A stretch of DNA of 64,000 nt. It comes from Aequorivita vladivostokensis. GTDB taxonomy: Bacteria; Bacteroidota; Bacteroidia; Flavobacteriales; Flavobacteriaceae. The stretch spans positions 248,001-312,000 of the forward strand of contig NZ_JSVU01000003.1 in the NCBI RefSeq assembly GCF_000952855.1. Direction: 5' to 3'. The notes below the pieces were generated by a model that saw nothing but the letters and a program-made list of their open reading frames with translations, did not search any database and was not told where the DNA came from. A program made the translations under genes and the position numbers. This document shows positions 1 through 64,000 of this stretch, one piece after another (positions within the stretch are counted from its first letter, which is position 1; the number at the start of each line of letters is the position of its first letter).

Positions 1-703
1 TTCCTGCTTCGGTAGCGACTATAAATTTTTCCGCAGGATGTTTTTTCACATAATCAATCATGCCCGCCGTGGAACCGATATAGGTCGCGGTCTCTAAAAT
101 ATGGCTCTCACTTTCGGGGTGCGCAATAATTTTTGAACCGGGGTGCTCTTTGTAAAGTTTCAGCAATTTATCCATCGAAAACGCTTCGTGCACAATGCAG
201 GCGCCGTCCCAAAGCAGCATTTTCCGACCGGTTTTTTTCTGAATATATTTCCCCAGATTTTTATCGGGCGCAAAGATAATTGGAACCTCCTTCGGCACGG
301 AATTCACGATTTTTTCGGCATTGGAAGAGGTGCAGATAATATCGCTCAAGGCCTTTACTTCCGCAGAACAATTCACATAGGTTATTACCACGTGGTCCGG
401 ATGCGCCTCCACCAATGTGCGGAAAGCATCGGGCGGACACGAATCTGCCAGCGAGCAGCCCGCCATCAAATCGGGCAACAACACTTTTTTGTCGGGGTTC
501 AAAATCTTTGCGGTCTCGGCCATAAAATGCACACCGGCAAAGACAATCATATCGGCATCCGTTTCCGCAGCTTTTTGCGAAAGGCCCAAACTGTCGCCCA
601 CATAATCCGCCACTTCCTGAATTTCGGGCACTTGGTAGTAGTGCGCTAGGATTACGGCGTTTTTCTGCTTTTTCAGTTCGGTTATTTTTTGATGTAAATC
701 CAT
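1..703 (-). CDS. nadA: Quinolinate synthase NadA (partial, C-terminus beyond window edge)
   Basis: Condenses iminoaspartate with dihydroxyacetone phosphate to quinolinate in NAD biosynthesis, using a [4Fe-4S] cluster. The reverse strand reads from ATG at 703 as [20 protein letters not shown] and continues open for 234 codons to the window edge. Visible family motifs are the N-terminal [28 protein letters not shown] (first cluster Cys), [32 protein letters not shown] and the HPES segment. It starts 6 bases after the stop of the NorB-like gene, so the two are probably co-transcribed. The missing part should carry the last cluster cysteine. Confidence 0.95.
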
Positions 704-709
704 CGGGAA

Positions 710-2035
710 TCAAGTTTTAATTTTTTGAAGTAATGCTTTGAAAATAGGCGTTGCAACGATCAACAGCGAAACAAAAATCCCTATTCCAAAGATGAAAAAT
801 GAAATATAGTACGGCACGATTGAATCCTGCATTTCCGCAAACGATCCTTCCTTTGAAACGTACATCCAGTAGCTGCGCTTGGCCCCGGCAATTATCAACG
901 AAACGAAAAAGATAAACAGCGAAATATTGAAAGCCACAAAGCCTCGTTTGACCCATTTGGTATCGGTCTGAAGGGTTGGCCGCACGTAATGGGCAATAAA
1001 GAAGAGGGCCGAAAATAGGATCGTCGTGTTGATACCGATCGTGGTTCCCATTGAATGCGCCACCGTAATATGGGTGCCGTGGGTAAAGAAATTGATGGCA
1101 GGAATGGAGAACAACAGCGCCAAAATAATGTTTATAAAAATCCAGAAATCGGTTGCCAGCAAAAACCGATATGCCATGGGGTGGTTTTCTTTTTCCACCT
1201 TTAAAACGGAACGTTTCCAATTGTAAATAATCGACGCCAAAACAATCCACTCAGTCATACTTATCGCATAGGCAACGTAGCGGATCCACGGCTGTGTGGG
1301 CAGTAAATAGGTGTGGTGCGCCCAGCCGAACATCAAATTGGTGAGTCCCAAAAAGTAGAAGAAAAACGCCATTTTATTGGTAGCCACGTCGGTATCCTTT
1401 TTGATTTTGGACATCAGATAAATTGAAATACCGTAAACCAGCATATTCCACGAGCCCGTAAACGAGCCGGTGGATTTCCATTGTACGGCGAAATCCTTTA
1501 TAAAATGCAACCTAAAAAAATCGAAAAGCCAAAAATGCGCCTCCATCAAATGGTAGCACATAAAGGCGATGCCCGTGCCCCACATCCAAAAATAGACGGG
1601 CCACCCTTTCATATTGGTGTAAAGCGTCTTGAAATAATTGATGCCGAAAAGTACCCAGCCCAGTAAAATCGGAATCATCAAAATGGGTTTAAAGGCGAAA
1701 TATTCGCGCCCCTCGGTATAATCGAAAGCGAAAGAGAAATAAATGGCGACGCCCGTCAACAGGAAAAGTATGAAATGCAGCGATTGTAATTTGGGCGAAA
1801 AAAGCTCAAATTTTTCAACCGAAGCGATAAAGAAATAGATGCTGCCCGTGGCTGCGAGCACGATCCACGAAGTTTGCGAAGTAACGTGAAAGGGCCGCAG
1901 TTTGGAGAAGGGAACCGTTTCCTTTAAAAAATCGGGCAAGAGGTATTGAAACGACGCGGTTAACCCAAAAAGCATCCCCAAAAACAGGGCGGTGAGCGCA
2001 AACAACAAGAAATAGAGCGGCACTTTATTCTTCAT
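710..2035 (-). CDS. Divergent NorB-like heme-copper oxidoreductase subunit I
   Basis: A 441-residue membrane protein with about 12 hydrophobic segments, related to subunit I of the heme-copper oxidase / NO reductase superfamily. Hand alignment to the canonical NorB at 9112-10461 is anchored by the low-spin heme His (H50, RPFH), an EGR motif 60 residues later, the helix VII pair H240-H241 (GWAHHTY) and helix X (HGTHITVAHSMG). Several key positions differ. The helix VI H-L-W-V-E-G motif of NorB (FeB histidine and glutamate) corresponds to T-G-S-F-T-G. In helix X the H-G-H of NorB is H327-S-M329, so one heme ligand is Met rather than His. It overlaps the NorC-like gene by 11 bases. It may be a non-canonical NO reductase or another heme-copper enzyme. 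Confidence 0.75.
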   Translation of the reverse strand: MKNKVPLYFLLFALTALFLGMLFGLTASFQYLLPDFLKETVPFSKLRPFHVTSQTSWIVLAATGSIYFFIASVEKFELFSPKLQSLHFILFLLTGVAIYFSFAFDYTEGREYFAFKPILMIPILLGWVLFGINYFKTLYTNMKGWPVYFWMWGTGIAFMCYHLMEAHFWLFDFFRLHFIKDFAVQWKSTGSFTGSWNMLVYGISIYLMSKIKKDTDVATNKMAFFFYFLGLTNLMFGWAHHTYLLPTQPWIRYVAYAISMTEWIVLASIIYNWKRSVLKVEKENHPMAYRFLLATDFWIFINIILALLFSIPAINFFTHGTHITVAHSMGTTIGINTTILFSALFFIAHYVRPTLQTDTKWVKRGFVAFNISLFIFFVSLIIAGAKRSYWMYVSKEGSFAEMQDSIVPYYISFFIFGIGIFVSLLIVATPIFKALLQKIKT

Positions 2036-2456
2036 TTCGATACTTTATTTTAACCCAGCCCGTGGCCTCAATCTCGGCGTCATAATTTGGATAAATGCCC
2101 GTTTCATCCACCTGTTTCAAGTATTCCACCAGAGCATCTTTTTCTTCTTCGGTAAAATGGAATTGCGGCATACTCTTCACGCCACTGTTCAAAAATGCCT
2201 TTATATAGTTTGGGCCTTTGCCTTCTGTAGAATACACGTTGGTTAAATCGGGGCCCAAATAACCGCCCAAACCGTACAATTGGTGACAGGACCAACAACG
2301 GTTGCTTTGGAACAGCTGCTGGCCTTTCACTGCCACTGGGGATAACTTTTCGACGGCCACGTAGCCATCGGTATTATAGATTACATAGTTATAAAAGCCG
2401 AAAAGGGCGAGCAAAATCGCCATAATACAAATATAAGGCCTTGGATTGGAGACCAT
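2025..2456 (-). CDS. NorC-like membrane-anchored cytochrome c
   Basis: Probable electron-donating subunit of the divergent NorB-like protein. From the chosen start (MVSNPRPYICIMAIL) it has 143 residues: one N-terminal membrane anchor (about residues 7-28), then a periplasmic monoheme domain with C54-W-S-C57-H58 followed by LGGYLGPDLTN, as in NorC. A longer reading begins at 2495, but a -7 element at 2479-2486 lies inside that extension, so translation from 2456 is more likely. The stop overlaps the next gene by 11 bases, giving tight coupling. The Fnr-type box at 2510-2521 lies 54 bases upstream of the start. Confidence 0.8.
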   Translation of the reverse strand: MVSNPRPYICIMAILLALFGFYNYVIYNTDGYVAVEKLSPVAVKGQQLFQSNRCWSCHQLYGLGGYLGPDLTNVYSTEGKGPNYIKAFLNSGVKSMPQFHFTEEEKDALVEYLKQVDETGIYPNYDAEIEATGWVKIKYRNEE

Positions 2457-2509
2457 TTCAATTTGAATTATTTGGGCATAAAAATACCTTTTCACTGCTG
2501 TGCGAAATA

Positions 2510-2521
2510 TGATATTTATCA
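2510..2521. promoter_or_regulatory. Fnr-type palindrome, divergent promoter
   Basis: TGATATTTATCA, a perfect TGAT-N4-ATCA palindrome. On the minus strand TATTTTTA (2486-2479) follows exactly 23 bases later, a near match to TAnnTTTG, serving the NorC-like gene. On the plus strand TAATTTCG (2545-2552) also follows 23 bases later, serving the acyl-CoA synthetase. One bound dimer could therefore activate both directions. Confidence 0.65.
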
Positions 2522-2609
2522 GTTTTTAGGACTTAAACATCTTTTAATTTCGTACTTCCCAAAAATCCCTCGAATTTACTTTGCATTTCAACTTCATTTC
2601 TAAAAAAAT

Positions 2610-4664
2610 ATGGTCAACAACCAACTACTAAATCCGAAAAGTATCGCCATAATCGGTGCTTCCAATGATACCAAAAAGCCCGGTGGAAATATGCTTAAAA
2701 ATATTCTTGCCGGAGGGTTTGCGGGAAATCTTTACGTGGTGAATCCAAAGGAAGAAAGAGTTCAGGGCATAAAAAGTTTTTCTGAAGTAATGGAAATTCC
2801 CCAAACCGACCTCGCCATTCTTGCCATTCCGGCAAAATATTGTCCCGAAACGGTAAAAATTTTAGCCGAAGAAAAAAATACGAAGGCTTTTATAATCATT
2901 TCCGCAGGTTTTGGCGAAGCGGGCGAACAGGGAAAACAATGGGAACAGCAGATAGTTTTGACGGTCAATTCGGTTGATGGTTGCCTGATTGGCCCAAACT
3001 GCATCGGCGTAATCACCGAAAATTACAAAGGCGTTTTTACCGCTCCCGTGCCGCAGTTCAACCCAGAGGGATGCGACCTCATTTCGGGGTCGGGCGCCAC
3101 GGCAGTCTTTATTATGGAAGCCGGAATGGCGCTGGGCGTTTCCTTCGCGAACGTATTTTCCGTTGGAAATGCAGCCCAGACGGGCATTGAGGATATTTTG
3201 GAATATATGGACGAAAACTTCGATGCCGAAAAAGACCCGTTGATAAAACTGTTGTATCTCGAAACCATTTCCAATCCGCAAAAGCTGTTGAAACACGCTT
3301 CCTCCCTTATAAAAAAAGGTGCGAAAATAGCGGCCATTAAAGCAGGAAGCACCGCCGAAGGCAGCCGTGCCGCCACTTCGCACACGGGCGCGATTGCCAG
3401 TAGCGATATGACGGTGCGCGCGCTGTTCCACAAAGCGGGGATTGTGTATTGCAGCAGCCGCGAGGAACTGCTGAGCGTGGCCTCCATTTTCAACTACAAA
3501 AAACTGGAGGGGAAAAACATTGCCATCATTACCCACGCCGGCGGTTCGGCGGTGATGCTGGCCGATGAGCTTTCAAAAGGCGGCCTAAAAGTTCCCGAAA
3601 TATCCGGGCCCGATGCCGAAAAGCTGAAAACCTTCCTCTACCCCGGCTCTTCCGTAGCCAACCCCATCGATTTTCTGGCCACGGGCACTGCCGAACAATT
3701 GGGCATCATTATCGATTACTGCGAACACAAATTTGACAACATAGACGCGATGGCCGTGGTTTTCGGCAGTCCGGGACTTTTTGATGTGGAAAATGTCTAT
3801 AATGTATTGAGCGTGAAGCTCGAAATCTGCAACAAGCCCATTTTTCCCGTGCTGCCTTCCGTGATAAACGCGCAGCGCGAAATCCAATCCTTTTTGAAAA
3901 AAGGGCACATCAACTTCCCCGATGAAGTGGTTTTGGGCAAAGCCCTCTCCCAGGTTTTCAATACGCCGGAACCTGTTTCCGAAGCAATTTCACTCCCGAA
4001 AATTGACATCGAAAAAATCCGAGGCGTTATCGATACGGCCTCCGAGGGTTATTTGGATGCCGCCCAAACGCAGAAGCTGTTGGATGCTGCGGGAATTCCA
4101 CGGGTTACGGAAGTGGTTGAAAATTCAAAGGAAAAACTGCTCGCCGCGATGGATTCCCTGGAATTTCCGGTGGTGATGAAAGTTGTGGGCCCGCTCCACA
4201 AAAGCGACGCAAAAGGCGTGGTGCTGAATATCACTTCAAAGGAAGAAGTTTCGGAAACTTTTGATAGGCTGATGCAAATAGATTCCGCAACGGCGGTGAT
4301 GGTGCAGCCGCAACTGGCGGGACTGGAACTGTTTGTGGGCGTAATGAAGGAGCCGGGTTTCAACCACACCATTCTATGCGGTTTGGGCGGGATTTTCATC
4401 GAAGTGCTAAACGATGTTTCGGCGGGTTTAAGCCCTATTTCAAAAAACGAAGCCCAGCAAATGGTACAATCGCTTCGCGGGTATAAACTCATTCAGGGTG
4501 CGAGGGGCCGAGAGGGCGTTGACGAAAACGAGTTTGTGGAAATCATCCAACGGCTTTCGGCTTTGGTGGAGGCCGCCCCGGAAATTACCGAAATGGACAT
4601 CAATCCGTTGATTGGCACCCGGAAAAATATTGTTGCCGTGGATGCTCGGGTGCGGGTTGGGTAA
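2610..4664 (+). CDS. ADP-forming acetate/acyl-CoA synthetase, fused alpha-beta
   Basis: Interconverts an acyl-CoA, ADP and phosphate with the free acid, CoA and ATP. The 684 residues contain a CoA-binding Rossmann domain (IAIIGASNDTKKPGGNMLKN near the N-terminus), two succinyl-CoA-synthetase-like flavodoxin folds with the ATSHTGAIASSD segment that holds the phosphorylated His in this family, and a C-terminal ATP-grasp domain (about 470-684) with FPVVMKVVGPLHKSDAKGV. Length and order match the fused single-chain family. It is transcribed divergently from the NorC-like gene and may share its Fnr box, which would fit energy conservation under low oxygen. The substrate cannot be read from sequence. 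Confidence 0.9.
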   Translation: MVNNQLLNPKSIAIIGASNDTKKPGGNMLKNILAGGFAGNLYVVNPKEERVQGIKSFSEVMEIPQTDLAILAIPAKYCPETVKILAEEKNTKAFIIISAGFGEAGEQGKQWEQQIVLTVNSVDGCLIGPNCIGVITENYKGVFTAPVPQFNPEGCDLISGSGATAVFIMEAGMALGVSFANVFSVGNAAQTGIEDILEYMDENFDAEKDPLIKLLYLETISNPQKLLKHASSLIKKGAKIAAIKAGSTAEGSRAATSHTGAIASSDMTVRALFHKAGIVYCSSREELLSVASIFNYKKLEGKNIAIITHAGGSAVMLADELSKGGLKVPEISGPDAEKLKTFLYPGSSVANPIDFLATGTAEQLGIIIDYCEHKFDNIDAMAVVFGSPGLFDVENVYNVLSVKLEICNKPIFPVLPSVINAQREIQSFLKKGHINFPDEVVLGKALSQVFNTPEPVSEAISLPKIDIEKIRGVIDTASEGYLDAAQTQKLLDAAGIPRVTEVVENSKEKLLAAMDSLEFPVVMKVVGPLHKSDAKGVVLNITSKEEVSETFDRLMQIDSATAVMVQPQLAGLELFVGVMKEPGFNHTILCGLGGIFIEVLNDVSAGLSPISKNEAQQMVQSLRGYKLIQGARGREGVDENEFVEIIQRLSALVEAAPEITEMDINPLIGTRKNIVAVDARVRVG

Positions 4665-4724
4665 CTGTTTATACTACTGCGGAAATGCTGACTGCGATGG
4701 TTCGGAAACAGTGGGTATTTGTGT

Positions 4725-4732
4725 TATATTTG
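4725..4732 (+). promoter_or_regulatory. TAnnTTTG -7 element before the beta-barrel gene
   Basis: TATATTTG, a perfect match to the Bacteroidota -7 consensus, 88 bases before the start codon at 4820. No convincing -33 TTG partner was found, so this is tentative. Confidence 0.35.
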
Positions 4733-4788
4733 AAAATAATCAATTAGAGATACAATGGGTATAAATGCAACTATTGTATTTATCTACA

Positions 4789-5456
4789 TGTTGCAAACGA
4801 TTTAAAAACAAAATCAGGAATGAAAAAAACTACATTGATAATCGGAATAACTACTCTGCTAATGAATTTTAGCGTTTTAGCTCAAAATGAACCAATCGAA
4901 TTTGGATTAAAAGCAGGTCTAAATTATTCCAACCTAATTATTGATGACAATATTCCTGCAGAAACAAATGCCAAAATTGGATTTCATCTTGGAGGATTTT
5001 TAAGTTTTAAATTAACTGACAATTTTAGAATAAAACCTGAATTGCTGTTTTCAACACAAAATGCAGAAATTGAATTCTCAGAAAACATAAATATGGGTGA
5101 CCCTAACGACCCTGTTTTCGGCAAAAGATTTAAAGCAGATATTAAGCAGAATTTAATTTTACTTCCAATTATGGCTGATTATTATTTCAGTGAAAATTTC
5201 GATTTAGAATTTGGACCACAATTCGGATTTGTAATCAATCAAGATATAACTGATAATAATAATGATTTCAGTTTTGGAAATGACGATTATGATAAATTTG
5301 AAGTTGCTCTGAATGTTGGAGCGGGATTTACTTTTTCAGAAAATTATCGAATTGGACTAAGATATAATTATGGAATTACTGAACGTGATAATAATAAAAG
5401 TTCTGTTTTACAATTCGGCCTGAGTTATAAACTGTGAGGAAAAACTGTTTGCAACA
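4789..5456. repeat. Inverted repeat flanking a single AT-rich gene (cassette-like)
   Basis: TGTTGCAAAC at 4789-4798 and its exact complement GTTTGCAACA at 5447-5456 bracket one gene. The bracketed DNA is clearly more AT-rich than the genes on either side. The downstream arm continues as GTTTGCAACACTGTATCC, which resembles motifs seen beside isolated accessory genes in flavobacterial genomes (from memory). A 10-base match could arise by chance. Confidence 0.35.
4820..5437 (+). CDS. PorT-like outer membrane beta-barrel protein
   Basis: A 205-residue protein with a Sec signal peptide (MKKTTLIIGITTLLMNFSVLAQ) followed by alternating short beta-strand segments such as EFGLKAGLNYSNLI and a terminal strand ending SVLQFGLSYKL, typical of Bacteroidota porin-family / PorT-like barrels. 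It probably sits in the outer membrane; its ligand or role is unknown. Base composition is more AT-rich than neighbouring genes and the gene is flanked by a 10-base inverted repeat, suggesting recent acquisition. It has no evident link to the nor genes. Confidence 0.8.
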   Translation: MKKTTLIIGITTLLMNFSVLAQNEPIEFGLKAGLNYSNLIIDDNIPAETNAKIGFHLGGFLSFKLTDNFRIKPELLFSTQNAEIEFSENINMGDPNDPVFGKRFKADIKQNLILLPIMADYYFSENFDLEFGPQFGFVINQDITDNNNDFSFGNDDYDKFEVALNVGAGFTFSENYRIGLRYNYGITERDNNKSSVLQFGLSYKL

Positions 5457-5516
5457 CTGTATCCTATGAAAAGCACTAATCCCTTTCTTCGAATATAATA
5501 TTCTCTATTCAGTCTT

Positions 5517-5750
5517 TTAAACCGCCCAAACCACAACAAGCAATAGCGTCAAAAACGCCACGAGCAGTACCTTCCAAAAAGCATTCGCCTTTTTAAGTTC
5601 CATAAAAAAGAATGCCACGCCTATAAACTTCAAAAAGGAAAGCACTAAAATGATTATTGCAACATAGGTAAAATCCAGATTGGCAAACACCGCGGAAAGC
5701 AGGGTCAGGCCAATCAAAACAAGCCAGGTGATGTTAAAAGTGCGTTCCAT
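5517..5750 (-). CDS. norF: NorF-like / cytochrome oxidase subunit IV family small membrane protein
   Basis: A 77-residue protein starting MERTFNITWLVLIGLTLLSA with three predicted membrane helices and the FMELKKANAFWK loop typical of the prokaryotic subunit IV / NorF family. The open frame extends upstream to 5942, but that part overlaps norE out of frame; the ATG at 5750 lies 2 bases after the norE stop and gives the family length. It is the last gene of the norCBQDEF operon and probably helps assembly or stability of NO reductase with NorE. The symbol rests on position and family rather than strong sequence identity. Confidence 0.75.
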   Translation of the reverse strand: MERTFNITWLVLIGLTLLSAVFANLDFTYVAIIILVLSFLKFIGVAFFFMELKKANAFWKVLLVAFLTLLLVVVWAV

Positions 5751-5752
5751 TT

Positions 5753-6337
5753 TTAAAAGAGTAAATAGATTATAGGGAATAGCAACAGCCAAATCAAATC
5801 GCACATATGCCAAAAGGCTGCACCCGATTCGTAATCGGCAATTTTGAGAGTTTGGGGTTTTTTGCTGAGGGTTCTTCCCAAAACCAGCAAAATAATGATC
5901 CCCACCACCACGTGTATTACGTGAAAAAGGGTGAGCATCCAATAATATCCAAAAAATGCATTGTAACCCACCGTTAATCCTGCTTCAATCTTATCGGCGT
6001 ATTCCACGGCTTTCAAAATCAAAAACAACATTCCGCCGAGAATGGTCAACCGAAGAAACCACTTGCTTTTGCTAAAATTCCCCAATTTCAGAAAATGCAC
6101 CGACTGCGCCATGCACCAACCGCTGCTGAGCAGAAAAACGGTATTTATAGCGCCATAAGCCGTGTTTAGCAACAGGCGGGATTCGTGAAAAAGTTCGGGC
6201 TCTGCCCTTGCATTCAGCGCCATAAAAACCAGGGCAATCCCGAAGGTTACCAATTCCAAATAAATAATAATCCACAGCAGGATGCCGCCCGGTGGGTAAA
6301 AAATGTTTTTGTAATCTATTTTGGCCGTAGTGTCCAT
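5753..6337 (-). CDS. norE: NorE, cytochrome c oxidase subunit III family protein
   Basis: A 194-residue integral membrane protein of the heme-copper oxidase subunit III family, with five hydrophobic segments. Family features are PPGGILLWIIIYLELVTFG near the N-terminus, the middle YADKIEAGLTVGYNAFFGYYW and the C-terminal FHVIHVVVGIIILL and YESGAAFWHMCDLIWLLLFP. In denitrifiers NorE supports full NO reductase activity but is not part of the purified NorCB enzyme. It begins 1 base after the norD stop and is followed by norF after 2 bases. Confidence 0.9.
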   Translation of the reverse strand: MDTTAKIDYKNIFYPPGGILLWIIIYLELVTFGIALVFMALNARAEPELFHESRLLLNTAYGAINTVFLLSSGWCMAQSVHFLKLGNFSKSKWFLRLTILGGMLFLILKAVEYADKIEAGLTVGYNAFFGYYWMLTLFHVIHVVVGIIILLVLGRTLSKKPQTLKIADYESGAAFWHMCDLIWLLLFPIIYLLF

Positions 6338-6338
6338 T

Positions 6339-8108
6339 TTAGCTTTGGTGTTTTATTTTATCGTACAGTTTTACCAGCGATTGCAGCAATTCCACGGGAG
6401 TGGTCAAAATCTGGAAATGGTTCTGCCCAAACATCTGTGGCAAGTAATATTTTGCCTGCGCTTCAATAGCCAAGGCATACGAATTGATGTTCCGCTGGTT
6501 CAATTCCCGAAGTGCTTGCTTTACATCGTTGATGCCGTATTTGCCCTCGTACTTGTCGTAATCATTGGGTTTTCCGTCAGAAATCAGGATGACCCATTTA
6601 TTTTTGGTATCGCGATTATCGAGCAAGGCTCCGGAATGCCGCAATGCCGTACCAATACGCGTATAACCACTTGGCTGCAGGGCGCCCACCTTGTTTTTTG
6701 CCTTTTGCCACGGTTCGTCAAAATCCTTTAAAGTTAGATAGGTGCTGTGGTTTCGGGTTTTTGAATAGAAACCGGCGATGGAAAAATCCACATTGAATTC
6801 CTCCAAAATTTCCCCAAAAATGATGGAGACCTGCTTTTCCACATCAATCACCCTGTTGTCTGCGGCATAGCCATCGCTGGAAAGGCTGCTGTCCAAAAGC
6901 ATCAAAATGGAAAGGTCTTTTTCCTTTTTGCGTTTTGAGAGATAGATATTTTCCGACGGCGTGTGGCCCGAATGCACGTCAACGTAAAGGTCCGTGAGCG
7001 CATCGAGATCAAATTCCTCGCCCTGCAATTGCCTGCGCTGCTGCTGGTATTTATTGTTTACCGAAGTGAGCATCTTCCGCAGCCCCATCAAAGTGGAAGC
7101 GTGCTCGCGAAGCGTATTTTTATAATAATCAAAATCGGTTTCGGTTTGCGTTTGGGGGAAAACCTTGCAGAAATCCGGTTTGTAAGTGCGTTTGGAATAA
7201 TCCCATTCGTCGTACAAAATGTGATGGCCCGAAGTTTCCAATTCGGCACTCTCCGAAATGGTGGTATTTTCAATAAACTCCGCCTGATAGATGGAATGCG
7301 TAGGGTCGTCCACCCGCACGGTCTGTTTCATATTCAAGTCCTCTAGCGCATTGGCGTGGTCGTCCAGTTCGTCATCGCCGTCAAAATCGCGCCAACCGCC
7401 CTCCCACTCTTCCGCGGTTTCGGCCTTTTCAAAATTGTGGGTAAGCACATAATCTTCCTGCGCTTTTTTGTCAACCTCAATGGATTTTATCTCTTCCACC
7501 GCATTGGCCTTCAAAATGGTGTTTATCTCTTCCTCAATGGCGGTTTTTACTTTTTCCGAAATATTCTCAAGCACCTTTTTCTTCACAGTTTCCGGGGAAT
7601 TCTCCATCCATTTCCCATAAATAAACGAATAATCGGGCGGATTTTTTTCCGAAGCATTTTCTTCAAAAAGCAATTTCAGTTCGGTATAAATGGTTTCCGT
7701 TCCCGGGAATTGGCTGAAAATCTCCTTTAAGACTTTTTCAGAATTTTCCTCGGAAATTTTCCGCGCCTCTTCCAAAGTGTGCTCCTCGCCCAATTCATAA
7801 TTTAGATGAAAACTTTTTTGGATGGAAAGATAAAGCGTCCTAAAAATGTAAAAAGCAAGATTTTTTTCCGAAGTATCAAAACCCGAAAACCGTTCGGGCA
7901 AAAAGAAGGCATTGTTCTTATAACCGCCCTCCTGCTCTGCCTCAAAAATTTCGATGGAATGGCCCGTTACGGCTCGTGCCACCAACGTAAGCCGTGGCTT
8001 TATTTCGCAAAGCTTTACGGTGTGCGCAATGGCTTCCCTCGCACTTTTTTTTCGGTGTTTTAGGAATTTGGCGACCTTCGCAAAGATAAACTCATCGGGT
8101 TCAAACAT
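6339..8108 (-). CDS. norD: NorD, von Willebrand factor A domain activation protein
   Basis: A 589-residue cytoplasmic protein required with NorQ to activate NO reductase, probably by metal (FeB) insertion. The C-terminal VWA domain (about 390-585) has the MIDAS residues in LLDSSLSS and ISDGKPNDYDKYEGKYG. The N-terminal half is helical and acidic, with a long Glu/Asp-rich linker around residues 200-260, as in NorD/CbbO-type partners of MoxR ATPases. It follows norQ by 10 bases and precedes norE by 1 base. Length is close to the NorD norm. Confidence 0.92.
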   Translation of the reverse strand: MFEPDEFIFAKVAKFLKHRKKSAREAIAHTVKLCEIKPRLTLVARAVTGHSIEIFEAEQEGGYKNNAFFLPERFSGFDTSEKNLAFYIFRTLYLSIQKSFHLNYELGEEHTLEEARKISEENSEKVLKEIFSQFPGTETIYTELKLLFEENASEKNPPDYSFIYGKWMENSPETVKKKVLENISEKVKTAIEEEINTILKANAVEEIKSIEVDKKAQEDYVLTHNFEKAETAEEWEGGWRDFDGDDELDDHANALEDLNMKQTVRVDDPTHSIYQAEFIENTTISESAELETSGHHILYDEWDYSKRTYKPDFCKVFPQTQTETDFDYYKNTLREHASTLMGLRKMLTSVNNKYQQQRRQLQGEEFDLDALTDLYVDVHSGHTPSENIYLSKRKKEKDLSILMLLDSSLSSDGYAADNRVIDVEKQVSIIFGEILEEFNVDFSIAGFYSKTRNHSTYLTLKDFDEPWQKAKNKVGALQPSGYTRIGTALRHSGALLDNRDTKNKWVILISDGKPNDYDKYEGKYGINDVKQALRELNQRNINSYALAIEAQAKYYLPQMFGQNHFQILTTPVELLQSLVKLYDKIKHQS

Positions 8109-8118
8109 GGCTTTTGGC

Positions 8119-8940
8119 TTAAATCATCAAATCGCAGAGGTCGGTGAGTGCTTGGGTAATTTCCGCGTCGTCGGTCAACGGTTCCACAATGGCTACTTTT
8201 ACGGAAAGCCGCTTCGGAAGGCCGCTGTTTATAAGCATTGCCGCGTCAACCAACAAACGGGTGGAAACGGTTTCGGTAAGCCCCAACTCGGTGAGATTGC
8301 GGATTTTATTGGCGATGTTCACCAGTTTTTTTGAAGTGTCTTTGTCCAAGCCAGTTTCAGTTGCAACGATTTCGGTTTCGTCCTTAGCGGTCGGATATTG
8401 AAACGAAAGCGCCACAAAACGCTGGCGGGTAGATGGTTTCAGCTCTTTAAAACCTTTTTGGTAGCCGGGATTGAAAGAGGCCACGAGCATAAAATCGGGA
8501 TGTGCTTTTACGGTAATGCCCAATTTGTCAATATAAAGCTCCTTTCTGTGGTCAGTTAGGGAATGTATGGCAACCACCACATCTGGGCGGGCTTCGGCAA
8601 TTTCATCCAAATAAAGAATGGCGCCCTCTTTTACGGCTGTCGTCAACGGCCCGTCCACCCAAATGGTCTCGGCGCCCTTGATAATGTAGCGCCCAATAAG
8701 GTCTGTGGAAGAGGTTTCCTCATGGCAGGAAACGGTGATGAGCGATTGCTCCAACTGATGCGCCATAAAATCCACAAACCGTGTTTTGCCAGTGCCCGTT
8801 GGTCCTTTCAGCAAAATGGGCAGTTTGTTTTTAAAAGCATGCCGAAAAACCTCAACCTCGCGGTCTATGGGTTTATAAAAGGGTATTTCCGAAGAGAATT
8901 TTAGGCTTTCCTTTATGGTGATTGTTTCTGTGATTGACAT
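8119..8940 (-). CDS. norQ: NorQ, MoxR-family AAA+ ATPase
   Basis: A 273-residue AAA+ ATPase of the NorQ/CbbQ type that works with NorD in NO reductase maturation. Walker A is LLKGPTGTGKTRF, Walker B is AILYLDEIAEA, sensor residues lie in HPDFMLVASFNPGYQ, and the arginine finger is in KPSTRQRFVAL. It is separated from norB by a 171-base gap with a potential hairpin, so its dose may differ from that of norCB. It is followed by norD after 10 bases. Confidence 0.93.
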   Translation of the reverse strand: MSITETITIKESLKFSSEIPFYKPIDREVEVFRHAFKNKLPILLKGPTGTGKTRFVDFMAHQLEQSLITVSCHEETSSTDLIGRYIIKGAETIWVDGPLTTAVKEGAILYLDEIAEARPDVVVAIHSLTDHRKELYIDKLGITVKAHPDFMLVASFNPGYQKGFKELKPSTRQRFVALSFQYPTAKDETEIVATETGLDKDTSKKLVNIANKIRNLTELGLTETVSTRLLVDAAMLINSGLPKRLSVKVAIVEPLTDDAEITQALTDLCDLMI

Positions 8941-9002
8941 AATTCAAGATTTTTAGTGTCGTTTCAACTGTACCGAAATTGTACAGCGGAAAACTATTAT
9001 TA

Positions 9003-9072
9003 AAAGGCCCGAAACATAGTTCTGGTCGGGAATGACTTAAAACTGTTTTATATGAAAATATTCCCGGGCTTT
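9003..9072 (-). terminator. Hairpin between norB and norQ (attenuator or partial terminator)
   Basis: CGGGCTTT (9065-9072) and AAAGGCCCG (9003-9011) pair with one bulge. On the transcribed strand the second arm is followed by TTTTAATAATAG. The loop is long (53 bases), so termination is probably partial. Confidence 0.35.
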
Positions 9073-9111
9073 CAGGTATAAGAGCGTAACCAGCTTCAGG
9101 CCTTTATAGAA

Positions 9112-10461
9112 TTAGAGATAGCTACTTTCCACGGTTTCCAGGGCTTCATCCGTGGGGCGTCCGTGCTTGTAAAAATCATAGATATAGGTTAGGACCCCAA
9201 TGGCGAACAGACTGGCGCAGAGTATAAGCACCACAAAGTGAATGCTGATTTCCTTTTGGACGGCCATAAATTCCATTCCGAATTTTCGTTCCAAATAAAC
9301 CTGCGCAACGCCAGCGACACCAAAGGCCATCGTCATCCCGATCATTCCAATATTTGTGGTCCAAAAAGCCACACGCCCGCGAACGCCGTCGTAAAATTTA
9401 CGTCCCGTCATATTGGGCAGGCTGTAGCTTATAATTGCCAAAACAATCATCGCGTACGCACCCCAAAATGCCAAGTGGCCGTGCATTGCGGTAACCAAGG
9501 TGCCGTGGGTGTAAAGGTTGGTTTGCGGCAAAGTGTGCGCAAAACCTAAAAGACCGGCCCCCACAAAGGAAACAATGGCAGCGCCGAGCGTCCAAAACAA
9601 AGCAATCTTGTTTGGGTGCTTTTTTTCTCCCTTTCGGTACATATTTACCGCGAAAAGTGCCATAGCAAGGAAGGCCAAAGGCTCCAGGGCAGAGAAAATG
9701 CCACCAACGATGAGCCAGATTTTATTCACACCAATATAATAGTAGTGGTGGCCCGTGCCCAGTACGCCGGAAAGAAAAGTAAGACCTACGATTACATACA
9801 GCCATTTTTCAATAACCTCGCGGTCCACGCCTGTTAACTTTATTAAAAGGAAGGCGAGGATACCGCCCATAATGAGTTCCCACACGCCTTCAACCCAAAG
9901 GTGCACTACCCACCAGCGAAAAAAGCTGTCGGTTACCTGACTGTCAAAGGGGAACATTCCGGGAATGTACAGCAGCGCCGCAAACAGCAGCCCCATGCTA
10001 AGCACCAATGCCGTCGTGGTTTTTCGTTTTCCTTTAAAGAGCGTCAAAAGTATGAGTGCCAAAAACAGCAGTACGTTTAAAACTACCAAATAGTCAAGCT
10101 GGTGTGGAATTTCCAAAAATTTACGGCCTTCCCACCAGTTAAAGTGATAGCCGACAATGGCTGCAACGCCAACCGCTGCAAGCGAAATGAGCTGTACATA
10201 CGCCAGTTTCACGCTAACGAGTTCGCGTTGGGCCTCTTCGGGAATAATGTAATAGGCAGCGCCCATAAACCCGGAGAGCAACCAGACCACAAGCAAATTG
10301 GTATGGACGGCGCGCGCGGTGTTAAAGGGAATAAAGTCGTGTAGACCGTCCATCCCGATACGGGCAAAACCCATAACAAAGCCATAGGTTATTTGAAGTA
10401 CCAGTAAAAGCATGGAAAGTGCAAAAAACCAGTACGCTACTTTTTGAGATTTATATTTCAT
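9112..10461 (-). CDS. norB: Nitric oxide reductase catalytic subunit NorB (cNOR)
   Basis: Reduces two NO to N2O in the cytoplasmic membrane. From ATG at 10461 (MKYKSQKVAYWFFA) it has 449 residues and 12 membrane helices; the frame stays open to 10536 but that extension overlaps norC. All canonical ligands are visible: RAVHTNLLVVW (heme b), VVHLWVEGVWELIMG (FeB His and both conserved Glu), LGTGHHYYYIG (FeB His pair) and THGTLVTAMHGHLAFWGAYA (heme b3 and heme b His). It starts 22 bases after the norC stop. This is a standard cytochrome-c-dependent NorB and a useful reference for the divergent copy at 710-2035. Confidence 0.97.
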   Translation of the reverse strand: MKYKSQKVAYWFFALSMLLLVLQITYGFVMGFARIGMDGLHDFIPFNTARAVHTNLLVVWLLSGFMGAAYYIIPEEAQRELVSVKLAYVQLISLAAVGVAAIVGYHFNWWEGRKFLEIPHQLDYLVVLNVLLFLALILLTLFKGKRKTTTALVLSMGLLFAALLYIPGMFPFDSQVTDSFFRWWVVHLWVEGVWELIMGGILAFLLIKLTGVDREVIEKWLYVIVGLTFLSGVLGTGHHYYYIGVNKIWLIVGGIFSALEPLAFLAMALFAVNMYRKGEKKHPNKIALFWTLGAAIVSFVGAGLLGFAHTLPQTNLYTHGTLVTAMHGHLAFWGAYAMIVLAIISYSLPNMTGRKFYDGVRGRVAFWTTNIGMIGMTMAFGVAGVAQVYLERKFGMEFMAVQKEISIHFVVLILCASLFAIGVLTYIYDFYKHGRPTDEALETVESSYL

Positions 10462-10483
10462 CGGTATAAAATTTAATTGGTGG

Positions 10484-10930
10484 TTAGTTGTTGGTGAGTT
10501 GCTTGTCTTTTGCCAGCGGCGAAACAATGCGGTCAAAACCGTTTAGGTCTATCTCGCCTATCCAGTTAAAAAAGGCGATAACGTCCATGGCCTCTTCCTC
10601 GGAAAAACCGTAGGCTACCATTTTTCGCTCGTTGGGAGCCCAGGGTACGGGCGTCATAAGAACGGCTTTTACGTAGCCTTCGCCACGGCGTTCAATTACT
10701 TTTGTGAGTTCCGGCGCATAATAGGCGCCCTCGCCCAGAATGGTGTGGCAGCCCATACAGTTGTTCTCTTCCCAGATTACCTTACCGCGCACCACTTGGG
10801 CGGTAATGTTTTCATAATTGGTTTGGTCCTGGCCGTCGCTGAAGGAATAGATGGTAAGGCCAATAAAGATCAGAAAGGTTACGAGTGTTCCCCCAAGGAA
10901 AAATGCCCGTGCTTGTTGTTTGGATAGCAT
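10484..10930 (-). CDS. norC: Nitric oxide reductase cytochrome c subunit NorC
   Basis: A 148-residue membrane-anchored monoheme cytochrome c that feeds electrons to NorB. One N-terminal helix (about 10-30) anchors it; the heme site is C58-M-G-C61-H62, followed by TILGEGAYYAPELTKV as in NorC. The downstream VPWAPNERKMVAYGFSEEE segment is also typical. It is the first gene of norCBQDEF. An Fnr-type palindrome lies at 11008-11019 with a -7 element between it and the gene, so induction by low oxygen or NO is likely. Confidence 0.96.
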   Translation of the reverse strand: MLSKQQARAFFLGGTLVTFLIFIGLTIYSFSDGQDQTNYENITAQVVRGKVIWEENNCMGCHTILGEGAYYAPELTKVIERRGEGYVKAVLMTPVPWAPNERKMVAYGFSEEEAMDVIAFFNWIGEIDLNGFDRIVSPLAKDKQLTNN

Positions 10931-11007
10931 ATTGGTTAGGTTTAAAATTATATTTAAGACTTATATATCTTAATAGCAAAATAAATAAGAATGACAAAAA
11001 TGTAATA

Positions 11008-11019
11008 TGACCATTATCA
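11008..11019 (-). promoter_or_regulatory. Fnr-type box and promoter of norCBQDEF
   Basis: TGACCATTATCA (read on the minus strand as TGATAATGGTCA). Twenty-three bases downstream is TTATTTTG (10984-10977), one mismatch from TAnnTTTG. The box lies 78 bases before the norC start. Confidence 0.65.
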
Positions 11020-11280
11020 TATAAATTAGAATTTTTAGGATTTTTCTAAGAATTGATGAGAGCGGACCTCGGCCGAGCTGGGAAAGGTGGTTTAGAATTT
11101 ATATATCGAGATTTCAATTTAAAAATAATTATGTACTGCCTTATGTTCTTATTCTTACGAAGGCTAAAATGTTATGCTTTTAAATAGCTTGTATGCACCA
11201 GTTGCCTTTACTGAAAAAAGTAAAAAATAAAGTTATCATTTTGGTAACTTTTGTGTTAACTTTGCTACAAATTATTTTAC
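11020..11280. other. Intergenic region between norC promoter and higBA
   Basis: AT-rich spacer with no convincing gene. The last 60 bases hold the higBA promoter region: TAACTTTG at 11257-11264 is a perfect -7 element, GTAACTTTTG and TTAACTTTG form a near direct repeat, and AGTTATC (11231-11237) with GGTAACT (11243-11249) forms an imperfect inverted repeat that could be the HigA operator. Confidence 0.4.
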
Positions 11281-11574
11281 GTGAAAATATTTTCGAGAGG
11301 AACATTGCGGGATTTTTGGGAAAAGTACGGCGACTGCGAACTTCAATTGAAAACTTGGTATCGTGAAACTGAAAAATCAAATTGGTCATCAATCAACGAT
11401 CTTAAATCCGAATACCCGAGTGCAAGTATTTTAAAAGATAACCGAATGGTCTTCAATATTAAAGGAAACGATTATCGACTGATTGTTAAGTTTAATTTTG
11501 AATATCAACTGGCTTGGATACGTTTTATAGGAACACAAGGAGAATATGATAAAATTAACGCAAACGAAATTTAA
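11281..11574 (+). CDS. higB: HigB-family toxin (RelE-like mRNA interferase)
   Basis: A 97-residue protein with GTG start (VKIFSRGTLRDFWEKYGDCE). It matches the HigB_toxin family pattern: N-terminal TLRDFWEKY, central WYRETEKSNWSSINDLK and C-terminal NDYRLIVKFNFEYQLAWIRFIGTQGEYDKI. The family cleaves mRNA on the ribosome. Toxin-before-antitoxin order is the usual HigBA arrangement, and its stop lies 1 base before the antitoxin ATG at 11576. It is expected to be neutralised by and co-repressed with HigA. Confidence 0.85.
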   Translation: MKIFSRGTLRDFWEKYGDCELQLKTWYRETEKSNWSSINDLKSEYPSASILKDNRMVFNIKGNDYRLIVKFNFEYQLAWIRFIGTQGEYDKINANEI

Positions 11575-11575
11575 G

Positions 11576-11932
11576 ATGAAAATAAAACCTATTAGAAACG
11601 AAGCGGATTACCAAAAAGCCTTGGAGCGCTTGGAGGTTATTTTTGATGCCAAAAGAGGAACCGAGGAAGGCGACGAGTTGGAAATTCTGGCAATGGTAAT
11701 AGACAATTATGAAAATGAGAATTTTCCCATTGACCTGCCCGACCCGATTGCCGCAATTAATTTTCGAATGGAACAAATGGGCCTAAAACAGAAAGATTTG
11801 GTAAAAATGATTGGTTTTAAAAGTCGAGTGAGCGAAATAATGAACAAAAAACGAAAACTGACTTTGGAAATGATTAGAAAACTGAACGCTGATTTAAATA
11901 TCCCGACAGAAATTTTGATACAAGATTATTGA
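11576..11932 (+). CDS. higA: HigA-family antitoxin with C-terminal HTH
   Basis: A 118-residue partner of HigB. The N-terminal half (MKIKPIRNEADYQKALERLE) is the toxin-binding helical part; the C-terminal half is an Xre-type helix-turn-helix (GLKQKDLVKMIGFKSRVSEI and KLTLEMIRKLNADLNIP). The open frame begins at 11546 inside higB, but ATG at 11576 gives the family N-terminus. It probably binds the inverted repeat upstream of higB. Confidence 0.85.
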   Translation: MKIKPIRNEADYQKALERLEVIFDAKRGTEEGDELEILAMVIDNYENENFPIDLPDPIAAINFRMEQMGLKQKDLVKMIGFKSRVSEIMNKKRKLTLEMIRKLNADLNIPTEILIQDY

Positions 11933-12083
11933 GCAAGTTACCCGGAGCACGAAAAGCCGCGAGGGCTCTCAAAAGCACTAATGTTTGGCTTGGGGATAAT
12001 CTGAAAGGCAACTGCTTATTTGCTACCACATTCCTTTATACTAAATATTGTGGCGTATTTTCAAGATTTGAATCTCTGACCCA

Positions 12084-13886
12084 TTACCCAACCTGCAACT
12101 GCAATTCCTGCAACTGCAAAATCTCCTTTTTGGCATCGGCTAAATCCTTTTCAAATTGGGCTTTATTGTCTAAAATATAATTTGCCACCAAGTCATAATA
12201 ATGCGCAATCCCATCGAGAAGGTTTTCACTGAATTTTTCCCAAGTTTTGAAATCGCGGGCAGTTGGCGCTAAGGTGTGCTTCATTTCCTTCTTTAAAAAA
12301 TCTATATAAAGCCTTAACTCGGCAACAAACATTAAAGGTCTGTTGGGGTGTTGCATTATATTTTGGCGACCGTAAATATGATCAGTCATCTCGCGCAGAC
12401 TGGCAACCTTTGAGAAATTGACGATATTCGGCCCCGGGCAAATGGTTACCGCCGTAAGCTTTTTTAGAAAGGACACTTCATACCGAATAGCCGCCGCATT
12501 GCTCAGGCCGATGCACAGACATTCTTTGCCCAACACCTCTTCGCGCTGCAGCTCCAGTTCTTCCTCGGAAAGATTTAAGGTTTCCAATTGCTCCAATTTC
12601 ATCTTTTGGTACTTGCTCGACGCGGTACATATCGGCTCTTTGGTAAACTCGGTATTGGATACCAATAGTTTTTCGGTACACGGACTGCCAGGCTTTTCCT
12701 TTGCTATACGTTCCAAACGTTCCTTTTCGGCGGTGGTTCCCTTTAAATAATTGAACTGTACCCCCAAAGGCGACGCATTGCTCCGAACTACATCCCTTTC
12801 TTTCGACTGGCGGAGCAACTCCAACGTATCCTCATCAACCGTAGTAGCCTCAGGGCATAACAGAAAGGGCGTGCCCCAACCCGTGCCGTCCACTTGGTAG
12901 TAATTGCGCAGCAAGTTATCTTCCTCACTGGTGCCAATACCGCCCTGTACCGTAATTTTTATGGGATGCGGTTCATAAAAGGTAAGTTTTCCCTTGGCCG
13001 TGAGTGCAGGATTGTAAAGCTCAAAAAGGCTTTCCCGCAATTCCTGTCTTTTCTTTTTAAATTCCTGGAGAATCGGCCCCATCAATAGGCCCTGGGTGGC
13101 AAAAACGTGGCCACCGCAATTAAGTCCGGATTCAATGCGAAACTCACTGACCCAGATTCCCTTTTTCGCCAAATATTTCCCCTGTATCAGCGCCGAACGG
13201 TAATCGCTTACCTTGATCACCACCTTTTTGTGAAAACAGCCCCATTCATAGGCATCAAAGGCCGAAAAATTTTCCATATAATTATAAAGTCGCGGGTTCA
13301 TTCCCGCAGAAAAAATAAGGGACGAGTTGGTAAGTTCGCTCTTGGCGTAACCTTTTAGGGCGGTCAGCGCATCCGATCCGTTTTCAATTATATCCTTGTT
13401 TTTGTCCAAATTCTCTTTATCTACCTTGGTCATAATATTCACTTCCACCGCTCCCGGCACCACCAGTTTTAGCAGCAATTTTTCCAATAATCCCTTCTTT
13501 TCGGGATTGAGGGTAAAAAGCCATTCGTTATACTTTTCCTTTAGCAGGCTTGTATCGGGAAGCATTTCGAAATATTTTACAAGATCCGATCCCGCTTCAA
13601 ATGTGGAGGCCTTCAACTGTTCCATTTTTGAAGTGACGATGCGCTGCATCAGGTTTAGGTAATCGGTTATACGCCTGGCTCTGTAATCCTCCTCTTTTAC
13701 GGTAATGGGAACGTATGGTTCGTTATTTTGGCCATAGTAATATTTCCGCATTACTTCCAAAATGTTATCCTCAATAACCGAAATGGCCGAGTTGATGCCA
13801 AAACAGGCAACTTTTATTGGGGAATCAATGGTGTAGGCAATGCCCATGACGGGAATGTGAAAGGTATGCGGACTGGTAATTTGCAT
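12084..13886 (-). CDS. Large nitronate-monooxygenase-like (FMN TIM-barrel) protein, function unknown
   Basis: A 600-residue cytoplasmic protein from ATG at 13886 (MQITSPHTFHIPVMGIAYTI). I do not recognise the exact family. It carries the marks of nitronate monooxygenases / 2-nitropropane dioxygenases: IWVSEFRIESGLNCGGH (about 244-260, like the flavin-binding E-x-EAGGH segment), QGGIGTS (about 314-320) and VDGTGWGTPFLLCPEA (about 332-347, like ADGVQMGTRFLATPEA). It is nearly twice the usual length, with a helical insert (about 60-170) and a Cys-bearing C-terminal part. The longer frame to 13952 would run through the Fnr-type box, so the shorter start is preferred. The box and the position between nor and nos suggest a role in nitrogen-oxide metabolism or stress. 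Confidence 0.55.
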   Translation of the reverse strand: MQITSPHTFHIPVMGIAYTIDSPIKVACFGINSAISVIEDNILEVMRKYYYGQNNEPYVPITVKEEDYRARRITDYLNLMQRIVTSKMEQLKASTFEAGSDLVKYFEMLPDTSLLKEKYNEWLFTLNPEKKGLLEKLLLKLVVPGAVEVNIMTKVDKENLDKNKDIIENGSDALTALKGYAKSELTNSSLIFSAGMNPRLYNYMENFSAFDAYEWGCFHKKVVIKVSDYRSALIQGKYLAKKGIWVSEFRIESGLNCGGHVFATQGLLMGPILQEFKKKRQELRESLFELYNPALTAKGKLTFYEPHPIKITVQGGIGTSEEDNLLRNYYQVDGTGWGTPFLLCPEATTVDEDTLELLRQSKERDVVRSNASPLGVQFNYLKGTTAEKERLERIAKEKPGSPCTEKLLVSNTEFTKEPICTASSKYQKMKLEQLETLNLSEEELELQREEVLGKECLCIGLSNAAAIRYEVSFLKKLTAVTICPGPNIVNFSKVASLREMTDHIYGRQNIMQHPNRPLMFVAELRLYIDFLKKEMKHTLAPTARDFKTWEKFSENLLDGIAHYYDLVANYILDNKAQFEKDLADAKKEILQLQELQLQVG

Positions 13887-13946
13887 TTGAGAATGGATTT
13901 GGATTGAAAATTTGGTAAAGATGATTAATCCAAAATTGCCATAGTA

Positions 13947-13958
13947 TGACAAAAATCA
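13947..13958 (-). promoter_or_regulatory. Fnr-type box upstream of the NMO-like gene
   Basis: TGACAAAAATCA, 61 bases before the ATG at 13886. Twenty-three bases downstream the -7 position reads CATCTTTA, a weaker match to TAnnTTTG than at the other sites. Confidence 0.5.
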
Positions 13959-14004
13959 TAAATAATACATATTACTCTTTAATAGGGCGAGAAATGATTT
14001 CAAA

Positions 14005-14035
14005 AAAAATATCACCCCGGTAGAGTGATATTTTT
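14005..14035. terminator. Strong hairpin downstream of nosY
   Basis: AAAAATATCAC (14005-14015) pairs perfectly with GTGATATTTTT (14025-14035) around a 9-base loop, with U-rich ends on the transcribed strand. It lies just after the nosY stop and ends the nos transcript before the NMO-like gene promoter. Confidence 0.75.
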
Positions 14036-14061
14036 ATATGAAATTTTTATGATGTTTTACC

Positions 14062-14844
14062 TTAAAAATCCTTCCGCTTCGCAATGCGCCAAATAAAGAA
14101 GGTTGGCACTACTACCCAAACAATTAGCATCGCAAAGGAAAGCAACAGTCCAAAACTGGTGCCGAAGAATTTTTGGAATACCGCACCGGTATAGCCCAAT
14201 AATGCCGAAATGTCGAGTTTTAAAAGTATCAAAACCCGCGACAGATCTACTGGGTTCAGCATGGTTGCGATGAGTGAAAACTTATCCAGCGGATAATCCT
14301 CAAAATATAAAAGCGACATCAAAAAGATACCGTCATAAATTACGGCCATGAACAACCAAAGCAGAATGGCATAGCCAAAACCTTTGATTTTGTTTTCATT
14401 GGAAAGAGCTATAACGAAAGCCAGTGCGGTGAAAATAAAGGTTAGAAATCCGCCTGTAACTAGCAGAAGTGTAAAATCCCAGATGGCATTGCTGTTAAAA
14501 ATTCCATAGAAAACAAAAGGGAGGCCCAAACCAATTACCAAGCTCATCGCCAACGAGGTGGCGACTCCAAAATATTGCCCCAAAAAGATGGAGCTCCGTT
14601 TTACGGGCTGTGCCAAGAGCAGCTCCGTAAATTCGCGGGAATTGTAATAATACATCACCCCGAAAATAGTGCCGATTAACGGTACCAAAATAATGATTAC
14701 GTTCATCAGAGTTATCACCGCTTTTGAGAGGTCATTGTTCAAAAACAAGAGCACCACGCCCAGCAGTAAATAGAACAGAAAATATACGTAGCTCCAGCGG
14801 CTTCGCATTAAATCGTAAAAACTGTATTTTAGTATCTTAAGCAT
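14062..14844 (-). CDS. nosY: NosY, ABC transporter permease for nitrous oxide reductase maturation
   Basis: A 260-residue membrane protein with six predicted helices. The segments YNSREFTELLLAQPVKRSSIFLG and ALSNENKIKGFGYAILLWL are typical of NosY. With NosF it forms the ABC complex that energises sulfur/copper supply, through NosD and NosL, for the CuZ cluster of NosZ. Its start overlaps the nosF stop by 8 bases, and a strong terminator follows. Confidence 0.93.
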   Translation of the reverse strand: MLKILKYSFYDLMRSRWSYVYFLFYLLLGVVLLFLNNDLSKAVITLMNVIIILVPLIGTIFGVMYYYNSREFTELLLAQPVKRSSIFLGQYFGVATSLAMSLVIGLGLPFVFYGIFNSNAIWDFTLLLVTGGFLTFIFTALAFVIALSNENKIKGFGYAILLWLFMAVIYDGIFLMSLLYFEDYPLDKFSLIATMLNPVDLSRVLILLKLDISALLGYTGAVFQKFFGTSFGLLLSFAMLIVWVVVPTFFIWRIAKRKDF

Positions 14845-15547
14845 AACTTGAGGATAAAATGGAGGCTATGGCGTGTTCAAAATCGGGCTGTTCGGTCTTG
14901 GTTTTCAGTTCCGTAATGGTTCCCTTAAAGTAGATTTTTCCTTCCAAAAGAAAAACTATCTCGTCGGCAATTTCTTCCACAAAACTCAAAATGTGCGAGG
15001 TAACCAAAATGGTTTTTCCCTTTTCCCTTTCCGAAAAAATCAAGTTCTTCAACCGCAGATGCGAGATGGGATCGAGGCCGCTCGTTGGTTCATCGAGAAT
15101 TATCAGAGGACTGTCAAACATAAACGTAAGCACCAAATTCACTTTCTGTTTTGTGCCGCCCGAAAGGTTTGCCAATTTTTTATTGAGAAAGGGTTGCAAC
15201 TTGAAAAGCTCAATCAACTCTTCATCCTTGGTAGCTTTTGAATCGCGCAGATCCTTGATCATCGCGATAAGCTCATTCACTTTCAGGTTGCCGGGGAAAT
15301 TGGCTATTTGCGGTAAATAGTCAATTTCATTTCGGTATTTGAAATTGTTTTTCAACGGTTTTCCATCTACGGAAATCGCTCCGGAATCTGGCAGTACCAT
15401 TCCCAAAATACATTTGATGAGGGTGGTCTTTCCCGAGCCGTTTGGCCCCAGGACAGAGAAAATTCCACCACGCTCAATATTGAGGTCTATGCCCTTGAGC
15501 ACTTCGTTCTTGCCAAATTTTTTATGTAAATCCTTAACTTCTATCAT
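14837..15547 (-). CDS. nosF: NosF, ABC ATPase for nitrous oxide reductase maturation
   Basis: A 236-residue ATP-binding subunit partnering NosY. Walker A is VLGPNGSGKTTLI, the signature is ANLSGGTKQKVNL, and Walker B with D-loop is PLIILDEPTSGLDP; the switch His lies in TILVTSHILSFVEE. Its start overlaps nosD by 14 bases and its end overlaps nosY by 8, so the three are translationally coupled. Confidence 0.95.
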   Translation of the reverse strand: MIEVKDLHKKFGKNEVLKGIDLNIERGGIFSVLGPNGSGKTTLIKCILGMVLPDSGAISVDGKPLKNNFKYRNEIDYLPQIANFPGNLKVNELIAMIKDLRDSKATKDEELIELFKLQPFLNKKLANLSGGTKQKVNLVLTFMFDSPLIILDEPTSGLDPISHLRLKNLIFSEREKGKTILVTSHILSFVEEIADEIVFLLEGKIYFKGTITELKTKTEQPDFEHAIASILSSSYA

Positions 15548-16808
15548 GTTTTATGGGCTTCATTTTTGGGTTTTCATCCACCAAATTATCGGGCGTGAAA
15601 ACGGGGGAAACTTTTTCTGAAAAATCAATAATGTCTATAAAAAGGCTTCGCAATAGAATGATGGTTTCCGGAGTACGGTTAACAATATAGTAAAACAGTT
15701 TTACGGGACGGTAAGGCACATCGCCAATTCCGTCCTTATTAAGGTCGTAACCCGTATAATTGCTCCAATAATTATTGTCGAACTCATTGTCGTTTATATT
15801 GCTATTATAGGAAATATCGAAAGAGTTGTAAAGAAAGTTGTTCTCTTTAAAGGAATTGGCATAACAAGCACCACGCACCTTTATGGCCCAACCGTTGCTT
15901 ATAAAATCGTTGTTGTGATAGGTTACCCTGTTGCTGCCCTCAAGATTGATACCTACGGTATTTTCCTTAAAAACATTGTTGGAGATAGTGGCATCGTTTA
16001 TTTCTTTTAGCAAAAGACCGAATGCTGCGGTGCCCCAGTTCTCCTTAAAGACGTTGTTCTTCATTTCTATAAACTTCGAAAACATCACGGCCACGCCCGC
16101 TCCATTGTTCTCAAAAGTATTGTACTCGTAAATATCGTTGTTGCTGAACATAAAGTGCAGCCCATATCGCAGGTTGTTCCGACTGAGATTGTGGCTGATT
16201 CTTATATTGTCTGAAAATTCCAAATAAATTCCGTCGCGGACGTTCTGCACGTCGTTACCGCGCACCTCAACGTCATTGCAATACCAAAGCTGGATGCCGT
16301 TGCCGGAATTGTATTCGTTAATGGCATCACCTTTTATGGTGTTGTTTAACACTTTTCCGTTGTTGGACCTTTCGAGATAAATTCCGAAGAAAAGTTTCTC
16401 GAGCTGAAGATTTTGGATGAGATACCCATTCTTTTTAATTACGCGAATGGCGGCGTAATCTGAAGTGTAGCTGGTGCCGACATTTATAATTTTGAAACCG
16501 TCCACCGTAACGTTGTCGGCCACTATCTTAATGATTTCACCTTTGTCCTCTCCGTCGATGGTTGGCAGGTTTTCGCCGAGTAGAATAATGCTTTTGTCCA
16601 CTATAATATTTACTTCCTTGTAAATTCCCTTTTTCACCAAAACGGTGTCGCCATCTGAGGCTTGGTTTATACCTTCCTGAATTGTTTTAGCCTCACAGGT
16701 ACTGCAAACGGTTATGGTCTTGCCCATAGCGGCAGCGGTTGCAAAAAGCAAAATAACCAGCGTAAATATGTGAAGTGTTTTTTTCAAAATAGTTTCAAAA
16801 TTTGGCAA
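15534..16808 (-). CDS. nosD: NosD, periplasmic right-handed beta-helix copper/sulfur processing protein
   Basis: A 424-residue exported protein with an N-terminal signal segment (about residues 8-30, HIFTLVILLFATAAAMG). The body is a run of parallel beta-helix repeats with many NN turns, e.g. GIYLEFSDNIRISHNLSRNN and YGLHFMFSNNDIYEYN, as in NosD (CASH/PbH1 family). It is needed for CuZ assembly and interacts with the NosFY transporter and NosL. The terminal YRPVKLFYYIVNRTPETIIL is typical of the family. Confidence 0.95.
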   Translation of the reverse strand: MPNFETILKKTLHIFTLVILLFATAAAMGKTITVCSTCEAKTIQEGINQASDGDTVLVKKGIYKEVNIIVDKSIILLGENLPTIDGEDKGEIIKIVADNVTVDGFKIINVGTSYTSDYAAIRVIKKNGYLIQNLQLEKLFFGIYLERSNNGKVLNNTIKGDAINEYNSGNGIQLWYCNDVEVRGNDVQNVRDGIYLEFSDNIRISHNLSRNNLRYGLHFMFSNNDIYEYNTFENNGAGVAVMFSKFIEMKNNVFKENWGTAAFGLLLKEINDATISNNVFKENTVGINLEGSNRVTYHNNDFISNGWAIKVRGACYANSFKENNFLYNSFDISYNSNINDNEFDNNYWSNYTGYDLNKDGIGDVPYRPVKLFYYIVNRTPETIILLRSLFIDIIDFSEKVSPVFTPDNLVDENPKMKPIKHDRS

Positions 16809-16921
16809 TACCGGAGCATTTGCCGTGAACGGGTTTTATAAAAATAACGGAAGATACTGAATTTAAAGGAAACGGAACAAGTTGAAAAAAGTTCCGCGCA
16901 ATAGACGGACTGTTAGATTCC

Positions 16922-16962
16922 AGCAAGTTTCTTCGGGGAATCAAGTTTTGAAGAAACTCGCT
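16922..16962. other. Hairpin between nosL and nosD
   Basis: AGCAAGTTTCTTC (16922-16934) pairs with GAAGAAACTCGCT (16950-16962) with one mismatch and a 15-base loop. There is no U-run after it, so it looks more like an mRNA-stability or partial-termination hairpin inside the operon. Confidence 0.45.
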
Positions 16963-16984
16963 GACATCCTAACTTTACTAATTG

Positions 16985-17422
16985 TTATTGCTTTAAGTGA
17001 ATTTGGATTTCTTCCCAAGAGAAAAGTTCTCCCGTGAATTTTTCCTGTGCTTTTTGTCCAGAATTTTCATTTTCAAAAGCCGAAAGGTTCGCACCCATCG
17101 GGCTCGCAATCTGATCGCTCACAAGGTAGGAAGCCATTGTGGCGTCCATCAATTGTCCGGGTTGGTTGAAATCTGCAACCAGATACAGTGCCATTTCGGT
17201 GTCTTTCATCTCATCCTGTAAGGAATGGACCATACACTCTATGGCGTCATATTTATAGGCCTTGCCTTTTGTGGTTACCAACTGAGCGGAATGTTGCCTA
17301 TCCACGATTGTCATATTACAGTAATGGCAGGCATCTGTTCCGTACTCTATCTGTTGCGGGCTTATATTGCACGAAACCAAGATTGAAGAAAAGATTATAC
17401 CCAAGAAAATGAAATATTTCAT
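16985..17422 (-). CDS. nosL: NosL, copper-binding lipoprotein
   Basis: A 145-residue lipoprotein (signal peptide ending LVSC17-like lipobox, ...SSILVSCNISPQQ). The conserved NosL motif is present as YGTDACHYCNMTIVDRQHSA (C-x2-C-x-M), with AYKYDAIECMVH downstream. NosL delivers Cu(I) to apo-NosZ for CuZ assembly. It lies between the 203-residue membrane protein and nosD in the nos operon. Confidence 0.93.
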   Translation of the reverse strand: MKYFIFLGIIFSSILVSCNISPQQIEYGTDACHYCNMTIVDRQHSAQLVTTKGKAYKYDAIECMVHSLQDEMKDTEMALYLVADFNQPGQLMDATMASYLVSDQIASPMGANLSAFENENSGQKAQEKFTGELFSWEEIQIHLKQ

Positions 17423-17449
17423 AATACTATTGTTTTAGTGCTGAATTTT

Positions 17450-18061
17450 TTAAGCTTTTTTATATTCCTTTTTTCCAACAAAAAAGGCTACTACGGTAAG
17501 CATCATTCCCGCAAAGATCATATAGGCACCTGTTCCTGGCCACGAATCCACATCAAAATTCAGCATTTTTTGATACCCTAATAAGGGTGGTTTGTAGGTC
17601 ATTGGTGTGCCATCGGGATTCAAAAGTTTCATGATTGCTTTTGGATCTAGATCGGTTCCGTATTCCAAAAGCCATTGGTTAAAATCGTACATTCCTAAAA
17701 TGCCCAATACAGACATTAAAACGAACCAGCCAAGGAACCATTTATAACTGATTTTTCCGAAGAAACCCAGTATTCCTATAATTACACCCAGAGCGACCAT
17801 CGCGCCTATTACGATAGGAAAGACTTCAAATTCCCACATATCCTCTGCTTTTGGGATGGTCTTCATTCCGATATAATGGTTTAGGCCATCAATGTTCTGA
17901 ATGTCAAATTCCTTTACACCTTCTATTCCTTCAATATAAATATCCATTCCCAGCGGTTCGGGATATTGGGGGGCGCCCAGCATAATATTCCACAATGGAA
18001 ATTTAAAGAGACCCAATAGCAGCAAGGAGCCAATTATCATTATTATTCCTGCTTTTTTCAT
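17450..18061 (-). CDS. Conserved membrane protein of nos operon, function unknown
   Basis: A 203-residue protein with about four hydrophobic segments (near 4-26, 82-102, 106-127 and 181-199) and a soluble periplasmic-facing loop (about 27-80) containing GMDIYIEGIEGVKEF. A second loop has NPDGTPMTYKPPLLGYQKML. I recognise it only as the kind of protein found between nosZ and nosL in Bacteroidota nos operons. It has no Cys-rich or heme motif. A role in electron delivery or NosZ assembly is an inference from position. Confidence 0.6.
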   Translation of the reverse strand: MKKAGIIMIIGSLLLLGLFKFPLWNIMLGAPQYPEPLGMDIYIEGIEGVKEFDIQNIDGLNHYIGMKTIPKAEDMWEFEVFPIVIGAMVALGVIIGILGFFGKISYKWFLGWFVLMSVLGILGMYDFNQWLLEYGTDLDPKAIMKLLNPDGTPMTYKPPLLGYQKMLNFDVDSWPGTGAYMIFAGMMLTVVAFFVGKKEYKKA

Positions 18062-18183
18062 TTTTTTGAATTTTAAATCTTAAACGTCCGTGCGGTTGGT
18101 TTTTCGGTTTAAGCATTTGTGCAGATAGTGCGATGCTGATTTTATATTGAATGGAAGTAAGACTGCTTCGTCAATTTTTTTTA

Positions 18184-18215
18184 AAAGACGGGGGAAATCA
18201 ACAACCCCCGTCTTT
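18184..18215. terminator. Hairpin downstream of nosZ
   Basis: AAAGACGGGGG (18184-18194) and CCCCCGTCTTT (18205-18215) form a perfect 11-base stem with a 10-base loop, 58 bases after the nosZ stop on the transcribed strand. It probably lowers read-through from nosZ into the maturation genes, giving more NosZ than accessory proteins. Confidence 0.7.
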
Positions 18216-18272
18216 CCTTTGAAAATACTATCAATCACTAATCTAGTATTTCCACAACTAAAAACTTCTTAA

Positions 18273-20240
18273 TTAATCTTCACCTAAGGACCAACTCAGT
18301 TCCATATTGGAATTTGCCGGGCTTACGCGAACATATCCTTGCATTTCCTGGTGAAGTGCAGAACAGAAATCTGTACAATAGAACGGCCATACTCCCACCT
18401 GTTTTGGTTCCCAAACCAAGGTTTTGGTCTGTCCAGGCATTATCAACAATTCAGCGTTATTTGCGCCTATCATTGCAAACCCGTGAGGTACATCAAAATC
18501 CTGTTCGTGGTTTGTTATGTGGAAGAATACCTTGTCCCCTACTTTTACGCCCTCAATGTTGTCTGGGGTAAAGTGGCTACGGATGGTAGTCATATAAACG
18601 TGAACCTCGTTGCCCTTGCGCTCTACACGAGCATCAGCTTCAGAAAGTGTGGCGTATGGGTTTTTATTGTCTGCCAATTTGTAAAACTGTTTAGAGTTTT
18701 TCTTCAGGATGTCTGCTGGAATACCGGCAGCGTAGTGTGGCTCTCCGTGCGTTGGGAAATCCAGCAACAGTTCCATTTTGTCGCCTGAAATATCAAACAA
18801 CTGTGCGGAGTGCTCTAATTCTGGTCCTGTAGGCAAGTAACGGTCTTTTGTAATCTTGTTCATTGCAACAAAATACTTTCCAAATGGCTCCCGCGAGTTT
18901 CCACCGGGGATCATCCCGTGACCTACGGAGTAGAAAACTGGCTGGCGGTCCAATACCTCCCAAGTTCCGAGTTTCCATTTTACAACTTCAGAAGAGATAA
19001 AGAAAGTGGTATAAGCATTTCCTTTGCCGTCAAACTCAGTGTGCAATGGGCCTAAGCCTGGCTGCTTCACGGTACCTGCAAGTACGTCCTCAAATTTCAA
19101 GATTGGAATGCCGTAAGCTTCGCCGTCAAATTTCTTGTTTTCGATAGCATCAAGCATTTTGGTGAAAGAGTGTACTGTAAGGTCGGCAGAAAGTTTACCG
19201 TTACCAATTATATATTCTCCTGTTGGATCTACGTCGCAACCGTGTGGAGATTTTGGTGTTGGCAAAAAGAATACCGCACCGGGAACCTTGGTAGGATCTA
19301 CGGTCAACACCTCTTTTTCCAAAGTGCTTGTGGCCAAGTGTGTGTCGTGATCGTAAACGTTGTGAGCGTAGTTGGCAGGCATTTTAGTTCCTCCTCCGTT
19401 ATTCACATAGTCTTCAATTACCTTCCAGTTTACGGCGGCAATGAAATCTTTATCATTTTGTGATGAATTTACCTCCATCAATGTATTCGCTTCTTCAGTG
19501 TTATAGGTAGTAAAGAAGAACCAACCGTGGGATTTATCACGTCCAGGGTGCGAAAGGTCATAGTTAAAACCGGGCATCATCAATTGGAACTTAATACCCA
19601 TACGGCCAGTTTCCTGATCAACGCTAATGAAAGATAGCGCTCCCTTAAAGTTTCCTTTGTAATCTTTAATCGGCATATCGCGTTGTGGTACCGGCACTGA
19701 GAAACGGGTTCCGGCTACAACGTATTCTGTATTTTCAGTAATGAAGGAAGAACTGTGGTTACCTGCACTGTTTGGCAACTCAATAATTTCTACGGTTTCA
19801 AAAGTTTCCAAATCAATACGGGCGATACGTGGAGTATTGTTACCGTTGATAAAAATCCATCGGCCGTCCAGTTTACCACCAGTCTGTGAAATATCGGGGT
19901 GGTGGGAATCGTCCCAAGGCACAAACCCGAATGATGTATTAAACATAGGCTTTGTTTCCTCAGAATATCCGTAACCACTGGTTGGGAATTGCGAGAATAC
20001 CGGAATCTCCTTGAACATACGTCCAGAAGGAAGTCCATAAACCGTTAAGTTACCGCTATACCCTCCAGAGAAGAACGCGTAGTACTCATCGTGCTCGCCC
20101 GGGGCTACGTAAACTTTTTCAGCGGCATTGGTGGCCAGACCGCCTTGCCCCTTACTGCCTTTTTTGTTTTCACCATTATTACAGCTCACCAAACCGGCAA
20201 CCATAACAAGGGAAACTAAAATATTAATTGCTTTTTTCAT
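18273..20240 (-). CDS. nosZ: Nitrous oxide reductase NosZ, clade II, Sec-exported lipoprotein
   Basis: Reduces N2O to N2. The 655-residue protein starts MKKAINILVSLVMVAGLVSC, a Sec/lipoprotein signal rather than a twin-arginine one, which marks clade II NosZ. The beta-propeller CuZ domain shows DDSHHPDISQTGG, NAHNVYDHDTH-like AHNVYDHDTHLAT, SPHGCDVDPTG and GPLHTEFDGKG. The C-terminal cupredoxin has the CuA site FYCTDFCSALHQEMQGYV (C-x3-C-x3-H-x2-M). The lipobox Cys suggests membrane anchoring. It is preceded by the fasciclin gene and is probably transcribed from the Fnr-box promoter at 21488. Confidence 0.97.
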   Translation of the reverse strand: MKKAINILVSLVMVAGLVSCNNGENKKGSKGQGGLATNAAEKVYVAPGEHDEYYAFFSGGYSGNLTVYGLPSGRMFKEIPVFSQFPTSGYGYSEETKPMFNTSFGFVPWDDSHHPDISQTGGKLDGRWIFINGNNTPRIARIDLETFETVEIIELPNSAGNHSSSFITENTEYVVAGTRFSVPVPQRDMPIKDYKGNFKGALSFISVDQETGRMGIKFQLMMPGFNYDLSHPGRDKSHGWFFFTTYNTEEANTLMEVNSSQNDKDFIAAVNWKVIEDYVNNGGGTKMPANYAHNVYDHDTHLATSTLEKEVLTVDPTKVPGAVFFLPTPKSPHGCDVDPTGEYIIGNGKLSADLTVHSFTKMLDAIENKKFDGEAYGIPILKFEDVLAGTVKQPGLGPLHTEFDGKGNAYTTFFISSEVVKWKLGTWEVLDRQPVFYSVGHGMIPGGNSREPFGKYFVAMNKITKDRYLPTGPELEHSAQLFDISGDKMELLLDFPTHGEPHYAAGIPADILKKNSKQFYKLADNKNPYATLSEADARVERKGNEVHVYMTTIRSHFTPDNIEGVKVGDKVFFHITNHEQDFDVPHGFAMIGANNAELLIMPGQTKTLVWEPKQVGVWPFYCTDFCSALHQEMQGYVRVSPANSNMELSWSLGED

Positions 20241-20274
20241 TTTTCTATTGTTTTAATTTAAGTTTTTCGATTGT

Positions 20275-20853
20275 TTAGTTTGCAGGCAAGATTACCTTAT
20301 CAACTACGTGTATAATTCCGTTACCGGCGGGCACGCTCGCTATAATCTTAGCGCCTCCCACATATACGTCATCTCCTTTTGTCTCCACGGTTACGTCCTG
20401 ACCTCCAGCTTGCCCCAATTTTTTAAACTTTTTCAAAAAGTCTTTGGAGTAGTTGCCTGGCGTAACGTGATTTTTCAAGATAGCGGCAAGTTGATCCTTA
20501 TTTTCAGGCTTAAGCAAATTCTCAACAGTTCCCGCAGGAAGTGCCTCAAAAGCAGCATTTGTAGGTGCAAAGACCATTAACGGACCTGCGTTTACCAAAG
20601 CATTTTCCAAGTTGGCTGCCTGTACCGCTGCCACAAGTGTGGTGTGGTCTGGAGAGTCAATGGCTATCTGAAGAATATTGGGCGTAGATTCATCATCTTC
20701 TATAAAGGCCTGACCTTGTCGTTCAGAAGTGGAATTGGCAGTTGCGGAATTTTCTACAACGGTTGCATCCCCTTCGGTTTTAGTTTCGTTTTTGCAAGCT
20801 GAAAACACGAGCATTGCAGCTGAAACAAATAGCAGTTTAATTGTTGTTTTCAT
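20275..20853 (-). CDS. Fasciclin-domain lipoprotein in nos operon
   Basis: A 192-residue lipoprotein (MKTTIKLLFVSAAMLVFSAC) with one fasciclin (FAS1) domain at about 60-190: TLVAAVQAANLENALVNAG, MVFAPTNAAFEALPAGTVENLL and the C-terminal GNGIIHVVDKVILP are diagnostic. FAS1 domains mediate adhesion or protein-protein contact; here the gene lies 34 bases upstream of nosZ. It may bind or stabilise periplasmic NosZ or a copper partner, but this is inference from context. Confidence 0.85.
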   Translation of the reverse strand: MKTTIKLLFVSAAMLVFSACKNETKTEGDATVVENSATANSTSERQGQAFIEDDESTPNILQIAIDSPDHTTLVAAVQAANLENALVNAGPLMVFAPTNAAFEALPAGTVENLLKPENKDQLAAILKNHVTPGNYSKDFLKKFKKLGQAGGQDVTVETKGDDVYVGGAKIIASVPAGNGIIHVVDKVILPAN

Positions 20854-20871
20854 TTTGATCTTGGTTTTTAA

Positions 20872-20900
20872 CCCTTGCAGGACCGTAAGCCCTGCAAGGG
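20872..20900. terminator. Perfect hairpin between cytochrome c and fasciclin genes
   Basis: CCCTTGCAGG (20872-20881) and CCTGCAAGGG (20891-20900) form a 10-base perfect stem with a 9-base loop. On the transcribed strand it is followed by TTAAAAACC, so it could be a weak terminator or a processing site that sets different mRNA levels. Confidence 0.5.
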
Positions 20901-20923
20901 GGTCGGTTGTTTAAGTATATATA

Positions 20924-21433
20924 TTAAAGAGTTCTAAAATATTCCAATACTTGTCTTGCCTCTTCCTCCGTCAAATTTTGGTTGGCCATTGGGGATCCGT
21001 TGAATTCTATCAAAAGTGCTTTTGCCAGTGGGTCATTTTTGGTCATTTCCTCAGGATTTAGGATCATGTTCATAATCCACTCTGGGGTACGTCTTTCCAA
21101 AATGCCTGTTGGGGCAGGACCAATGAATTTTTTGTCCGGTTTATGGCAGGCCATACATTTTGTCTTGTAAACCTCCATTCCCTTTGCTGCCATCGCTTGA
21201 TCAATTTCAGCGGGAAGTTCTAAATTCTTAATAGGCCCAATTCCCTTGTTGGTAAGATCCACCGTTTCTGATGGTTTTACATCAGATGCGGCATTGGTAG
21301 TTTCAGTAGAAGCTTCGGTTGCCGCTGGTTTCTGTCCAATTTGGATATCATTGCTTTTCTTTTCTTCTTTTCCGCCACAGCTTATCAAGGTTACGATTGC
21401 AATTGCGGCTAGTGATTTCATTATAATTTTCAT
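20924..21433 (-). CDS. c-type cytochrome lipoprotein, first gene of nos operon
   Basis: A 169-residue protein read from ATG at 21433 (MKIIMKSLAAIAIVTLISCGG), with a lipobox at LISC and a Thr/Ser/Ala-rich linker of about 50 residues. The C-terminal class I cytochrome c domain has CMACHKPDKKFIGPAP and a distal Met in NGSPMANQNLTEEE. It is probably the periplasmic electron donor to NosZ. A longer frame to 21469 exists but would start inside the -7 element. The Fnr-type box is 55 bases upstream. Confidence 0.85.
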   Translation of the reverse strand: MKIIMKSLAAIAIVTLISCGGKEEKKSNDIQIGQKPAATEASTETTNAASDVKPSETVDLTNKGIGPIKNLELPAEIDQAMAAKGMEVYKTKCMACHKPDKKFIGPAPTGILERRTPEWIMNMILNPEEMTKNDPLAKALLIEFNGSPMANQNLTEEEARQVLEYFRTL

Positions 21434-21487
21434 AGTTGTTTGAATTAATTTATGGGACAAAATTACCATTCAGATGACAGATAGAAT

Positions 21488-21499
21488 ATGACTTTTATC
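21488..21499. promoter_or_regulatory. Fnr-type box between nos operon and usp gene
   Basis: TGACTTTTATCA. On the minus strand a perfect -7 element TAATTTTG (21465-21458) lies 22 bases downstream and serves the cytochrome c/nosZ operon. On the plus strand TATTTTTT (21522-21529) also lies 22 bases downstream and could serve the Usp gene at 21658. Confidence 0.65.
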
Positions 21500-21657
21500 A
21501 TAAACGAGATGTTTTTATCTCTTATTTTTTCAATTGAAATAGCTTGTCAAATAAACGCTTTCCGAGCACAAAGATGCGCGCTTTTAATTCCTTAGATTAT
21601 GAGGAAAATCATTTTACTCTCAATTCATAATAAGTAGTTTTGATGAAATTCAATAAG

Positions 21658-22485
21658 ATGAAAAATATACTCCTACCGACGGATTTTTCTGGTAATTCCA
21701 AAAATGCCATTCAGTATGCCTTGAAATTTTTTGAAGGTGAAAATTGTACCTTTCACATTCTCAATTCTCAAAAACCCACCGGTTATATAACCGCCGATGT
21801 GCTTTATGGCGCTCCGGGCACTTCTATTTATGAAGGTATTTTAAACGACAATAAAAAGGCGCTGGAAAATATGGTTCAGTTCTGTGAATCAAATTCCGAA
21901 AAGGAAAATTTCACTTTTATTCCAAAACTGGATTTTGACAATATTGTGGATGCCATCAATCAGGCAGTGGCGCTAAATAATATTGAATTAATTGTCATGG
22001 GGTCTAACGGCGCTACCGGCGCCGCAGAGGTTCTCTTTGGAAGCAATACGCTAAAAGTTATCCGGAACGTAGATTGTCCCGTTCTTATAGTTCCCGAAGA
22101 CTATACTTTTGAAAATATTGAAGCTGTCCTGCTGTCATTAAATTATCAAAATGAAGTTTCAAAAGAATCGGTTTCTTTAATTACGGAAATAGTCAAAAAG
22201 AATGGAGCTTCACTTAAAATCCTTGAAATTGAAGAGGAGGATATTCAACTTGCCGCCCAAACGAACCAACCAGAGCGCTCATTTAAAGGGTTAAACTTAG
22301 AACAATATAGCATTAAGAATATTCCGGCCTCAGTGGCCATCAACGCCTTTGAACAGTTAATTCCAGTGCAGCTGCACGCTATGATCGTGGAACGCAAAAG
22401 TTTTTTGGATCGGTTTATCTTTGGTTCCGAAACCTCAAAAATCAGTTATGGGTCGCCCATTCCGCTACTAGTACTTCATCATTAA
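21658..22485 (+). CDS. Two-domain universal stress protein (UspA family)
   Basis: A 275-residue cytoplasmic protein starting MKNILLPTDFSGNSKNAIQY. The first Usp domain carries the ATP-binding motif G-x2-G-x9-G-S as GSNGATGAAEVLFGSN; the second domain is degenerate and lacks it. An upstream in-frame ATG at 21640 is possible, but 21658 matches the family start seen in the paralogues. It is the first of seven Usp genes in the window and sits opposite the nos promoter. Confidence 0.88.
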   Translation: MKNILLPTDFSGNSKNAIQYALKFFEGENCTFHILNSQKPTGYITADVLYGAPGTSIYEGILNDNKKALENMVQFCESNSEKENFTFIPKLDFDNIVDAINQAVALNNIELIVMGSNGATGAAEVLFGSNTLKVIRNVDCPVLIVPEDYTFENIEAVLLSLNYQNEVSKESVSLITEIVKKNGASLKILEIEEEDIQLAAQTNQPERSFKGLNLEQYSIKNIPASVAINAFEQLIPVQLHAMIVERKSFLDRFIFGSETSKISYGSPIPLLVLHH

Positions 22486-22497
22486 AAAACCTCTGGG

Positions 22498-23130
22498 CTA
22501 TTTTATAATCAAAAGGTTGTTTCTTTTTAATGCTTGTATCAACGTCCGAACATAATCGCGAATGGAGGCAGTGGCTGCTGGAGGATCAACTATGTCAATT
22601 TTTCCGCGCCAAATTAAATCGCGCTCTTTCCCCGGACAAAGGCAATACAACGAAGTTTCGGTATTATAAACAGGATATTCTTCTAGTTGCTCGCTGGCCG
22701 ACACCGGTTTGTTCTCGCTGTAGTAATCGCTGAAAGATTCAAAAGATCTTGCAATATTTCGGTACGATTGCGCCATAGTAACCTTGCTCTCCTGCCCCGT
22801 AACCTTTGAAAAAAGCACCGCATCGAAGCCTGCATCTATAAGCTGTTTCTCTAGATTGGCCAAGTTTTCCTCAGACTGGTTAATTTCATGCACAGGTTCC
22901 TCAAAATAATCCACACTCTTTATGGCAATAACATCTTCGGCCTCAAGCGCTTGTTGCAAGCTGTACTCAAACTGGCGCTGCAGCCCGCCATGTGGGGTCA
23001 ATCCCACAACCAAAACCTTGTTTGCCTGAAAATTGGGAGTTTCCGCATTAATATATTCATCCACCAAACGGCTACTGGAGCAATTGGCAAATAAAAAGAT
23101 GATAACCAAAAAGGCAAATAGTCTTGTCAT
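22498..23130 (-). CDS. Lipoprotein of unknown function
   Basis: A 210-residue protein with a lipoprotein signal (MTRLFAFLVIIFLFANCSSS). The body alternates beta and helix: KVLVVGLTPHGGLQRQFEYS, AEDVIAIKSVDYF and FDAVLFSKVTG, resembling the conserved envelope lipoproteins of Bacteroidota that have a small Rossmann-like fold. No catalytic motif is visible. A possible Fnr-type box with a -7 element lies 123 bases upstream, which would place it in the anaerobic regulon. Confidence 0.6.
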   Translation of the reverse strand: MTRLFAFLVIIFLFANCSSSRLVDEYINAETPNFQANKVLVVGLTPHGGLQRQFEYSLQQALEAEDVIAIKSVDYFEEPVHEINQSEENLANLEKQLIDAGFDAVLFSKVTGQESKVTMAQSYRNIARSFESFSDYYSENKPVSASEQLEEYPVYNTETSLYCLCPGKERDLIWRGKIDIVDPPAATASIRDYVRTLIQALKRNNLLIIK

Positions 23131-23252
23131 ATATATTAATTAATCGAGGCTAGCACTTAAGCAAACCGTATGTAAAGATACATTTCTACTTTTCAAATTC
23201 CGTCAGTTTTTAAAAGATGAAATAAAACTACCCAATTCCATCCTGCCAAATA

Positions 23253-23264
23253 TGATAAATGTCA
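23253..23264 (-). promoter_or_regulatory. Fnr-type box, probably serving the lipoprotein gene
   Basis: TGATAAATGTCA (one arm ends GTCA). On the minus strand TAGTTTTA (23230-23223) follows 22 bases later, giving the same geometry as the other boxes. No -7 element is placed suitably on the plus strand. Confidence 0.5.
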
Positions 23265-23324
23265 CTCTTTCGAGGAAGGATTTATGAATTCCAACTAAAA
23301 AGATGGGTATAAAGATAAATTTTC

Positions 23325-23348
23325 TATCTTTGTTAACCAAATGGTTAA
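23325..23348 (+). promoter_or_regulatory. Promoter and likely operator of tetR-tolC export operon
   Basis: TATCTTTG at 23325-23332 is a perfect -7 element. It is followed directly by TTAACCA-AA-TGGTTAA (23333-23348), a 7+7 inverted repeat that covers the expected transcription start. The repeat ends 16 bases before the tetR ATG, so binding there by the TetR protein would give negative autoregulation. Confidence 0.6.
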
Positions 23349-23364
23349 ACCATAAAGTTGAAAT

Positions 23365-23979
23365 ATGGCAAAGACAAATAAAAATCAGGACACCGAAGGG
23401 CAAATCTTAAATGCCGCCAAAAACGTTTTTCAGAAAAAGGGAATGGACGGCGCCCGTATGCAGGAAATTGCTGATGCGGCAGGCATCAATAAAGCAATGC
23501 TGCACTATTATTACCGAAGCAAACAATTGCTTTTTGAAGCGGTTTTCAGCAATGCCTTTTCCCTTTTGGCACCACAGCTCAACAAAATTCTGAACGATGA
23601 TTCCTCGATTGAAGAGAAGGTAAAAAACTTCACAAGCAACTATATTTCGTTTATTTCGAAGCATCCCTACCTGCCCAATTTCATCATCCAGGAACTGAAC
23701 CGCAACCCCAAGTTTTTTGAAAAAATCCAAAAAAGTGCAGCCTTTCCTACACTTGAAAAATTCAAAAGTCAGGTTGATGAAGAAGTTGAAAAAGGCATCC
23801 TGAAACCCATCGATGGCGAGCAACTTTTTATCAATATTATTTCCCTGAATATCTTTCCTTTCGTGGCAACTCCTTTAATAAAAGGGTTTTTAAAAATTGA
23901 CGACAAGGGCTTTAAACAGTTGATGGAACGGCGCAAGACCGAGGTTGCTGGGTTTATTATCAATTCAATAAAAAAGTAA
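23365..23979 (+). CDS. TetR-family transcriptional regulator
   Basis: A 204-residue regulator. The N-terminal HTH is QILNAAKNVFQKKGMDGARM and EIADAAGINKAMLHYYYRSK, followed by a ligand-binding helical domain with ISKHPYLPNFIIQELNRNP. It heads an operon with a TolC-like outer membrane protein 2 bases downstream and an HlyD-type adaptor and ABC-2 exporter further on. The inverted repeat just upstream is its likely operator. Gene order recalls the CecR-YbhG-YbhFSR system of enterobacteria. Confidence 0.9.
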   Translation: MAKTNKNQDTEGQILNAAKNVFQKKGMDGARMQEIADAAGINKAMLHYYYRSKQLLFEAVFSNAFSLLAPQLNKILNDDSSIEEKVKNFTSNYISFISKHPYLPNFIIQELNRNPKFFEKIQKSAAFPTLEKFKSQVDEEVEKGILKPIDGEQLFINIISLNIFPFVATPLIKGFLKIDDKGFKQLMERRKTEVAGFIINSIKK

Positions 23980-23981
23980 AA

Positions 23982-25238
23982 ATGAAAAGGCTTTTGTTCA
24001 TACTTCTCAGTTTCGGCCCGCTACTTGTTTCGGCCCAGCAAGTATTGACTTTGGAGGAATGCTACGCCCTTGCCAGAAAAAATTATCCTCTGGCCAGGCA
24101 AACCGCTTTATTGGAAGAAAAAACACAGTCTGAAATTGCAATCTTGGAGAAAGGAAAACTTCCCAAATTGGATTTTAACGCGCAGGCAACCTATCAATCT
24201 GATGTGATTGAATTTCCCTTTCAAATTCCAAATTCAACCGTTGAGCCTCCAAACAAAGACCAATATCGCGCCACGCTGGACGCCAACCAATTAATTTATA
24301 ACGGCGGAAATATCGCGGCAAACACAAAATTAAAAACCGCAGAACTTGCGGCACAGCAACAGCAGGTCGTTGTAAATCTTTATACCTTAAAGTCGCGTAT
24401 CAACCAAAATTATTTCAGCGTTTTGCTCTTTCAGGAACAGGAAAAATTGCTCCTTTCAAAGATGGAACAGCTTGATGCACGGTTAAAGGAAGTAAGCGCC
24501 GGCGTGAAATACGGCGCGGTCCTTCCCGCTTCCGAACAACTGTTGAAAGCGGAACAGCTCAAGTTAGAGCAACAACTTTCGCAGATTAATTTCGATAAAC
24601 AAAAAGCCTTGAAAAACCTATCGTTATTGGTCTTTCAGGATTTGGACAGCAACACCACTTTGGCCAAGCCCTCTATTTTCATTGCCCCCGAAATGGAGTC
24701 GCAGCGACCCGAACTGGAGCTTTTCAATCTGCAGGAAAAGCAACTGGAAACTTCAAAAGAAGTTATTTCTAAAAGCAACTTCCCAAAATTGTTGGGGTTT
24801 GCACAGGCTGGCTACGGCAATCCGGGACTGAATATGTTGGACAATTCCTTTCAGGATTTTTATATGATCGGGTTGAAACTGAACTGGAACATTTTTGATT
24901 GGGGAAAAACCAAGGAACAAAAAAAAGCCGTCGATATTTCAAAGGAAATAGTTTTCACTGAAAAAGAAACCTTTTTGCTGAACAACGAAATGCAGCAGAA
25001 AGAGGCTGAGAACGATATCGATAAATACGCGGCCATGCTGCTGAAAGACTCCGAAATTATTGGGCTGCGCGAAAAAGTATTGGAGGCCACCACTTCGCAA
25101 TTACAAAATGGCGCCATCACTTCTTCAGAATACATTACAGAATTGAACAATCTTTATGAAGCAAAAATTGACCAACAATTGCACGAGTTACAACTGGCGC
25201 TGGCGAAGGCAAATTATAAAGTAATTAAAGGGGGATAA
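23982..25238 (+). CDS. TolC-family outer membrane efflux protein
   Basis: A 418-residue protein with a signal peptide (MKRLLFILLSFGPLLVSA) and two repeats of long helices with beta-strands, as in TolC: TLEECYALARKNYPLARQTA near the start and LLGFAQAGYGNPGL in the second half. The last part (TSEYITELNNLYEAKIDQQL) is a typical TolC helix. It lies 2 bases after tetR and provides the outer membrane channel for the ABC exporter of this operon. Confidence 0.9.
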   Translation: MKRLLFILLSFGPLLVSAQQVLTLEECYALARKNYPLARQTALLEEKTQSEIAILEKGKLPKLDFNAQATYQSDVIEFPFQIPNSTVEPPNKDQYRATLDANQLIYNGGNIAANTKLKTAELAAQQQQVVVNLYTLKSRINQNYFSVLLFQEQEKLLLSKMEQLDARLKEVSAGVKYGAVLPASEQLLKAEQLKLEQQLSQINFDKQKALKNLSLLVFQDLDSNTTLAKPSIFIAPEMESQRPELELFNLQEKQLETSKEVISKSNFPKLLGFAQAGYGNPGLNMLDNSFQDFYMIGLKLNWNIFDWGKTKEQKKAVDISKEIVFTEKETFLLNNEMQQKEAENDIDKYAAMLLKDSEIIGLREKVLEATTSQLQNGAITSSEYITELNNLYEAKIDQQLHELQLALAKANYKVIKGG

Positions 25239-25242
25239 TAAG

Positions 25243-25441
25243 ATGACCACGAATTCACGAATATTCTATGGAAACAGGACTGAAGGGAAACAGGACTTCC
25301 TAAGAAAATGAAATCATTTTATAAACCTGCGGATAGGTTAAATTACAATAAATAGATTGATGCGAAACACAAAAAAATATTCGTGAACCTGCCTGCCCGG
25401 AGGTTACTGAGCGTAGTCGAAGTACAGGCAGGTTCGTGGTA
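25243..25441. repeat. Inverted repeat with nested 45-base hairpin insert
   Basis: Intergenic between tolC and the adaptor gene. CCACGAATTCACGAATATT near 25245-25263 is repeated inverted as AATATTCGTGAA...TTCGTGG near 25376-25438. The second copy is split exactly between GAA and TTC by a 45-base element (25388-25432) that begins CCTGCCTG and ends CAGGCAGG and contains TGAGCGTAGTCGAAGTA. A related CCACGAATGCACGAATTATT occurs near 54336. It looks like one dispersed repeat inserted in another. Confidence 0.6.
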
Positions 25442-25454
25442 AAAATAAAACACA

Positions 25455-26342
25455 ATGAAAAAGCAATATTTTCTACTATCAACATTCCTTTTAGGAACGC
25501 TTCTCTCCTGCTCCAACGGTGAAAAAGCCGATGGCTACGGCAATTTTGAAGCAACTGAAATCACAATCTCTTCCGAAGCAAACGGAAAACTGGAATATCT
25601 GAACGTGGAGGAAGGACAGGTTCTCGAAAAAGGAACCGCGGTAGGCCTTGTTGATACCCTTCAACTTTATTTGAACAAGCAACAACTGCTTGCCCAAAAA
25701 GAAACGGTGGCATCAAAATCGGGAGGCGTTTGGTCGCAAGTAAGCGTTTTGAACGAGCAATTGCAGACCGCAAAAACCGAGCAGGAACGCATCCAAAATA
25801 TGTTTGCCGAAAACGCTGCCACCCAGCGCCAATTGGACCAGGCCAACAGCCAGGTGGACGTATTGAAAAAACAGATAAAAAACGTGGAGACCCAAAATGC
25901 GCCCATCGTAAACGAGGTGAAATCAATAGACGCCAAAGTGGCGCAAATTGAAGAGCAGATTGCCAAAAGCAAAATCACAAACCCGATAAAGGGCACGGTC
26001 CTGACCAAATATGCCGAGCCGGGAGAGATGGTCTCCTTTGGAAAACCACTGTACAAAATCGCCGATTTGGAAGAAATGACCCTGCGTGTTTACGTAAGCG
26101 AAACGCAGCTCCCAAACATTAAAATTGGACAAGAAGTAACCGTAAAAATTGATTCCGGTGAAGAAATGAAAGATTACCAAGGAACCATAAGTTGGATTTC
26201 GGCTTCGGCAGAGTTCACCCCCAAAATAATCCAAACCAAAGAGGAACGAGTAAATTTGGTTTATGCGGTAAAGGTAACGGTAAAAAACGACGGTAGTCTA
26301 AAAATCGGCATGCCGGCAGAGATGTGGATTAATAGTCGGTAG
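25455..26342 (+). CDS. HlyD-family periplasmic adaptor (YbhG-like)
   Basis: A 295-residue lipoprotein (MKKQYFLLSTFLLGTLLSC) of the membrane fusion family: biotinyl-lipoyl half domain GKLEYLNVEEGQVLEKGTAV, a coiled-coil hairpin (about 70-165) rich in Q/E/K, second half motif ITNPIKGTVLTKYAEPGEMV and beta-barrel domain. It links the ABC-2 permeases to TolC. The last codons AGT CGG TAG form the first unit of the AGTCGGT tandem array, so the repeat supplies the stop codon and possibly the last residues. Confidence 0.9.
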   Translation: MKKQYFLLSTFLLGTLLSCSNGEKADGYGNFEATEITISSEANGKLEYLNVEEGQVLEKGTAVGLVDTLQLYLNKQQLLAQKETVASKSGGVWSQVSVLNEQLQTAKTEQERIQNMFAENAATQRQLDQANSQVDVLKKQIKNVETQNAPIVNEVKSIDAKVAQIEEQIAKSKITNPIKGTVLTKYAEPGEMVSFGKPLYKIADLEEMTLRVYVSETQLPNIKIGQEVTVKIDSGEEMKDYQGTISWISASAEFTPKIIQTKEERVNLVYAVKVTVKNDGSLKIGMPAEMWINSR

Positions 26343-26364
26343 TCGGTAGTCGGTAGTCGGTAGT
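26334..26364. repeat. AGTCGGT heptamer array overlapping a stop codon
   Basis: About 4.4 copies of AGTCGGT in tandem, starting inside the last codons of the HlyD-type gene; the TAG stop at 26340-26342 is part of the array. The same heptamer recurs at 52647-52680. Confidence 0.9.
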
Positions 26365-26377
26365 AAAATGTAAAATT

Positions 26378-26776
26378 ATGGAAACAATTGAATTTATTCT
26401 TTATGTCGCTGATCAGGCCCGGAGCGCGGAATTTTACGAAGGACTCCTCAAAACAAGTCCGAGTTTGAACGTGCCGGGGATGACGGAATTCAACCTCTCG
26501 GAAACCGTGAAACTGGGGTTGATGCCGGAGAGCGGTATTTCGAATATTATTTGCCCGGCAATGCCGCATCCCAAAACCGCCAACGGCATCCCGCGGTGCG
26601 AATTGTATTTAAAGGTTAAAAACCCCGCTGAATATATACAACGGGCCATCCAATTGGGCGGAAAAAACATCAGTGGCCTGCAGGCGCGCGATTGGGGCGA
26701 CACCGTAGGATATTTAGCCGATTTGGATGGTCATATAATTGCTTTCGCCAAAACAACAATAAATTCTAAACTATAA
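26378..26776 (+). CDS. VOC (glyoxalase/bleomycin resistance) family protein
   Basis: A 132-residue single vicinal-oxygen-chelate domain: TIEFILYVADQARSAEFYEG at the N-terminus, RCELYLKVKNPAEYIQRAIQ in the middle and a C-terminal WGDTVGYLADLDGHIIAFAK. The family includes glyoxalases and antibiotic-binding proteins; the exact substrate is unknown. It is placed inside the export operon. Confidence 0.85.
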   Translation: METIEFILYVADQARSAEFYEGLLKTSPSLNVPGMTEFNLSETVKLGLMPESGISNIICPAMPHPKTANGIPRCELYLKVKNPAEYIQRAIQLGGKNISGLQARDWGDTVGYLADLDGHIIAFAKTTINSKL

Positions 26777-26794
26777 ACACTAAACATTTACATT

Positions 26795-27295
26795 ATGAAA
26801 AAAACAATCTTATCATTAGCAATTCTTTCAGCTTTATTAGTAAGCTGTAACGAAACAAAACACAAGCACGAAAGTACTGACACCGTTGAAACCACTGAAG
26901 GAGTCCACGAACATGAAATGGAAGAAATGGCTGCCGAAACCCACACCATGCACAATTCTTGGGTTAACGAAATAAAATTGGACAATGGCAACAAATGGGA
27001 AGCCAATCTGGAAACAACTGAAGGGGTGGACAAAATGCTCAATTTGGTTAAAACCAGCGATCCAAAAACCGTGGAAGATTACCATACACTTGCGTCAAAA
27101 CTGAACGAGGATAAAAATTATGTGGTAAAAAAATGTACCATGGAAGGTCCGTCGCACGACAACCTGCACGTTTTTCTGCATCCACTTATCGAAAAAATTG
27201 AGGCTTTAGGAAAGGTTTCAAGCACAGATGAAGGGGCTGAAGTTACAGCAAGCATCAAAGAAAACCTGGAAGGTTATTACAATTATTTTCAATAA
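26795..27295 (+). CDS. Lipoprotein of unknown function
   Basis: A 166-residue lipoprotein (MKKTILSLAILSALLVSC) with a His/Glu/Thr-rich linker (KHKHESTDTVETTEGVHEHE) and a helical C-terminal domain beginning WVNEIKLDNGNKWEANLETT. The His and Met-rich linker (HTMHNSW, HEHEMEEM) could bind metal, but this is inference. It lies 18 bases after the VOC gene and 16 before osmC, in an apparent operon. Confidence 0.6.
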   Translation: MKKTILSLAILSALLVSCNETKHKHESTDTVETTEGVHEHEMEEMAAETHTMHNSWVNEIKLDNGNKWEANLETTEGVDKMLNLVKTSDPKTVEDYHTLASKLNEDKNYVVKKCTMEGPSHDNLHVFLHPLIEKIEALGKVSSTDEGAEVTASIKENLEGYYNYFQ

Positions 27296-27311
27296 ATAAA
27301 ATTTATAAACA

Positions 27312-27770
27312 ATGGAAAAACATCATTATAACGTAGATATTACCTGGCGCGAGGACCGGAAAGGAATGATGTGCTCGCCCGAATTGGCCGAGGGCAATTC
27401 GCACCCGGACAATTGCATCGAGGTGGCCACTCCACCCGAATTCCCAAAGGGAATGCCCAATATCTGGTCGCCCGAACATCTTTATACGGCCTCTGTAAGC
27501 AGTTGCTTGATGACCACTTTCTTGGCAATTGCCGAAAACTCAAAACTCGAATTTTCGGGCTTTAGTTGCAAATCGAAAGGTATCTTGGAACGCGTAGACG
27601 GCAAGTATTTAATGACGGAAGTAATTCTTGAACCCACCGTAACCATTAAAGAGTAAAAGGACCGCGAACGCGCGGAGCGTATCCTCCAAAAATCGGAGGC
27701 AGCCTGTTTGATTTCAAATTCAATAAAGTCGAAGGTTACGATGGAAGTGACCATCAAATTTGAAGGTTAA
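27312..27770 (+). pseudogene. OsmC-family peroxiredoxin interrupted by an in-frame TAA
   Basis: The frame MEKHHYNVDITWREDRKGMM runs to TAA at 27654-27656 (114 residues). Reading past it in the same frame gives KDRERAERILQKSEAACLIS and ends at TAA 27768-27770. The part after the stop is the missing half of an OsmC protein: the family has two catalytic cysteines, here in SVSSCLMTTF before the stop and SEAACLISNSIK after it. OsmC proteins reduce organic hydroperoxides. The full 152-residue product would be normal in length. The single nonsense codon removes the second Cys and should inactivate the protein, unless it is read through or is a sequence error. Confidence 0.85.
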
Positions 27771-27780
27771 GAGGGAAAAG

Positions 27781-27898
27781 TTACTGAGTTATTAGTTTAC
27801 TAAGTTAGTGAATATTCAAAATAACCCATTAACTCAGTTACTCAGTTACTCAGTTACTCAGTAACTCAGTAACTCAATAACCTAATAACTAAATAACA
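27781..27898. repeat. TTACTCAG/TAACTCAG octamer array
   Basis: AT-rich array dominated by GTTACTCA and GTAACTCA units, with a diverged inverted start (TTACTGAGTTATTAG). It fills the gap between osmC and the ABC ATPase gene. Confidence 0.8.
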
Positions 27899-27905
27899 CA
27901 AAAAA

Positions 27906-28808
27906 ATGGGTATTTCCCTCAGCAATATCAGCAAATCCTATAAAAAGGTAAAAGCGGTTCAGGACATTTCGTTTGATGTGAATCCCGGCGAACTCTTTGG
28001 CCTAATCGGGCCCGATGGCGCCGGGAAAACCACCATTTTCAGGATTTTGACCACGCTGTTGATTCCCGATAAAGGTACTGCCACAGTTGCTGGATTTGAT
28101 GTTGTAAAAGATTTTAAGGCTATTCGCAAGGCCGTAGGCTATATGCCCGGGCGCTTTTCATTGTACCAAGATTTGACGGTGGAGGAAAACCTGACGTTTT
28201 TCGCCACTATTTTCGGGACGACGATTGAGGAGAACTACGATCTAATCGAGGATATTTACGTTCAAATAGAACCATTTAAAGATAGGCGCGCAGGAAAACT
28301 CTCCGGCGGGATGAAGCAAAAACTCGCCCTTTCCTGCGCCTTGATCCACAAACCGACGGTGCTTTTTTTGGACGAACCCACGACCGGCGTTGACCCGGTT
28401 TCGCGAAAGGAATTTTGGGAAATGTTGAAACGCTTGCAAAAAAAGGGAATTACCATATTGGTTTCAACCCCATATATGGACGAAGCGGCATTATGCGATA
28501 GAATTGCCTTGATACAGGACGGCGAGATTTTGGAAATCGACACCCCCGAAGCCATTGTAAGCCAATTCCCAAAAACCATTTACAATGTTGGCGCAGATAA
28601 TATGTACAAATTGATACAGTCGCTGCAACAATACGAGCACGTATATAGCGTCTTTCCGTTTGGCGAATTTGTACACTACACCGACAAGAGGGATTCATTT
28701 GAAATGGCCGATTTGCAATCCTATCTGGAAAAAGAAGGCCTAACAGCTATTCACATAGAATCTACCAAAGCAAATATAGAGGATGCCTTTATGGAGTTAG
28801 CGCGGTAA
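27906..28808 (+). CDS. ABC-2 exporter ATPase (first half of YbhF-like pair)
   Basis: A 300-residue ATP-binding protein. Walker A is LIGPDGAGKTTIF (Asp in place of the usual Asn), the signature is KLSGGMKQKLALS, and Walker B is TVLFLDEPTTGVDP. The C-terminal extension (ADNMYKLIQSLQQYEHVYSV) is typical of drug-exporter ATPases. Together with the next gene it corresponds to the two halves of enterobacterial YbhF, here as separate genes. Its TAA overlaps the next ATG (TAATG). Confidence 0.92.
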   Translation: MGISLSNISKSYKKVKAVQDISFDVNPGELFGLIGPDGAGKTTIFRILTTLLIPDKGTATVAGFDVVKDFKAIRKAVGYMPGRFSLYQDLTVEENLTFFATIFGTTIEENYDLIEDIYVQIEPFKDRRAGKLSGGMKQKLALSCALIHKPTVLFLDEPTTGVDPVSRKEFWEMLKRLQKKGITILVSTPYMDEAALCDRIALIQDGEILEIDTPEAIVSQFPKTIYNVGADNMYKLIQSLQQYEHVYSVFPFGEFVHYTDKRDSFEMADLQSYLEKEGLTAIHIESTKANIEDAFMELAR

Positions 28809-29584
28809 TGAAAGAAGAAAATGTAATAGAAGTCAATCAATTAACCAAAACATTTGGTGATTTCACAGCTGTAAACACAATCAGTTTTGAAGTCAAAAAA
28901 GGTGAAATCTTTGGGTTTTTGGGAGCGAACGGCGCAGGAAAAACCACGGCTATGAAAATGCTTATAGGAATCTCAAAGCCTTGCTCGGGTGAAGCTACTG
29001 TTGCGGGTTTTGATGTGTATTCCCAGCCGGAATCCATCAAGAAGAACATTGGCTACATGAGCCAGAAATTTGCTCTTTACGACGATTTAACCGTAAAGGA
29101 AAACATCACATTCTTTGGAGGCATCTATGGGTTGCCGAGAAAAAAAATAAGGGAGAAAAGGGAGCATTTGATTTCGGAATTGGGCTTGGAAAACATCAGC
29201 AACAAATTGGTGGGCTCCCTACCCTTGGGTTGGAAACAAAAGCTGTCGTTTTCGGTTTCGCTTTTGCACGACCCCAAGATTGTTTTTTTGGATGAGCCCA
29301 CGGGCGGTGTGGACCCCATTACCCGAAGACAGTTTTGGGAAATGATCTATAAAGCCGCCGACCAAGGCACGACCATTTTCGTAACCACGCATTACATGGA
29401 CGAGGCCGAATACTGCGACCGCGTTTCAATAATGGTGGAAGGAAAAATTGAAGCCCTGGACACGCCGAAGAAACTAAAGGAACAATTTAAAGTTGATTCG
29501 ATGAACGATGTGTTTTTGAAATTAGCGAGAATCCCATCCCCGACCCTTCCCAAAGGGAAGGGAGAAAATGCCGATTGCAATTAA
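28808..29584 (+). CDS. ABC-2 exporter ATPase (second half of YbhF-like pair)
   Basis: A 258-residue ATPase with Walker A LGANGAGKTTAMK and Walker B IVFLDEPTGGVDP. The signature is degenerate (GSLPLGWKQKLSF rather than LSGGQ), as in the second half of YbhF-like proteins. The last residues, PSPTLPKGKGENADCN, are encoded by a CCCTTCCC-AAA-GGGAAGGG palindrome (29544-29562), so the original C-terminus seems to have been replaced by a dispersed repeat. Confidence 0.92.
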   Translation: MKEENVIEVNQLTKTFGDFTAVNTISFEVKKGEIFGFLGANGAGKTTAMKMLIGISKPCSGEATVAGFDVYSQPESIKKNIGYMSQKFALYDDLTVKENITFFGGIYGLPRKKIREKREHLISELGLENISNKLVGSLPLGWKQKLSFSVSLLHDPKIVFLDEPTGGVDPITRRQFWEMIYKAADQGTTIFVTTHYMDEAEYCDRVSIMVEGKIEALDTPKKLKEQFKVDSMNDVFLKLARIPSPTLPKGKGENADCN

Positions 29585-29620
29585 AAATTAACAACGAAAT
29601 AAGTTCTCCCCTTTGGGGAG
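29544..29620. repeat. Pair of GC-rich palindromes at an ATPase 3' end
   Basis: CCCTTCCC-AAA-GGGAAGGG (29544-29562) lies inside the coding sequence, and CTCCCCTTTGGGGAG (29606-29620) lies in the spacer before the permease. Both belong to the same CCCTTTGGG-type family seen at 42672-42742 and 51152-51164. Confidence 0.7.
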
Positions 29621-29632
29621 TTAGAGGGGAAA

Positions 29633-30739
29633 ATGAAACGATTTATAGGTTTTATAAAAAAGGAATTTTACCACATCTTTCGGGATAGGCGGTCGTTGTT
29701 TATACTTTTCGGGATGCCCATTGCGCAGATTTTGCTTTTTGGCTTCGCCATTACCAATGAAATAAACAATGTGGATATCGCCATTTTGGACCATTCAAAA
29801 GATGCTTCAACCGAAGAGATCATCAATAAGATTTCAGCTTCAAAATATTTCACCGTAAAACAGATCCTGACCCGGGAAGCCGATATAGAGACCGCTTTCA
29901 AAAAAGGAAAAATAAAAGCGGTATTGAATTTTGAAAAAAATTTCAGTAAAAATTTAATCAAAGAACAGAAAGCTACCATTCAAATAATAACTGACGCCAC
30001 CGACCCTAATACGGCCAATTCCATCACCAATTACATCAATGCGATACTTCAAAATTATCAGCAGGAAAAAAATGGGGCGATAGTTGTGGAGTATCAGATA
30101 ATTCCGCAGACACGGATGGTTTACAACCCGGAACTCAAAAGTGTGTTTATGTTCGTCCCCGGCGTGATGACAATTATTTTGATGTTGGTTTCGGCTATGA
30201 TGACCTCCATCTCCATCACCCGTGAAAAGGAATTGGGCACCATGGAGATTCTTTTGGTTTCACCCTTAAAACCTTTTCAGGTTATTATCGGGAAAGTGGT
30301 GCCGTACATTTTCCTATCGGTTATAAATGCAGCGGTCATCGTGCTTTTGAGCATTTTCATCTTTAAGATGCCATTGCAGGGCAGTTTGATTTTACTCGGC
30401 CTGGAGAGTGTGCTGTTTATTATCACTTCCCTTGCTTTGGGAATATTAATCTCCACCATCGCGGAAACGCAGCAATCGGCCATGATGATTTCGCTGATGG
30501 GCTTGATGCTGCCCGTGATATTACTTTCCGGGTTTATTTTCCCCATTTCGAGCATGCCGGTGGCCCTTCAGGTAATCAGCAACATCATTCCCGCTAAATG
30601 GTTTATCATCATCATTAAAGGCATTATGCTAAAAGGGGTGGGAATGGCCTTTATTTGGAAGGAAACGCTGATCTTGATGGGGATGACGCTTTTCTTTATT
30701 GGCTTGAGTGTAAAGAAATATAAAATACGGCTGGAATAA
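29633..30739 (+). CDS. ABC-2 type permease (YbhS-like)
   Basis: A 368-residue membrane protein: one N-terminal helix (KKEFYHIFRDRRSLFILFGM), a large extracytoplasmic domain (about 45-175), then five helices. SITREKELGTMEILLVSPLK is the conserved ABC-2 cytoplasmic motif, and GFIFPISSMPVALQVISNII is the conserved later part. It probably forms the transport pore with the next gene, whose ATG overlaps its stop. Substrates of this family are hydrophobic drugs or lipids. Confidence 0.92.
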   Translation: MKRFIGFIKKEFYHIFRDRRSLFILFGMPIAQILLFGFAITNEINNVDIAILDHSKDASTEEIINKISASKYFTVKQILTREADIETAFKKGKIKAVLNFEKNFSKNLIKEQKATIQIITDATDPNTANSITNYINAILQNYQQEKNGAIVVEYQIIPQTRMVYNPELKSVFMFVPGVMTIILMLVSAMMTSISITREKELGTMEILLVSPLKPFQVIIGKVVPYIFLSVINAAVIVLLSIFIFKMPLQGSLILLGLESVLFIITSLALGILISTIAETQQSAMMISLMGLMLPVILLSGFIFPISSMPVALQVISNIIPAKWFIIIIKGIMLKGVGMAFIWKETLILMGMTLFFIGLSVKKYKIRLE

Positions 30740-31860
30740 TGAAGACCATCGGCTACATAATACAAAAGGAATTCAAGCAGATTTTTAGAAATAAAGGGAT
30801 GTTGCCTATCATATTTATCCTTCCGATTTTGCAGCTCGTTATTCTCTCCAATGCGGCCACCTACGAGGTGAAAAACATCAAGTTTGCGTACATAGATTAC
30901 GACCGCACCTCAACCTCCCGCGCGCTGATTGAGAAATTTAACGCCTCTACCTTTTTCAACGTTCTGACCGATTTTCCCTCGCAGGAAAAAGCCAGTGCCG
31001 CAATGCTTTCGGGCGAAGTGGATGTGGTAATGGTAATTCCGAACCATTTTGAAAGAAATCTGTTAAAGGAAAAAAACGCCAATCTCTCTATAACCATAAA
31101 CGCCATCGATGGCGCGGCGGCCGGTGTGGAAAGTGCTTATGTAAACCAAATTGTGCAAAGTTTTAATAAAGATGTAAAAATGAATTTTAGGAATACATCA
31201 AAAAAAATTGCACAGCCCGTCACCATTGAGAGTATCCCTTCCTTTTGGTATAATACCACTTTGAATTATAAAACTTTTATGGTACCGGGGATTTTGGTTT
31301 TGTTGGTAACGATGATAACCCTGTTTCTCTCCGGAATGAACATCGTTCGCGAAAAGGAGATAGGCACTTTGGAGCAAATAAATGTAACGCCCATTCGCAA
31401 AAGTCAGTTTATTATCGGTAAACTTTTTCCGTTTTGGATTATTGGAATGGGGCTGCTGACCATAGGCTTGATACTTGCAAAGACAATTTTCAATATCCCA
31501 ATGGAAGGAAGTATTGTTTTGCTCTACGCATACACTTCCATATATATTTTAGTGATCCTTGGAATGGGCTTGCTCATTTCAAATTTCACAGACACCCAGC
31601 AACAGGCAATGTTCATCGCTTGGTTTTTTGTCGTGATCTTTATTTTGATGAGTGGTTTGTTTACGCCAATAGAAAGCATGCCGAAATGGGCACAGATCGT
31701 TACCGAATTCAACCCTATAAAATATTTTGTCGAGATCGTGCGGATGGTTCTGCTGAAAGGATCCGGCTTGGGCGACATTTTGCCACAACTGTTGAAGACG
31801 CTGCTTTTTGCAATACTTATGAACGTATTGGCGGTTTGGAGTTATAGAAAGGTGAATTAA
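30739..31860 (+). CDS. ABC-2 type permease (YbhR-like)
   Basis: A 373-residue paralogue of the preceding permease with the same topology: N-terminal IIQKEFKQIFRNKGMLPIIF, a periplasmic domain, and C-terminal helices with NIVREKEIGTLEQINVTPIR and LFTPIESMPKWAQIVTEFNP. Its start overlaps the previous stop (TAATG). It ends 6 bases from the convergent MBL gene, so no separate terminator fits between them. Confidence 0.92.
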   Translation: MKTIGYIIQKEFKQIFRNKGMLPIIFILPILQLVILSNAATYEVKNIKFAYIDYDRTSTSRALIEKFNASTFFNVLTDFPSQEKASAAMLSGEVDVVMVIPNHFERNLLKEKNANLSITINAIDGAAAGVESAYVNQIVQSFNKDVKMNFRNTSKKIAQPVTIESIPSFWYNTTLNYKTFMVPGILVLLVTMITLFLSGMNIVREKEIGTLEQINVTPIRKSQFIIGKLFPFWIIGMGLLTIGLILAKTIFNIPMEGSIVLLYAYTSIYILVILGMGLLISNFTDTQQQAMFIAWFFVVIFILMSGLFTPIESMPKWAQIVTEFNPIKYFVEIVRMVLLKGSGLGDILPQLLKTLLFAILMNVLAVWSYRKVN

Positions 31861-31866
31861 AAAGCC

Positions 31867-33237
31867 TTAAACCAAAATTTCCCTTATTTCATACAACTTC
31901 GGAATAGTTACTTTCCAACCATAACTATCCCGCAATTTAACCCGCAGGGCATCCTGGGCCGTGGGTTCCCCGTGAATAAGGAATGTTTCCTCGGGTATGT
32001 TCTTTATATTGCTCGCCCAATCCAAAAGACCCTGCTGGTCTGCATGTGCGGAAAGGCTTTCTATGTGATGTATTTCGGCATTTACCGGATAATATTTTCC
32101 AAAGAATTTCAATTCATGGGCACCTTCCAAAAGTTTTCTGCCGCGCGTTCCTTCGGCTTGGTAGCCTACCAGTAAAACGGTTGTGTTCGGTTTGTCAATC
32201 AGCTGCTTTAAATAGGTTAAAACCCTTCCGCCAGTAACCATTCCGCTCCCCGCGATCACCACTTTTGGCTGCGGATTGTCAATGGTTTCCCAAGTTTCTT
32301 TATAGGAAGTAATTATGTTCATCCGATTGTTCATTGCGTTGAAATCTTTCATCGGCAGTTTGTGCCAATCCGGAAAATTTTGAAATACCGAAAGCACGTT
32401 GTTGCCCATCGGACTATCAATAAATATGGGGATGTTCGGAATACGGTTTTCATCGTACAGCTTCCAAAGCAAAAACATAAGCGTCTGTAAGCGTTCCACG
32501 GCAAAAGAAGGAATTATCAAATTGCCACGGTTGTGAATGGTTTTGGTGATGAGCTCCACCAATTTATCTGAAACGCTTTCCTGCGGATGATTTTTGTTTC
32601 CGTAGGTACTTTCCATAAAAAGATAATCCGCCCACTCCGGTTTTTCGGGTGGATAAAGCAGTAAATCGTGCTCCCTGCCAATATCTCCGGAAAAGACGAA
32701 AGTTTTGCCAAAAATTTCCAGCTCGATAAAAGTTGCTCCGATAATATGCCCGTTATACTTGAAACGATATTTGATGTTTTCCGAAAGTTCAAACCATTCA
32801 TCTCTTGCGTTAGTTTGAAAAAATCCCAGAGTCGCTTCGGCTTCCTGCACGCTATAAAACGGTTCGGCGGGTTTGTGCTTTGAATATCCTTCCTCATTGG
32901 CTTTTTCGGCTTCCTCCTCGTGGATTTTAGCACTGTCCAACAGGATTATTTTTGTAATTGCAAGCGTTGGCGCAGTCCCTATAATTTTTCCACGGAAACC
33001 ATGCTTTACCAATCGCGGCAAATAACCCGTATGGTCCAAATGGCCGTGGGTGAGCAGTACTACATCTATTTCTGAAACATCAATTGGCAGTTGTTCCCAG
33101 TTTTTTTCACGCAGCTCTTTTAGACCTTGGAACATACCGCAGTCTATCAATAAATTCTTTTCCGAAGTTTTAATTAGAAACTTTGAACCTGTTACGGTTC
33201 CCGCAGCTCCGAGGAAATGTATTTTTACTTTTTGCAT
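31867..33237 (-). CDS. MBL-fold hydrolase with RNA-specificity (beta-CASP) domain
   Basis: A 456-residue protein from ATG at 33237 (MQKVKIHFLGAAGTVTGSKF). The metallo-beta-lactamase motif is LLTHGHLDHTGYLPRL, with the later metal ligands in FVFSGDIG and a C-terminal HADQQGLLDW. The beta-CASP region (about 210-330) and the zinc-dependent RNA-metabolising domain at the end (LIHGEPTAQDALRVKLRDS) identify the CPSF-like RNase family. It is the last gene of the Usp operon; ATP-cone nuclease and MBL are separated by only 2 bases. Confidence 0.88.
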   Translation of the reverse strand: MQKVKIHFLGAAGTVTGSKFLIKTSEKNLLIDCGMFQGLKELREKNWEQLPIDVSEIDVVLLTHGHLDHTGYLPRLVKHGFRGKIIGTAPTLAITKIILLDSAKIHEEEAEKANEEGYSKHKPAEPFYSVQEAEATLGFFQTNARDEWFELSENIKYRFKYNGHIIGATFIELEIFGKTFVFSGDIGREHDLLLYPPEKPEWADYLFMESTYGNKNHPQESVSDKLVELITKTIHNRGNLIIPSFAVERLQTLMFLLWKLYDENRIPNIPIFIDSPMGNNVLSVFQNFPDWHKLPMKDFNAMNNRMNIITSYKETWETIDNPQPKVVIAGSGMVTGGRVLTYLKQLIDKPNTTVLLVGYQAEGTRGRKLLEGAHELKFFGKYYPVNAEIHHIESLSAHADQQGLLDWASNIKNIPEETFLIHGEPTAQDALRVKLRDSYGWKVTIPKLYEIREILV

Positions 33238-33239
33238 AA

Positions 33240-34082
33240 TCAACTCTTTTGGCACAAAATGTTTATTTCCTCCAAAATCCGTGCTTTCCGCTTTTCCGAA
33301 ACTCCCAAATGGTCGAGATAAAATTGGTCGTCTATCAACTGTTTGCAAAGCACCACATCGCGACTGAGGAGAAATTGCTTTTCGCGCTGACTGAGCAAGG
33401 TAGAAACGGTTACTGGATAAAGCCCCAAACGGTCTATGCGGTCCTTGATGCCGTTATCTTTCGGGAAATCCCAACTTAAAAGGTAAAGGCCCACACATTT
33501 GCCGTAGGTCAAAGCGTCTTCGGTGAATCGGGTATTGGTGACCACCCAGCCTTCATTTGGCTTTTCCTCCTTGTTGCCGTCACCGTAATTGTTGAGGATA
33601 TCACCATAACGGGAATGTATATAGAGCGGCACCTTTACATTGCAATTTCGCCCTTCATCACTGTGGAACTTACATTCGGCTACTATATATTGGCCGTTTT
33701 TGTGCGCTACCACATCTACCTCGTGGGTTACGCACTTACCGTTCAAAAATTGGCCCGTCTTTACATCATAACCGCTGTAATATAGGATGGCGCCCACAAA
33801 CTTCTCAAATGGAAATCCCGTGGGACCCAACTCATAAATTGCTTTCTTCAACTTGTATTTTGAAGCATAGCCTTTTTTCTTTTTCTTCAGAAGTGCAAAG
33901 GCGCGATTGTAGATTTCCTTGGTTGAAATACCCTGGTAAAGCTCATCGCGGACGTTATTGGCTATTTCGTTGACTAAGGCTTCCTCTGCGCCGCTTTTCC
34001 GAAGGGAATTTTTCAGTTTTTCAATTGAAAATATGGCCCGTTCACCCGAATGCTTTAATACTTCAATGGCATTGTTCTTCAT
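33240..34082 (-). CDS. ATP-cone domain fused to PD-(D/E)XK (Mrr-like) nuclease domain
   Basis: A 280-residue protein. Residues about 5-97 form an ATP-cone: ERAIFSIEKLKNSLRKSG, then YKLKKAIYELGPTGFPFEKF, as in ribonucleotide reductases and NrdR. Residues about 98-240 form an Mrr-type restriction-endonuclease fold with the catalytic set D123 and E136-C-K138 in HEVDVVAHKNGQYIVAECKF. The ATP-cone suggests that nucleotide levels control the nuclease. It lies 8 bases after a Usp gene and 2 bases before the MBL gene in the Fnr-box Usp operon. The substrate (DNA, RNA or other) is unknown. Confidence 0.8.
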   Translation of the reverse strand: MKNNAIEVLKHSGERAIFSIEKLKNSLRKSGAEEALVNEIANNVRDELYQGISTKEIYNRAFALLKKKKKGYASKYKLKKAIYELGPTGFPFEKFVGAILYYSGYDVKTGQFLNGKCVTHEVDVVAHKNGQYIVAECKFHSDEGRNCNVKVPLYIHSRYGDILNNYGDGNKEEKPNEGWVVTNTRFTEDALTYGKCVGLYLLSWDFPKDNGIKDRIDRLGLYPVTVSTLLSQREKQFLLSRDVVLCKQLIDDQFYLDHLGVSEKRKARILEEINILCQKS

Positions 34083-34090
34083 AATTGGGG

Positions 34091-34942
34091 TTAGTTTCTG
34101 GTATCGTGGAGTGCTAGGATGGGTACTTTGGAGTGGACGCCGAGACTTTTAACCAACGGATTTGAAAAAACACTGCCAAAGAACCAATGCTTTCTGTTCA
34201 CAAAAGCTATCATCCCGCTATCTTGCTGGTCTGCGAAGGACAGCACGCCCTCCTTTACGCCCTTATGTTCAAGCCAGTGGTAGGTATATTTTACTTCGCT
34301 GAAATGGTTTTCCAATTCCTTCCGATTGTTCCTTTGCCTTTCCGAAAGGTCCTTCTCCTTGCCAATGTGCAGGATTTGGATTTGTGAATTTCCGAGCTGC
34401 GCAATCTTCACAAAGGTTTTCATTTCCCGCTCGTTAAAATGGGTCTTAAAGTTGGTAGGGAAAACGATGCTGCCTATCTTTTTATAGGAAACATTGGCGG
34501 GCACGGCAAGTACGGCACAGCCTCTGATGTTTTCCATTACGTTTACGGAGTTTCGGCCGTAGGCTACCTTCGTATCGTCTGTTATACCGCGGGTTCCCAT
34601 AACTATAAGGTCTATTTTATCGCGCATTACCTTTTCTTCCAACAACTCGATAAGGGTTCCAAATTTGTGGTCGAAATAAACGGTATGTTTCGGATTGTCT
34701 GCCAGTAAGCCCACCTTCTTTTTCAACCATTCCATTCTTTCGCCCGAAAGCCTTGCCGCCCTATCATAATCAGCCGGTTCGGGTTCAGGAAACAACACGT
34801 TGCCCTTGGCCGAACGCGCTAAAAAATAGGAATGGAAAATGTGAAACGTACAATCTTCCTCCGCAAAAAGCTCGAACGCATAAACAATGGCATTGAAGGC
34901 ACTTTTTGAATAATCGGTAGGGATTAAAACTTGCTTTTGCAT
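34091..34942 (-). CDS. Two-domain universal stress protein
   Basis: A 283-residue Usp from ATG at 34942 (MQKQVLIPTDYSKSAFNAIV); the two codons upstream give only a TTG start. The ATP motif in domain 1 is GTRGITDDTKVAYGRN, with Arg in place of the usual Ser/Thr. The C-terminal domain has HKGVKEGVLSFADQQDSGM. Fourth Usp of the operon, just before the ATP-cone nuclease. Confidence 0.88.
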   Translation of the reverse strand: MQKQVLIPTDYSKSAFNAIVYAFELFAEEDCTFHIFHSYFLARSAKGNVLFPEPEPADYDRAARLSGERMEWLKKKVGLLADNPKHTVYFDHKFGTLIELLEEKVMRDKIDLIVMGTRGITDDTKVAYGRNSVNVMENIRGCAVLAVPANVSYKKIGSIVFPTNFKTHFNEREMKTFVKIAQLGNSQIQILHIGKEKDLSERQRNNRKELENHFSEVKYTYHWLEHKGVKEGVLSFADQQDSGMIAFVNRKHWFFGSVFSNPLVKSLGVHSKVPILALHDTRN

Positions 34943-34986
34943 AACCAACTTTTTTGTTTTGATTCACATAAAATTTTTATAAGGAC

Positions 34987-35838
34987 TCAATTTCTCAAAT
35001 CGTGCATCGCCAGCAACGGTACATTGGCGTGCTTTCCGAGTTCTTTGACCATGGGGTTGGAAAAAACACTCCCAAAGAAATTGTGCTTTTTGTTCACAAT
35101 GGCAATCATCTCGCTCTGTCGGCTCTGTACAAAACAGCGCACCCCGTCATTTATGTCAACGTCGTAGAGCGTATGGTGGGTAAAACTGGCGGCTTCCAAA
35201 ATTTTCTCCAGCAACGCCTTATTTTCCTGCTGTGCTCTGGTCAAGCCTTTATTGTTCTGAATATGTAAGATACGGATTGGGGAATTGGTACAGCGCGAAA
35301 TATCTACCAAAGTGGTCAGTTCCCTTTCTTTATAGTGCGTTCTGAAACTTGTGGGGAAAACAATTTCATTCGGGTCCTTGAACAAAACATTTGAAGGAAT
35401 GGCGAGCACCGGGCAATTCCTGATTTTTTCCATCGCATTTACTGCATTGCTGCCCAAAATCACGGTTTTATTGTCCGTTTCGCCCTGGGTTCCCATAATT
35501 ACAAGTTCTATATCCTGCTTTTCAACCGTTTTCTTCATTACGTCGAAAAAGGAACCGAATTCACTTAAATAATGAAAGCTATGGCTGTCATTTTCTTCGT
35601 AAAAACCCATTTGCACCTTTAGTTTCTCCATGTTTTTCTCCGAAGCTTCCCGAACTTTTTGCAGGGCTTCTTCCGTAGGCTCTGGGCTCAAAAGGTTCTC
35701 TTTTGAATACCCGGAAAGATAATAGGTGTGCAGCAGAAAAAATTCCGTAGGTTCCCTTTTATAGAGCTCCATGGCATATTTTATGGCGTTCCAGGCGTTT
35801 CTTGAAAAATCTGTGGGAATCAATATTCGCTTTTTCAT
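34987..35838 (-). CDS. Two-domain universal stress protein
   Basis: A 283-residue Usp starting MKKRILIPTDFSRNAWNAIK. The ATP-binding motif GTQGETDNKTVILGSN fits G-x2-G-x9-G-S. The second domain keeps the HNFFGSVFSNPMVKELGKHA end seen also in its downstream neighbour, so these two genes look like a recent tandem duplication. A spacer of 44 bases precedes the next Usp. Confidence 0.9.
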   Translation of the reverse strand: MKKRILIPTDFSRNAWNAIKYAMELYKREPTEFFLLHTYYLSGYSKENLLSPEPTEEALQKVREASEKNMEKLKVQMGFYEENDSHSFHYLSEFGSFFDVMKKTVEKQDIELVIMGTQGETDNKTVILGSNAVNAMEKIRNCPVLAIPSNVLFKDPNEIVFPTSFRTHYKERELTTLVDISRCTNSPIRILHIQNNKGLTRAQQENKALLEKILEAASFTHHTLYDVDINDGVRCFVQSRQSEMIAIVNKKHNFFGSVFSNPMVKELGKHANVPLLAMHDLRN

Positions 35839-35849
35839 CTTCTGAAATT

Positions 35850-36698
35850 TTAATTCTTAATAGGAATTACCAAAGTAGGCGTATGGGTATGCTTCCCTAC
35901 CCTACTTACCACGGGCTCCCTAAAAAGTTGCTTAAGGAAAGCATGCTTGTGGTACACAAGGGCCAGTAAATCCATATTTCGTCCATCAATAAAGTTATGA
36001 AGGGTTTTTGAGATATTTTCCTTTTTCGGAATAAAATGGAACTCGGTATCATATTCCGTAAGGTCATTTTTATAATGTTCCAGATTTTGCTGTTGCAGCA
36101 CGTCCAAATCGCCTTCCGCACCTACGTGGACCACGTGCAAATTTGAATTGTACTGTCGCACCAACCGAACGATGGGCCGCAGTTTTGAAAGTTGGTAGAA
36201 ATCGTTAAAATCCGTTGCAAACGCAATGTTTGTGGGAATTACGTAATCAACTTCGCGCGGAACAATGAGCAACGGGCAACCTTCCAACGATTTAGTGATT
36301 TTAACCGTCGTGCTCCCCACAAGTACGTCCTCGGCACCCGTGCGGCCCTTGCTGCCCATAACCACGAGGTCTATTCCTTCGGTGGCAACCAATTTATTGA
36401 TGGTTTTTGACAGGGTTGCCGGCGTGGAAATCACTTCAAATTTGTGTGCAACCTTGGAAGAATCCAGTGTTATTTGATGCACCAATTGCTGGCCGTCCTC
36501 ATCAGATTGTCGGTACAATTTTTCAATTATATTTTCTGAACGGCCAATATCCACACGGCTCGTTAGCTTCCCCACTTCTTCCCCAAAAGAATGGAGAATG
36601 GTTATTTGCAGTGCTTCATCGCTAAAAAGTTTTGTGGCATAAAACAAGGCCGCATAGGCGTTTTTGGAGAAATCGGTTGGAACGAGGATTTTTTTCAT
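35850..36698 (-). CDS. Two-domain universal stress protein
   Basis: A 282-residue Usp from ATG at 36698 (MKKILVPTDFSKNAYAALFY). Domain 1 has GSKGRTGAEDVLVGST, a complete ATP motif; the second domain ends VVSRVGKHTHTPTLVIP. It is 11 bases upstream of the next Usp gene and follows the first by about 22 bases. Confidence 0.9.
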   Translation of the reverse strand: MKKILVPTDFSKNAYAALFYATKLFSDEALQITILHSFGEEVGKLTSRVDIGRSENIIEKLYRQSDEDGQQLVHQITLDSSKVAHKFEVISTPATLSKTINKLVATEGIDLVVMGSKGRTGAEDVLVGSTTVKITKSLEGCPLLIVPREVDYVIPTNIAFATDFNDFYQLSKLRPIVRLVRQYNSNLHVVHVGAEGDLDVLQQQNLEHYKNDLTEYDTEFHFIPKKENISKTLHNFIDGRNMDLLALVYHKHAFLKQLFREPVVSRVGKHTHTPTLVIPIKN

Positions 36699-36720
36699 TT
36701 TCAATATGTAATTAAAAGGT

Positions 36721-37566
36721 TTATCTCGGTAAATTTTGAAGTACTAAAAAGGGAATGTCAATTTTCAACCCAATCTTTTCAATGGTTGACTGGTAGAGTA
36801 TGTTTTCCAGATAGGAATGGCGCGTATTGACCATCACCAGCATATCTATGGGGTTTTCAATTATGAAAGTGTTAATGGCCTTGGTAACATTTGTCCCGCC
36901 TTTTTGATGGAAATTTATTTGGTTGTCGCAGAAAGCCGCTTCCAAAAAATTCCTGTTATCCTGCTGTCGCAAGGAAAGGGTTGGAAATTTTGAAACGTAG
37001 AGAAAATCTACTTTGGTAGCGAAGCATTTGGCAATGGTGCTCACCAGTTTCAGTTCGCGGCGTTTGTAGGGCAACAAATAATCTGTGGGAAACAACAAGT
37101 TTTTAGGATGCACATCGCCATAAACGGCAGGAATGGCGAGCACGGGGCATTTCACATATTTTATTACCTGCAGCGTGTTGCTACCGAAGGTTATTTTTTT
37201 ATCGGCGGTTTCACCTTTGGTGCCCATAACCACCACGTCTATATTCTCCTTTTCTACCCAATCGTTTACCGAATCCACCAACAGGCCAAATTCGGCTATG
37301 GTATGCAAGGTATGTTTTGGATTTGGGGAAAAGCTGAGAATCTGTTTTCGGGTTTCCTCAAGATTTTCCTTTGCTTTTTGAAGCGCCTTTTCCTGCAATT
37401 CCTCAAAAACAGCATCGGCCAAGCGGGCTTTGTCCTCATACACCGAATCGGAAAAAGCGTGGAGCAAATATATCTCGGTGGGGCCGTGCTTAAATAGCTC
37501 AGTAGCGTATTTAATGGCGTTCATTGCATTGTCCGAAAAGTCTGTGGGAATCAATATTTTTCGCAT
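36721..37566 (-). CDS. Two-domain universal stress protein, first gene of Usp operon
   Basis: A 281-residue Usp from ATG at 37566 (MRKILIPTDFSDNAMNAIKY). The open frame to 37635 crosses the promoter and is not used. The ATP motif is GTKGETADKKITFGSN. The Fnr-type box lies 57 bases upstream with a -7 element between, so this promoter probably drives six genes down to the MBL hydrolase at 31867. Confidence 0.9.
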   Translation of the reverse strand: MRKILIPTDFSDNAMNAIKYATELFKHGPTEIYLLHAFSDSVYEDKARLADAVFEELQEKALQKAKENLEETRKQILSFSPNPKHTLHTIAEFGLLVDSVNDWVEKENIDVVVMGTKGETADKKITFGSNTLQVIKYVKCPVLAIPAVYGDVHPKNLLFPTDYLLPYKRRELKLVSTIAKCFATKVDFLYVSKFPTLSLRQQDNRNFLEAAFCDNQINFHQKGGTNVTKAINTFIIENPIDMLVMVNTRHSYLENILYQSTIEKIGLKIDIPFLVLQNLPR

Positions 37567-37622
37567 GGTGGTCTGTTTTTGAATGATTACGTAAATATAA
37601 CCATTACAGTACAGTAAAACTA

Positions 37623-37634
37623 TGATAAATATCA
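37623..37634 (-). promoter_or_regulatory. Fnr-type box of the Usp-nuclease-MBL operon
   Basis: TGATAAATATCA, a perfect TGAT-N4-ATCA palindrome. TATATTTA (37599-37592) follows 23 bases later on the minus strand, one mismatch from TAnnTTTG. Confidence 0.7.
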
Positions 37635-37708
37635 ATCAACAGCCTGATTTTTAAGGAATCCTTAAGAGGGCGCAAGCCATTTATTTCGTAATTTAAAACT
37701 AAAAGGCT

Positions 37709-37933
37709 ATGAAACTTTCCGCTATCACATATCTCGTACTAACCACATTCGTGCTCGTTACGGTCGCAATTTTTGCGGCTATGGATTTTCCGTTCGGGTG
37801 GGTATTTTATTTGACCGTTTTGGGCCAAGCGCTTTTAATATTCTCGGTCTTTAAGGTTTTAAGAGACAGCTATACCACCGATAAGACCTTTAAGGATTTT
37901 TATGAAGACCATCCTATTGGCCAAGAGGAATGA
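37709..37933 (+). CDS. Small membrane protein of unknown function
   Basis: A 74-residue protein with two predicted helices (about 5-28 and 32-50; KLSAITYLVLTTFVLVTVAI and FPFGWVFYLTVLGQALLIFS) and a charged tail (DSYTTDKTFKDFYEDHPIGQ). The only plus-strand gene inside the Usp block. No family recognised. Its length and the good match of its start to the usual spacing make it a likely real gene. Confidence 0.6.
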   Translation: MKLSAITYLVLTTFVLVTVAIFAAMDFPFGWVFYLTVLGQALLIFSVFKVLRDSYTTDKTFKDFYEDHPIGQEE

Positions 37934-37968
37934 TTTGGTATTCAGTATTTTGAATTTTGAATTTCAAC

Positions 37969-38808
37969 TCACTCATGGAGCACCAAAAAAGGCACATTCA
38001 CCGAATAGTTCATCGATTTTACGGCAGGCCGCAATAGTAACCGCTGGATAAGGTTTAAGTTTTTTGCCACGATGGAAACAAGACTGATGTCCCAAGTCTC
38101 CACAAAATCCTGTATGCCTATTTCCAAGTCTTTATTTTCCACAAAATGGAAACTGTGCTTTTTATCCTTAAAAAAATAATGTAAAAACCCCTTGTTGTCG
38201 GTCTGTGCGGCGGTAAGCCCCGTATTTTGGGCTTTTATATGAAGCACCCTAAGCGGCGAACGATGCAGGTCCAACGTCTCCGAAAGTCTGGTGATTATTT
38301 TGTTGCGATAAATGCAGTTGTAATCGGTTAAAAAGGCGATGTTCTTAACGCCGTTAAACTTGGCGTTTTCGGGAATAACGAGAATGGGACATTTCACTTT
38401 GGTAATCACATCGCAGGTATTGCTGCCCATTTCCCCGCCATTAATTTTAGTAGTTCCCTTGGTGCCCATCAAAATATAATCGATTTCCTTTTCAATTACA
38501 TTTTTTCTAATGGCCTCTACCAAGTTAAGGCTTTCGTGAAGGGGGAAAAAGCTATGGGCTGGATTTTGGGAACGGATTTGGAATTTCCTTATTTCTTCCC
38601 GCAACGTGGCAGAAGTGCTTTGAACCGTCTGCATTTCAGCATCAAAGTCAGAAAAGAGCTCCTGTTCCTCTTCCTTAGTACTTGTATGTGTGTGCGAAAC
38701 ATGAAGGATATAAAAATTCACCGCAACATCGGAAAAATATGCAAGTGCATACGCAATGGCGTTCTGTGCATTTTCTGAAAAATCCGTCGGGATTAGTATA
38801 TTTATCAT
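37969..38808 (-). CDS. Two-domain universal stress protein
   Basis: A 279-residue Usp starting MINILIPTDFSENAQNAIAY. The ATP motif is GTKGTTKINGGEMGSN. It is separately transcribed: its own Fnr-type box lies 51 bases upstream with a perfect -7 element. It sits between the small membrane protein and the receiver-Crp regulator gene, whose stop is 88 bases upstream. Confidence 0.9.
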   Translation of the reverse strand: MINILIPTDFSENAQNAIAYALAYFSDVAVNFYILHVSHTHTSTKEEEQELFSDFDAEMQTVQSTSATLREEIRKFQIRSQNPAHSFFPLHESLNLVEAIRKNVIEKEIDYILMGTKGTTKINGGEMGSNTCDVITKVKCPILVIPENAKFNGVKNIAFLTDYNCIYRNKIITRLSETLDLHRSPLRVLHIKAQNTGLTAAQTDNKGFLHYFFKDKKHSFHFVENKDLEIGIQDFVETWDISLVSIVAKNLNLIQRLLLRPAVKSMNYSVNVPFLVLHE

Positions 38809-38858
38809 AGCATCATAATCTTACCGACAAAAATATCTTTATGGGTCGGGACAGAAAA

Positions 38859-38870
38859 TGATAAAAATCA
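38859..38870 (-). promoter_or_regulatory. Fnr-type box of the solo usp gene
   Basis: TGATAAAAATCA with a perfect -7 element TATTTTTG (38835-38828) exactly 23 bases downstream. Confidence 0.7.
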
Positions 38871-38896
38871 GCTTTGGGAAAAAAGAGCTCGGAGTC

Positions 38897-39949
38897 TCAA
38901 TCTATATCGCGCAGACTTTCCAAATCTACAATGCGGATGTCGCGGCCCTCAATTTCAATGATGCCATCTTTCTTAAAATCTGAAAGGGTCCTGATAAGGC
39001 TTTCCGTAGCAATCCCGGCAGTAGTAGCGAGGTCGTTCCTTGAAATTCGGAGCGGCGCCTCGGGCTTTTTATCCATAATCTCCACAAATTGAAGAATGGT
39101 GCTCGCCGTCTTTTTCCGGACTGAACTGTAGGCCATTTTAACCAATTGCTGCTTTATCTCGGAAAGGTTATCGGTTAAAAGGTTCATCAATTCCAAGGAA
39201 ACATCTTGACTTTTCTTGAGAATATCGCGCACATAGGTTTTTGAAATTCCCACAACCTCCGTTTCTTCCACGGCTGTGGCGGTCTCGTTATAGGGAATGT
39301 TATCGTCAAAGGAAGTGAAGCCTAAAAAGTCATCGGCTTTGTAGAGTCCCGTAATAAGTTCCTTTGCATTGGCATCCATCGTATGTGTTTTTACTACGCC
39401 TTTCAAAATTAGGAACATACTGTTTGAGTGGTCGCCTTTTCGGTAAATTGTTTCGCCTTTTTTATAGTTGGACACTTCGCCTTCATCACAAAAAAAGTTC
39501 TTTAGCTGATTCAGGTTTTGGGGGTTTTCGTCGTCCTCGGCATTGTCCCTTTGCTTATTGCTTTCGCGCATGGCCAGAATACTTGCCTTGGCCAACCTGC
39601 TTTCAATGGCGCTCAGCAATTCCTGCTCGTCAAAGGGTTTGGTGAGGTAATCGTCCGCGCCCATGTCCATGCCCTTGCGTATTTCCTTATGCTCCGTTTT
39701 TGCGGATAGAAAGATAAAGGGAATATGTTTCGTTTTTTCTTCCAAAGCAACACTCTCAAGTACGCCGTAGCCATCAATTTCCGGCATCATTATGTCGCAA
39801 ATAATAATGTTCGGGTTTTCGCTTTTAGCCTTTTGAATGCCAATTTTGCCGTTTGGCGCCGTAAAAACCTTGTATCCGGAAAGCTCCAAAAGTTCGGCGG
39901 TGTTTTCTCTTAATGCGGTATCGTCTTCAATAAGAAGTATTGTCTTCAT
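38897..39949 (-). CDS. Receiver-Crp/Fnr hybrid transcriptional regulator
   Basis: A 350-residue regulator from ATG at 39949 (MKTILLIEDDTALRENTAEL); the frame open to 40018 overlaps the kinase gene. Residues about 1-120 are a response-regulator receiver: acidic pair EDD, phospho-acceptor Asp in IIICDIMMPEIDG, FLSAKT and KPFDEQ. Residues about 150-270 are a Crp/Fnr cNMP-type beta-roll (KKGETIYRKGDHSNSMFLIL); residues about 285-345 are the Crp HTH, with recognition helix TESLIRTLSDF retaining the Glu and Arg that read TGA/TCA half-sites in Fnr and Crp. No N-terminal iron-sulfur Cys cluster. It lies 1 base after the kinase and is the best candidate to bind the nine boxes. Confidence 0.88.
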   Translation of the reverse strand: MKTILLIEDDTALRENTAELLELSGYKVFTAPNGKIGIQKAKSENPNIIICDIMMPEIDGYGVLESVALEEKTKHIPFIFLSAKTEHKEIRKGMDMGADDYLTKPFDEQELLSAIESRLAKASILAMRESNKQRDNAEDDENPQNLNQLKNFFCDEGEVSNYKKGETIYRKGDHSNSMFLILKGVVKTHTMDANAKELITGLYKADDFLGFTSFDDNIPYNETATAVEETEVVGISKTYVRDILKKSQDVSLELMNLLTDNLSEIKQQLVKMAYSSVRKKTASTILQFVEIMDKKPEAPLRISRNDLATTAGIATESLIRTLSDFKKDGIIEIEGRDIRIVDLESLRDID

Positions 39950-39950
39950 A

Positions 39951-41186
39951 CTATTCGGTAGTGTTTTTGTTGGGGAAAGTAATGGTAAACGTGCTGCCCT
40001 TGCCCTCCTCGCTTTCAAAGATAATGGTGCCGCCGAGACTTTCCAAGTGGCTTTTCACAATGTTCAGGCCAATGCCGGTGCCTTGGTCCAGCAGCGCATT
40101 TTCAGCCCTAAAATATCTGTTGAAAATATATTTCTGCTCCTTTTCGGGAATGCCCATGCCCTCATCTATAATCTTTATGGTGAGCGCCTCCTTTTCCTTT
40201 ATAACCTCCACATCAATCAAGGTATGCGCAGGCGAATATTTTATGGCGTTGTTTATAAGATTGGTAAGCGATAGCTCAAGGATTTTTTCATCAAAATTAA
40301 CCGAGATATCGTCAATATTCTGTGGGTAATTTATGCGCTGGCCTTCCTTTAAGAGCATGTTTGCGTTGTAGATTACCTCGTTCACCACTTTGCTCAGCGG
40401 GAAAGTATCAAATTTATAAGTGGCCTTCCCTGATTCCAGACGTTCAATGGAAAGGAAGTCGTTCAAAATATTATTCAAGTATTTAACCTTACTCTGGATG
40501 GTTTTTAAGTGCTTTTCACGCTTGTCCTGTTGATCGGTTTCGGTGTATTTTCCCGCAAGGGTAGCCGAGGTGAGAATGCCGCTCAATGGGGTTTTAAATT
40601 CGTGGGAAACCAATGACAGGAATTTGGTTTTCAATTCGTTCAGCTACCGCTCCTTGCGCAGTGATTCCAGAATTTTGTATTCCGCCTCCTTGCGTTTGGC
40701 CACTTCTTCCTTTAGTTCTTTGATGGTCTGTTTCAGTTCCTTTGTGCGGGCCTCAACTTTTTGCTCCAATTGCATGTTGAGCTCAATAATTTCCCGCTCC
40801 TGGCCTTTCCGCACGGAAATATCGGTTACCAGCGCCATCACGTATTTGCTCCCGTAAATCTCAAACGGGTTAAGCCCTGCCTCCACGGGAAAAACGCTGC
40901 CATCTTTGCGCCGTCCGTACAGGTCGCGCCCGTGGCCCATTTGGCGCGGGTCGCTTTTTTCCAGGTATTCTTCCACTTGTTGGGTATGGCTGTGCCTGTA
41001 TTCCCGCGGAATCAACAGATTGATATTCTCGCCCAAAAGCTCTTTGGGGCCATAGCCAAACATGCGGTCGGCAGCCTCATTGGAGGTTACTATTTCCTGC
41101 TTTTCGTTAACGATGACTATGCCTTCGGAAATGGCTTCGGAAAGAATCCTAAAAATATTTCCCTTTTTTTCCTCAAATACTTTCAC
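39951..41186 (-). pseudogene. FixL-like PAS histidine kinase interrupted by in-frame TAG
   Basis: GTG start at 41186; one continuous frame of 412 codons with a single TAG at 40646-40644. Before the stop: a PAS domain (about 9-115) with IPREYRHSHTQQVEEYLEKS and DPRQMGHGRDLYGRRKDG, and a coiled coil (ELNMQLEQKVEARTKELKQT) ending LRKER. After it: LNELKTKFLSLVSHEFKTPL (phospho-acceptor His), LTNLINNAIKYSP (N box), IIDEGMGIPEKE and GTGIGLNIVKSHL. CAG to TAG is the simplest change (ERQLNELK is usual). H67 and R87 match the FixL heme ligand H200 and O2-contact R220 in spacing (20). No membrane helix. The catalytic half could start from TTG at 40634, but without a sensor. Confidence 0.8.
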
Positions 41187-41224
41187 GACGCTAAAATACG
41201 CAAATTAAACAGTTTTGGAATAAC

Positions 41225-41236
41225 TGATTTATATCA
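41225..41236 (+). promoter_or_regulatory. Fnr-type box of the TerB-like gene
   Basis: TGATTTATATCA; on the plus strand TATTTTTA (41260-41267) follows 23 bases later, leading into the gene at 41300. On the minus strand, toward the kinase gene, no -7 element is found at this spacing. Confidence 0.6.
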
Positions 41237-41299
41237 TAGATTAATACAGCTTGGTCTTCTATTTTTACCCTCTAAAACAACCTTGAAAAATTTAATCCT

Positions 41300-41704
41300 A
41301 TGGGAACCATGGAGAAGCCACAACTGCTTTTTTACCAAAAAATGGGCGAGCTGTTTTATGCCATAGCCGCCGCCGACAAAGTGGTACGGAAGACTGAATA
41401 CGATATGTTGAAGAAAATCGTTTCCGAGCAATGGAAAGACCTCGACGATTATGAAGACCCCTTCCATACCGATGCCGCCTACCAAATAGAAGTGGTCTTT
41501 GACTGGTTCGATTATGAACAATTGGACGCCAACGACTGCTTTGACAGCTTTGCCGATTATAAAAAGGACAATCCACAACTCTTTACCGACGAGCGGAAAA
41601 AACTGATCTGGAAAACGGCCAACGCCATTGCGGGCTCGTTCGCTGGGAAGAACAAAAGCGAATTGATCATGCTCGCCAAATTGAAAAACTTGCTGAGCCA
41701 GTAA
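41300..41704 (+). CDS. TerB-like protein
   Basis: A 134-residue helical cytoplasmic protein with a TerB-like pattern: FYQKMGELFYAIAAADKVVR, YDMLKKIVSEQW and NAIAGSFAGKNKSELIMLAK. TerB domains bind divalent metal through paired acidic residues; the DLDDYEDPF and DWFDYEQLDANDC stretches supply many here. The gene has its own Fnr-type promoter. A role in stress is inferred; it is not a complete tellurite-resistance locus. Confidence 0.65.
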   Translation: MGTMEKPQLLFYQKMGELFYAIAAADKVVRKTEYDMLKKIVSEQWKDLDDYEDPFHTDAAYQIEVVFDWFDYEQLDANDCFDSFADYKKDNPQLFTDERKKLIWKTANAIAGSFAGKNKSELIMLAKLKNLLSQ

Positions 41705-41775
41705 TCCTAAAAATTTCCTGCCTGTTTTCGGTATAAAAAAGGTTTGCGTATTTTTAAACGATAAATCGAATTAAA

Positions 41776-42639
41776 ATGAAAAACCTACTGCCCTATCTCT
41801 TGCTCATCCTTTTTTTTGGGTGTAAAAACGATCCCAAAAAAGAGGAACCGCACAATGATACCGACTCAATTGAGGAAATAACGGATTCCCTAAAAGTTTC
41901 CGACAAAAACCTGGAAAATCAGCAACAGACCCTTATTCTAAAGCGCAGGGAACTTTTGGAAAAAACAGATTCGCGCGCCGAAATGGAAAATCTTTTGATT
42001 TCCAAATCGTTCAAAAAGCAGGGCGACCATTATCTTTTGGATTTTAAGTACCCCTACCTCAACGAGAAAATCAAACCGCAGTTTGAAAATTTCAACGAAT
42101 ACATCAGCAAATATTATCTGGATGCCAAAGGTGTCGAGAAACAGATTTTAGAGGAAAAGCGGCTCTGCGATTCCTTGGGAATTCCCAAACAGAACGAATT
42201 GCGGAAGGTTGACTACAAAATATACAACCTCAACGACCGGCTCATCAGCGTGCTTTTTTACAAAGAAAACCACTACACAGGTGCCGCCCACGCGGCCTAT
42301 ACGTTTGAGACCATGAATTTTGATCTGGAAAGGGCGGTATTTATGAATTATGAGGATTTTTTCAACAATGGTTCCGAGGAAGAATTGCGCGAGATTTTAA
42401 ATACGCTTTTAAAGGAAAAAATCAATTCCGGCGAAATGTACTACGATTGCTGGGCCATTTCCGCAGATGATTTCTTCGATGCAAAAAACAATTTTGTAAT
42501 CAACGACGATGTAGTAGAGTTCTATTTTGACGACTGCGTAATCTGCCCCTCCTATACGGGAACCTATTCCATCCAGATTCCGATGGAAATGCTGATGCCC
42601 GTTTTGCGGAAGTATAAAAAGAATCCTTTGATTGGTTGA
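41776..42639 (+). CDS. DUF3298/DUF4163-type lipoprotein
   Basis: A 287-residue lipoprotein (MKNLLPYLLLILFFGC). An acidic linker is followed by a domain with NFNEYISKYYLDAKGVEKQI and YKENHYTGAAHAAYTFETMN, then LLKEKINSGEMYYDCWAISA, as in the DUF4163-DUF3298 pair found in PdaC and in many Bacteroidota lipoproteins. No deacetylase domain is present. Function unknown; perhaps cell-envelope stress or glycan binding. Confidence 0.75.
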   Translation: MKNLLPYLLLILFFGCKNDPKKEEPHNDTDSIEEITDSLKVSDKNLENQQQTLILKRRELLEKTDSRAEMENLLISKSFKKQGDHYLLDFKYPYLNEKIKPQFENFNEYISKYYLDAKGVEKQILEEKRLCDSLGIPKQNELRKVDYKIYNLNDRLISVLFYKENHYTGAAHAAYTFETMNFDLERAVFMNYEDFFNNGSEEELREILNTLLKEKINSGEMYYDCWAISADDFFDAKNNFVINDDVVEFYFDDCVICPSYTGTYSIQIPMEMLMPVLRKYKKNPLIG

Positions 42640-42671
42640 TTTATAAGAAGAAAGAAAAAAGAGGAAAGATA

Positions 42672-42742
42672 CCCCAGCCCTAAAGGGAGCTCTCTAAGCT
42701 CCATAAAATAGAGCCGGCTATGCTCCCCTTTAGGGACTGGGG
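42672..42742. repeat. Long GC-rich inverted repeat (dispersed palindrome)
   Basis: CCCCAGCCCTAAAGGGAGC (42672-42690) pairs with GCTCCCCTTTAGGGACTGGGG (42722-42742) apart from small bulges; the interior holds GAGCTCTC-like and GAGCCGGCT palindromes. It lies between the lipoprotein and thioredoxin genes and belongs to the same family as the palindromes at 29544-29620 and 51152. Confidence 0.75.
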
Positions 42743-42757
42743 ACAAAAACAAATGAT

Positions 42758-43060
42758 ATGAAAAGCAATTTTAAAGACATCATAAATTCGGAAACGCCCG
42801 TGCTTGTCGATTTTTTTGCCGATTGGTGCGGTCCCTGCAAAATGCTGGCGCCCATTCTGAAACAGGTGAAGGATGAATTGGGCGACGACGTAAAAATCGT
42901 AAAAATAGACGTTGACAAAAACCAACCCCTGGCTGCACAATTTCAGGTGCGTGGGGTGCCCACGATGATTCTCTTCAAAAACGGCAAGCAACTTTGGCGA
43001 CAGAGCGGCGTCCTGCAGAAACACGAACTGGTCTCCATCATCAATCAACATAAAAATTGA
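42758..43060 (+). CDS. Thioredoxin
   Basis: A 100-residue thioredoxin with the active site DFFADWCGPCKMLAPIL, the cis-Pro loop RGVPTMILFKNGK and no signal peptide, so cytoplasmic. The length matches classical thioredoxin. Its TGA stop overlaps the ATG of deoC by one base (TGATG), so the two are coupled. It may reduce ribonucleotide reductase or peroxiredoxins. Confidence 0.95.
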   Translation: MKSNFKDIINSETPVLVDFFADWCGPCKMLAPILKQVKDELGDDVKIVKIDVDKNQPLAAQFQVRGVPTMILFKNGKQLWRQSGVLQKHELVSIINQHKN

Positions 43061-43731
43061 TGGAACTGAGCCAATATATAGACCACACCCTACTAAAAGC
43101 CACTGCTACGCCCGAAGACATTATAAACCTTTGCAATGAAGCAAAAGAACACAACTTTTATGCGGTTTGCGTAAACAGTTGTTACGTATCCTTAGCTGCA
43201 GAAAAATTAAAAAATAGCGACGTAAAAGTAGCTTCGGTCGTGGGTTTTCCTTTGGGTGCAAGAAGCCTTCACGCCAAGGTTTGCGAGGCCGAACAAGCCA
43301 TAAAGGACGGTGCCGATGAAATTGATATGGTGCTGAACATCGGCTTTTTAAAAGCCGAGAAGTACAGCGAGGTGCAGAATGAAATCGCCGCTGTAAAAAA
43401 AGCCATTGGCGACCGAACCTTAAAGGTAATTCTGGAAACCTGCTATTTAACCGATGCCGAAATACGGACAGCCTGCCATATTTCAAAAAAGGCAAATGCC
43501 GATTTTGTAAAAACCTCCACCGGCTTCGGAACAGGCGGTGCCACGGAAGAGACCGTGAAAATAATGGTTGCCGAAGTAGGCGATAGTTTAAAAATAAAAG
43601 CCTCCGGCGGAATAAAAGATGCTGCCACCGCCAAGAAATATATAGAAATGGGCGTGAGCAGAATCGGCACTTCCTCGGGAATCGAGATTGTAACGGCCAC
43701 TAAAAAAGACACAGATGAGCACACATATTGA
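43060..43731 (+). CDS. deoC: Deoxyribose-phosphate aldolase
   Basis: A 223-residue TIM-barrel aldolase splitting deoxyribose 5-phosphate into acetaldehyde and glyceraldehyde 3-phosphate. Signature segments are IDHTLLKATATPEDI, VVGFPLGARS, EIDMVLNIGFLK, KVILETCYLTDAEI and the Schiff-base Lys in DFVKTSTGFGTGGAT, then KASGGIKDAATAKKYIEMG. ATG at 43060 (overlapping the thioredoxin stop) is preferred to a TTG one codon earlier. It overlaps deoD by 17 bases. Confidence 0.96.
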   Translation: MELSQYIDHTLLKATATPEDIINLCNEAKEHNFYAVCVNSCYVSLAAEKLKNSDVKVASVVGFPLGARSLHAKVCEAEQAIKDGADEIDMVLNIGFLKAEKYSEVQNEIAAVKKAIGDRTLKVILETCYLTDAEIRTACHISKKANADFVKTSTGFGTGGATEETVKIMVAEVGDSLKIKASGGIKDAATAKKYIEMGVSRIGTSSGIEIVTATKKDTDEHTY

Positions 43732-44416
43732 AGCCAAGCCCGGAGAAATTGCAGAATCCGTTCTGCTGCCCGGCGACCCGTTGCGCGCCAAATGGATTGC
43801 GGAAACCTTTCTCGAAAACCCCAAATGTTACAACGACGTGCGCGGCATGTTGGGCTACACGGGCACTTTTAGGGGCAAGCCAATTTCAGTACAGGGCACC
43901 GGCATGGGCATTCCTTCGGCCTTGATTTACTGTCACGAACTAATCAACGATTACGGTGTGAAAAACCTGATCCGCGTAGGGTCTGCAGGTAGCTATCAAA
44001 AGGACATCAACATTCGCGACATTGTGATTGCGATGGCGGCATCCTCCACTTCGGGCATCAACAACACCCGCTTTGTAAACTGCGACTACTCGCCCACCGC
44101 CGATTTTGACCTGTTTATGAAAGCTGCGCTTTACGCAAGGGAAAACAACATTCCCATTAAGGCCGGAAACATACTTTCCAGCGACCAGTTTTATGAGGAT
44201 GACTTCAACAATTATAAGAAATGGGCCGAGTTTGGCGTGCTTTGCGTAGAAATGGAAGCTGCCGGACTTTACACCATAGCGGCAAAATTCAATGTGAAGG
44301 CCTTGGCCATTTTGACCATTTCAGATAGTCTGGTAACGGGGGAAAGCACCACAGCCGAGGAACGCGAGGGCAGTTTTTCAAAAATGATTGAAATTGCCTT
44401 GAATACCGTTCTTTAA
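43715..44416 (+). CDS. deoD: Purine-nucleoside phosphorylase (DeoD type)
   Basis: A 233-residue hexameric-type PNP, phosphorolysing purine (deoxy)nucleosides. Markers: GEIAESVLLPGDPLRAKWIA, GTGMGIPSALIYCHELI, RVGSAGSYQ, VEMEAAGLYTIAAKF and the catalytic Asp in LTISDSLVTGE. With deoC it forms a nucleoside-salvage pair. A strong hairpin follows. Confidence 0.96.
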   Translation: MSTHIEAKPGEIAESVLLPGDPLRAKWIAETFLENPKCYNDVRGMLGYTGTFRGKPISVQGTGMGIPSALIYCHELINDYGVKNLIRVGSAGSYQKDINIRDIVIAMAASSTSGINNTRFVNCDYSPTADFDLFMKAALYARENNIPIKAGNILSSDQFYEDDFNNYKKWAEFGVLCVEMEAAGLYTIAAKFNVKALAILTISDSLVTGESTTAEEREGSFSKMIEIALNTVL

Positions 44417-44425
44417 AAAATAAAA

Positions 44426-44454
44426 AACAGGAACCCAAAATTAGAGTTCCTGTT
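44426..44454. terminator. Bidirectional terminator between deoD and usp
   Basis: AACAGGAAC (44426-44434) and GTTCCTGTT (44446-44454) form a perfect 9-base stem with an 11-base loop, flanked by A-runs and T-runs on both sides. It fits the convergent ends of deoD (plus) and the Usp gene (minus). Confidence 0.85.
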
Positions 44455-44495
44455 TTAAATCGTTAATTGTTGTCGATAGCAATTAACTAAATTAA

Positions 44496-45332
44496 CTATA
44501 CTTTAAAGGTCATTACCGGCAAGTCGGAATGGTTTACCACATCCTCACCTATGCTTCCTGAGAAGAAGTGCGCCAGCCCTTGGCGGCCCTGTGTGGGCAG
44601 GGCGATAATATCGGCATTGCTCACTTGACTGTAGCCGAAAATTCCCGCTTCCACAGAATATTCGTTATACTGTACCACCTTGTTTAATGTTTCCAGTGGG
44701 TTCTCTTCGCCCGCGCTCTTTAAAAAGTTGAGGATGCGTTTTTCTATTTCGCGGGTACTGCGGAAATCACCCGCCAGGTTCACATAGAGCATTTGCATTT
44801 CAATTCCCAAATCTTCAAACATTTTTTGGGCGCGCTGGTAGGGACCGATTGAGTTTTCCAAAAAGTCGCAGGCAAAAACCCCAACTTCCGGGTTGAAATA
44901 TTCATGACGGTGCTTTATCACCAAAACGGGGATTTCGGAAGTGCGCACTACTTTTTCGGTATTGCTTCCCACAAAAACCTCCTTAAGGCCAGAACTGCCG
45001 TGCGAGCCCATGATAATTAAATCTGCTCCAAACTCGCGGGCCACATCGTTCAATTCACTGAAAATTTTATAATTGTGTACCGCATCGGTTACGGTTACGT
45101 CTTTTAAATAGTCTTTATCCAGAAATTCGGCAAAGCGTTTTTCAGCCAACTTCATATAATACATCGCCTCAAAAACTTCCCTACTTTCATCACGGGTTAC
45201 CACGGCGTCGCTCAAGCCCATCATGTGGACCGCAACGATTTCCGCATTCTTTCTTTTGGCTATCTTGGCAGCCACCTCCATTGCGTATTCGGAATGCGGG
45301 GAAAAATCAACGGGAACTAATATTTTTTTCAT
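44496..45332 (-). CDS. Two-domain universal stress protein downstream of hpf
   Basis: A 278-residue Usp from ATG at 45332 (MKKILVPVDFSPHSEYAMEV). ATP motif: GSHGSSGLKEVFVGSN. The second domain (about 150-278) has FGYSQVSNADIIALPTQGRQ and SGSIGEDVVNHSDLPVMTFK, closer to a full Usp fold than in the paralogues above. The 10-base gap after hpf implies a shared transcript. Confidence 0.9.
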   Translation of the reverse strand: MKKILVPVDFSPHSEYAMEVAAKIAKRKNAEIVAVHMMGLSDAVVTRDESREVFEAMYYMKLAEKRFAEFLDKDYLKDVTVTDAVHNYKIFSELNDVAREFGADLIIMGSHGSSGLKEVFVGSNTEKVVRTSEIPVLVIKHRHEYFNPEVGVFACDFLENSIGPYQRAQKMFEDLGIEMQMLYVNLAGDFRSTREIEKRILNFLKSAGEENPLETLNKVVQYNEYSVEAGIFGYSQVSNADIIALPTQGRQGLAHFFSGSIGEDVVNHSDLPVMTFKV

Positions 45333-45342
45333 GATCTGAAAT

Positions 45343-45642
45343 TTAATGGGTTGTGAATTTTGCTTTTCTTTTTTTAAGCTGCTTTTCCAAATCGGAAATG
45401 GTTTCCTTGGCGGCCGCCTCAAAAGTTGTTTCCTTGGAAGTGGCAAAGATTTTTGGGCCCGGTAGGCTCAGCTCCATTTCGCATATATTGCCTTTGCCGT
45501 ACACGTTGTTCTCCATTTTAAAGCTTACATCGGCACGAATAAGCCAATCATACTTTTCAGCAAGTTTTTGAAGTTTGTTCTCTACATATTCACTCATCGC
45601 CTCACTGGTGGGCATTTTCACGTATTGAATGTTTATAGTCAT
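45343..45642 (-). CDS. hpf: Ribosome hibernation promoting factor (HPF/RaiA)
   Basis: A 99-residue HPF/YfiA-family protein from ATG at 45642 (MTINIQYVKMPTSEAMSEYV). Markers: VENKLQKLAEKYDWLIRADV, CEMELSLPGPKIFATS and the C-terminal EAAAKETISDLEKQLKKRK. It binds idle ribosomes and protects them at low growth rate. The upstream Fnr-type box with a perfect -7 element suggests induction at low oxygen. The open frame to 45669 overlaps the promoter. Confidence 0.9.
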   Translation of the reverse strand: MTINIQYVKMPTSEAMSEYVENKLQKLAEKYDWLIRADVSFKMENNVYGKGNICEMELSLPGPKIFATSKETTFEAAAKETISDLEKQLKKRKAKFTTH

Positions 45643-45697
45643 GGTAATTTGAATTGGTTTATATTCCAAATATATTTCTTATTTACCGATTTTGAAA

Positions 45698-45709
45698 TGA
45701 CCAATATCA
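45698..45709 (-). promoter_or_regulatory. Fnr-type box of hpf-usp
   Basis: TGACCAATATCA with a perfect -7 element TATATTTG (45674-45667) exactly 23 bases downstream and 56 bases from box to start codon. Confidence 0.7.
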
Positions 45710-45811
45710 TATATGGAAGGGTTTAATACCAAAGGGTCTCGAAATCCAAAAATAAAATCCCCCCAACTTTTTAGTTGCAGGGATTGAAGGTTAAAAATGA
45801 AGGAAAGTAAT

Positions 45812-46018
45812 CTATGCGCAGCAACTATCGCCTTCCTCTTTTACGCCAAGTTTTTTGAGGATTTTTTCCATCAAACACCAGCGGGTAAATGATGATTGCA
45901 GTAGGTTAGCTCCCACAAAGGCTGTGAACCACAACCAATTGATATTCACGTACACGGCCAACAAAAGGCTGATTAAAATAAAAGTTCCGGCAATTGCTCT
46001 GATATATCTGTTTATCAT
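45812..46018 (-). CDS. DUF2892 (YgaP-like membrane) protein
   Basis: A 68-residue protein with a two-helix membrane hairpin (MINRYIRAIAGTFILISLLL and NINWLWFTAFVGANLLQSSF) then a cytosolic tail with RWCLMEKILKKLGV and the terminal GDSCCA. This is the DUF2892 domain of the YgaP rhodanese, which is often near sulfide or metal stress genes. Stand-alone here. The paired Cys at the end may bind metal. It is followed (on the minus strand) by a long TTTATTG repeat. Confidence 0.7.
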   Translation of the reverse strand: MINRYIRAIAGTFILISLLLAVYVNINWLWFTAFVGANLLQSSFTRWCLMEKILKKLGVKEEGDSCCA

Positions 46019-46082
46019 ATTGTTTATTGTTTATTGTTTATTGTTTATTGTTTATTGTTTATTGTTGCAGGTTGCAGGTTGC
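46019..46082. repeat. TTTATTG heptamer array with GTTGCAG units
   Basis: Six or more copies of TTTATTG in tandem (about 46021-46064), ending in two to three GTTGCAG units. The array begins directly upstream of the DUF2892 gene on the minus strand. A later stretch (46131-46172) holds CATAACTCATAACTCATAAT. Confidence 0.9.
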
Positions 46083-46178
46083 GGTCTTTAGTTTTTAGTT
46101 TTCGGGTTAAGGAGTTTTAAAATTTTAGGAGCAACTCATAACGCATAACTCATAACTCATAATCCATAACTAAAAAAC

Positions 46179-46487
46179 CTAGATACTCCGTTCAATAGGC
46201 ACCACCACTGCGTGCATGGGGTTGTTGGTCTCCAGGTTTTCGTTGAATTTCTTTACCAATTCGAAAAACAAATCGATTTTTTTATCTTCGGTAAATGAGA
46301 AAAACATGCTGCTGTCCGCCCCACTTTTTTGGGAGGGAAACCAGCTGGCGTTCATCATAAACGAAGAGGTCCCATTTTTATAGCCCTCAATATCGGAACC
46401 ACTAAAGCTCTCAATATTCGCTTGTTTAAAAAGTCGCAGCACGTCTTTCTGAAATTCGTCCACAACGGTTACTATTAGTAGTTTCAT
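46179..46487 (-). CDS. PII-like small protein next to RND genes
   Basis: A 102-residue protein with an alternating beta-alpha-beta pattern, KLLIVTVVDEFQKDVLRLFK and EDKKIDLFFELVKKFNENLE, ending MHAVVVPIERSI, which suggests a PII/CutA-like ferredoxin fold as in the small proteins (for example DUF3240) that accompany RND metal pumps. No confident match to a characterised family. It probably acts in the same pathway as the RND pump. Confidence 0.55.
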   Translation of the reverse strand: MKLLIVTVVDEFQKDVLRLFKQANIESFSGSDIEGYKNGTSSFMMNASWFPSQKSGADSSMFFSFTEDKKIDLFFELVKKFNENLETNNPMHAVVVPIERSI

Positions 46488-46795
46488 TGGGTTATTTTCT
46501 ATTTTTTATTGTTATTGTTTATTGTTATTGTTTATTGTTATTATTTATTCAAAGTCATACAAACCTGACTGTCCTACGTCCTACGTCTTATGTCTTATGT
46601 CTTATGTCTTATGTCTTAAGTCTACTTTCTTTGTTTCTCATTTAAATCTCAAATCTCACGTCTAAAATCTCACGTCTAAAATCTCACGTCTAAAATCTCA
46701 CGTCTCAAATCTCATGTCTAAAATCTCACGTCTCAAATCTCACCTCTCAAATCTCACCTCTCAAATCTCAAGTCTCAAATCTCACCTCTCCCGTC
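46488..46795. repeat. Composite tandem-repeat region before the RND stop
   Basis: About 300 bases without a gene, made of three array types: TATTGTT/TTATTGT units (46501-46545); CTTATGT units (CTACGTC, then four to five TTATGTC, 46571-46621); and about ten units like TCTCACGTCTAAAA (46641-46795). The last array runs into the end of the RND gene, so the RND TGA stop is the start of a repeat unit read on the minus strand. Confidence 0.85.
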
Positions 46796-49700
46796 TATTT
46801 TCAATCATATAATAAACCAACGGCACTACAAGCAAAGTCAGTACTGTAGAAACAATAGTTCCGCCCATCAGCGAAATGGCAAGTCCTTGGAAAATTGGGT
46901 CAAACAGGATTACAAAAGCACCAATCACCACCGTTCCCGCAGTCAATAAAATTGGGGTTGTCCTTACGGCTCCCGCTTCTATCACGGCTTGCTTCAATGG
47001 AATTCCTTCGGCAGTTCGCAAGTTTACAAAGTCAATCAACAACACCGAGTTTCGCACCATAATTCCCGCTAGGGCAATCATCCCGATGAATGAGGTTGCG
47101 GTGAAAAACGCGCCCATAATCCAGTGGCCTAGCACAATTCCTATCAACGACAGGGGAATGGCAACCATCATTACCACAGGTGCCTTAAAGTTTTGAAACC
47201 AACCCACGATCAAGATGTAAATGATGATAATTACGCCCAAAAAGGCAATCCCCAAATCGCGGAATACTTCCAGTGTAATCTGCCATTCGCCATCCCATTT
47301 TACGGTGAAATCGTCTTCATATTTGGGCTGTTCCAAATACAACTCGTTCATCTTGTAACCCGTGGGCAACTCAATTTCATTAAGTTTATCGGTCATCCCC
47401 AAAATAGCGTAAACAGGACTCTCGAGTTCTCCCGCCATATCCGCCAACACATAAACCACCCGTTTTTGGTTTTTGCGATAAATACTCTTGGCGCGTGTGC
47501 TTTCTTGAACAGAAACCAAATCGCCCACAGAAAGCATATTGCCCTGTTTGGAAGCAATCTTCAACTGCGAAATATCCTGGATGGTGGATTTTTCCTTTTC
47601 ATCCAAAGCAAGCAATATTCCCACCTGATTGGTGGCGTTTTCATCGTATAGATGGGTTACTGGCCTATCCGAAAGCGCCATATTCATCGTATGGACAATC
47701 TGCTGTGGTGCCACGTCGTAGCGCATGGCTTTTTCCTTGTCAATGATAAATTCGTACTCCTTTTGGTCGGCTTCTACCATCCAGTCCACATCAACCACAT
47801 CCTGGGTTTCGTTCAAGATGTTTTCTACCTTTTTGGCCACGGCAATCTGCTGGTCGTAGTCAGGACCATAAATTTCTGCTACGATAGTTGATAACACGGG
47901 TGGTCCCGGCGGCACTTCCACTATTTTAACATTGGCGCCAAACTTTTTCCCTATCTCTTGGATCCCGGGTCGCAGTTGTTTCGCGATGTCGTGGCTTTGC
48001 AGGCTACGGTCTTCCTTGCCTACCAAATTCACTTGGATATCGGCCATATTGCTACCCCCGCGAAGGTCGTAATGGCGTACCAAACCGTTGAAGGTTATCG
48101 GGGCCGAAGTGCCCACGTAGTTTTGATAATTTACAACCAAGGGCTGTGTGGAAAGGTATTGTCCAATTTCGCGCGCAACTACTGCTGTCCTTTCCAAAGT
48201 AGTTCCCTCCGGCATATCGATCACTACCTGCATTTCGTTTTTATTGTCGAAAGGCAGCATTTTTACGGCTACCGATTTGGTAAAAAACATTGCCACAGAC
48301 CCAAACAGCAACAGCACGGTAACTCCCAAAAACAGCCAGCGCGTCTTTTTGTTTTCAATCAAAGGGGTTTCAAGTTTTGAATAGATGCGATAGATAAGCG
48401 TGCTTTCCAAAGGTTTTTCTTCTTTTGGCGCTTTTCCTTTCCCACCACGGCGGGCAGGCTTTTCTTTTTCTCTTAGGAAAATGTAGCCCAAATAAGGTGT
48501 TATCGTTAAAGCCACAAACAATGAAAGTATCATCGCGATGGAAGCTCCTATAGGCATTGGCGACATATACGGCCCCATCAAGCCCGAGACGAAAGCCATA
48601 GGCAATACGGAAGCGATTACGGTAAAGGTTGCCAAAATGGTTGGGTTCCCCACCTCGTTTATTGCATAAATAGCCGCTTGCTTAAACGGCAGGCGTTTCA
48701 TCTTAAAATGCCGGTGCATATTTTCGGCTATGATGATGGAGTCGTCTACCACGATTCCCGTTACAAACACCAAAGCGAAAAGTGTGATCCGGTTCAGCGT
48801 ATAATCAAGCAAATAATAACTCAAAAGTGTCAAGGCAAACGTAATTGGTACTGAAAGAAATACCACCAAACCACCGCGCCAGCCCATTGCGAGCATTACA
48901 ATCAAGGTAACGGCAAGGATTGCGCCTATCAGGTGCATCAACAATTCCGAAACTTTTTGGGAAGCGGTTTCCCCGTAATTTCTCGTAATTTCTACGTGAA
49001 CGTCGTCGGGGATTAGGTTGCTTCGCAAATGGTCAACCTTGTCGATAATCACATCGGCAATTTTCATCGCATCGGCACCTTTCCGCTTTGCTACCGAAAT
49101 GGTTACGGCGGGATATTCGGAAGGATACTTTGAAGCATTTTCACCAGCGCCCCCAAACCCAAAGGAAACATATTGTCTTGGGATTTCGGGGCCATCAAAA
49201 ATAGCCGCGACTTGTTTTAGATAAATGGGTTGGTTCTGCTGTACGCCCACTACCAAGTTTTCAACATCGGTTGCGGATTTTAGGAAATTCCCGGTGGTAA
49301 CCAAAAACTCCGTATCGTTCTTATCAAAACTGCCCGAGCCCAGTTGCTGGTTGTTTGCCTTTATCATTTCGGCAACGCCCAAAAAGTCGAGACCGCTGGC
49401 AGCCAGTTTGTCCTTATCCAACACTATGCGCAACTGTCTGTTCCTTCCGCCAATTTTATCGGTGAGGGAAACTTCATTTACCTTTTCAATTTCTTGGGTA
49501 AGTTCATCGGCAAGCTGCTTTAGCTGGAAATCGTCGTAATTCTCGCTCCACAGCGTTATCCCGAGCATAGGCACATCGTCTATGGCACGCGGTTTTACAA
49601 GCGGCATGGTAACGCCTGGAGGCATTAGGTCCATATGCTTGTTCATTTCGTTGTAAAGTTTTACGAAGGAACGCTCAATATCCTCGCCCACATAAAACTG

Positions 49701-49994
49701 TACAATTACCATCGCCCCTTCCTTGGAAGAAGTGGAATACACATACTCCACCCCGGGAATGTTGGAAACCAGTTTCTCCAAAGGTTTTACCACCCTCGAT
49801 TCCACTTCGGTCGGGGAGGCGCCGGGATAGCCCACGAAGATGTCGGCCATGGCCACATCAATCTGCGGTTCTTCCTCGCGCGGTATCAAAAACGAACTGT
49901 AAACGCCAATGACCATAAACACGATCATCAGCAGTACCGTGAGCTTGGAGCCTATAAATAATTTGGCAATTTTGCCTGCTAATCCGTCCTTCAT
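46782..49994 (-). CDS. RND efflux transporter permease (AcrB/HAE family)
   Basis: A 1070-residue inner membrane pump with two 6-helix halves and two periplasmic loops. Markers: LTVLLMIVFMVIGVYSSFL and PREEEPQIDVAMADIFVGYP at the N-terminus, GIVVDDSIIIAENMHRHFKM (helix 4 acidic pair), and GMIALAGIMVRNSVLLIDFV in the second half. The last residues ENRRER and the stop lie in a repeat array. It pairs with the adaptor and TolC genes upstream in the same operon. The substrate is unclear; metal, drug or sulfur species are possible. Confidence 0.93.
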   Translation of the reverse strand: MKDGLAGKIAKLFIGSKLTVLLMIVFMVIGVYSSFLIPREEEPQIDVAMADIFVGYPGASPTEVESRVVKPLEKLVSNIPGVEYVYSTSSKEGAMVIVQFYVGEDIERSFVKLYNEMNKHMDLMPPGVTMPLVKPRAIDDVPMLGITLWSENYDDFQLKQLADELTQEIEKVNEVSLTDKIGGRNRQLRIVLDKDKLAASGLDFLGVAEMIKANNQQLGSGSFDKNDTEFLVTTGNFLKSATDVENLVVGVQQNQPIYLKQVAAIFDGPEIPRQYVSFGFGGAGENASKYPSEYPAVTISVAKRKGADAMKIADVIIDKVDHLRSNLIPDDVHVEITRNYGETASQKVSELLMHLIGAILAVTLIVMLAMGWRGGLVVFLSVPITFALTLLSYYLLDYTLNRITLFALVFVTGIVVDDSIIIAENMHRHFKMKRLPFKQAAIYAINEVGNPTILATFTVIASVLPMAFVSGLMGPYMSPMPIGASIAMILSLFVALTITPYLGYIFLREKEKPARRGGKGKAPKEEKPLESTLIYRIYSKLETPLIENKKTRWLFLGVTVLLLFGSVAMFFTKSVAVKMLPFDNKNEMQVVIDMPEGTTLERTAVVAREIGQYLSTQPLVVNYQNYVGTSAPITFNGLVRHYDLRGGSNMADIQVNLVGKEDRSLQSHDIAKQLRPGIQEIGKKFGANVKIVEVPPGPPVLSTIVAEIYGPDYDQQIAVAKKVENILNETQDVVDVDWMVEADQKEYEFIIDKEKAMRYDVAPQQIVHTMNMALSDRPVTHLYDENATNQVGILLALDEKEKSTIQDISQLKIASKQGNMLSVGDLVSVQESTRAKSIYRKNQKRVVYVLADMAGELESPVYAILGMTDKLNEIELPTGYKMNELYLEQPKYEDDFTVKWDGEWQITLEVFRDLGIAFLGVIIIIYILIVGWFQNFKAPVVMMVAIPLSLIGIVLGHWIMGAFFTATSFIGMIALAGIMVRNSVLLIDFVNLRTAEGIPLKQAVIEAGAVRTTPILLTAGTVVIGAFVILFDPIFQGLAISLMGGTIVSTVLTLLVVPLVYYMIENRRER

Positions 49995-49996
49995 CG

Positions 49997-51076
49997 TTAT
50001 TGTTTAATGGTTACTTTCGCTCCGTTAAAAAGTTTTCCTTCGGAAGAAATAATATAGTTTTCATCAGCGGCAAGGCCCGAAAGCACTTCCACATTATCGC
50101 CAAACGTGCGACCAAGGCGCAACCAGCGCAGTAAGGCGGTATTGCTTTGGCTCACGGTGTAAATGCCCGTCAATTGTCCGCGCTTTACCAAGGCCTCCTT
50201 TGGCACCATTACTGTGGTAACATCTGTTTTCTTTTCTATGGGAAACTGAACCGTGGCGTACATGCCCGAAAGAATATCGGCATCGGTTTTATCCAAAACT
50301 ACTTTTACCAAATATTGTCCGCCCGTGTTTTTGGCCGAAGTACTCACTTCGGTAACCGTTCCTGGTAATATTTTATCCGAAGATTTTACAATTACTTGCA
50401 CATCACTTCCAGATTTTATTTTTGAAATCTCACTCTCTGGCACCGAAGCCGTTACTTCAAAATTCCCTGGTCCTTCCACTGAAATCAATGGCACCCCGGG
50501 ATTTGCCATATCGCCTGCCTCAATGAATTTATTGGTAACTACCCCGCTAAATGGCGCGCGAAGATTTACATAGGCAAACTGCGATTGCACTTCGTTTTTC
50601 ATCTGCTTTGCCCCTTCCAATCTGGCCTTGGCCATTTCGTATCGGGCGCGTTGGTCGTCGAGTTCCTTTTGACTCGCGCTGTTTTCGGCGAAAAGATTTT
50701 GGAACCGCTGATAGTCCTTTTCGGCATTGTTAAAAGCCGCTTGCGCTTCGGTAATCCCGGCACTGGTCTGGGCTTGTTTTGCGGATAGGTCTGAATTGTT
50801 GATACTCACCAACAATTGTCCTTTTGCCACCTTGTCGCCCACATTTACGTGTACCTTATCCACAAAGCCCATCATCCGGGTGCTGAGGGTGGCGCTGTTG
50901 GCGGCCTCTATCTTGCCGCTGGCGGTTAAAAACGGGGAATTGTTTTCCGCAGCTACTGAACTCACGGTTACTGGCACTGCAGAAGTATTATCTATATTTT
51001 TTTCTTCGGAAGCATTGCCGCAGCTGGCTAGGCTTAAAACTCCGAGGAAAAACAAACTTGTGTATAGTGACTTCAT
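49997..51076 (-). CDS. RND periplasmic adaptor (membrane fusion lipoprotein)
   Basis: A 359-residue lipoprotein (MKSLYTSLFFLGVLSLASC). Lipoyl half-domains VDKVHVNVGDKVAKGQLLVS and YVNLRAPFSGVVTNKFIEAG flank a coiled coil (SAKQAQTSAGITEAQAAFNN); beta-barrel and membrane-proximal domains follow. It starts the adaptor-RND pair, 2 bases upstream of the pump gene, and links it to the TolC protein at 51232. Confidence 0.92.
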   Translation of the reverse strand: MKSLYTSLFFLGVLSLASCGNASEEKNIDNTSAVPVTVSSVAAENNSPFLTASGKIEAANSATLSTRMMGFVDKVHVNVGDKVAKGQLLVSINNSDLSAKQAQTSAGITEAQAAFNNAEKDYQRFQNLFAENSASQKELDDQRARYEMAKARLEGAKQMKNEVQSQFAYVNLRAPFSGVVTNKFIEAGDMANPGVPLISVEGPGNFEVTASVPESEISKIKSGSDVQVIVKSSDKILPGTVTEVSTSAKNTGGQYLVKVVLDKTDADILSGMYATVQFPIEKKTDVTTVMVPKEALVKRGQLTGIYTVSQSNTALLRWLRLGRTFGDNVEVLSGLAADENYIISSEGKLFNGAKVTIKQ

Positions 51077-51151
51077 ATAAATATTTTTTAAATCTTTTTG
51101 ATACTGTATTTAATTTCGATTTTTGGATTTCGATTTCGTCTGTCCCCCTGG

Positions 51152-51164
51152 CCCCCAAAGGGGG
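51152..51164. repeat. CCCCCAAAGGGGG palindrome
   Basis: Small GC-rich palindrome in the 155-base spacer between the TolC and adaptor genes, of the same type as those at 29606 and 42672. A second hairpin, CCGATTGCTATCGG (51207-51220), lies nearby. Confidence 0.6.
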
Positions 51165-51231
51165 AATTTTACTCGGGTACATATTTAAATTATTTTTAAT
51201 TTCCTTCCGATTGCTATCGGGATCAATTTCA

Positions 51232-52536
51232 TTAGTTTTTCGTTAAAAATTGAAGGTATGCCAAGGCGTAATTATGTTGAAAAACGGTATTAAAATATTC
51301 CAACTGCTTTTGGGAATACTGTGTTTCCGCCATTAAAAGATCTGTGGTTTTTTCCAGGCCTTCCTTAAATCTGTTGGTGCGGATGCGCAAGGCTTCCTTT
51401 GATTGCTCCAATGCCAGTTCGGTCAATTTTAAATTGTTCTGCGCATCTTGGAACATACGTTTTGCTTTGTTCAGCTCCAATTTGCTTTCGGCTTTGTATT
51501 GCTCCAATTCCAGATTTGCCTTGTTGAATTCGGCTTTGCTTTTTTGGGTCTTTCCGAAGCGTTTTGAACCCTCAAAGAGATTCCAGGTTAAAGCTGCGCC
51601 AAACAAATAACCATTGGCATCTGCCTGAAAAATCTGGTCGTCGTAAAGCTCATAGCTTCCAAAAGCATTCAGTCTTGGCAGAAAAGTCATTTTATCGGCC
51701 TTGTAATTTTGTTTATAGGCTTCGGCAGCAAACTCCATCGCCTGAATATCGGCTCTTGAATTGGAAAGGGTTTCAGCGGAATTCAATTCCGAAGCAACCA
51801 TTAAGGAATCCGTTGGTTTTAAAACTCCGGCAACTTCCTCGTTCATCAATACGGCAAGATATTCCGAAGCGTTTATCACGTTGCTCTTGGCGTATTGCAA
51901 TTGGTTCTCTACCTCAGTAACGCGCACCTGCACTGCCAAAACATCGCTCTGTTGCAAATATCCCTGCTTAAAACTATTGTTAGCCAATCGCAGGTTTTCG
52001 TTGGCCGCACTCAATGCTTTTTCTAAAACATCAACGCTCTTATACGCCAACTGCAACTGCATATAGGCTTTTTCGGTTTCGAGGGCAAGGTAATCGCCTG
52101 TGCGCACCAACTGCATTTGGGTGGCTTCCCATTTTGCCTTTGCGGCTTTTCGCTGGAAGATACCATCCACATTTATCAGCGGCTGCTGCACCTCAAGCTT
52201 TGTGGTAAACATATTGATCTGGGAGGGATCGTTCAGTTTGTTAGGATCAAAATCGGCTTGGGTCACTATTTCCTGGTTCAGTTTAAACCCAAAGGCCATC
52301 AACGGATTGGTGGTTGCCATTCCGCTGTGCGAGGCTGTGATATTGGGAAGGAACACGGCGTTCGTCTGGTTGAAATCGCCTTTGGCGGCAAGCACCTGCT
52401 GTTCGCCAATCTTCAGCTTGTTGTTTTGTTGGATCACCTTTTCCAGCACTTCGGCCTTGGAAATGGGAACGGTTTGCTGCGCAAAAACCATCGCTGGCAG
52501 CACCCCAATTAGTATAACTATATTTTTAATCTTCAT
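51232..52536 (-). CDS. TolC-family outer membrane protein
   Basis: A 434-residue outer membrane efflux channel with signal peptide (MKIKNIVILIGVLPAMVFAQ). The TolC pattern is visible: AEVLEKVIQQNNKLKIGEQQ, FKLNQEIVTQADFDPNKLND, VRVTEVENQLQYAKSNVINA and the C-terminal RTNRFKEGLEKTTDLLMAET. It is the first gene of the tolC-adaptor-RND operon. Confidence 0.92.
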   Translation of the reverse strand: MKIKNIVILIGVLPAMVFAQQTVPISKAEVLEKVIQQNNKLKIGEQQVLAAKGDFNQTNAVFLPNITASHSGMATTNPLMAFGFKLNQEIVTQADFDPNKLNDPSQINMFTTKLEVQQPLINVDGIFQRKAAKAKWEATQMQLVRTGDYLALETEKAYMQLQLAYKSVDVLEKALSAANENLRLANNSFKQGYLQQSDVLAVQVRVTEVENQLQYAKSNVINASEYLAVLMNEEVAGVLKPTDSLMVASELNSAETLSNSRADIQAMEFAAEAYKQNYKADKMTFLPRLNAFGSYELYDDQIFQADANGYLFGAALTWNLFEGSKRFGKTQKSKAEFNKANLELEQYKAESKLELNKAKRMFQDAQNNLKLTELALEQSKEALRIRTNRFKEGLEKTTDLLMAETQYSQKQLEYFNTVFQHNYALAYLQFLTKN

Positions 52537-52616
52537 TTTAATAATTAATTTGGTGCAAACATACTTCAGAAATAAGGACTGGTCAGTAACTAATGTTACC
52601 GAAGACGTATTGATTG

Positions 52617-52680
52617 TGGGTTGTGGGTAGTAGGTTGTGGGTAGTGGGTAGTCGGTAGTCGGTAGTCGGTAGTCGGTAGT
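52617..52680. repeat. AGTCGGT heptamer array
   Basis: Begins as diverged GTGGGTAGTAGGTT units and turns into perfect AGTCGGT units, the same heptamer as at 26334-26364. Confidence 0.9.
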
Positions 52681-52826
52681 GAATGTTGAAAATTGAGTAT
52701 TGTATATTGAATATTAATCCCTCAACACCACCCTATTATATCAAAAAGAGACTGCCTATTAAGACAGCCTCTTCCCTAACCAATAAAATCTGCACTTATC
52801 AGGAACGAACCAACCACGAAACGTCC

Positions 52827-53216
52827 CTAAATACTTTTAATAACCTTGGTCAATTTTTTTTGCACGTCCTTGGCTATTTCCGCCAAGGAGTCATTTTCCA
52901 CCGCCATCATGGATGCCGCGGGATCTACCGCCGAAACCTCAACGGTGCCGGGCTCGCGTTCCTGCACTATCACGTTGCAGGGCAGCATAGTGCCAATCTT
53001 GTTCTCAGCCTGTAATGCCTGATGTGCCATTTGTGGGTTGCAGGCGCCTAGAATGGTGTAATTGTAAAAATCGGCATCCAACTTCTTTTTTAGGGTAGCC
53101 TTTATATCTATTTCGGTCAACACGCCGAAACCTTCTTCCTTTAAAGCTGCCGTTGTCCTTTCAATGGCATCTTCAAAACTTGTGTTTTTTAATGTTGTAC
53201 TGATGTAATAACTCAT
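52827..53216 (-). CDS. DUF302 family protein
   Basis: A 129-residue cytoplasmic protein with typical DUF302 parts: STTLKNTSFEDAIERTTAAL, KEEGFGVLTEIDIKATLKKK, YTILGACNPQMAHQALQAE and IGTMLPCNVIVQEREPGTVE. The family is linked in many genomes to sulfide, metal or redox stress genes. Here it follows the RND/TolC operon on the same strand. Two conserved Cys (in GACNP and LPCNV) may bind a ligand. Confidence 0.85.
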   Translation of the reverse strand: MSYYISTTLKNTSFEDAIERTTAALKEEGFGVLTEIDIKATLKKKLDADFYNYTILGACNPQMAHQALQAENKIGTMLPCNVIVQEREPGTVEVSAVDPAASMMAVENDSLAEIAKDVQKKLTKVIKSI

Positions 53217-53564
53217 AGCTTTAGATTATTTAATTTATTTGAACAATCTGATACAAATGTAAGATTGATGTTTGGGAAGTTCTGTAACAAAGATTACACA
53301 ACCGAAGATTTTTAATTGTTTGTTGAATAAATCCTATTAAGGATGTCTTGATAGTTCAACGTAAATTTTCCTTGACGTAGGACTTTAGGACATATGACGT
53401 AGGACTTAGGCCGAAATGGATTCGTTCTATATTTCTCATAGGTAAAGCGAGTCCTAAGTCTTAAGACCTCTTGTGTTGTTTCAAGACACTCACGTTTCAA
53501 ATTTAACATCTCACGTCTCAAGTCTCACGTCTCACGTCTCACCTCTCAAATCTAACATCTAACC
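53217..53564. other. Intergenic region with repeat arrays, no gene seen
   Basis: Contains GACGTAGGACTT units (53375-53412) and, at 53489-53566, a tandem array of TCTCACGTC / TCTCAAATC units that ends at the stop codon of the secreted protein gene. No ORF with coding character was found. Confidence 0.7.
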
Positions 53565-54149
53565 TCAATTCGCCGGGGTAATCATAATATGTGAACGGTG
53601 GGTGCCCGCATCCATCAGCCAGGGCATGCCGGGGGCTTGGGGTTTTGTGGGCAGCCCGGTGCTTTCACCCGTCATATAGGGTTTGTAGATTACGTAGCGT
53701 ATTTTGCTTTTAAGAAGTTCGCCCGTTTCGGCGCTATAGTCATTTTCCTCGCCGGCCAGCACATAGACCATTGCGGGTTCCTCGGGCATTTTAAGCATGC
53801 CCGCCTCTATTTCGGCCTTTCTGACCTGCTGCTTTTCCTCGTTTGATTTTCCTTCGGCCACCAACTCACGGCCACGGGCCATAAAGGGTTCCAGTTCGGC
53901 GCCGTAACAGGCTACGCTAATGCCCGCCTTGTTAGGGTCGTCTGCCAGGCATACTATTCCGTTGTTGCCCTCGCGCAGGGTGACGAGCCTTCCTTCTTGG
54001 TTATAGCCCAGAACCGTGGCATCTTCTCGATACATTTCGGGGGCGGCCAAGACGGCGGTCTTAATTTGTATGTCTTTTGGAAGGATCTTGTTTTGGGCGA
54101 AGGTGGAGAACGCCACTGCCAAAACGAAAAGAGTCATTAGTTTTTTCAT
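53565..54149 (-). CDS. Secreted protein of unknown function
   Basis: A 194-residue exported protein with signal peptide (MKKLMTLFVLAVAFSTFAQ). The mature part contains GRLVTLREGNNGIVCLADDP, PFMARGRELVAEGKSNEEKQ, MVYVLAGEENDYSAETGELL and YMTGESTGLPTKPQAPGMPW. I recognise no named family. Its stop codon TGA begins the adjoining TGAGGTTAGATG repeat array on the minus strand. Confidence 0.65.
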   Translation of the reverse strand: MKKLMTLFVLAVAFSTFAQNKILPKDIQIKTAVLAAPEMYREDATVLGYNQEGRLVTLREGNNGIVCLADDPNKAGISVACYGAELEPFMARGRELVAEGKSNEEKQQVRKAEIEAGMLKMPEEPAMVYVLAGEENDYSAETGELLKSKIRYVIYKPYMTGESTGLPTKPQAPGMPWLMDAGTHRSHIMITPAN

Positions 54150-54896
54150 AGTCCGTAGATTTTAAAAATGAAAGCTTAAGATACGGATTTTTGGGGGATT
54201 ATGGGAGTGGGTTGTTGCGGAGACTGATATGTTTTAGGGGCAATGGATTTGGGCACGCTTTGCAAATGCGCGCCAATTAGGGGTGCCAGCCCGGGGTTTT
54301 TGGGGATTGTTTAGTGGGATATGGAGATTTGGGCACCACGAATGCACGAATTATTTGGTTTTTAGGAGGTTGGGGTTTGATAAATTTCTAAATAGAGACA
54401 CGCATGGTAAACGCACCAGCCAGAGCCTAGTCCCCAACGGCTACTAAAACGTGTATGAACACAGGCAATTACAGGTCTTTTTATAGGTTGGGGGAAGTAG
54501 GAAATACACTATTTTAAATTTTGTAGGAAAAAGCACCTGTTTTCTTACAATCTAATGACTTTGCTATGGCTTTGCTATGGAGTATCCGTGAAGGTGATCC
54601 AACCTTGACCCGTCCTAAAATAACTATGACCCGTCCTAAAATAACTATACAGGTTAAAGAATAAATCCTGAAAGGACTAAACAACATATTTTTATGGTTT
54701 TGGGCGTGAGATTTGAGAGGTGAGAGGTGAGACGTGAGACGTGAGACTTGAGATTTGAGACTTGAGATTTGAGACTTGAGATTTGAGATTTGAGATTTGA
54801 GATTTGGCCACGCATTGCAAACGCGCAAAGGCGGGGATGGATTTGGTCGCATATTGCTCCCGATAGCTATTGGAGCCATGTGCCAGTTGGAGAATG
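54150..54896. other. Long intergenic region (about 750 bases) with repeats
   Basis: No gene with coding character. It holds a CCACGAATGCACGAATTATT repeat (near 54336), a perfect 21-base tandem duplication beginning TGACCCGTCCTAAAATAACT (54606-54647) that could be an insertion-sequence end or remnant, and an array of GAGATTTGAGACTTGAG units (54706-54806). Short frames here are repeat-encoded. Confidence 0.6.
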
Positions 54897-55823
54897 TTAT
54901 TTTCGGTCTTTGTAATGGGAAACAAAACTTGCTTTGCTATATTTTTTAACTATAAGTCCATTTCCATACCTTAAATTTTCAATATTACGGTAAACATAAT
55001 TATCACCAATATCAAAAAATAAAGGAGAATTCGCGTGTTGCCACCTTTTATGTTTATGCTTCCAAACCATTAAGAGATAGGGTTGGTTTAAGTGTTTATA
55101 AAGTGTTGATTGCAAGCGGGATTTATATTCTTCAGAGAGCGAATAGCCCATTAAACTTTTACTTGAATGCTTTACTTTTTCTCTTTCTTTTTCCAAAATA
55201 TTAAGTAGATTATTGGCTGTATCCGAACTATATTTTTTTTTGAAATAATCAGGAAAATATCTTTTTTCTATATTTTCAAAGTAAGTATACACATCGTCAT
55301 CATCCATTAATTCTTCAACTTTTTTTTGCTTTCCTTGTTTAGACAATTTGCTAATTTGCTTAAATCTTGTTTCCATATAAGCGTGCTCGCAATCGTAAAC
55401 TGCATTTCCTATATCGTTGTGAAAACTAATATTGTCTTTATAAGGGTGAACATCAACAATCCATATCATTTTTTTGTAAAAGGATTCGCGGGCTTTTATT
55501 TCATCAATATGAATTGGGGAATGCTGAAATTCCAAGACTACATCAATGGGTTTTAAATAAACATCGGCTATATGTTTTTCCCCGCTTTTTGGATCGTGTA
55601 GGATGATTTCTTGGTGGTTGGCATCAAATTTATTTTTCCACTCTCTATGCCATTCGGTTTCGCCTTCACTCCAAGAATCGCATTCAACAGCATTTATATG
55701 TTTCCAGTGATGGACTCGTTCTGATCCACAATAGGCTCTCACAGGGCTGCTGCAACAAATACATATTCCTACTTCTGATGGTTTTGCTGTTTTTTTTATA
55801 CCATTTATTAGGGCAAATTTCAT
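54897..55823 (-). CDS. CoiA-like nuclease domain protein, third gene of McrBC operon
   Basis: A 308-residue protein. An N-terminal zinc-binding motif CICCSSPVRAYCGSERVHHW is followed by a CoiA-type PD-(D/E)XK nuclease: SEGETEWHREWKNKF, KHIADVYLKPIDVVLEFQHS (Asp and Glu catalytic positions in HIAD and EFQ) and KKMIWIVDVH. A helical C-terminal half follows. It starts 2 bases after the mcrC stop, so it is almost certainly co-expressed with McrBC. CoiA is best known from competence, but stand-alone relatives occur in defence loci. Confidence 0.8.
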   Translation of the reverse strand: MKFALINGIKKTAKPSEVGICICCSSPVRAYCGSERVHHWKHINAVECDSWSEGETEWHREWKNKFDANHQEIILHDPKSGEKHIADVYLKPIDVVLEFQHSPIHIDEIKARESFYKKMIWIVDVHPYKDNISFHNDIGNAVYDCEHAYMETRFKQISKLSKQGKQKKVEELMDDDDVYTYFENIEKRYFPDYFKKKYSSDTANNLLNILEKEREKVKHSSKSLMGYSLSEEYKSRLQSTLYKHLNQPYLLMVWKHKHKRWQHANSPLFFDIGDNYVYRNIENLRYGNGLIVKKYSKASFVSHYKDRK

Positions 55824-55825
55824 TT

Positions 55826-57076
55826 TTAGGTTTTCTGTAAATAATATTGAATAAATTTATCCAACACAATCTTTGAACTCTTTCCATGTTTATCAATAGC
55901 TAAGGTTACTGCGGAACATTCATTCATACTGAGTTCGCTATTTGAACTTTTATAGTATTTCCCTCCATTTATTGAAAATTGTTCACCTGGATAGACTAAT
56001 GCAACCTTTTTGGCTTTAAAATATTTTTTATATACATAGAGTTGTCGTAAATCCTCTGGACTTGGATTTTTACCGTTTAAGTTTTTCCATTTAGTATCTA
56101 GCACAATACAATTATCTTGGTCTTTATTGATAACAATATCTGGAATCATCGTGGAATTATAACCATTGTTGGGTTTCCAGAATTTTTTACTTGATTGTGG
56201 GCTTATGGTATAATCATTACGCAATTCTGTTCTGAGACTTACATAAACATACTGCTCCCAAAGTAAATTCATATCAAACATCAACGCCAACAAATTAGTG
56301 TTGCCAGAAGAAACATCCGGATGGTAATTGAACAGTAATAGATGTGCTATCTCAAGAGCATTTTTGTAAGGCTCGGTTTTCCTTGTATATTGAAAATTAT
56401 TGAAAAAAGATTCAGAAACAGTACAATCTGATACTTCGGGAAAATTTAGCTCCAGTGCTCCTAACCTACTGGTGAGCATGGAGTTTGTATTTATAGTGCG
56501 TATTAATCGAATAGTTTTATAAAGGAGCTGATGTATTTTATGATCTAAATCGTAAACGGTCTGGCGGACATAAAACCGCTCCTGATGGACCAAATTCTTC
56601 TGGATGTGTTTACCGAAATTAATTGCTCCTTTTAAAGCAAGTGCATTTCGTTCTACTTTTCTATATTTTTTTATAAGTCCGCTGTGGAGCAGGTATTCTA
56701 TTTCATTTATAAAAAGTTCAAAATAAAGATCTAAAATAGAATTGCTTCTTAATTGTAATGTAGAAGAACTAGGTGCGTGAATATTAAAAACACCAACCGT
56801 CTTAAGTATGTTAATAAGTGTTTTTTGCCAAAGTGCTTTGTCCTCACTTTTATCCGCTTTCGGCAAAACCTCAACGGTAAGGTCGCCAACTTTTATTACA
56901 CCTACATATTCGTTGAATTGAATGCCGTTATGAATCAGTTTATAGTATGGAACTCCTTTTTCTCCATAAAAAATTTGGAAGGATTTCAATTGTTCTGGTA
57001 AAAGTTTATCCTCTCCTTTATGAACCCATAAGCATTCATGTTCAAAAACTCGTATTGGATTTTTGGAATTAGCCAT
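55826..57076 (-). CDS. mcrC: McrC, 5-methylcytosine restriction nuclease subunit
   Basis: A 416-residue subunit from ATG at 57076 (MANSKNPIRVFEHECLWVHK); a longer start at 57091 is possible. The N-terminal part (VGVIKVGDLTVEVLPKADKS) and central ERNALALKGAINFGKHIQKN with RFYVRQTVYDLDHKIHQLLY are McrC family features. The C-terminal PD-(D/E)XK site is complete: TMIPDIVINKD and CIVLDTKWKN. It overlaps mcrB by 8 bases and stimulates and cleaves with it. Confidence 0.92.
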   Translation of the reverse strand: MANSKNPIRVFEHECLWVHKGEDKLLPEQLKSFQIFYGEKGVPYYKLIHNGIQFNEYVGVIKVGDLTVEVLPKADKSEDKALWQKTLINILKTVGVFNIHAPSSSTLQLRSNSILDLYFELFINEIEYLLHSGLIKKYRKVERNALALKGAINFGKHIQKNLVHQERFYVRQTVYDLDHKIHQLLYKTIRLIRTINTNSMLTSRLGALELNFPEVSDCTVSESFFNNFQYTRKTEPYKNALEIAHLLLFNYHPDVSSGNTNLLALMFDMNLLWEQYVYVSLRTELRNDYTISPQSSKKFWKPNNGYNSTMIPDIVINKDQDNCIVLDTKWKNLNGKNPSPEDLRQLYVYKKYFKAKKVALVYPGEQFSINGGKYYKSSNSELSMNECSAVTLAIDKHGKSSKIVLDKFIQYYLQKT

Positions 57077-59768
57077 TTTGTTTAAAGACATTTTTCACTG
57101 CTTTAATAAAGTCCAGATCATCCATTTTGCTCACGTTTTTTAGATGGTAAACATTACGATGCATTAAACCGCTGCTGTCATAATCATTAAAAGGAGCAAA
57201 TATATCTTTGTCGTTGCCTTCTGTTAACTCAAAAAATCCATCACCCAGAACCAAACCTAACTTCCCATAATCGCCAAAAAAGTATTCCTGAAGCAGTGGC
57301 AATACTTTATTGTGGAAAACCTGCTTTAAATCTGCAGCTTTATTTAAGCCCATAAAATAGCTGTGGCCAATCATATGGTCTTTGTCTAATAATTTTTCAA
57401 TTCTATTATTGATGGTGGATAGTAAATTGGGAAGATTAACTCCGTCGATAACTTCCAATCCTTTTCCTTCTTTTATTTTTTCAGGCTCGGGTGGCATTTC
57501 CACAAAACTGAACCTACGCCTTAAGGCTGTGTCCAAAGCTTCCACAGAACGGTCGGCGGTGTTCATTGTGCCGATTATGTAAAGATTGGGTGGAACACCA
57601 AAAGAGTCTTTGCTATAAGGCAATGTTGCGGTTAAGGCTTCGTCCTTTCCAAGACGTTTATCTTCTTCAATCAACGTGATTAATTCACCGAATATGGCAG
57701 AAATATTTCCTCTGTTTATTTCATCGATAATAAGAACATAGTTTTTTCTATCAATACTTATATTTCTTTTATATCCATATTTTGATTCTAAATGGCCTAG
57801 AACACCCTTAAAGTAACCTTCCCATCCTATGAACTTTTTTTCTCCATTCAATTCTTTCAAGAGATTTTCCTTGGTAAGGGTACCTTGTTTAATTTGGGTC
57901 TTTCCTGTATGAAGATTTAAGTTTTCATTTTTGTTTAATGAAATTCCGAATGTTTTCCCCGTGGGAGTTTTTAACTCTAGAATGGCTTCTGGATCGGATG
58001 ACAACGATTCTATAAATTTATTATAGGAATCATCAAAACTTCTCTGACTCGGTGTGTTTGCCTTAACCGCCAGTGTTTTAAAAGTACCATCAACAACTTT
58101 ATAGATAATGTGATCTCCTTCCTTCTCTGGTTCTAATGGTTTTATGCCTTCAATAAAATCTTCGTAAGCTGTGCTCTGGTGAAACGTGGTAAATACAATT
58201 TGCCCTGTTTCAACCAATTCTTTATACAGTTTTTTTACTTCTTTTCTAGGAAGACCCTCTGTTTTTACTCCACATATTTCTAAAGCATTATTAATGGTAT
58301 TGTATGTTTTTCCAGTACCTGGAGGCCCGTACATAATTGTATTTAAGGCGCTTTCACTTTCATGGCTTTTCGAGTTATCGGTTTCATTTGTTGGATTTGC
58401 TAATATTCTTTCCACGTTATGAATTGTATTTAAATCTGTGATTTTATAAACTGTAGTTAAATTTCCCTGTTCATTTTTAAAGTTCACATTGGTTGTTTTC
58501 CATCTTACGGATCTTGTATGTGGAAAGTCTTCTCCACCATTATAATTGTAGTCATCGTCAACTAAGCCAATACCTAAAATATCAAAACCATCTTGAGCTA
58601 AAACTACATCTCCAATATTTATATTTTCATAAAAATTATATATTTCTCCAGCTTTCCTTGAAGCCACGTTTTTTTTATTTTCGTTATAAAACCCTTCATC
58701 ATTTAGAAGTTGTAAAATATCCTTCTTTGATTTTATATCTTTTTCATCAAGATCACCTATCTCTGCCCACCCAATAGATACTTGGTTCTGTTTGTGCATT
58801 TGAGACCAATAACTCGTGGTGTCATCTTTGGTGCCAATGCGCCAATACGCTCTAGTAATACCAAGTTCTTTATCTAAAGTAGTATAAAGAATGTCTTGGG
58901 CTAAGATTAGATGATTTTCATCCTTAAAACCGTCTTCTGGAAGCAACTGTTCTATCAGTGCTATAAGTTCATTATCTGGACGGACATAATCTTCAATAAA
59001 ACCATCAACCAATTCAAGATAATGTGTGTATTTCTTTAATTTAGGACGTGCCTTAACTTTTAAAAGTTTACACAGTTTTTGATAAAATGAATTTTTATAA
59101 AAGGTATATTTTGTGGGATTATGAAATGTCAATAGTGTTGACATTGTTCGCTCATCATGATGATGTGAAAATCTTTCTTCTGTAATTAGTTCTCTGTATA
59201 TTTTAAGGGTATTGTTTGTAAAAGTCTCCAAACGTTCCTGCAATGCTAAATCTTCATCAAAAAGAATTTTAAATTGTTCTCTATATCTTTCCTCCCGTTC
59301 ATTTACTATGTGTCGCATTACATCAATCCCTTTGTAATATATTAAGTTGGCAAATTCAATTGAGTATATTTCGTGTTTAAAATCCTTCACTTCGGTATTA
59401 GGACGACCACCATATTTACCCAAAAGTCTCCATTTGTATATTTCGTCATTTATACCATTTTCCTTTATGTGTTTTTTGTAGGTTTTTATTAATTCTGTAA
59501 GAGGGTCGTATGGTGAAGATTTATCTATAAGCTGAAAGCCCATCTTCTCTAAAAAATCATTAGTGGGCCAGCCACCACCTCTGGGCCAATCATAGGAGCC
59601 GTCAAATTCATACCGAGCATAACGCATTACTTCCTTTGGCGGATATGGTTTTCCATCGACTATAACATTCCATCTTGTTGAAGGTATTAAATCTTGGTTT
59701 TCTTTTTCAATTGCTTTAACTCCTTTATGAACGTGTTCTTTAGTTATTGAATTTGGATTGAATTTCAT
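57069..59768 (-). CDS. mcrB: McrB, GTP-dependent restriction AAA+ protein with PUA-like domain
   Basis: An 899-residue protein. The C-terminal AAA+ GTPase has MYGPPGTGKTYNT (Walker A, about 481-490), LIIDEINRGNISAIFGELIT (Walker B with the McrB Asn-Arg) and IGTMNTADRSVEALDTALRR. At about 306-455 is an EVE/PUA-like fold (AYWRIGTKDDTTSYWSQM, GWAEIGDL, GDVVLAQDGFDILGIGLV) that probably reads modified cytosine. The first 85 residues (SITKEHVHKGVKAIEKEN, GKPYPPKEVMRYA, GGWPTNDFLEKMGF) are a small extra domain seen in some modification-dependent enzymes. Gap of 103 AT-rich bases before ptuB-like gene. Confidence 0.9.
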   Translation of the reverse strand: MKFNPNSITKEHVHKGVKAIEKENQDLIPSTRWNVIVDGKPYPPKEVMRYARYEFDGSYDWPRGGGWPTNDFLEKMGFQLIDKSSPYDPLTELIKTYKKHIKENGINDEIYKWRLLGKYGGRPNTEVKDFKHEIYSIEFANLIYYKGIDVMRHIVNEREERYREQFKILFDEDLALQERLETFTNNTLKIYRELITEERFSHHHDERTMSTLLTFHNPTKYTFYKNSFYQKLCKLLKVKARPKLKKYTHYLELVDGFIEDYVRPDNELIALIEQLLPEDGFKDENHLILAQDILYTTLDKELGITRAYWRIGTKDDTTSYWSQMHKQNQVSIGWAEIGDLDEKDIKSKKDILQLLNDEGFYNENKKNVASRKAGEIYNFYENINIGDVVLAQDGFDILGIGLVDDDYNYNGGEDFPHTRSVRWKTTNVNFKNEQGNLTTVYKITDLNTIHNVERILANPTNETDNSKSHESESALNTIMYGPPGTGKTYNTINNALEICGVKTEGLPRKEVKKLYKELVETGQIVFTTFHQSTAYEDFIEGIKPLEPEKEGDHIIYKVVDGTFKTLAVKANTPSQRSFDDSYNKFIESLSSDPEAILELKTPTGKTFGISLNKNENLNLHTGKTQIKQGTLTKENLLKELNGEKKFIGWEGYFKGVLGHLESKYGYKRNISIDRKNYVLIIDEINRGNISAIFGELITLIEEDKRLGKDEALTATLPYSKDSFGVPPNLYIIGTMNTADRSVEALDTALRRRFSFVEMPPEPEKIKEGKGLEVIDGVNLPNLLSTINNRIEKLLDKDHMIGHSYFMGLNKAADLKQVFHNKVLPLLQEYFFGDYGKLGLVLGDGFFELTEGNDKDIFAPFNDYDSSGLMHRNVYHLKNVSKMDDLDFIKAVKNVFKQNG

Positions 59769-59871
59769 TCCTAATGTATTTAAATTTATTTTATAATTTT
59801 TTCAACACTTTTTTATTAAAACAATACATTGAATTTTTCGATATTTTTTTTTATTACTACTGTAATAATGC

Positions 59872-60564
59872 TTATTTATTTTTTGACGCTAAGACCTTTT
59901 TTTTATAATTATAATTTTCTGCTAGCTTTTTTGCATAGTTGGTTATAGCATCCATTTCATATTTGGGAGTTGATGTATCTCTCAATTTTTCCATATATAT
60001 CTCATTAATTTTCTTTCTAGAAATTCTATTGTAAAGCACCCGTTTATGTATTAAATCCAATCTATTTAATTGGCATATTTCAATTGTATTGGCTCCTTTA
60101 ATACTACCATCTTTAGGGGTGCAAAAAATTCCATTTATTTTTATATGTTTTGAATAATTATCAAAAGTGGGATGAACTATTTTGAAATCTGCGCTATTTG
60201 TTGGATAATTTTTGTAAGCATTAGAATAAGTAACGTGATCATTCAGAAGAGTATTTTTATCTCTTTTTTTTGTATTACACCCATAGCAGCTGAGACAGAG
60301 GTTTTTGGGATGAAACATCCAAAAAGTTTTGTGCGATTTAGGCACAATATGTTCTATTGGATCGCCATAACCCCCAAAATTTATAGGCATTCTACAGTAA
60401 GCACATTTATTATCTTGAAAGATTGAATAATGCTTTTTTATAAATACTTTGATACTCTTGTACGAAGGGCTCGTCCACGATGTAGATTTTCTTGGTTTGG
60501 GTATTGGCTTATCATAAACCAACCCATAATTATATTTTAATTTTTGATTACGCTTCCAAGTCAT
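59872..60564 (-). CDS. HNH endonuclease, PtuB-like (Septu)
   Basis: A 230-residue HNH nuclease: zinc pairs KCAYCRMPINFGGYGDPIEH and NLCLSCYGCNTKKRDK enclose the HNH core (IEHIVPKSHKTFWMFHPKNL). The start at 60564 overlaps the ATPase gene end by 17 bases, so the two are coupled. An ATPase plus HNH protein is the composition of the Septu anti-phage system (PtuA and PtuB). The tail is lysine-rich. Confidence 0.8.
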   Translation of the reverse strand: MTWKRNQKLKYNYGLVYDKPIPKPRKSTSWTSPSYKSIKVFIKKHYSIFQDNKCAYCRMPINFGGYGDPIEHIVPKSHKTFWMFHPKNLCLSCYGCNTKKRDKNTLLNDHVTYSNAYKNYPTNSADFKIVHPTFDNYSKHIKINGIFCTPKDGSIKGANTIEICQLNRLDLIHKRVLYNRISRKKINEIYMEKLRDTSTPKYEMDAITNYAKKLAENYNYKKKVLASKNK

Positions 60565-62095
60565 TAGCTATAACAGTTTTTAAAACTTTGTAAAATGGAT
60601 CTTGCCTATGTAAATTATCGAAATTGTATTTTCTTAATTCTTCTTGAGCATCCGATATTTTTTTATGATCTGGATTTGTTTTAGACATTTCATCTAAAAT
60701 TTCCTGAACCTTTAAGGACAAATAATAATTTCGATCCGTGGGCATCTCGAAAATTTCAAAAAGAATTTGTTCAGCTGACCAACCTTCTGTATCAATCATC
60801 TCTAGATTTTTAACAATTAAGTCGCCATTATTGACATCTCGTTTTAAAGAGGTAATAGAGGAGTTTTTATGGTCCAAATCTGAAACAATAAAATGTGAAT
60901 GTGAAGCAATAATAAAATGGCTGTCTTTAAATACTTCTATAATTGGTTTTAATGTGTGAATTAATTTGTTCTGCCAATTAGGGTGCAAGCTTATTTCTGG
61001 TTCATCAATAATTACAACTGAATTAGGCTCTATATTAGCAATGATTGAAGAAACAATATGTAACATATGTATCTCTCCAGAACTAGCTTTTTGAAAGTCA
61101 TAAAATACATCCCTATAAACTTCAAATGAATCAAAAGAAGCAACATCCAAATCAGATAAAAATTTAAAATGTTTAAAATGCTCTTTAAACTTAGCGTTCT
61201 GTTCATCATCTTTAGTTTCCGTCCAATTATATTCAAATTTAAAATCAAGTGTTAATGATCTACCATCAATAGTCTCTTTATCGAAAAGGTTTATTAATAA
61301 GTTTAATAAATCACGAACTGAATTGTTGTCATTGATAAATCTTAAGATTGACTCATCGCCAAATTTCTTTGTTTTATTATTTTGACTAATAAATTTCTCT
61401 AGTAACATTCGAAATTTTTCAATCTGTAATTCATTTGGATTACTATTTTGGTTGGAAGTAATTTCAACAAGAAGGGGTAAAATCTCTTTATTCTTAAAAA
61501 GTTTATTATAATTGGGTCGTTTTGCGTAGAAAACTGTGATTCTTTTTTTTAAAAATAATTCATCAAAAACTCGATCTAATAGAATAACCTGATTTTCTTT
61601 ATTAATTATTTTAGAAAGGTTTTTAAAAATAGTTTCAATTGGCTTATTAATAAAAATATTATTTGAAGCCGTTCTTAAACCCCCATACACATAAAAGTCT
61701 GTTTTTTTTGAAAAAGGAAAATCGTCATTAAATGTATACGCATTTGCGATTAATCTTTTTGGTAAAAATTGTTGTTTTTCAAATCCAAATAGTACGGCAT
61801 CATCATTTAAAGATAAACGAGAGTTAATATTATCAAATATTGAGCGTGTTTTATTATTTAAAATGTCAATTTTAAAAGTGAAGTCTAATTGGGATTTACT
61901 AAAAGGATCAAAATCATCAATATAGTTCAAAATTTCACTTATAGCAATTAGTGTTTTAGTTTTCCCTGTACCATTACCCCCAATAATTAATGAGATATAA
62001 GCAGATCTGCTTTCTTCACCAGGATCTGCTAATGATATATTATGATTTCCTAATACCGGATGATTATAAAATTGAATAGAAATAATTTTATACAT
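60548..62095 (-). CDS. AAA/ABC-type ATPase, PtuA-like (Septu)
   Basis: A 515-residue SMC/OLD-type ATPase without a TOPRIM domain. Walker A is LIIGGNGTGKTKTL, the signature is KASSGEIHMLHIVSSI, Walker B is SVVIIDEPEISLHPNWQN, and the switch His is in FIIASHSHFIVSDL. The coiled-coil middle is short. With the HNH gene it fits Septu PtuA. It begins 6 bases after the hsdS stop, so the pair appears to be in the type I RM operon. Sequence is notably AT-rich. Confidence 0.82.
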   Translation of the reverse strand: MYKIISIQFYNHPVLGNHNISLADPGEESRSAYISLIIGGNGTGKTKTLIAISEILNYIDDFDPFSKSQLDFTFKIDILNNKTRSIFDNINSRLSLNDDAVLFGFEKQQFLPKRLIANAYTFNDDFPFSKKTDFYVYGGLRTASNNIFINKPIETIFKNLSKIINKENQVILLDRVFDELFLKKRITVFYAKRPNYNKLFKNKEILPLLVEITSNQNSNPNELQIEKFRMLLEKFISQNNKTKKFGDESILRFINDNNSVRDLLNLLINLFDKETIDGRSLTLDFKFEYNWTETKDDEQNAKFKEHFKHFKFLSDLDVASFDSFEVYRDVFYDFQKASSGEIHMLHIVSSIIANIEPNSVVIIDEPEISLHPNWQNKLIHTLKPIIEVFKDSHFIIASHSHFIVSDLDHKNSSITSLKRDVNNGDLIVKNLEMIDTEGWSAEQILFEIFEMPTDRNYYLSLKVQEILDEMSKTNPDHKKISDAQEELRKYNFDNLHRQDPFYKVLKTVIANDLEA

Positions 62096-62101
62096 AAGCT
62101 C

Positions 62102-63592
62102 CTATTTATATTTTTTAATTTCCTCCGCAACCCTACCCAACTCAACTTCTTCAACCTTATAAGTTTTAGGCTTTTTAAGAGGTTTGACTGCGCTCACCCT
62201 AAAATTTTTCTTTTTGCCTATGGGCTTGACAGTTTGTTTTTTCAAAGCCTTTATCTCCTCCAACAACTCCCGCGCATCCCCATCACTCTCCATCTGTGGC
62301 ACAAGCTCGCCTTTAAAGGCTTTGTGCAGAATGGCTTGCGGTAATGTATCTATTTTTTGTTTTAGGGCTTGGTATTGTTGCTCGATGGCATCTGCTTTGG
62401 CAAAGAGGTTTTTTATTCGGGCTACTATTTCCTGTTGCTCTTCTATACTTCCAATATAAACTGGAAGTTCCTTAATTCTTGTTAATGCCAATTTACCTTG
62501 CGCAGCTGATTTTATTGATTGCATCATATTTTCAAAACAAATTGATGATTGTAACCAAAGTGCTAAATAATCGTGATCAACTCCCTTTTCCAAATCAGTA
62601 ATTTTCGCAGCATTTTCAGTTAAATTGGCCCCATCCATCTCAAAAGGAATAATACCCGCATCTCCGATTTTCGCACCTACTATCGTTATATACAAATCGT
62701 TTTCCTTTACAGTATATCTCTTAATTTTTTCTTGAGTCTCAGGCAACAAATACCTTAAATTTTCAGTCAACACTGATCCTTGTTTTAAATCTCTAGCACG
62801 GATGTAAGGTAAACCTGTATCTTCATCAACTAAATCATGACCTTTCGGAAGTCTTTTTCCGCCTTTAACTTTACCTATGTTATCAATAGTTGTATGAATC
62901 CAGCCATTTGGAATAGGATGTAAATAAAAATTGGTATTTTTTTCTACTTTTAATGAAGTTGTATATTCCTTATTAAGTTCTCTCCACTCCGCCGTCAATT
63001 TCCCCGTAACCGCCTGCGTCAACACCTGCTGCCTAAAATCTTTTAAAAATTGGGGGATTTTATCTAAGCTTTCTTTTATCTGTTCCAACTGCCCAAATAA
63101 TCGATCTAGTTTGGCAACAATGCGGGTTTGTTCAGGTAATGGGGGGAGAGGAATTAATGTATTTTTTAATATTGTTTGGTTTATATTCTTTTGAGCAACA
63201 CCTTTACCTTCACTCAGTATCGAAGAGGATAATTCCAATAAAGAGTAGGTTATATATTTTTTATTGATGAGCTCAGAAGGCGTAATACCTGCAATAGCCT
63301 GATTTGTAGTCGCTTCAATTTCCAAAACTCCAATTCTTCCAATTGTGGCAAAAATTGTAAATAATATTGTCCCTTTTGGAAATATAGTAGCTGATGAATT
63401 TTTTAAACCCTTTTCCGTTATATACTCCGTTGCTCGATCTACAGATAGGCCTTTTATGTCAGAAATTTTAACCCAAGGAATATCTCCATTCCAATATGAC
63501 GAATTGCTTCGAGCTGGTGTACCGCCACTTTGAATCTTCGCTAAATCATCCAACGGGCAAAAGACCCAATTCTTTGGTAATTCCTTCTCCAT
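62102..63592 (-). CDS. hsdS: Type I restriction-modification specificity subunit HsdS
   Basis: A 496-residue protein with two target-recognition domains: domain 1 starts KNWVFCPLDDLAKIQSGGTP and ends LPPLPEQTRIVAKLDRLFGQ (central helix), domain 2 starts NGWIHTTIDNIGKVKGGKRL and ends SIEEQQEIVARIKNLFAKAD. Between them lies KLTAEWRELNKEYT. It defines which DNA sequence is methylated or cut. Its start shares one base with the hsdM stop. Confidence 0.94.
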   Translation of the reverse strand: MEKELPKNWVFCPLDDLAKIQSGGTPARSNSSYWNGDIPWVKISDIKGLSVDRATEYITEKGLKNSSATIFPKGTILFTIFATIGRIGVLEIEATTNQAIAGITPSELINKKYITYSLLELSSSILSEGKGVAQKNINQTILKNTLIPLPPLPEQTRIVAKLDRLFGQLEQIKESLDKIPQFLKDFRQQVLTQAVTGKLTAEWRELNKEYTTSLKVEKNTNFYLHPIPNGWIHTTIDNIGKVKGGKRLPKGHDLVDEDTGLPYIRARDLKQGSVLTENLRYLLPETQEKIKRYTVKENDLYITIVGAKIGDAGIIPFEMDGANLTENAAKITDLEKGVDHDYLALWLQSSICFENMMQSIKSAAQGKLALTRIKELPVYIGSIEEQQEIVARIKNLFAKADAIEQQYQALKQKIDTLPQAILHKAFKGELVPQMESDGDARELLEEIKALKKQTVKPIGKKKNFRVSAVKPLKKPKTYKVEEVELGRVAEEIKKYK

Positions 63593-64000
63593 TATCCCAA
63601 CTCCTTTATCATCGCATTCAATTGTTCCGTAATGCTATTAATTTCCTTTAAAGCCTCTTTGGCAATGTCTATAGGTTCGCCTAGATCTTCAGAGTTGCTA
63701 ATGCTCTCATCCGCAATGAGACCTAAATCTAAACTGTCATTCTTTTTAGCTATGGTTTCTCTAGGTATGCATTGCCAACGTTCATCTTTTATAGCCTTAC
63801 GTTTTTCGTCGCTTATTTCGCCATTGTATTCTTTTTCTAATCTATCTACTGTTATACCGCCAGTATAGGCTTTTACAAAACCTTCAAAAGCATTTTCTAT
63901 AAAAGGGGTGCGCTTGCCATAGTTGGGAGTGTTGGTACGCATATCGTAAAACCATACATTTTTGGTGTTGCCGGTTTCGGTGGCTCCTCTGGTAAAGAAG
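63592..64000 (-). CDS. hsdM: Type I restriction-modification methyltransferase HsdM (partial, C-terminus only)
   Basis: The last 135 or so residues are inside the window; the frame is open to the edge. The visible part reads FFTRGATETGNTKNVWFYDM then RTNTPNYGKRTPFIENAFEG, the usual C-terminal sequence of HsdM after the NPPF catalytic domain, and ends ALKEINSITEQLNAMIKELG. The catalytic motifs lie outside. It is coupled to hsdS by one shared base. Confidence 0.9.
   Translation of the reverse strand, partial: FFTRGATETGNTKNVWFYDMRTNTPNYGKRTPFIENAFEGFVKAYTGGITVDRLEKEYNGEISDEKRKAIKDERWQCIPRETIAKKNDSLDLGLIADESISNSEDLGEPIDIAKEALKEINSITEQLNAMIKELG

Follow-up and report, generated by a model that had tools for sequence, protein, structure and literature searches.

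The pairing of a heme with a second metal is the hallmark of a large superfamily of respiratory enzymes, the heme-copper proteins, which includes the cbb3 oxidases and the nitric oxide (NO) reductases (NOR). In the sections of PMC3413370 devoted to these enzymes, the superfamily signature is a histidine sextet, in which two residues bind the low-spin heme, one binds the high-spin heme and three hold FeB or CuB. The same sections assign the quinol site of qNOR to His328 and Asp746, and describe NOD as a qNOR-like protein in which a FeB His is replaced by Asn and a Glu by Gln. Other divergent members, sNOR, gNOR and eNOR, have a second subunit predicted to be a cupredoxin, according to the passages of PMC8756737 on subunit composition. 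Within NOR, Arg57, Glu135 and Glu138 are conserved and a calcium lies between the hemes (PMC3431322, in part). In qNOR, changing the Glu located four residues after the FeB-ligand Glu, and fully conserved in all NORs, yields an inactive monomer in which FeB was not modelled (PMC7201271, in part).

A widespread and maintained family in which the fold, hemes and electron path of these enzymes are retained but the second metal site is dropped would test the need for that metal in NO chemistry. Here, we describe a candidate for such a family, starting from a window of 64,000 nucleotides of the Aequorivita vladivostokensis genome (contig NZ_JSVU01000003.1, positions 248,001 to 312,000). It consists of a NorB-like protein (hereafter NorB′) and a NorC-like cytochrome (NorC′), and no recognisable description of such a pair was found in the openly licensed literature. 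The pair may reveal a new electron or NO-handling step in consumers of the greenhouse gas N2O; because it resembles NOR and cbb3 subunits, it could also be miscounted as NO reductase in surveys.

The locus and its genomic surroundings

NorB′ matches the Pfam family COX1 (E 5.1e-30) and NorC′ matches Cytochrom_C; their genes overlap by 11 bases (Table 1). The initial annotation had placed a NorC-like cytochrome and nadA next to norB′, and both are indeed adjacent in the window. This nadA is the sole copy in the 3.27-Mb source genome, which rules out that it is an NO-induced spare. The closest named locus among the best 80 of 531 relatives is that of Aequorivita todarodis, whose NorB′ is 99% identical. 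A canonical nor cluster, whose NorE matches Pfam COX3, lies in the same window; the names NorE and NorF are partly tentative. In the nos cluster, nosF and nosY are named by position and have general ABC-transporter matches only.

Table 1. Positions of the features discussed (window coordinates unless another contig is named)
Feature	Position	Strand	Remarks
nadA	2..703	-	truncated at the window edge; lies downstream of norB′ at a distance of 6 bases; nadB is next, outside the window
norB′	710..2035	-	NorB-like membrane protein of 441 aa; one low-spin-heme His and the His and Glu ligands of FeB are missing
norC′	2025..2495	-	NorC-like mono-heme cytochrome c, membrane-anchored
Crp/Fnr-like palindrome TGATATTTATCA	2510..2521	.	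upstream of norC′
NorB′ His50	1886..1888	-	first low-spin-heme ligand, kept; aligned to H60
NorB′ helix VI, K187-N197	1445..1477	-	invariant K187 and G190; T189 and T193 at the positions of the lost FeB His and Glu; N197 for the E215-type Glu
NorB′ His240-His241	1313..1318	-	helix VII pair, kept
NorB′ His327-Ser-Met329	1049..1057	-	His ligand of heme b3 retained; Met in place of the second low-spin-heme His
norC-norB-norQ-norD-norE-norF	5517..10930	-	canonical cluster; its NorB has all FeB ligands
622-aa protein gene	12084..13952	-	
nos cluster	14062..21469	-	cytochrome c, fasciclin-domain gene, clade II (Sec-type) nosZ, 203-aa gene, nosL, nosD, nosF, nosY
203-aa gene	17450..18061	-	directly after nosZ
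nirK	G000:C3 228268..229734 (L132:168..1634)	+	Cu nitrite reductase
HCO6 gene	G000:C3 240557..241771 (L132:12457..13671)	-	404-aa membrane protein
qNOR-type gene (771 aa), matching part	G383:C1 537226..538530 (L131)	+	divergent to the norB′ below
norB′ of the same contig	G383:C1 534610..535896	-	about 1.3 kb from the qNOR-type gene

Several features of the surroundings deserve mention in their own right. On the source contig (G000:C3), a single island at about 228-270 kb, covering the adjoining locus L132 and window positions 1-22000, gathers nirK, cbb3, RIC, hemerythrin, globin, Rrf2 and nadBA genes with norC′B′, the nor cluster and the clade II nos cluster. The C-terminal residues 387-472 of the 488-residue NirK match the cbb3 CcoP cytochrome model (E 1.2e-6). 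The 203-aa gene has neither a Pfam nor an NCBIfam match and is present in 39 of the 40 nosZ regions examined, while the 622-aa protein, with no Pfam match at E 0.1, is found near nor, nos or norB′ loci in 16/80. HCO6, encoded near RIC and nos genes, carries an N-terminal HAHSHTALLGW motif; it belongs to no Pfam or NCBIfam family and has no PDB relative better than E 0.066.

The locus had also been proposed to lie under an Fnr-type box. The Crp/Fnr-like palindrome TGAYnnnnRTCA is present upstream of norC′ in 37 of 79 homologous regions (one of the 80 loci having no upstream sequence), against 1.9 expected from mononucleotide shuffles. In contrast, the stricter TTGAnnnnnnTCAA occurs in 1/79 against 0.9 expected and is not enriched, so that the proposal is supported in its broader Crp/Fnr-like form. 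In 24 of the 37 box-bearing loci, the palindrome sits 50-66 bases before the predicted start, and in five Aequorivita rows it sits at -27 relative to the GTG start. Because of this spacing, the GTG at 2495 is probably 13 codons too early, and norC′ probably starts at the ATG at 2456 (codon 14).

Heme and metal ligands

To compare ligand positions, 39 proteins (25 NorB′, 10 cNOR, 2 qNOR-type and 2 CcoN) were aligned with L-INS-i. Canonical ligands and the glutamates E211, E215 and E280 are given in Pseudomonas aeruginosa numbering. In this alignment, H60, H258, H259 and H347 of the P. aeruginosa protein correspond to H50, H240, H241 and H327 of NorB′, while H349 faces M329 and H207 faces G190. 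Among the acidic residues, E211 has no partner (its ungapped counterpart is T193), E215 aligns with N197, E280 with E262 and E135 with E111. Four of the six histidines of the signature described in PMC3413370 are thus kept, and one FeB His and one low-spin-heme His are lost.

Conservation was followed in 81 rows, namely the window and the best 80 of 531 related loci. Residues H50, H240, H241, K187, E165, G190, N197 and E262 are present in 81/81. H327 and M329 are each present in 80/81, the sole exception being L044 (8001-9324), a frameshifted row from a metagenome-assembled genome (MAG) that could be an assembly error. The initial annotation had read TGSFTG (residues 189-194), HSM (327-329) and the HH pair (240-241), and had deduced that the active-site Glu and two His, the third one of FeB and one of heme b, seem to be missing; these readings are correct, and the losses extend through the family. 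Its alignment had put Thr in the place of the FeB His. The His is absent, but the residue aligned with it is the invariant G190, next to T189. Counted over the family, position 189 is Y in 51 rows, T in 14, G in 14 and V in 2, and position 193 is V in 54, T in 23, A in 3 and I in 1. No His or Glu occupies the helix VI ligand positions in any NorB′ row. The four most distant rows (L004, L005, L006 and L008) keep H50, HH, H327 and M329, with N, N, Y and A, respectively, at position 189. The HLMEAH segment had been named as a possible source of shifted ligands: its E165 is invariant, and its H162 is absent from these four rows.

On the cytochrome side, NorC′ keeps C67, C70, H71 and M109 (CxxCH plus Met) in 80/80. 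Because of this conserved pattern of ligands in both subunits, the electron path from heme c to heme b and on to heme b3 appears to be kept, with an FeB site that has no helix VI ligands. The low-spin heme is probably His/Met-ligated, by His50 and Met329. R47 and E111 of NorB′ match Arg57 and Glu135, in the numbering given in PMC3431322, in 81/81 rows, and position 114 varies; the canonical NorB of the window has a Lys at the Glu135 position. N197 would occupy the position of the qNOR Glu whose change is reported in PMC7201271 to inactivate the enzyme. A heme-free predicted model gives NorB′ the fold of heme-copper oxidase/NOR subunit I, the HH segment (239-246) being the only stretch with a pLDDT below 50, an observation that is given no weight here. 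Neither the HH pair nor E262 varies in any of the 81 rows, which suggests continued use of the distal pocket.

Distribution and gene company

The family is represented by 531 related stretches in a one-genome-per-species collection, and the best 80 all come from records named Bacteroidota, except for one MAG named Chlorobiota. NorB′ was found in 8/395 genomes of an even phylum sample and in 10/199 of an even family sample, both of which contain the window's genome; G000, G296 and G367 are common to both. The idea that NorB′ is a pseudogene in progress, a cNOR duplicate that loses its catalytic ligands beside an intact norB, can be dismissed as next to impossible, given the 531 relatives, the grouping apart from cNOR, the invariant new residues and a dN/dS of 0.036-0.072 in the 7/10 comparisons that are not saturated, which indicates purifying selection. 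The tree likewise rules out a recent origin of NorB′ by degeneration of a copy of the canonical norB in the window.

NorC′ adjoins NorB′ in 80/80 loci. Within 8 kb of NorB′, where the contig allows, the 80 loci contain nadA (47), nadB (45), Rrf2 (33), RIC (30), norQ/D/E/F (27), HCO6 (26), Crp/Fnr-like regulators (18), norB (18) and nrdD/G (16), counts that are not independent because related species share gene order. In 17/80 loci, none of the tested NO or anaerobic markers is present within 8 kb. The norC′B′ pair directly follows nor genes in 12/80 (L033-L036, L038-L041, L045, L046, L050 and L055), and nadA is the immediately next gene in 22/77. NadA and NrdD are NO-sensitive enzymes. nadA is only one of several recurrent neighbours, and the closest tie at the genome level is with nosZ.

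This tie was examined in 56 carrier genomes, comprising 50 of the best 80 loci, chosen to spread over lineages, and 6 of the 8 carriers of the phylum sample; some of them are incomplete MAGs, and in one step the scoring was limited to four candidates per genome. nosZ was found in 48 of the 56, NOR (here of cNOR/qNOR type) in 30 and nirK in 19. cNOR accounts for 28 of the 30 NOR carriers; four have a qNOR-type gene, two of them together with cNOR and one NOD-like. The sole NOR gene of G383 is the NOD-like one, and that of G603 is of qNOR type. Among the 26 carriers with no cNOR/qNOR match, 22 have nosZ, four have neither NOR nor nosZ, and only one has nirK, so that NO production by NirK is not to be expected in most of them. 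A role as an accessory of cNOR only is weakened by these 26 genomes.

In the even samples, nosZ is present in 129/395 and 90/199 genomes overall versus 8/8 and 10/10 NorB′ carriers (hypergeometric 1.1e-4 for the phylum and 2.7e-4 for the family, uncorrected for kinship). Leaving out the window's genome gives 7/7 and 9/9 (3.4e-4 and 5.9e-4, again uncorrected for kinship). Conversely, only 8 of the 129 nosZ genomes of the phylum sample have a NorB′ match and 121 have none, so that N2O reduction as such does not require it. In 16/48 genomes, nosZ and NorB′ lie on one contig within 30 kb, contigs being taken as the same when their lengths are equal, and in 32 they lie on different contigs. The island of several Flavobacterium-type genomes runs, in order, nosZ, the 203-aa gene, (nosL), nosDFY, globin, nadAB, RIC, nrdDG and NorB′C′, after which come variable numbers of OsmC, fasciclin and HCO6 genes.

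The nosZ regions of 20 carriers were compared with those of 20 of the 121 non-carriers, a comparison that is not independent because 7/20 carrier regions are Flavobacterium-like. The nos core is alike in both sets (cytochrome c 20 vs 18, nosL 17 vs 16). Genes more frequent with NorB′ are nadB (6 vs 1), norB (5 vs 0), nrdD (6 vs 0, both types) and globin (10 vs 1), while RIC is equal (9 and 9) and Rrf2 (7 vs 13) and HCO6 (4 vs 7) are not higher. The hypothesis of a dedicated NosZ donor is thereby weakened, as the nos core and its own cytochrome c are unchanged without NorB′, for which most nosZ genomes of the phylum sample have no match. Judging from its genomic context, NorC′B′ is part of the NO/N2O respiration and anoxic lifestyle of its carriers.

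Possible functions of the pair

Since the pair is NOR-like without the second metal site and travels with N2O-respiration genes, it probably handles NO or electrons in a new way. Our preferred reading, with a probability of roughly 0.4, is that a single heme b3, supplied with electrons by cytochrome c, handles NO. The sequence strongly supports a path in which electrons enter at the His/Met heme c of NorC′ and pass through the low-spin heme b (His50 and probably Met329) to heme b3, with His327 as its proximal ligand. Likewise strongly supported is a dismantled FeB site: an invariant Gly stands opposite the His position, the ligand Glu is lost and the E215-type Glu has become an invariant Asn. 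Both distal His and the E280-type Glu remain. Heme b3 without FeB could then serve as a single NO-binding heme, and the complex would remove, slowly reduce or buffer NO with electrons from periplasmic cytochrome c. Under Crp/Fnr-type control, it might be made together with nor, nos, RIC, nadAB or nrdDG products and keep NO-sensitive enzymes working in denitrifying or N2O-respiring cells, including N2O reducers with no cNOR/qNOR match. NO handling is preferred on two grounds: the constraint on both distal His and on the E280-type Glu is complete, and many of the neighbouring genes have to do with NO. Against it stand the loss of two Glu residues that are catalytically critical in NOR, the 17/80 marker-free loci, the nosZ regions in which RIC, Rrf2 and HCO6 are no more frequent with NorB′ than without, the single nirK among the 26 carriers with no cNOR/qNOR match and the 4/56 carriers with neither NOR nor nosZ.

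A pure electron relay, in which a helix VII His would ligate the former heme b3 and the complex would connect the quinone pool, or a different electron donor, with the periplasmic cytochromes feeding NosZ, cNOR or cbb3, ranks close behind NO handling as a possible though less favoured account. It fits the retention of all c and b heme ligands (with Met for one low-spin His) next to a lost catalytic metal site, as well as the regularity of nosZ as companion (48/56, 8/8 and 10/10; within 30 kb on one contig in 16/48). Yet the nos operon core comes with its own cytochrome c whether NorB′ is there or not (20/20 and 18/20), NorB′ has no match in 121/129 of the nosZ genomes in the phylum sample, and the quinol-site residues His328 and Asp746, as given in the qNOR part of PMC3413370, align with F29 and F413 of NorB′, in a weak alignment (E 0.13).

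That NorC′B′ is instead a genuine NO reductase whose second metal site has been rebuilt, with a non-heme metal held by His240, His241 and a shifted ligand such as E165, E262 or H162, seems unlikely. The invariance of HH, E165 and E262 and the 26/56 carriers with no cNOR/qNOR match would agree with such an enzyme, but H162 is absent in distant rows, no row has a helix VI His or Glu at the ligand positions, and the E215-type Glu, whose replacement inactivated qNOR and left FeB unmodelled in the experiments of PMC7201271 that concern this residue, is Asn in 81/81 NorB′ rows. Less probable still is a part without turnover, as an NO or redox sensor or as an assembly or regulatory partner of cNOR: the catalytic ligands are lost and regulators adjoin part of the loci (Rrf2 33/80, Crp-like 18/80), but 26/56 carriers have no cNOR/qNOR match to assist, and neither NorB′ nor NorC′ has a signalling domain.

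Comparison with known systems

A profile of 71 NorB′ members (the fragments L007 and L009 being excluded) retrieves cNOR NorB first among PDB sequences (E 9e-28) and cbb3 CcoN second (2.5e-14). In an unrooted tree with long branches flagged, cNOR and qNOR together split from NorB′ at 100/99. Matches on plasmids comprise 163 records, and the 30 listed have 22-25% identity and are annotated as cbb3 subunit I or unannotated.

NorC′B′ shares with cNOR (NorCB) the fold, the NorC-type heme c partner (adjacent in 80/80), the equivalents of H50, HH and H327, the E280-type Glu and the THGT motif. It differs in that NorB′ does not have the set of three FeB His plus active-site Glu that defines cNOR, has no equivalents of E211 and E215, carries Met for the second low-spin-heme His and falls outside the cNOR tree group. 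Unlike cbb3 CcoN, NorB′ has no helix VI metal His (G190 stands opposite) and has Met for a heme b His; its partner is NorC′ rather than CcoO/CcoP, and it scores 36.5 bits against the CcoN family TIGR00780, whose cut-off is 583. Compared with qNOR, it is short (441 aa), with a separate NorC′, no fused N-terminal domain and lost FeB ligands.

NOD, as outlined in PMC3413370, is also a NOR-like protein with a changed FeB ligand and a changed Glu, but NorB′ is short, has a NorC partner, and carries Gly in place of the helix VI His as well as a Met at the low-spin heme. A separate observation concerns G383, where a 771-aa qNOR-type gene with HN for HH in helix VII and Gln for the helix VIII Glu, as in putative NO dismutases, is divergent to norB′ (Table 1). 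Like sNOR, gNOR and eNOR, NorB′ is a divergent NOR-like member of the superfamily; since NorC′ is a heme c protein and not a cupredoxin of the kind predicted in PMC8756737, the pair is none of these three, as far as the subunit description there extends.

The initial annotation had held that the applicable NOR family could not be told; this is now mostly answered, as the pair is neither sNOR, gNOR or eNOR nor NOD and lies outside the cNOR+qNOR tree group. A tentative extension, which we regard as rather doubtful, is that it forms a third branch of the cbb3/NOR lineage in N2O-respiring Bacteroidota, with a single heme b3 and a metal-free distal pocket (the invariant Gly opposite the FeB His position and the invariant Lys187 one helical turn before), that would turn over NO or pass electrons towards NosZ by a mechanism new to heme-copper proteins. 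Strongly supported by the alignments and the tree, within the families compared, is that NorC′-NorB′ constitutes a distinct family in the cNOR/cbb3 branch of the heme-copper superfamily, in which the binuclear centre appears to have been given up.
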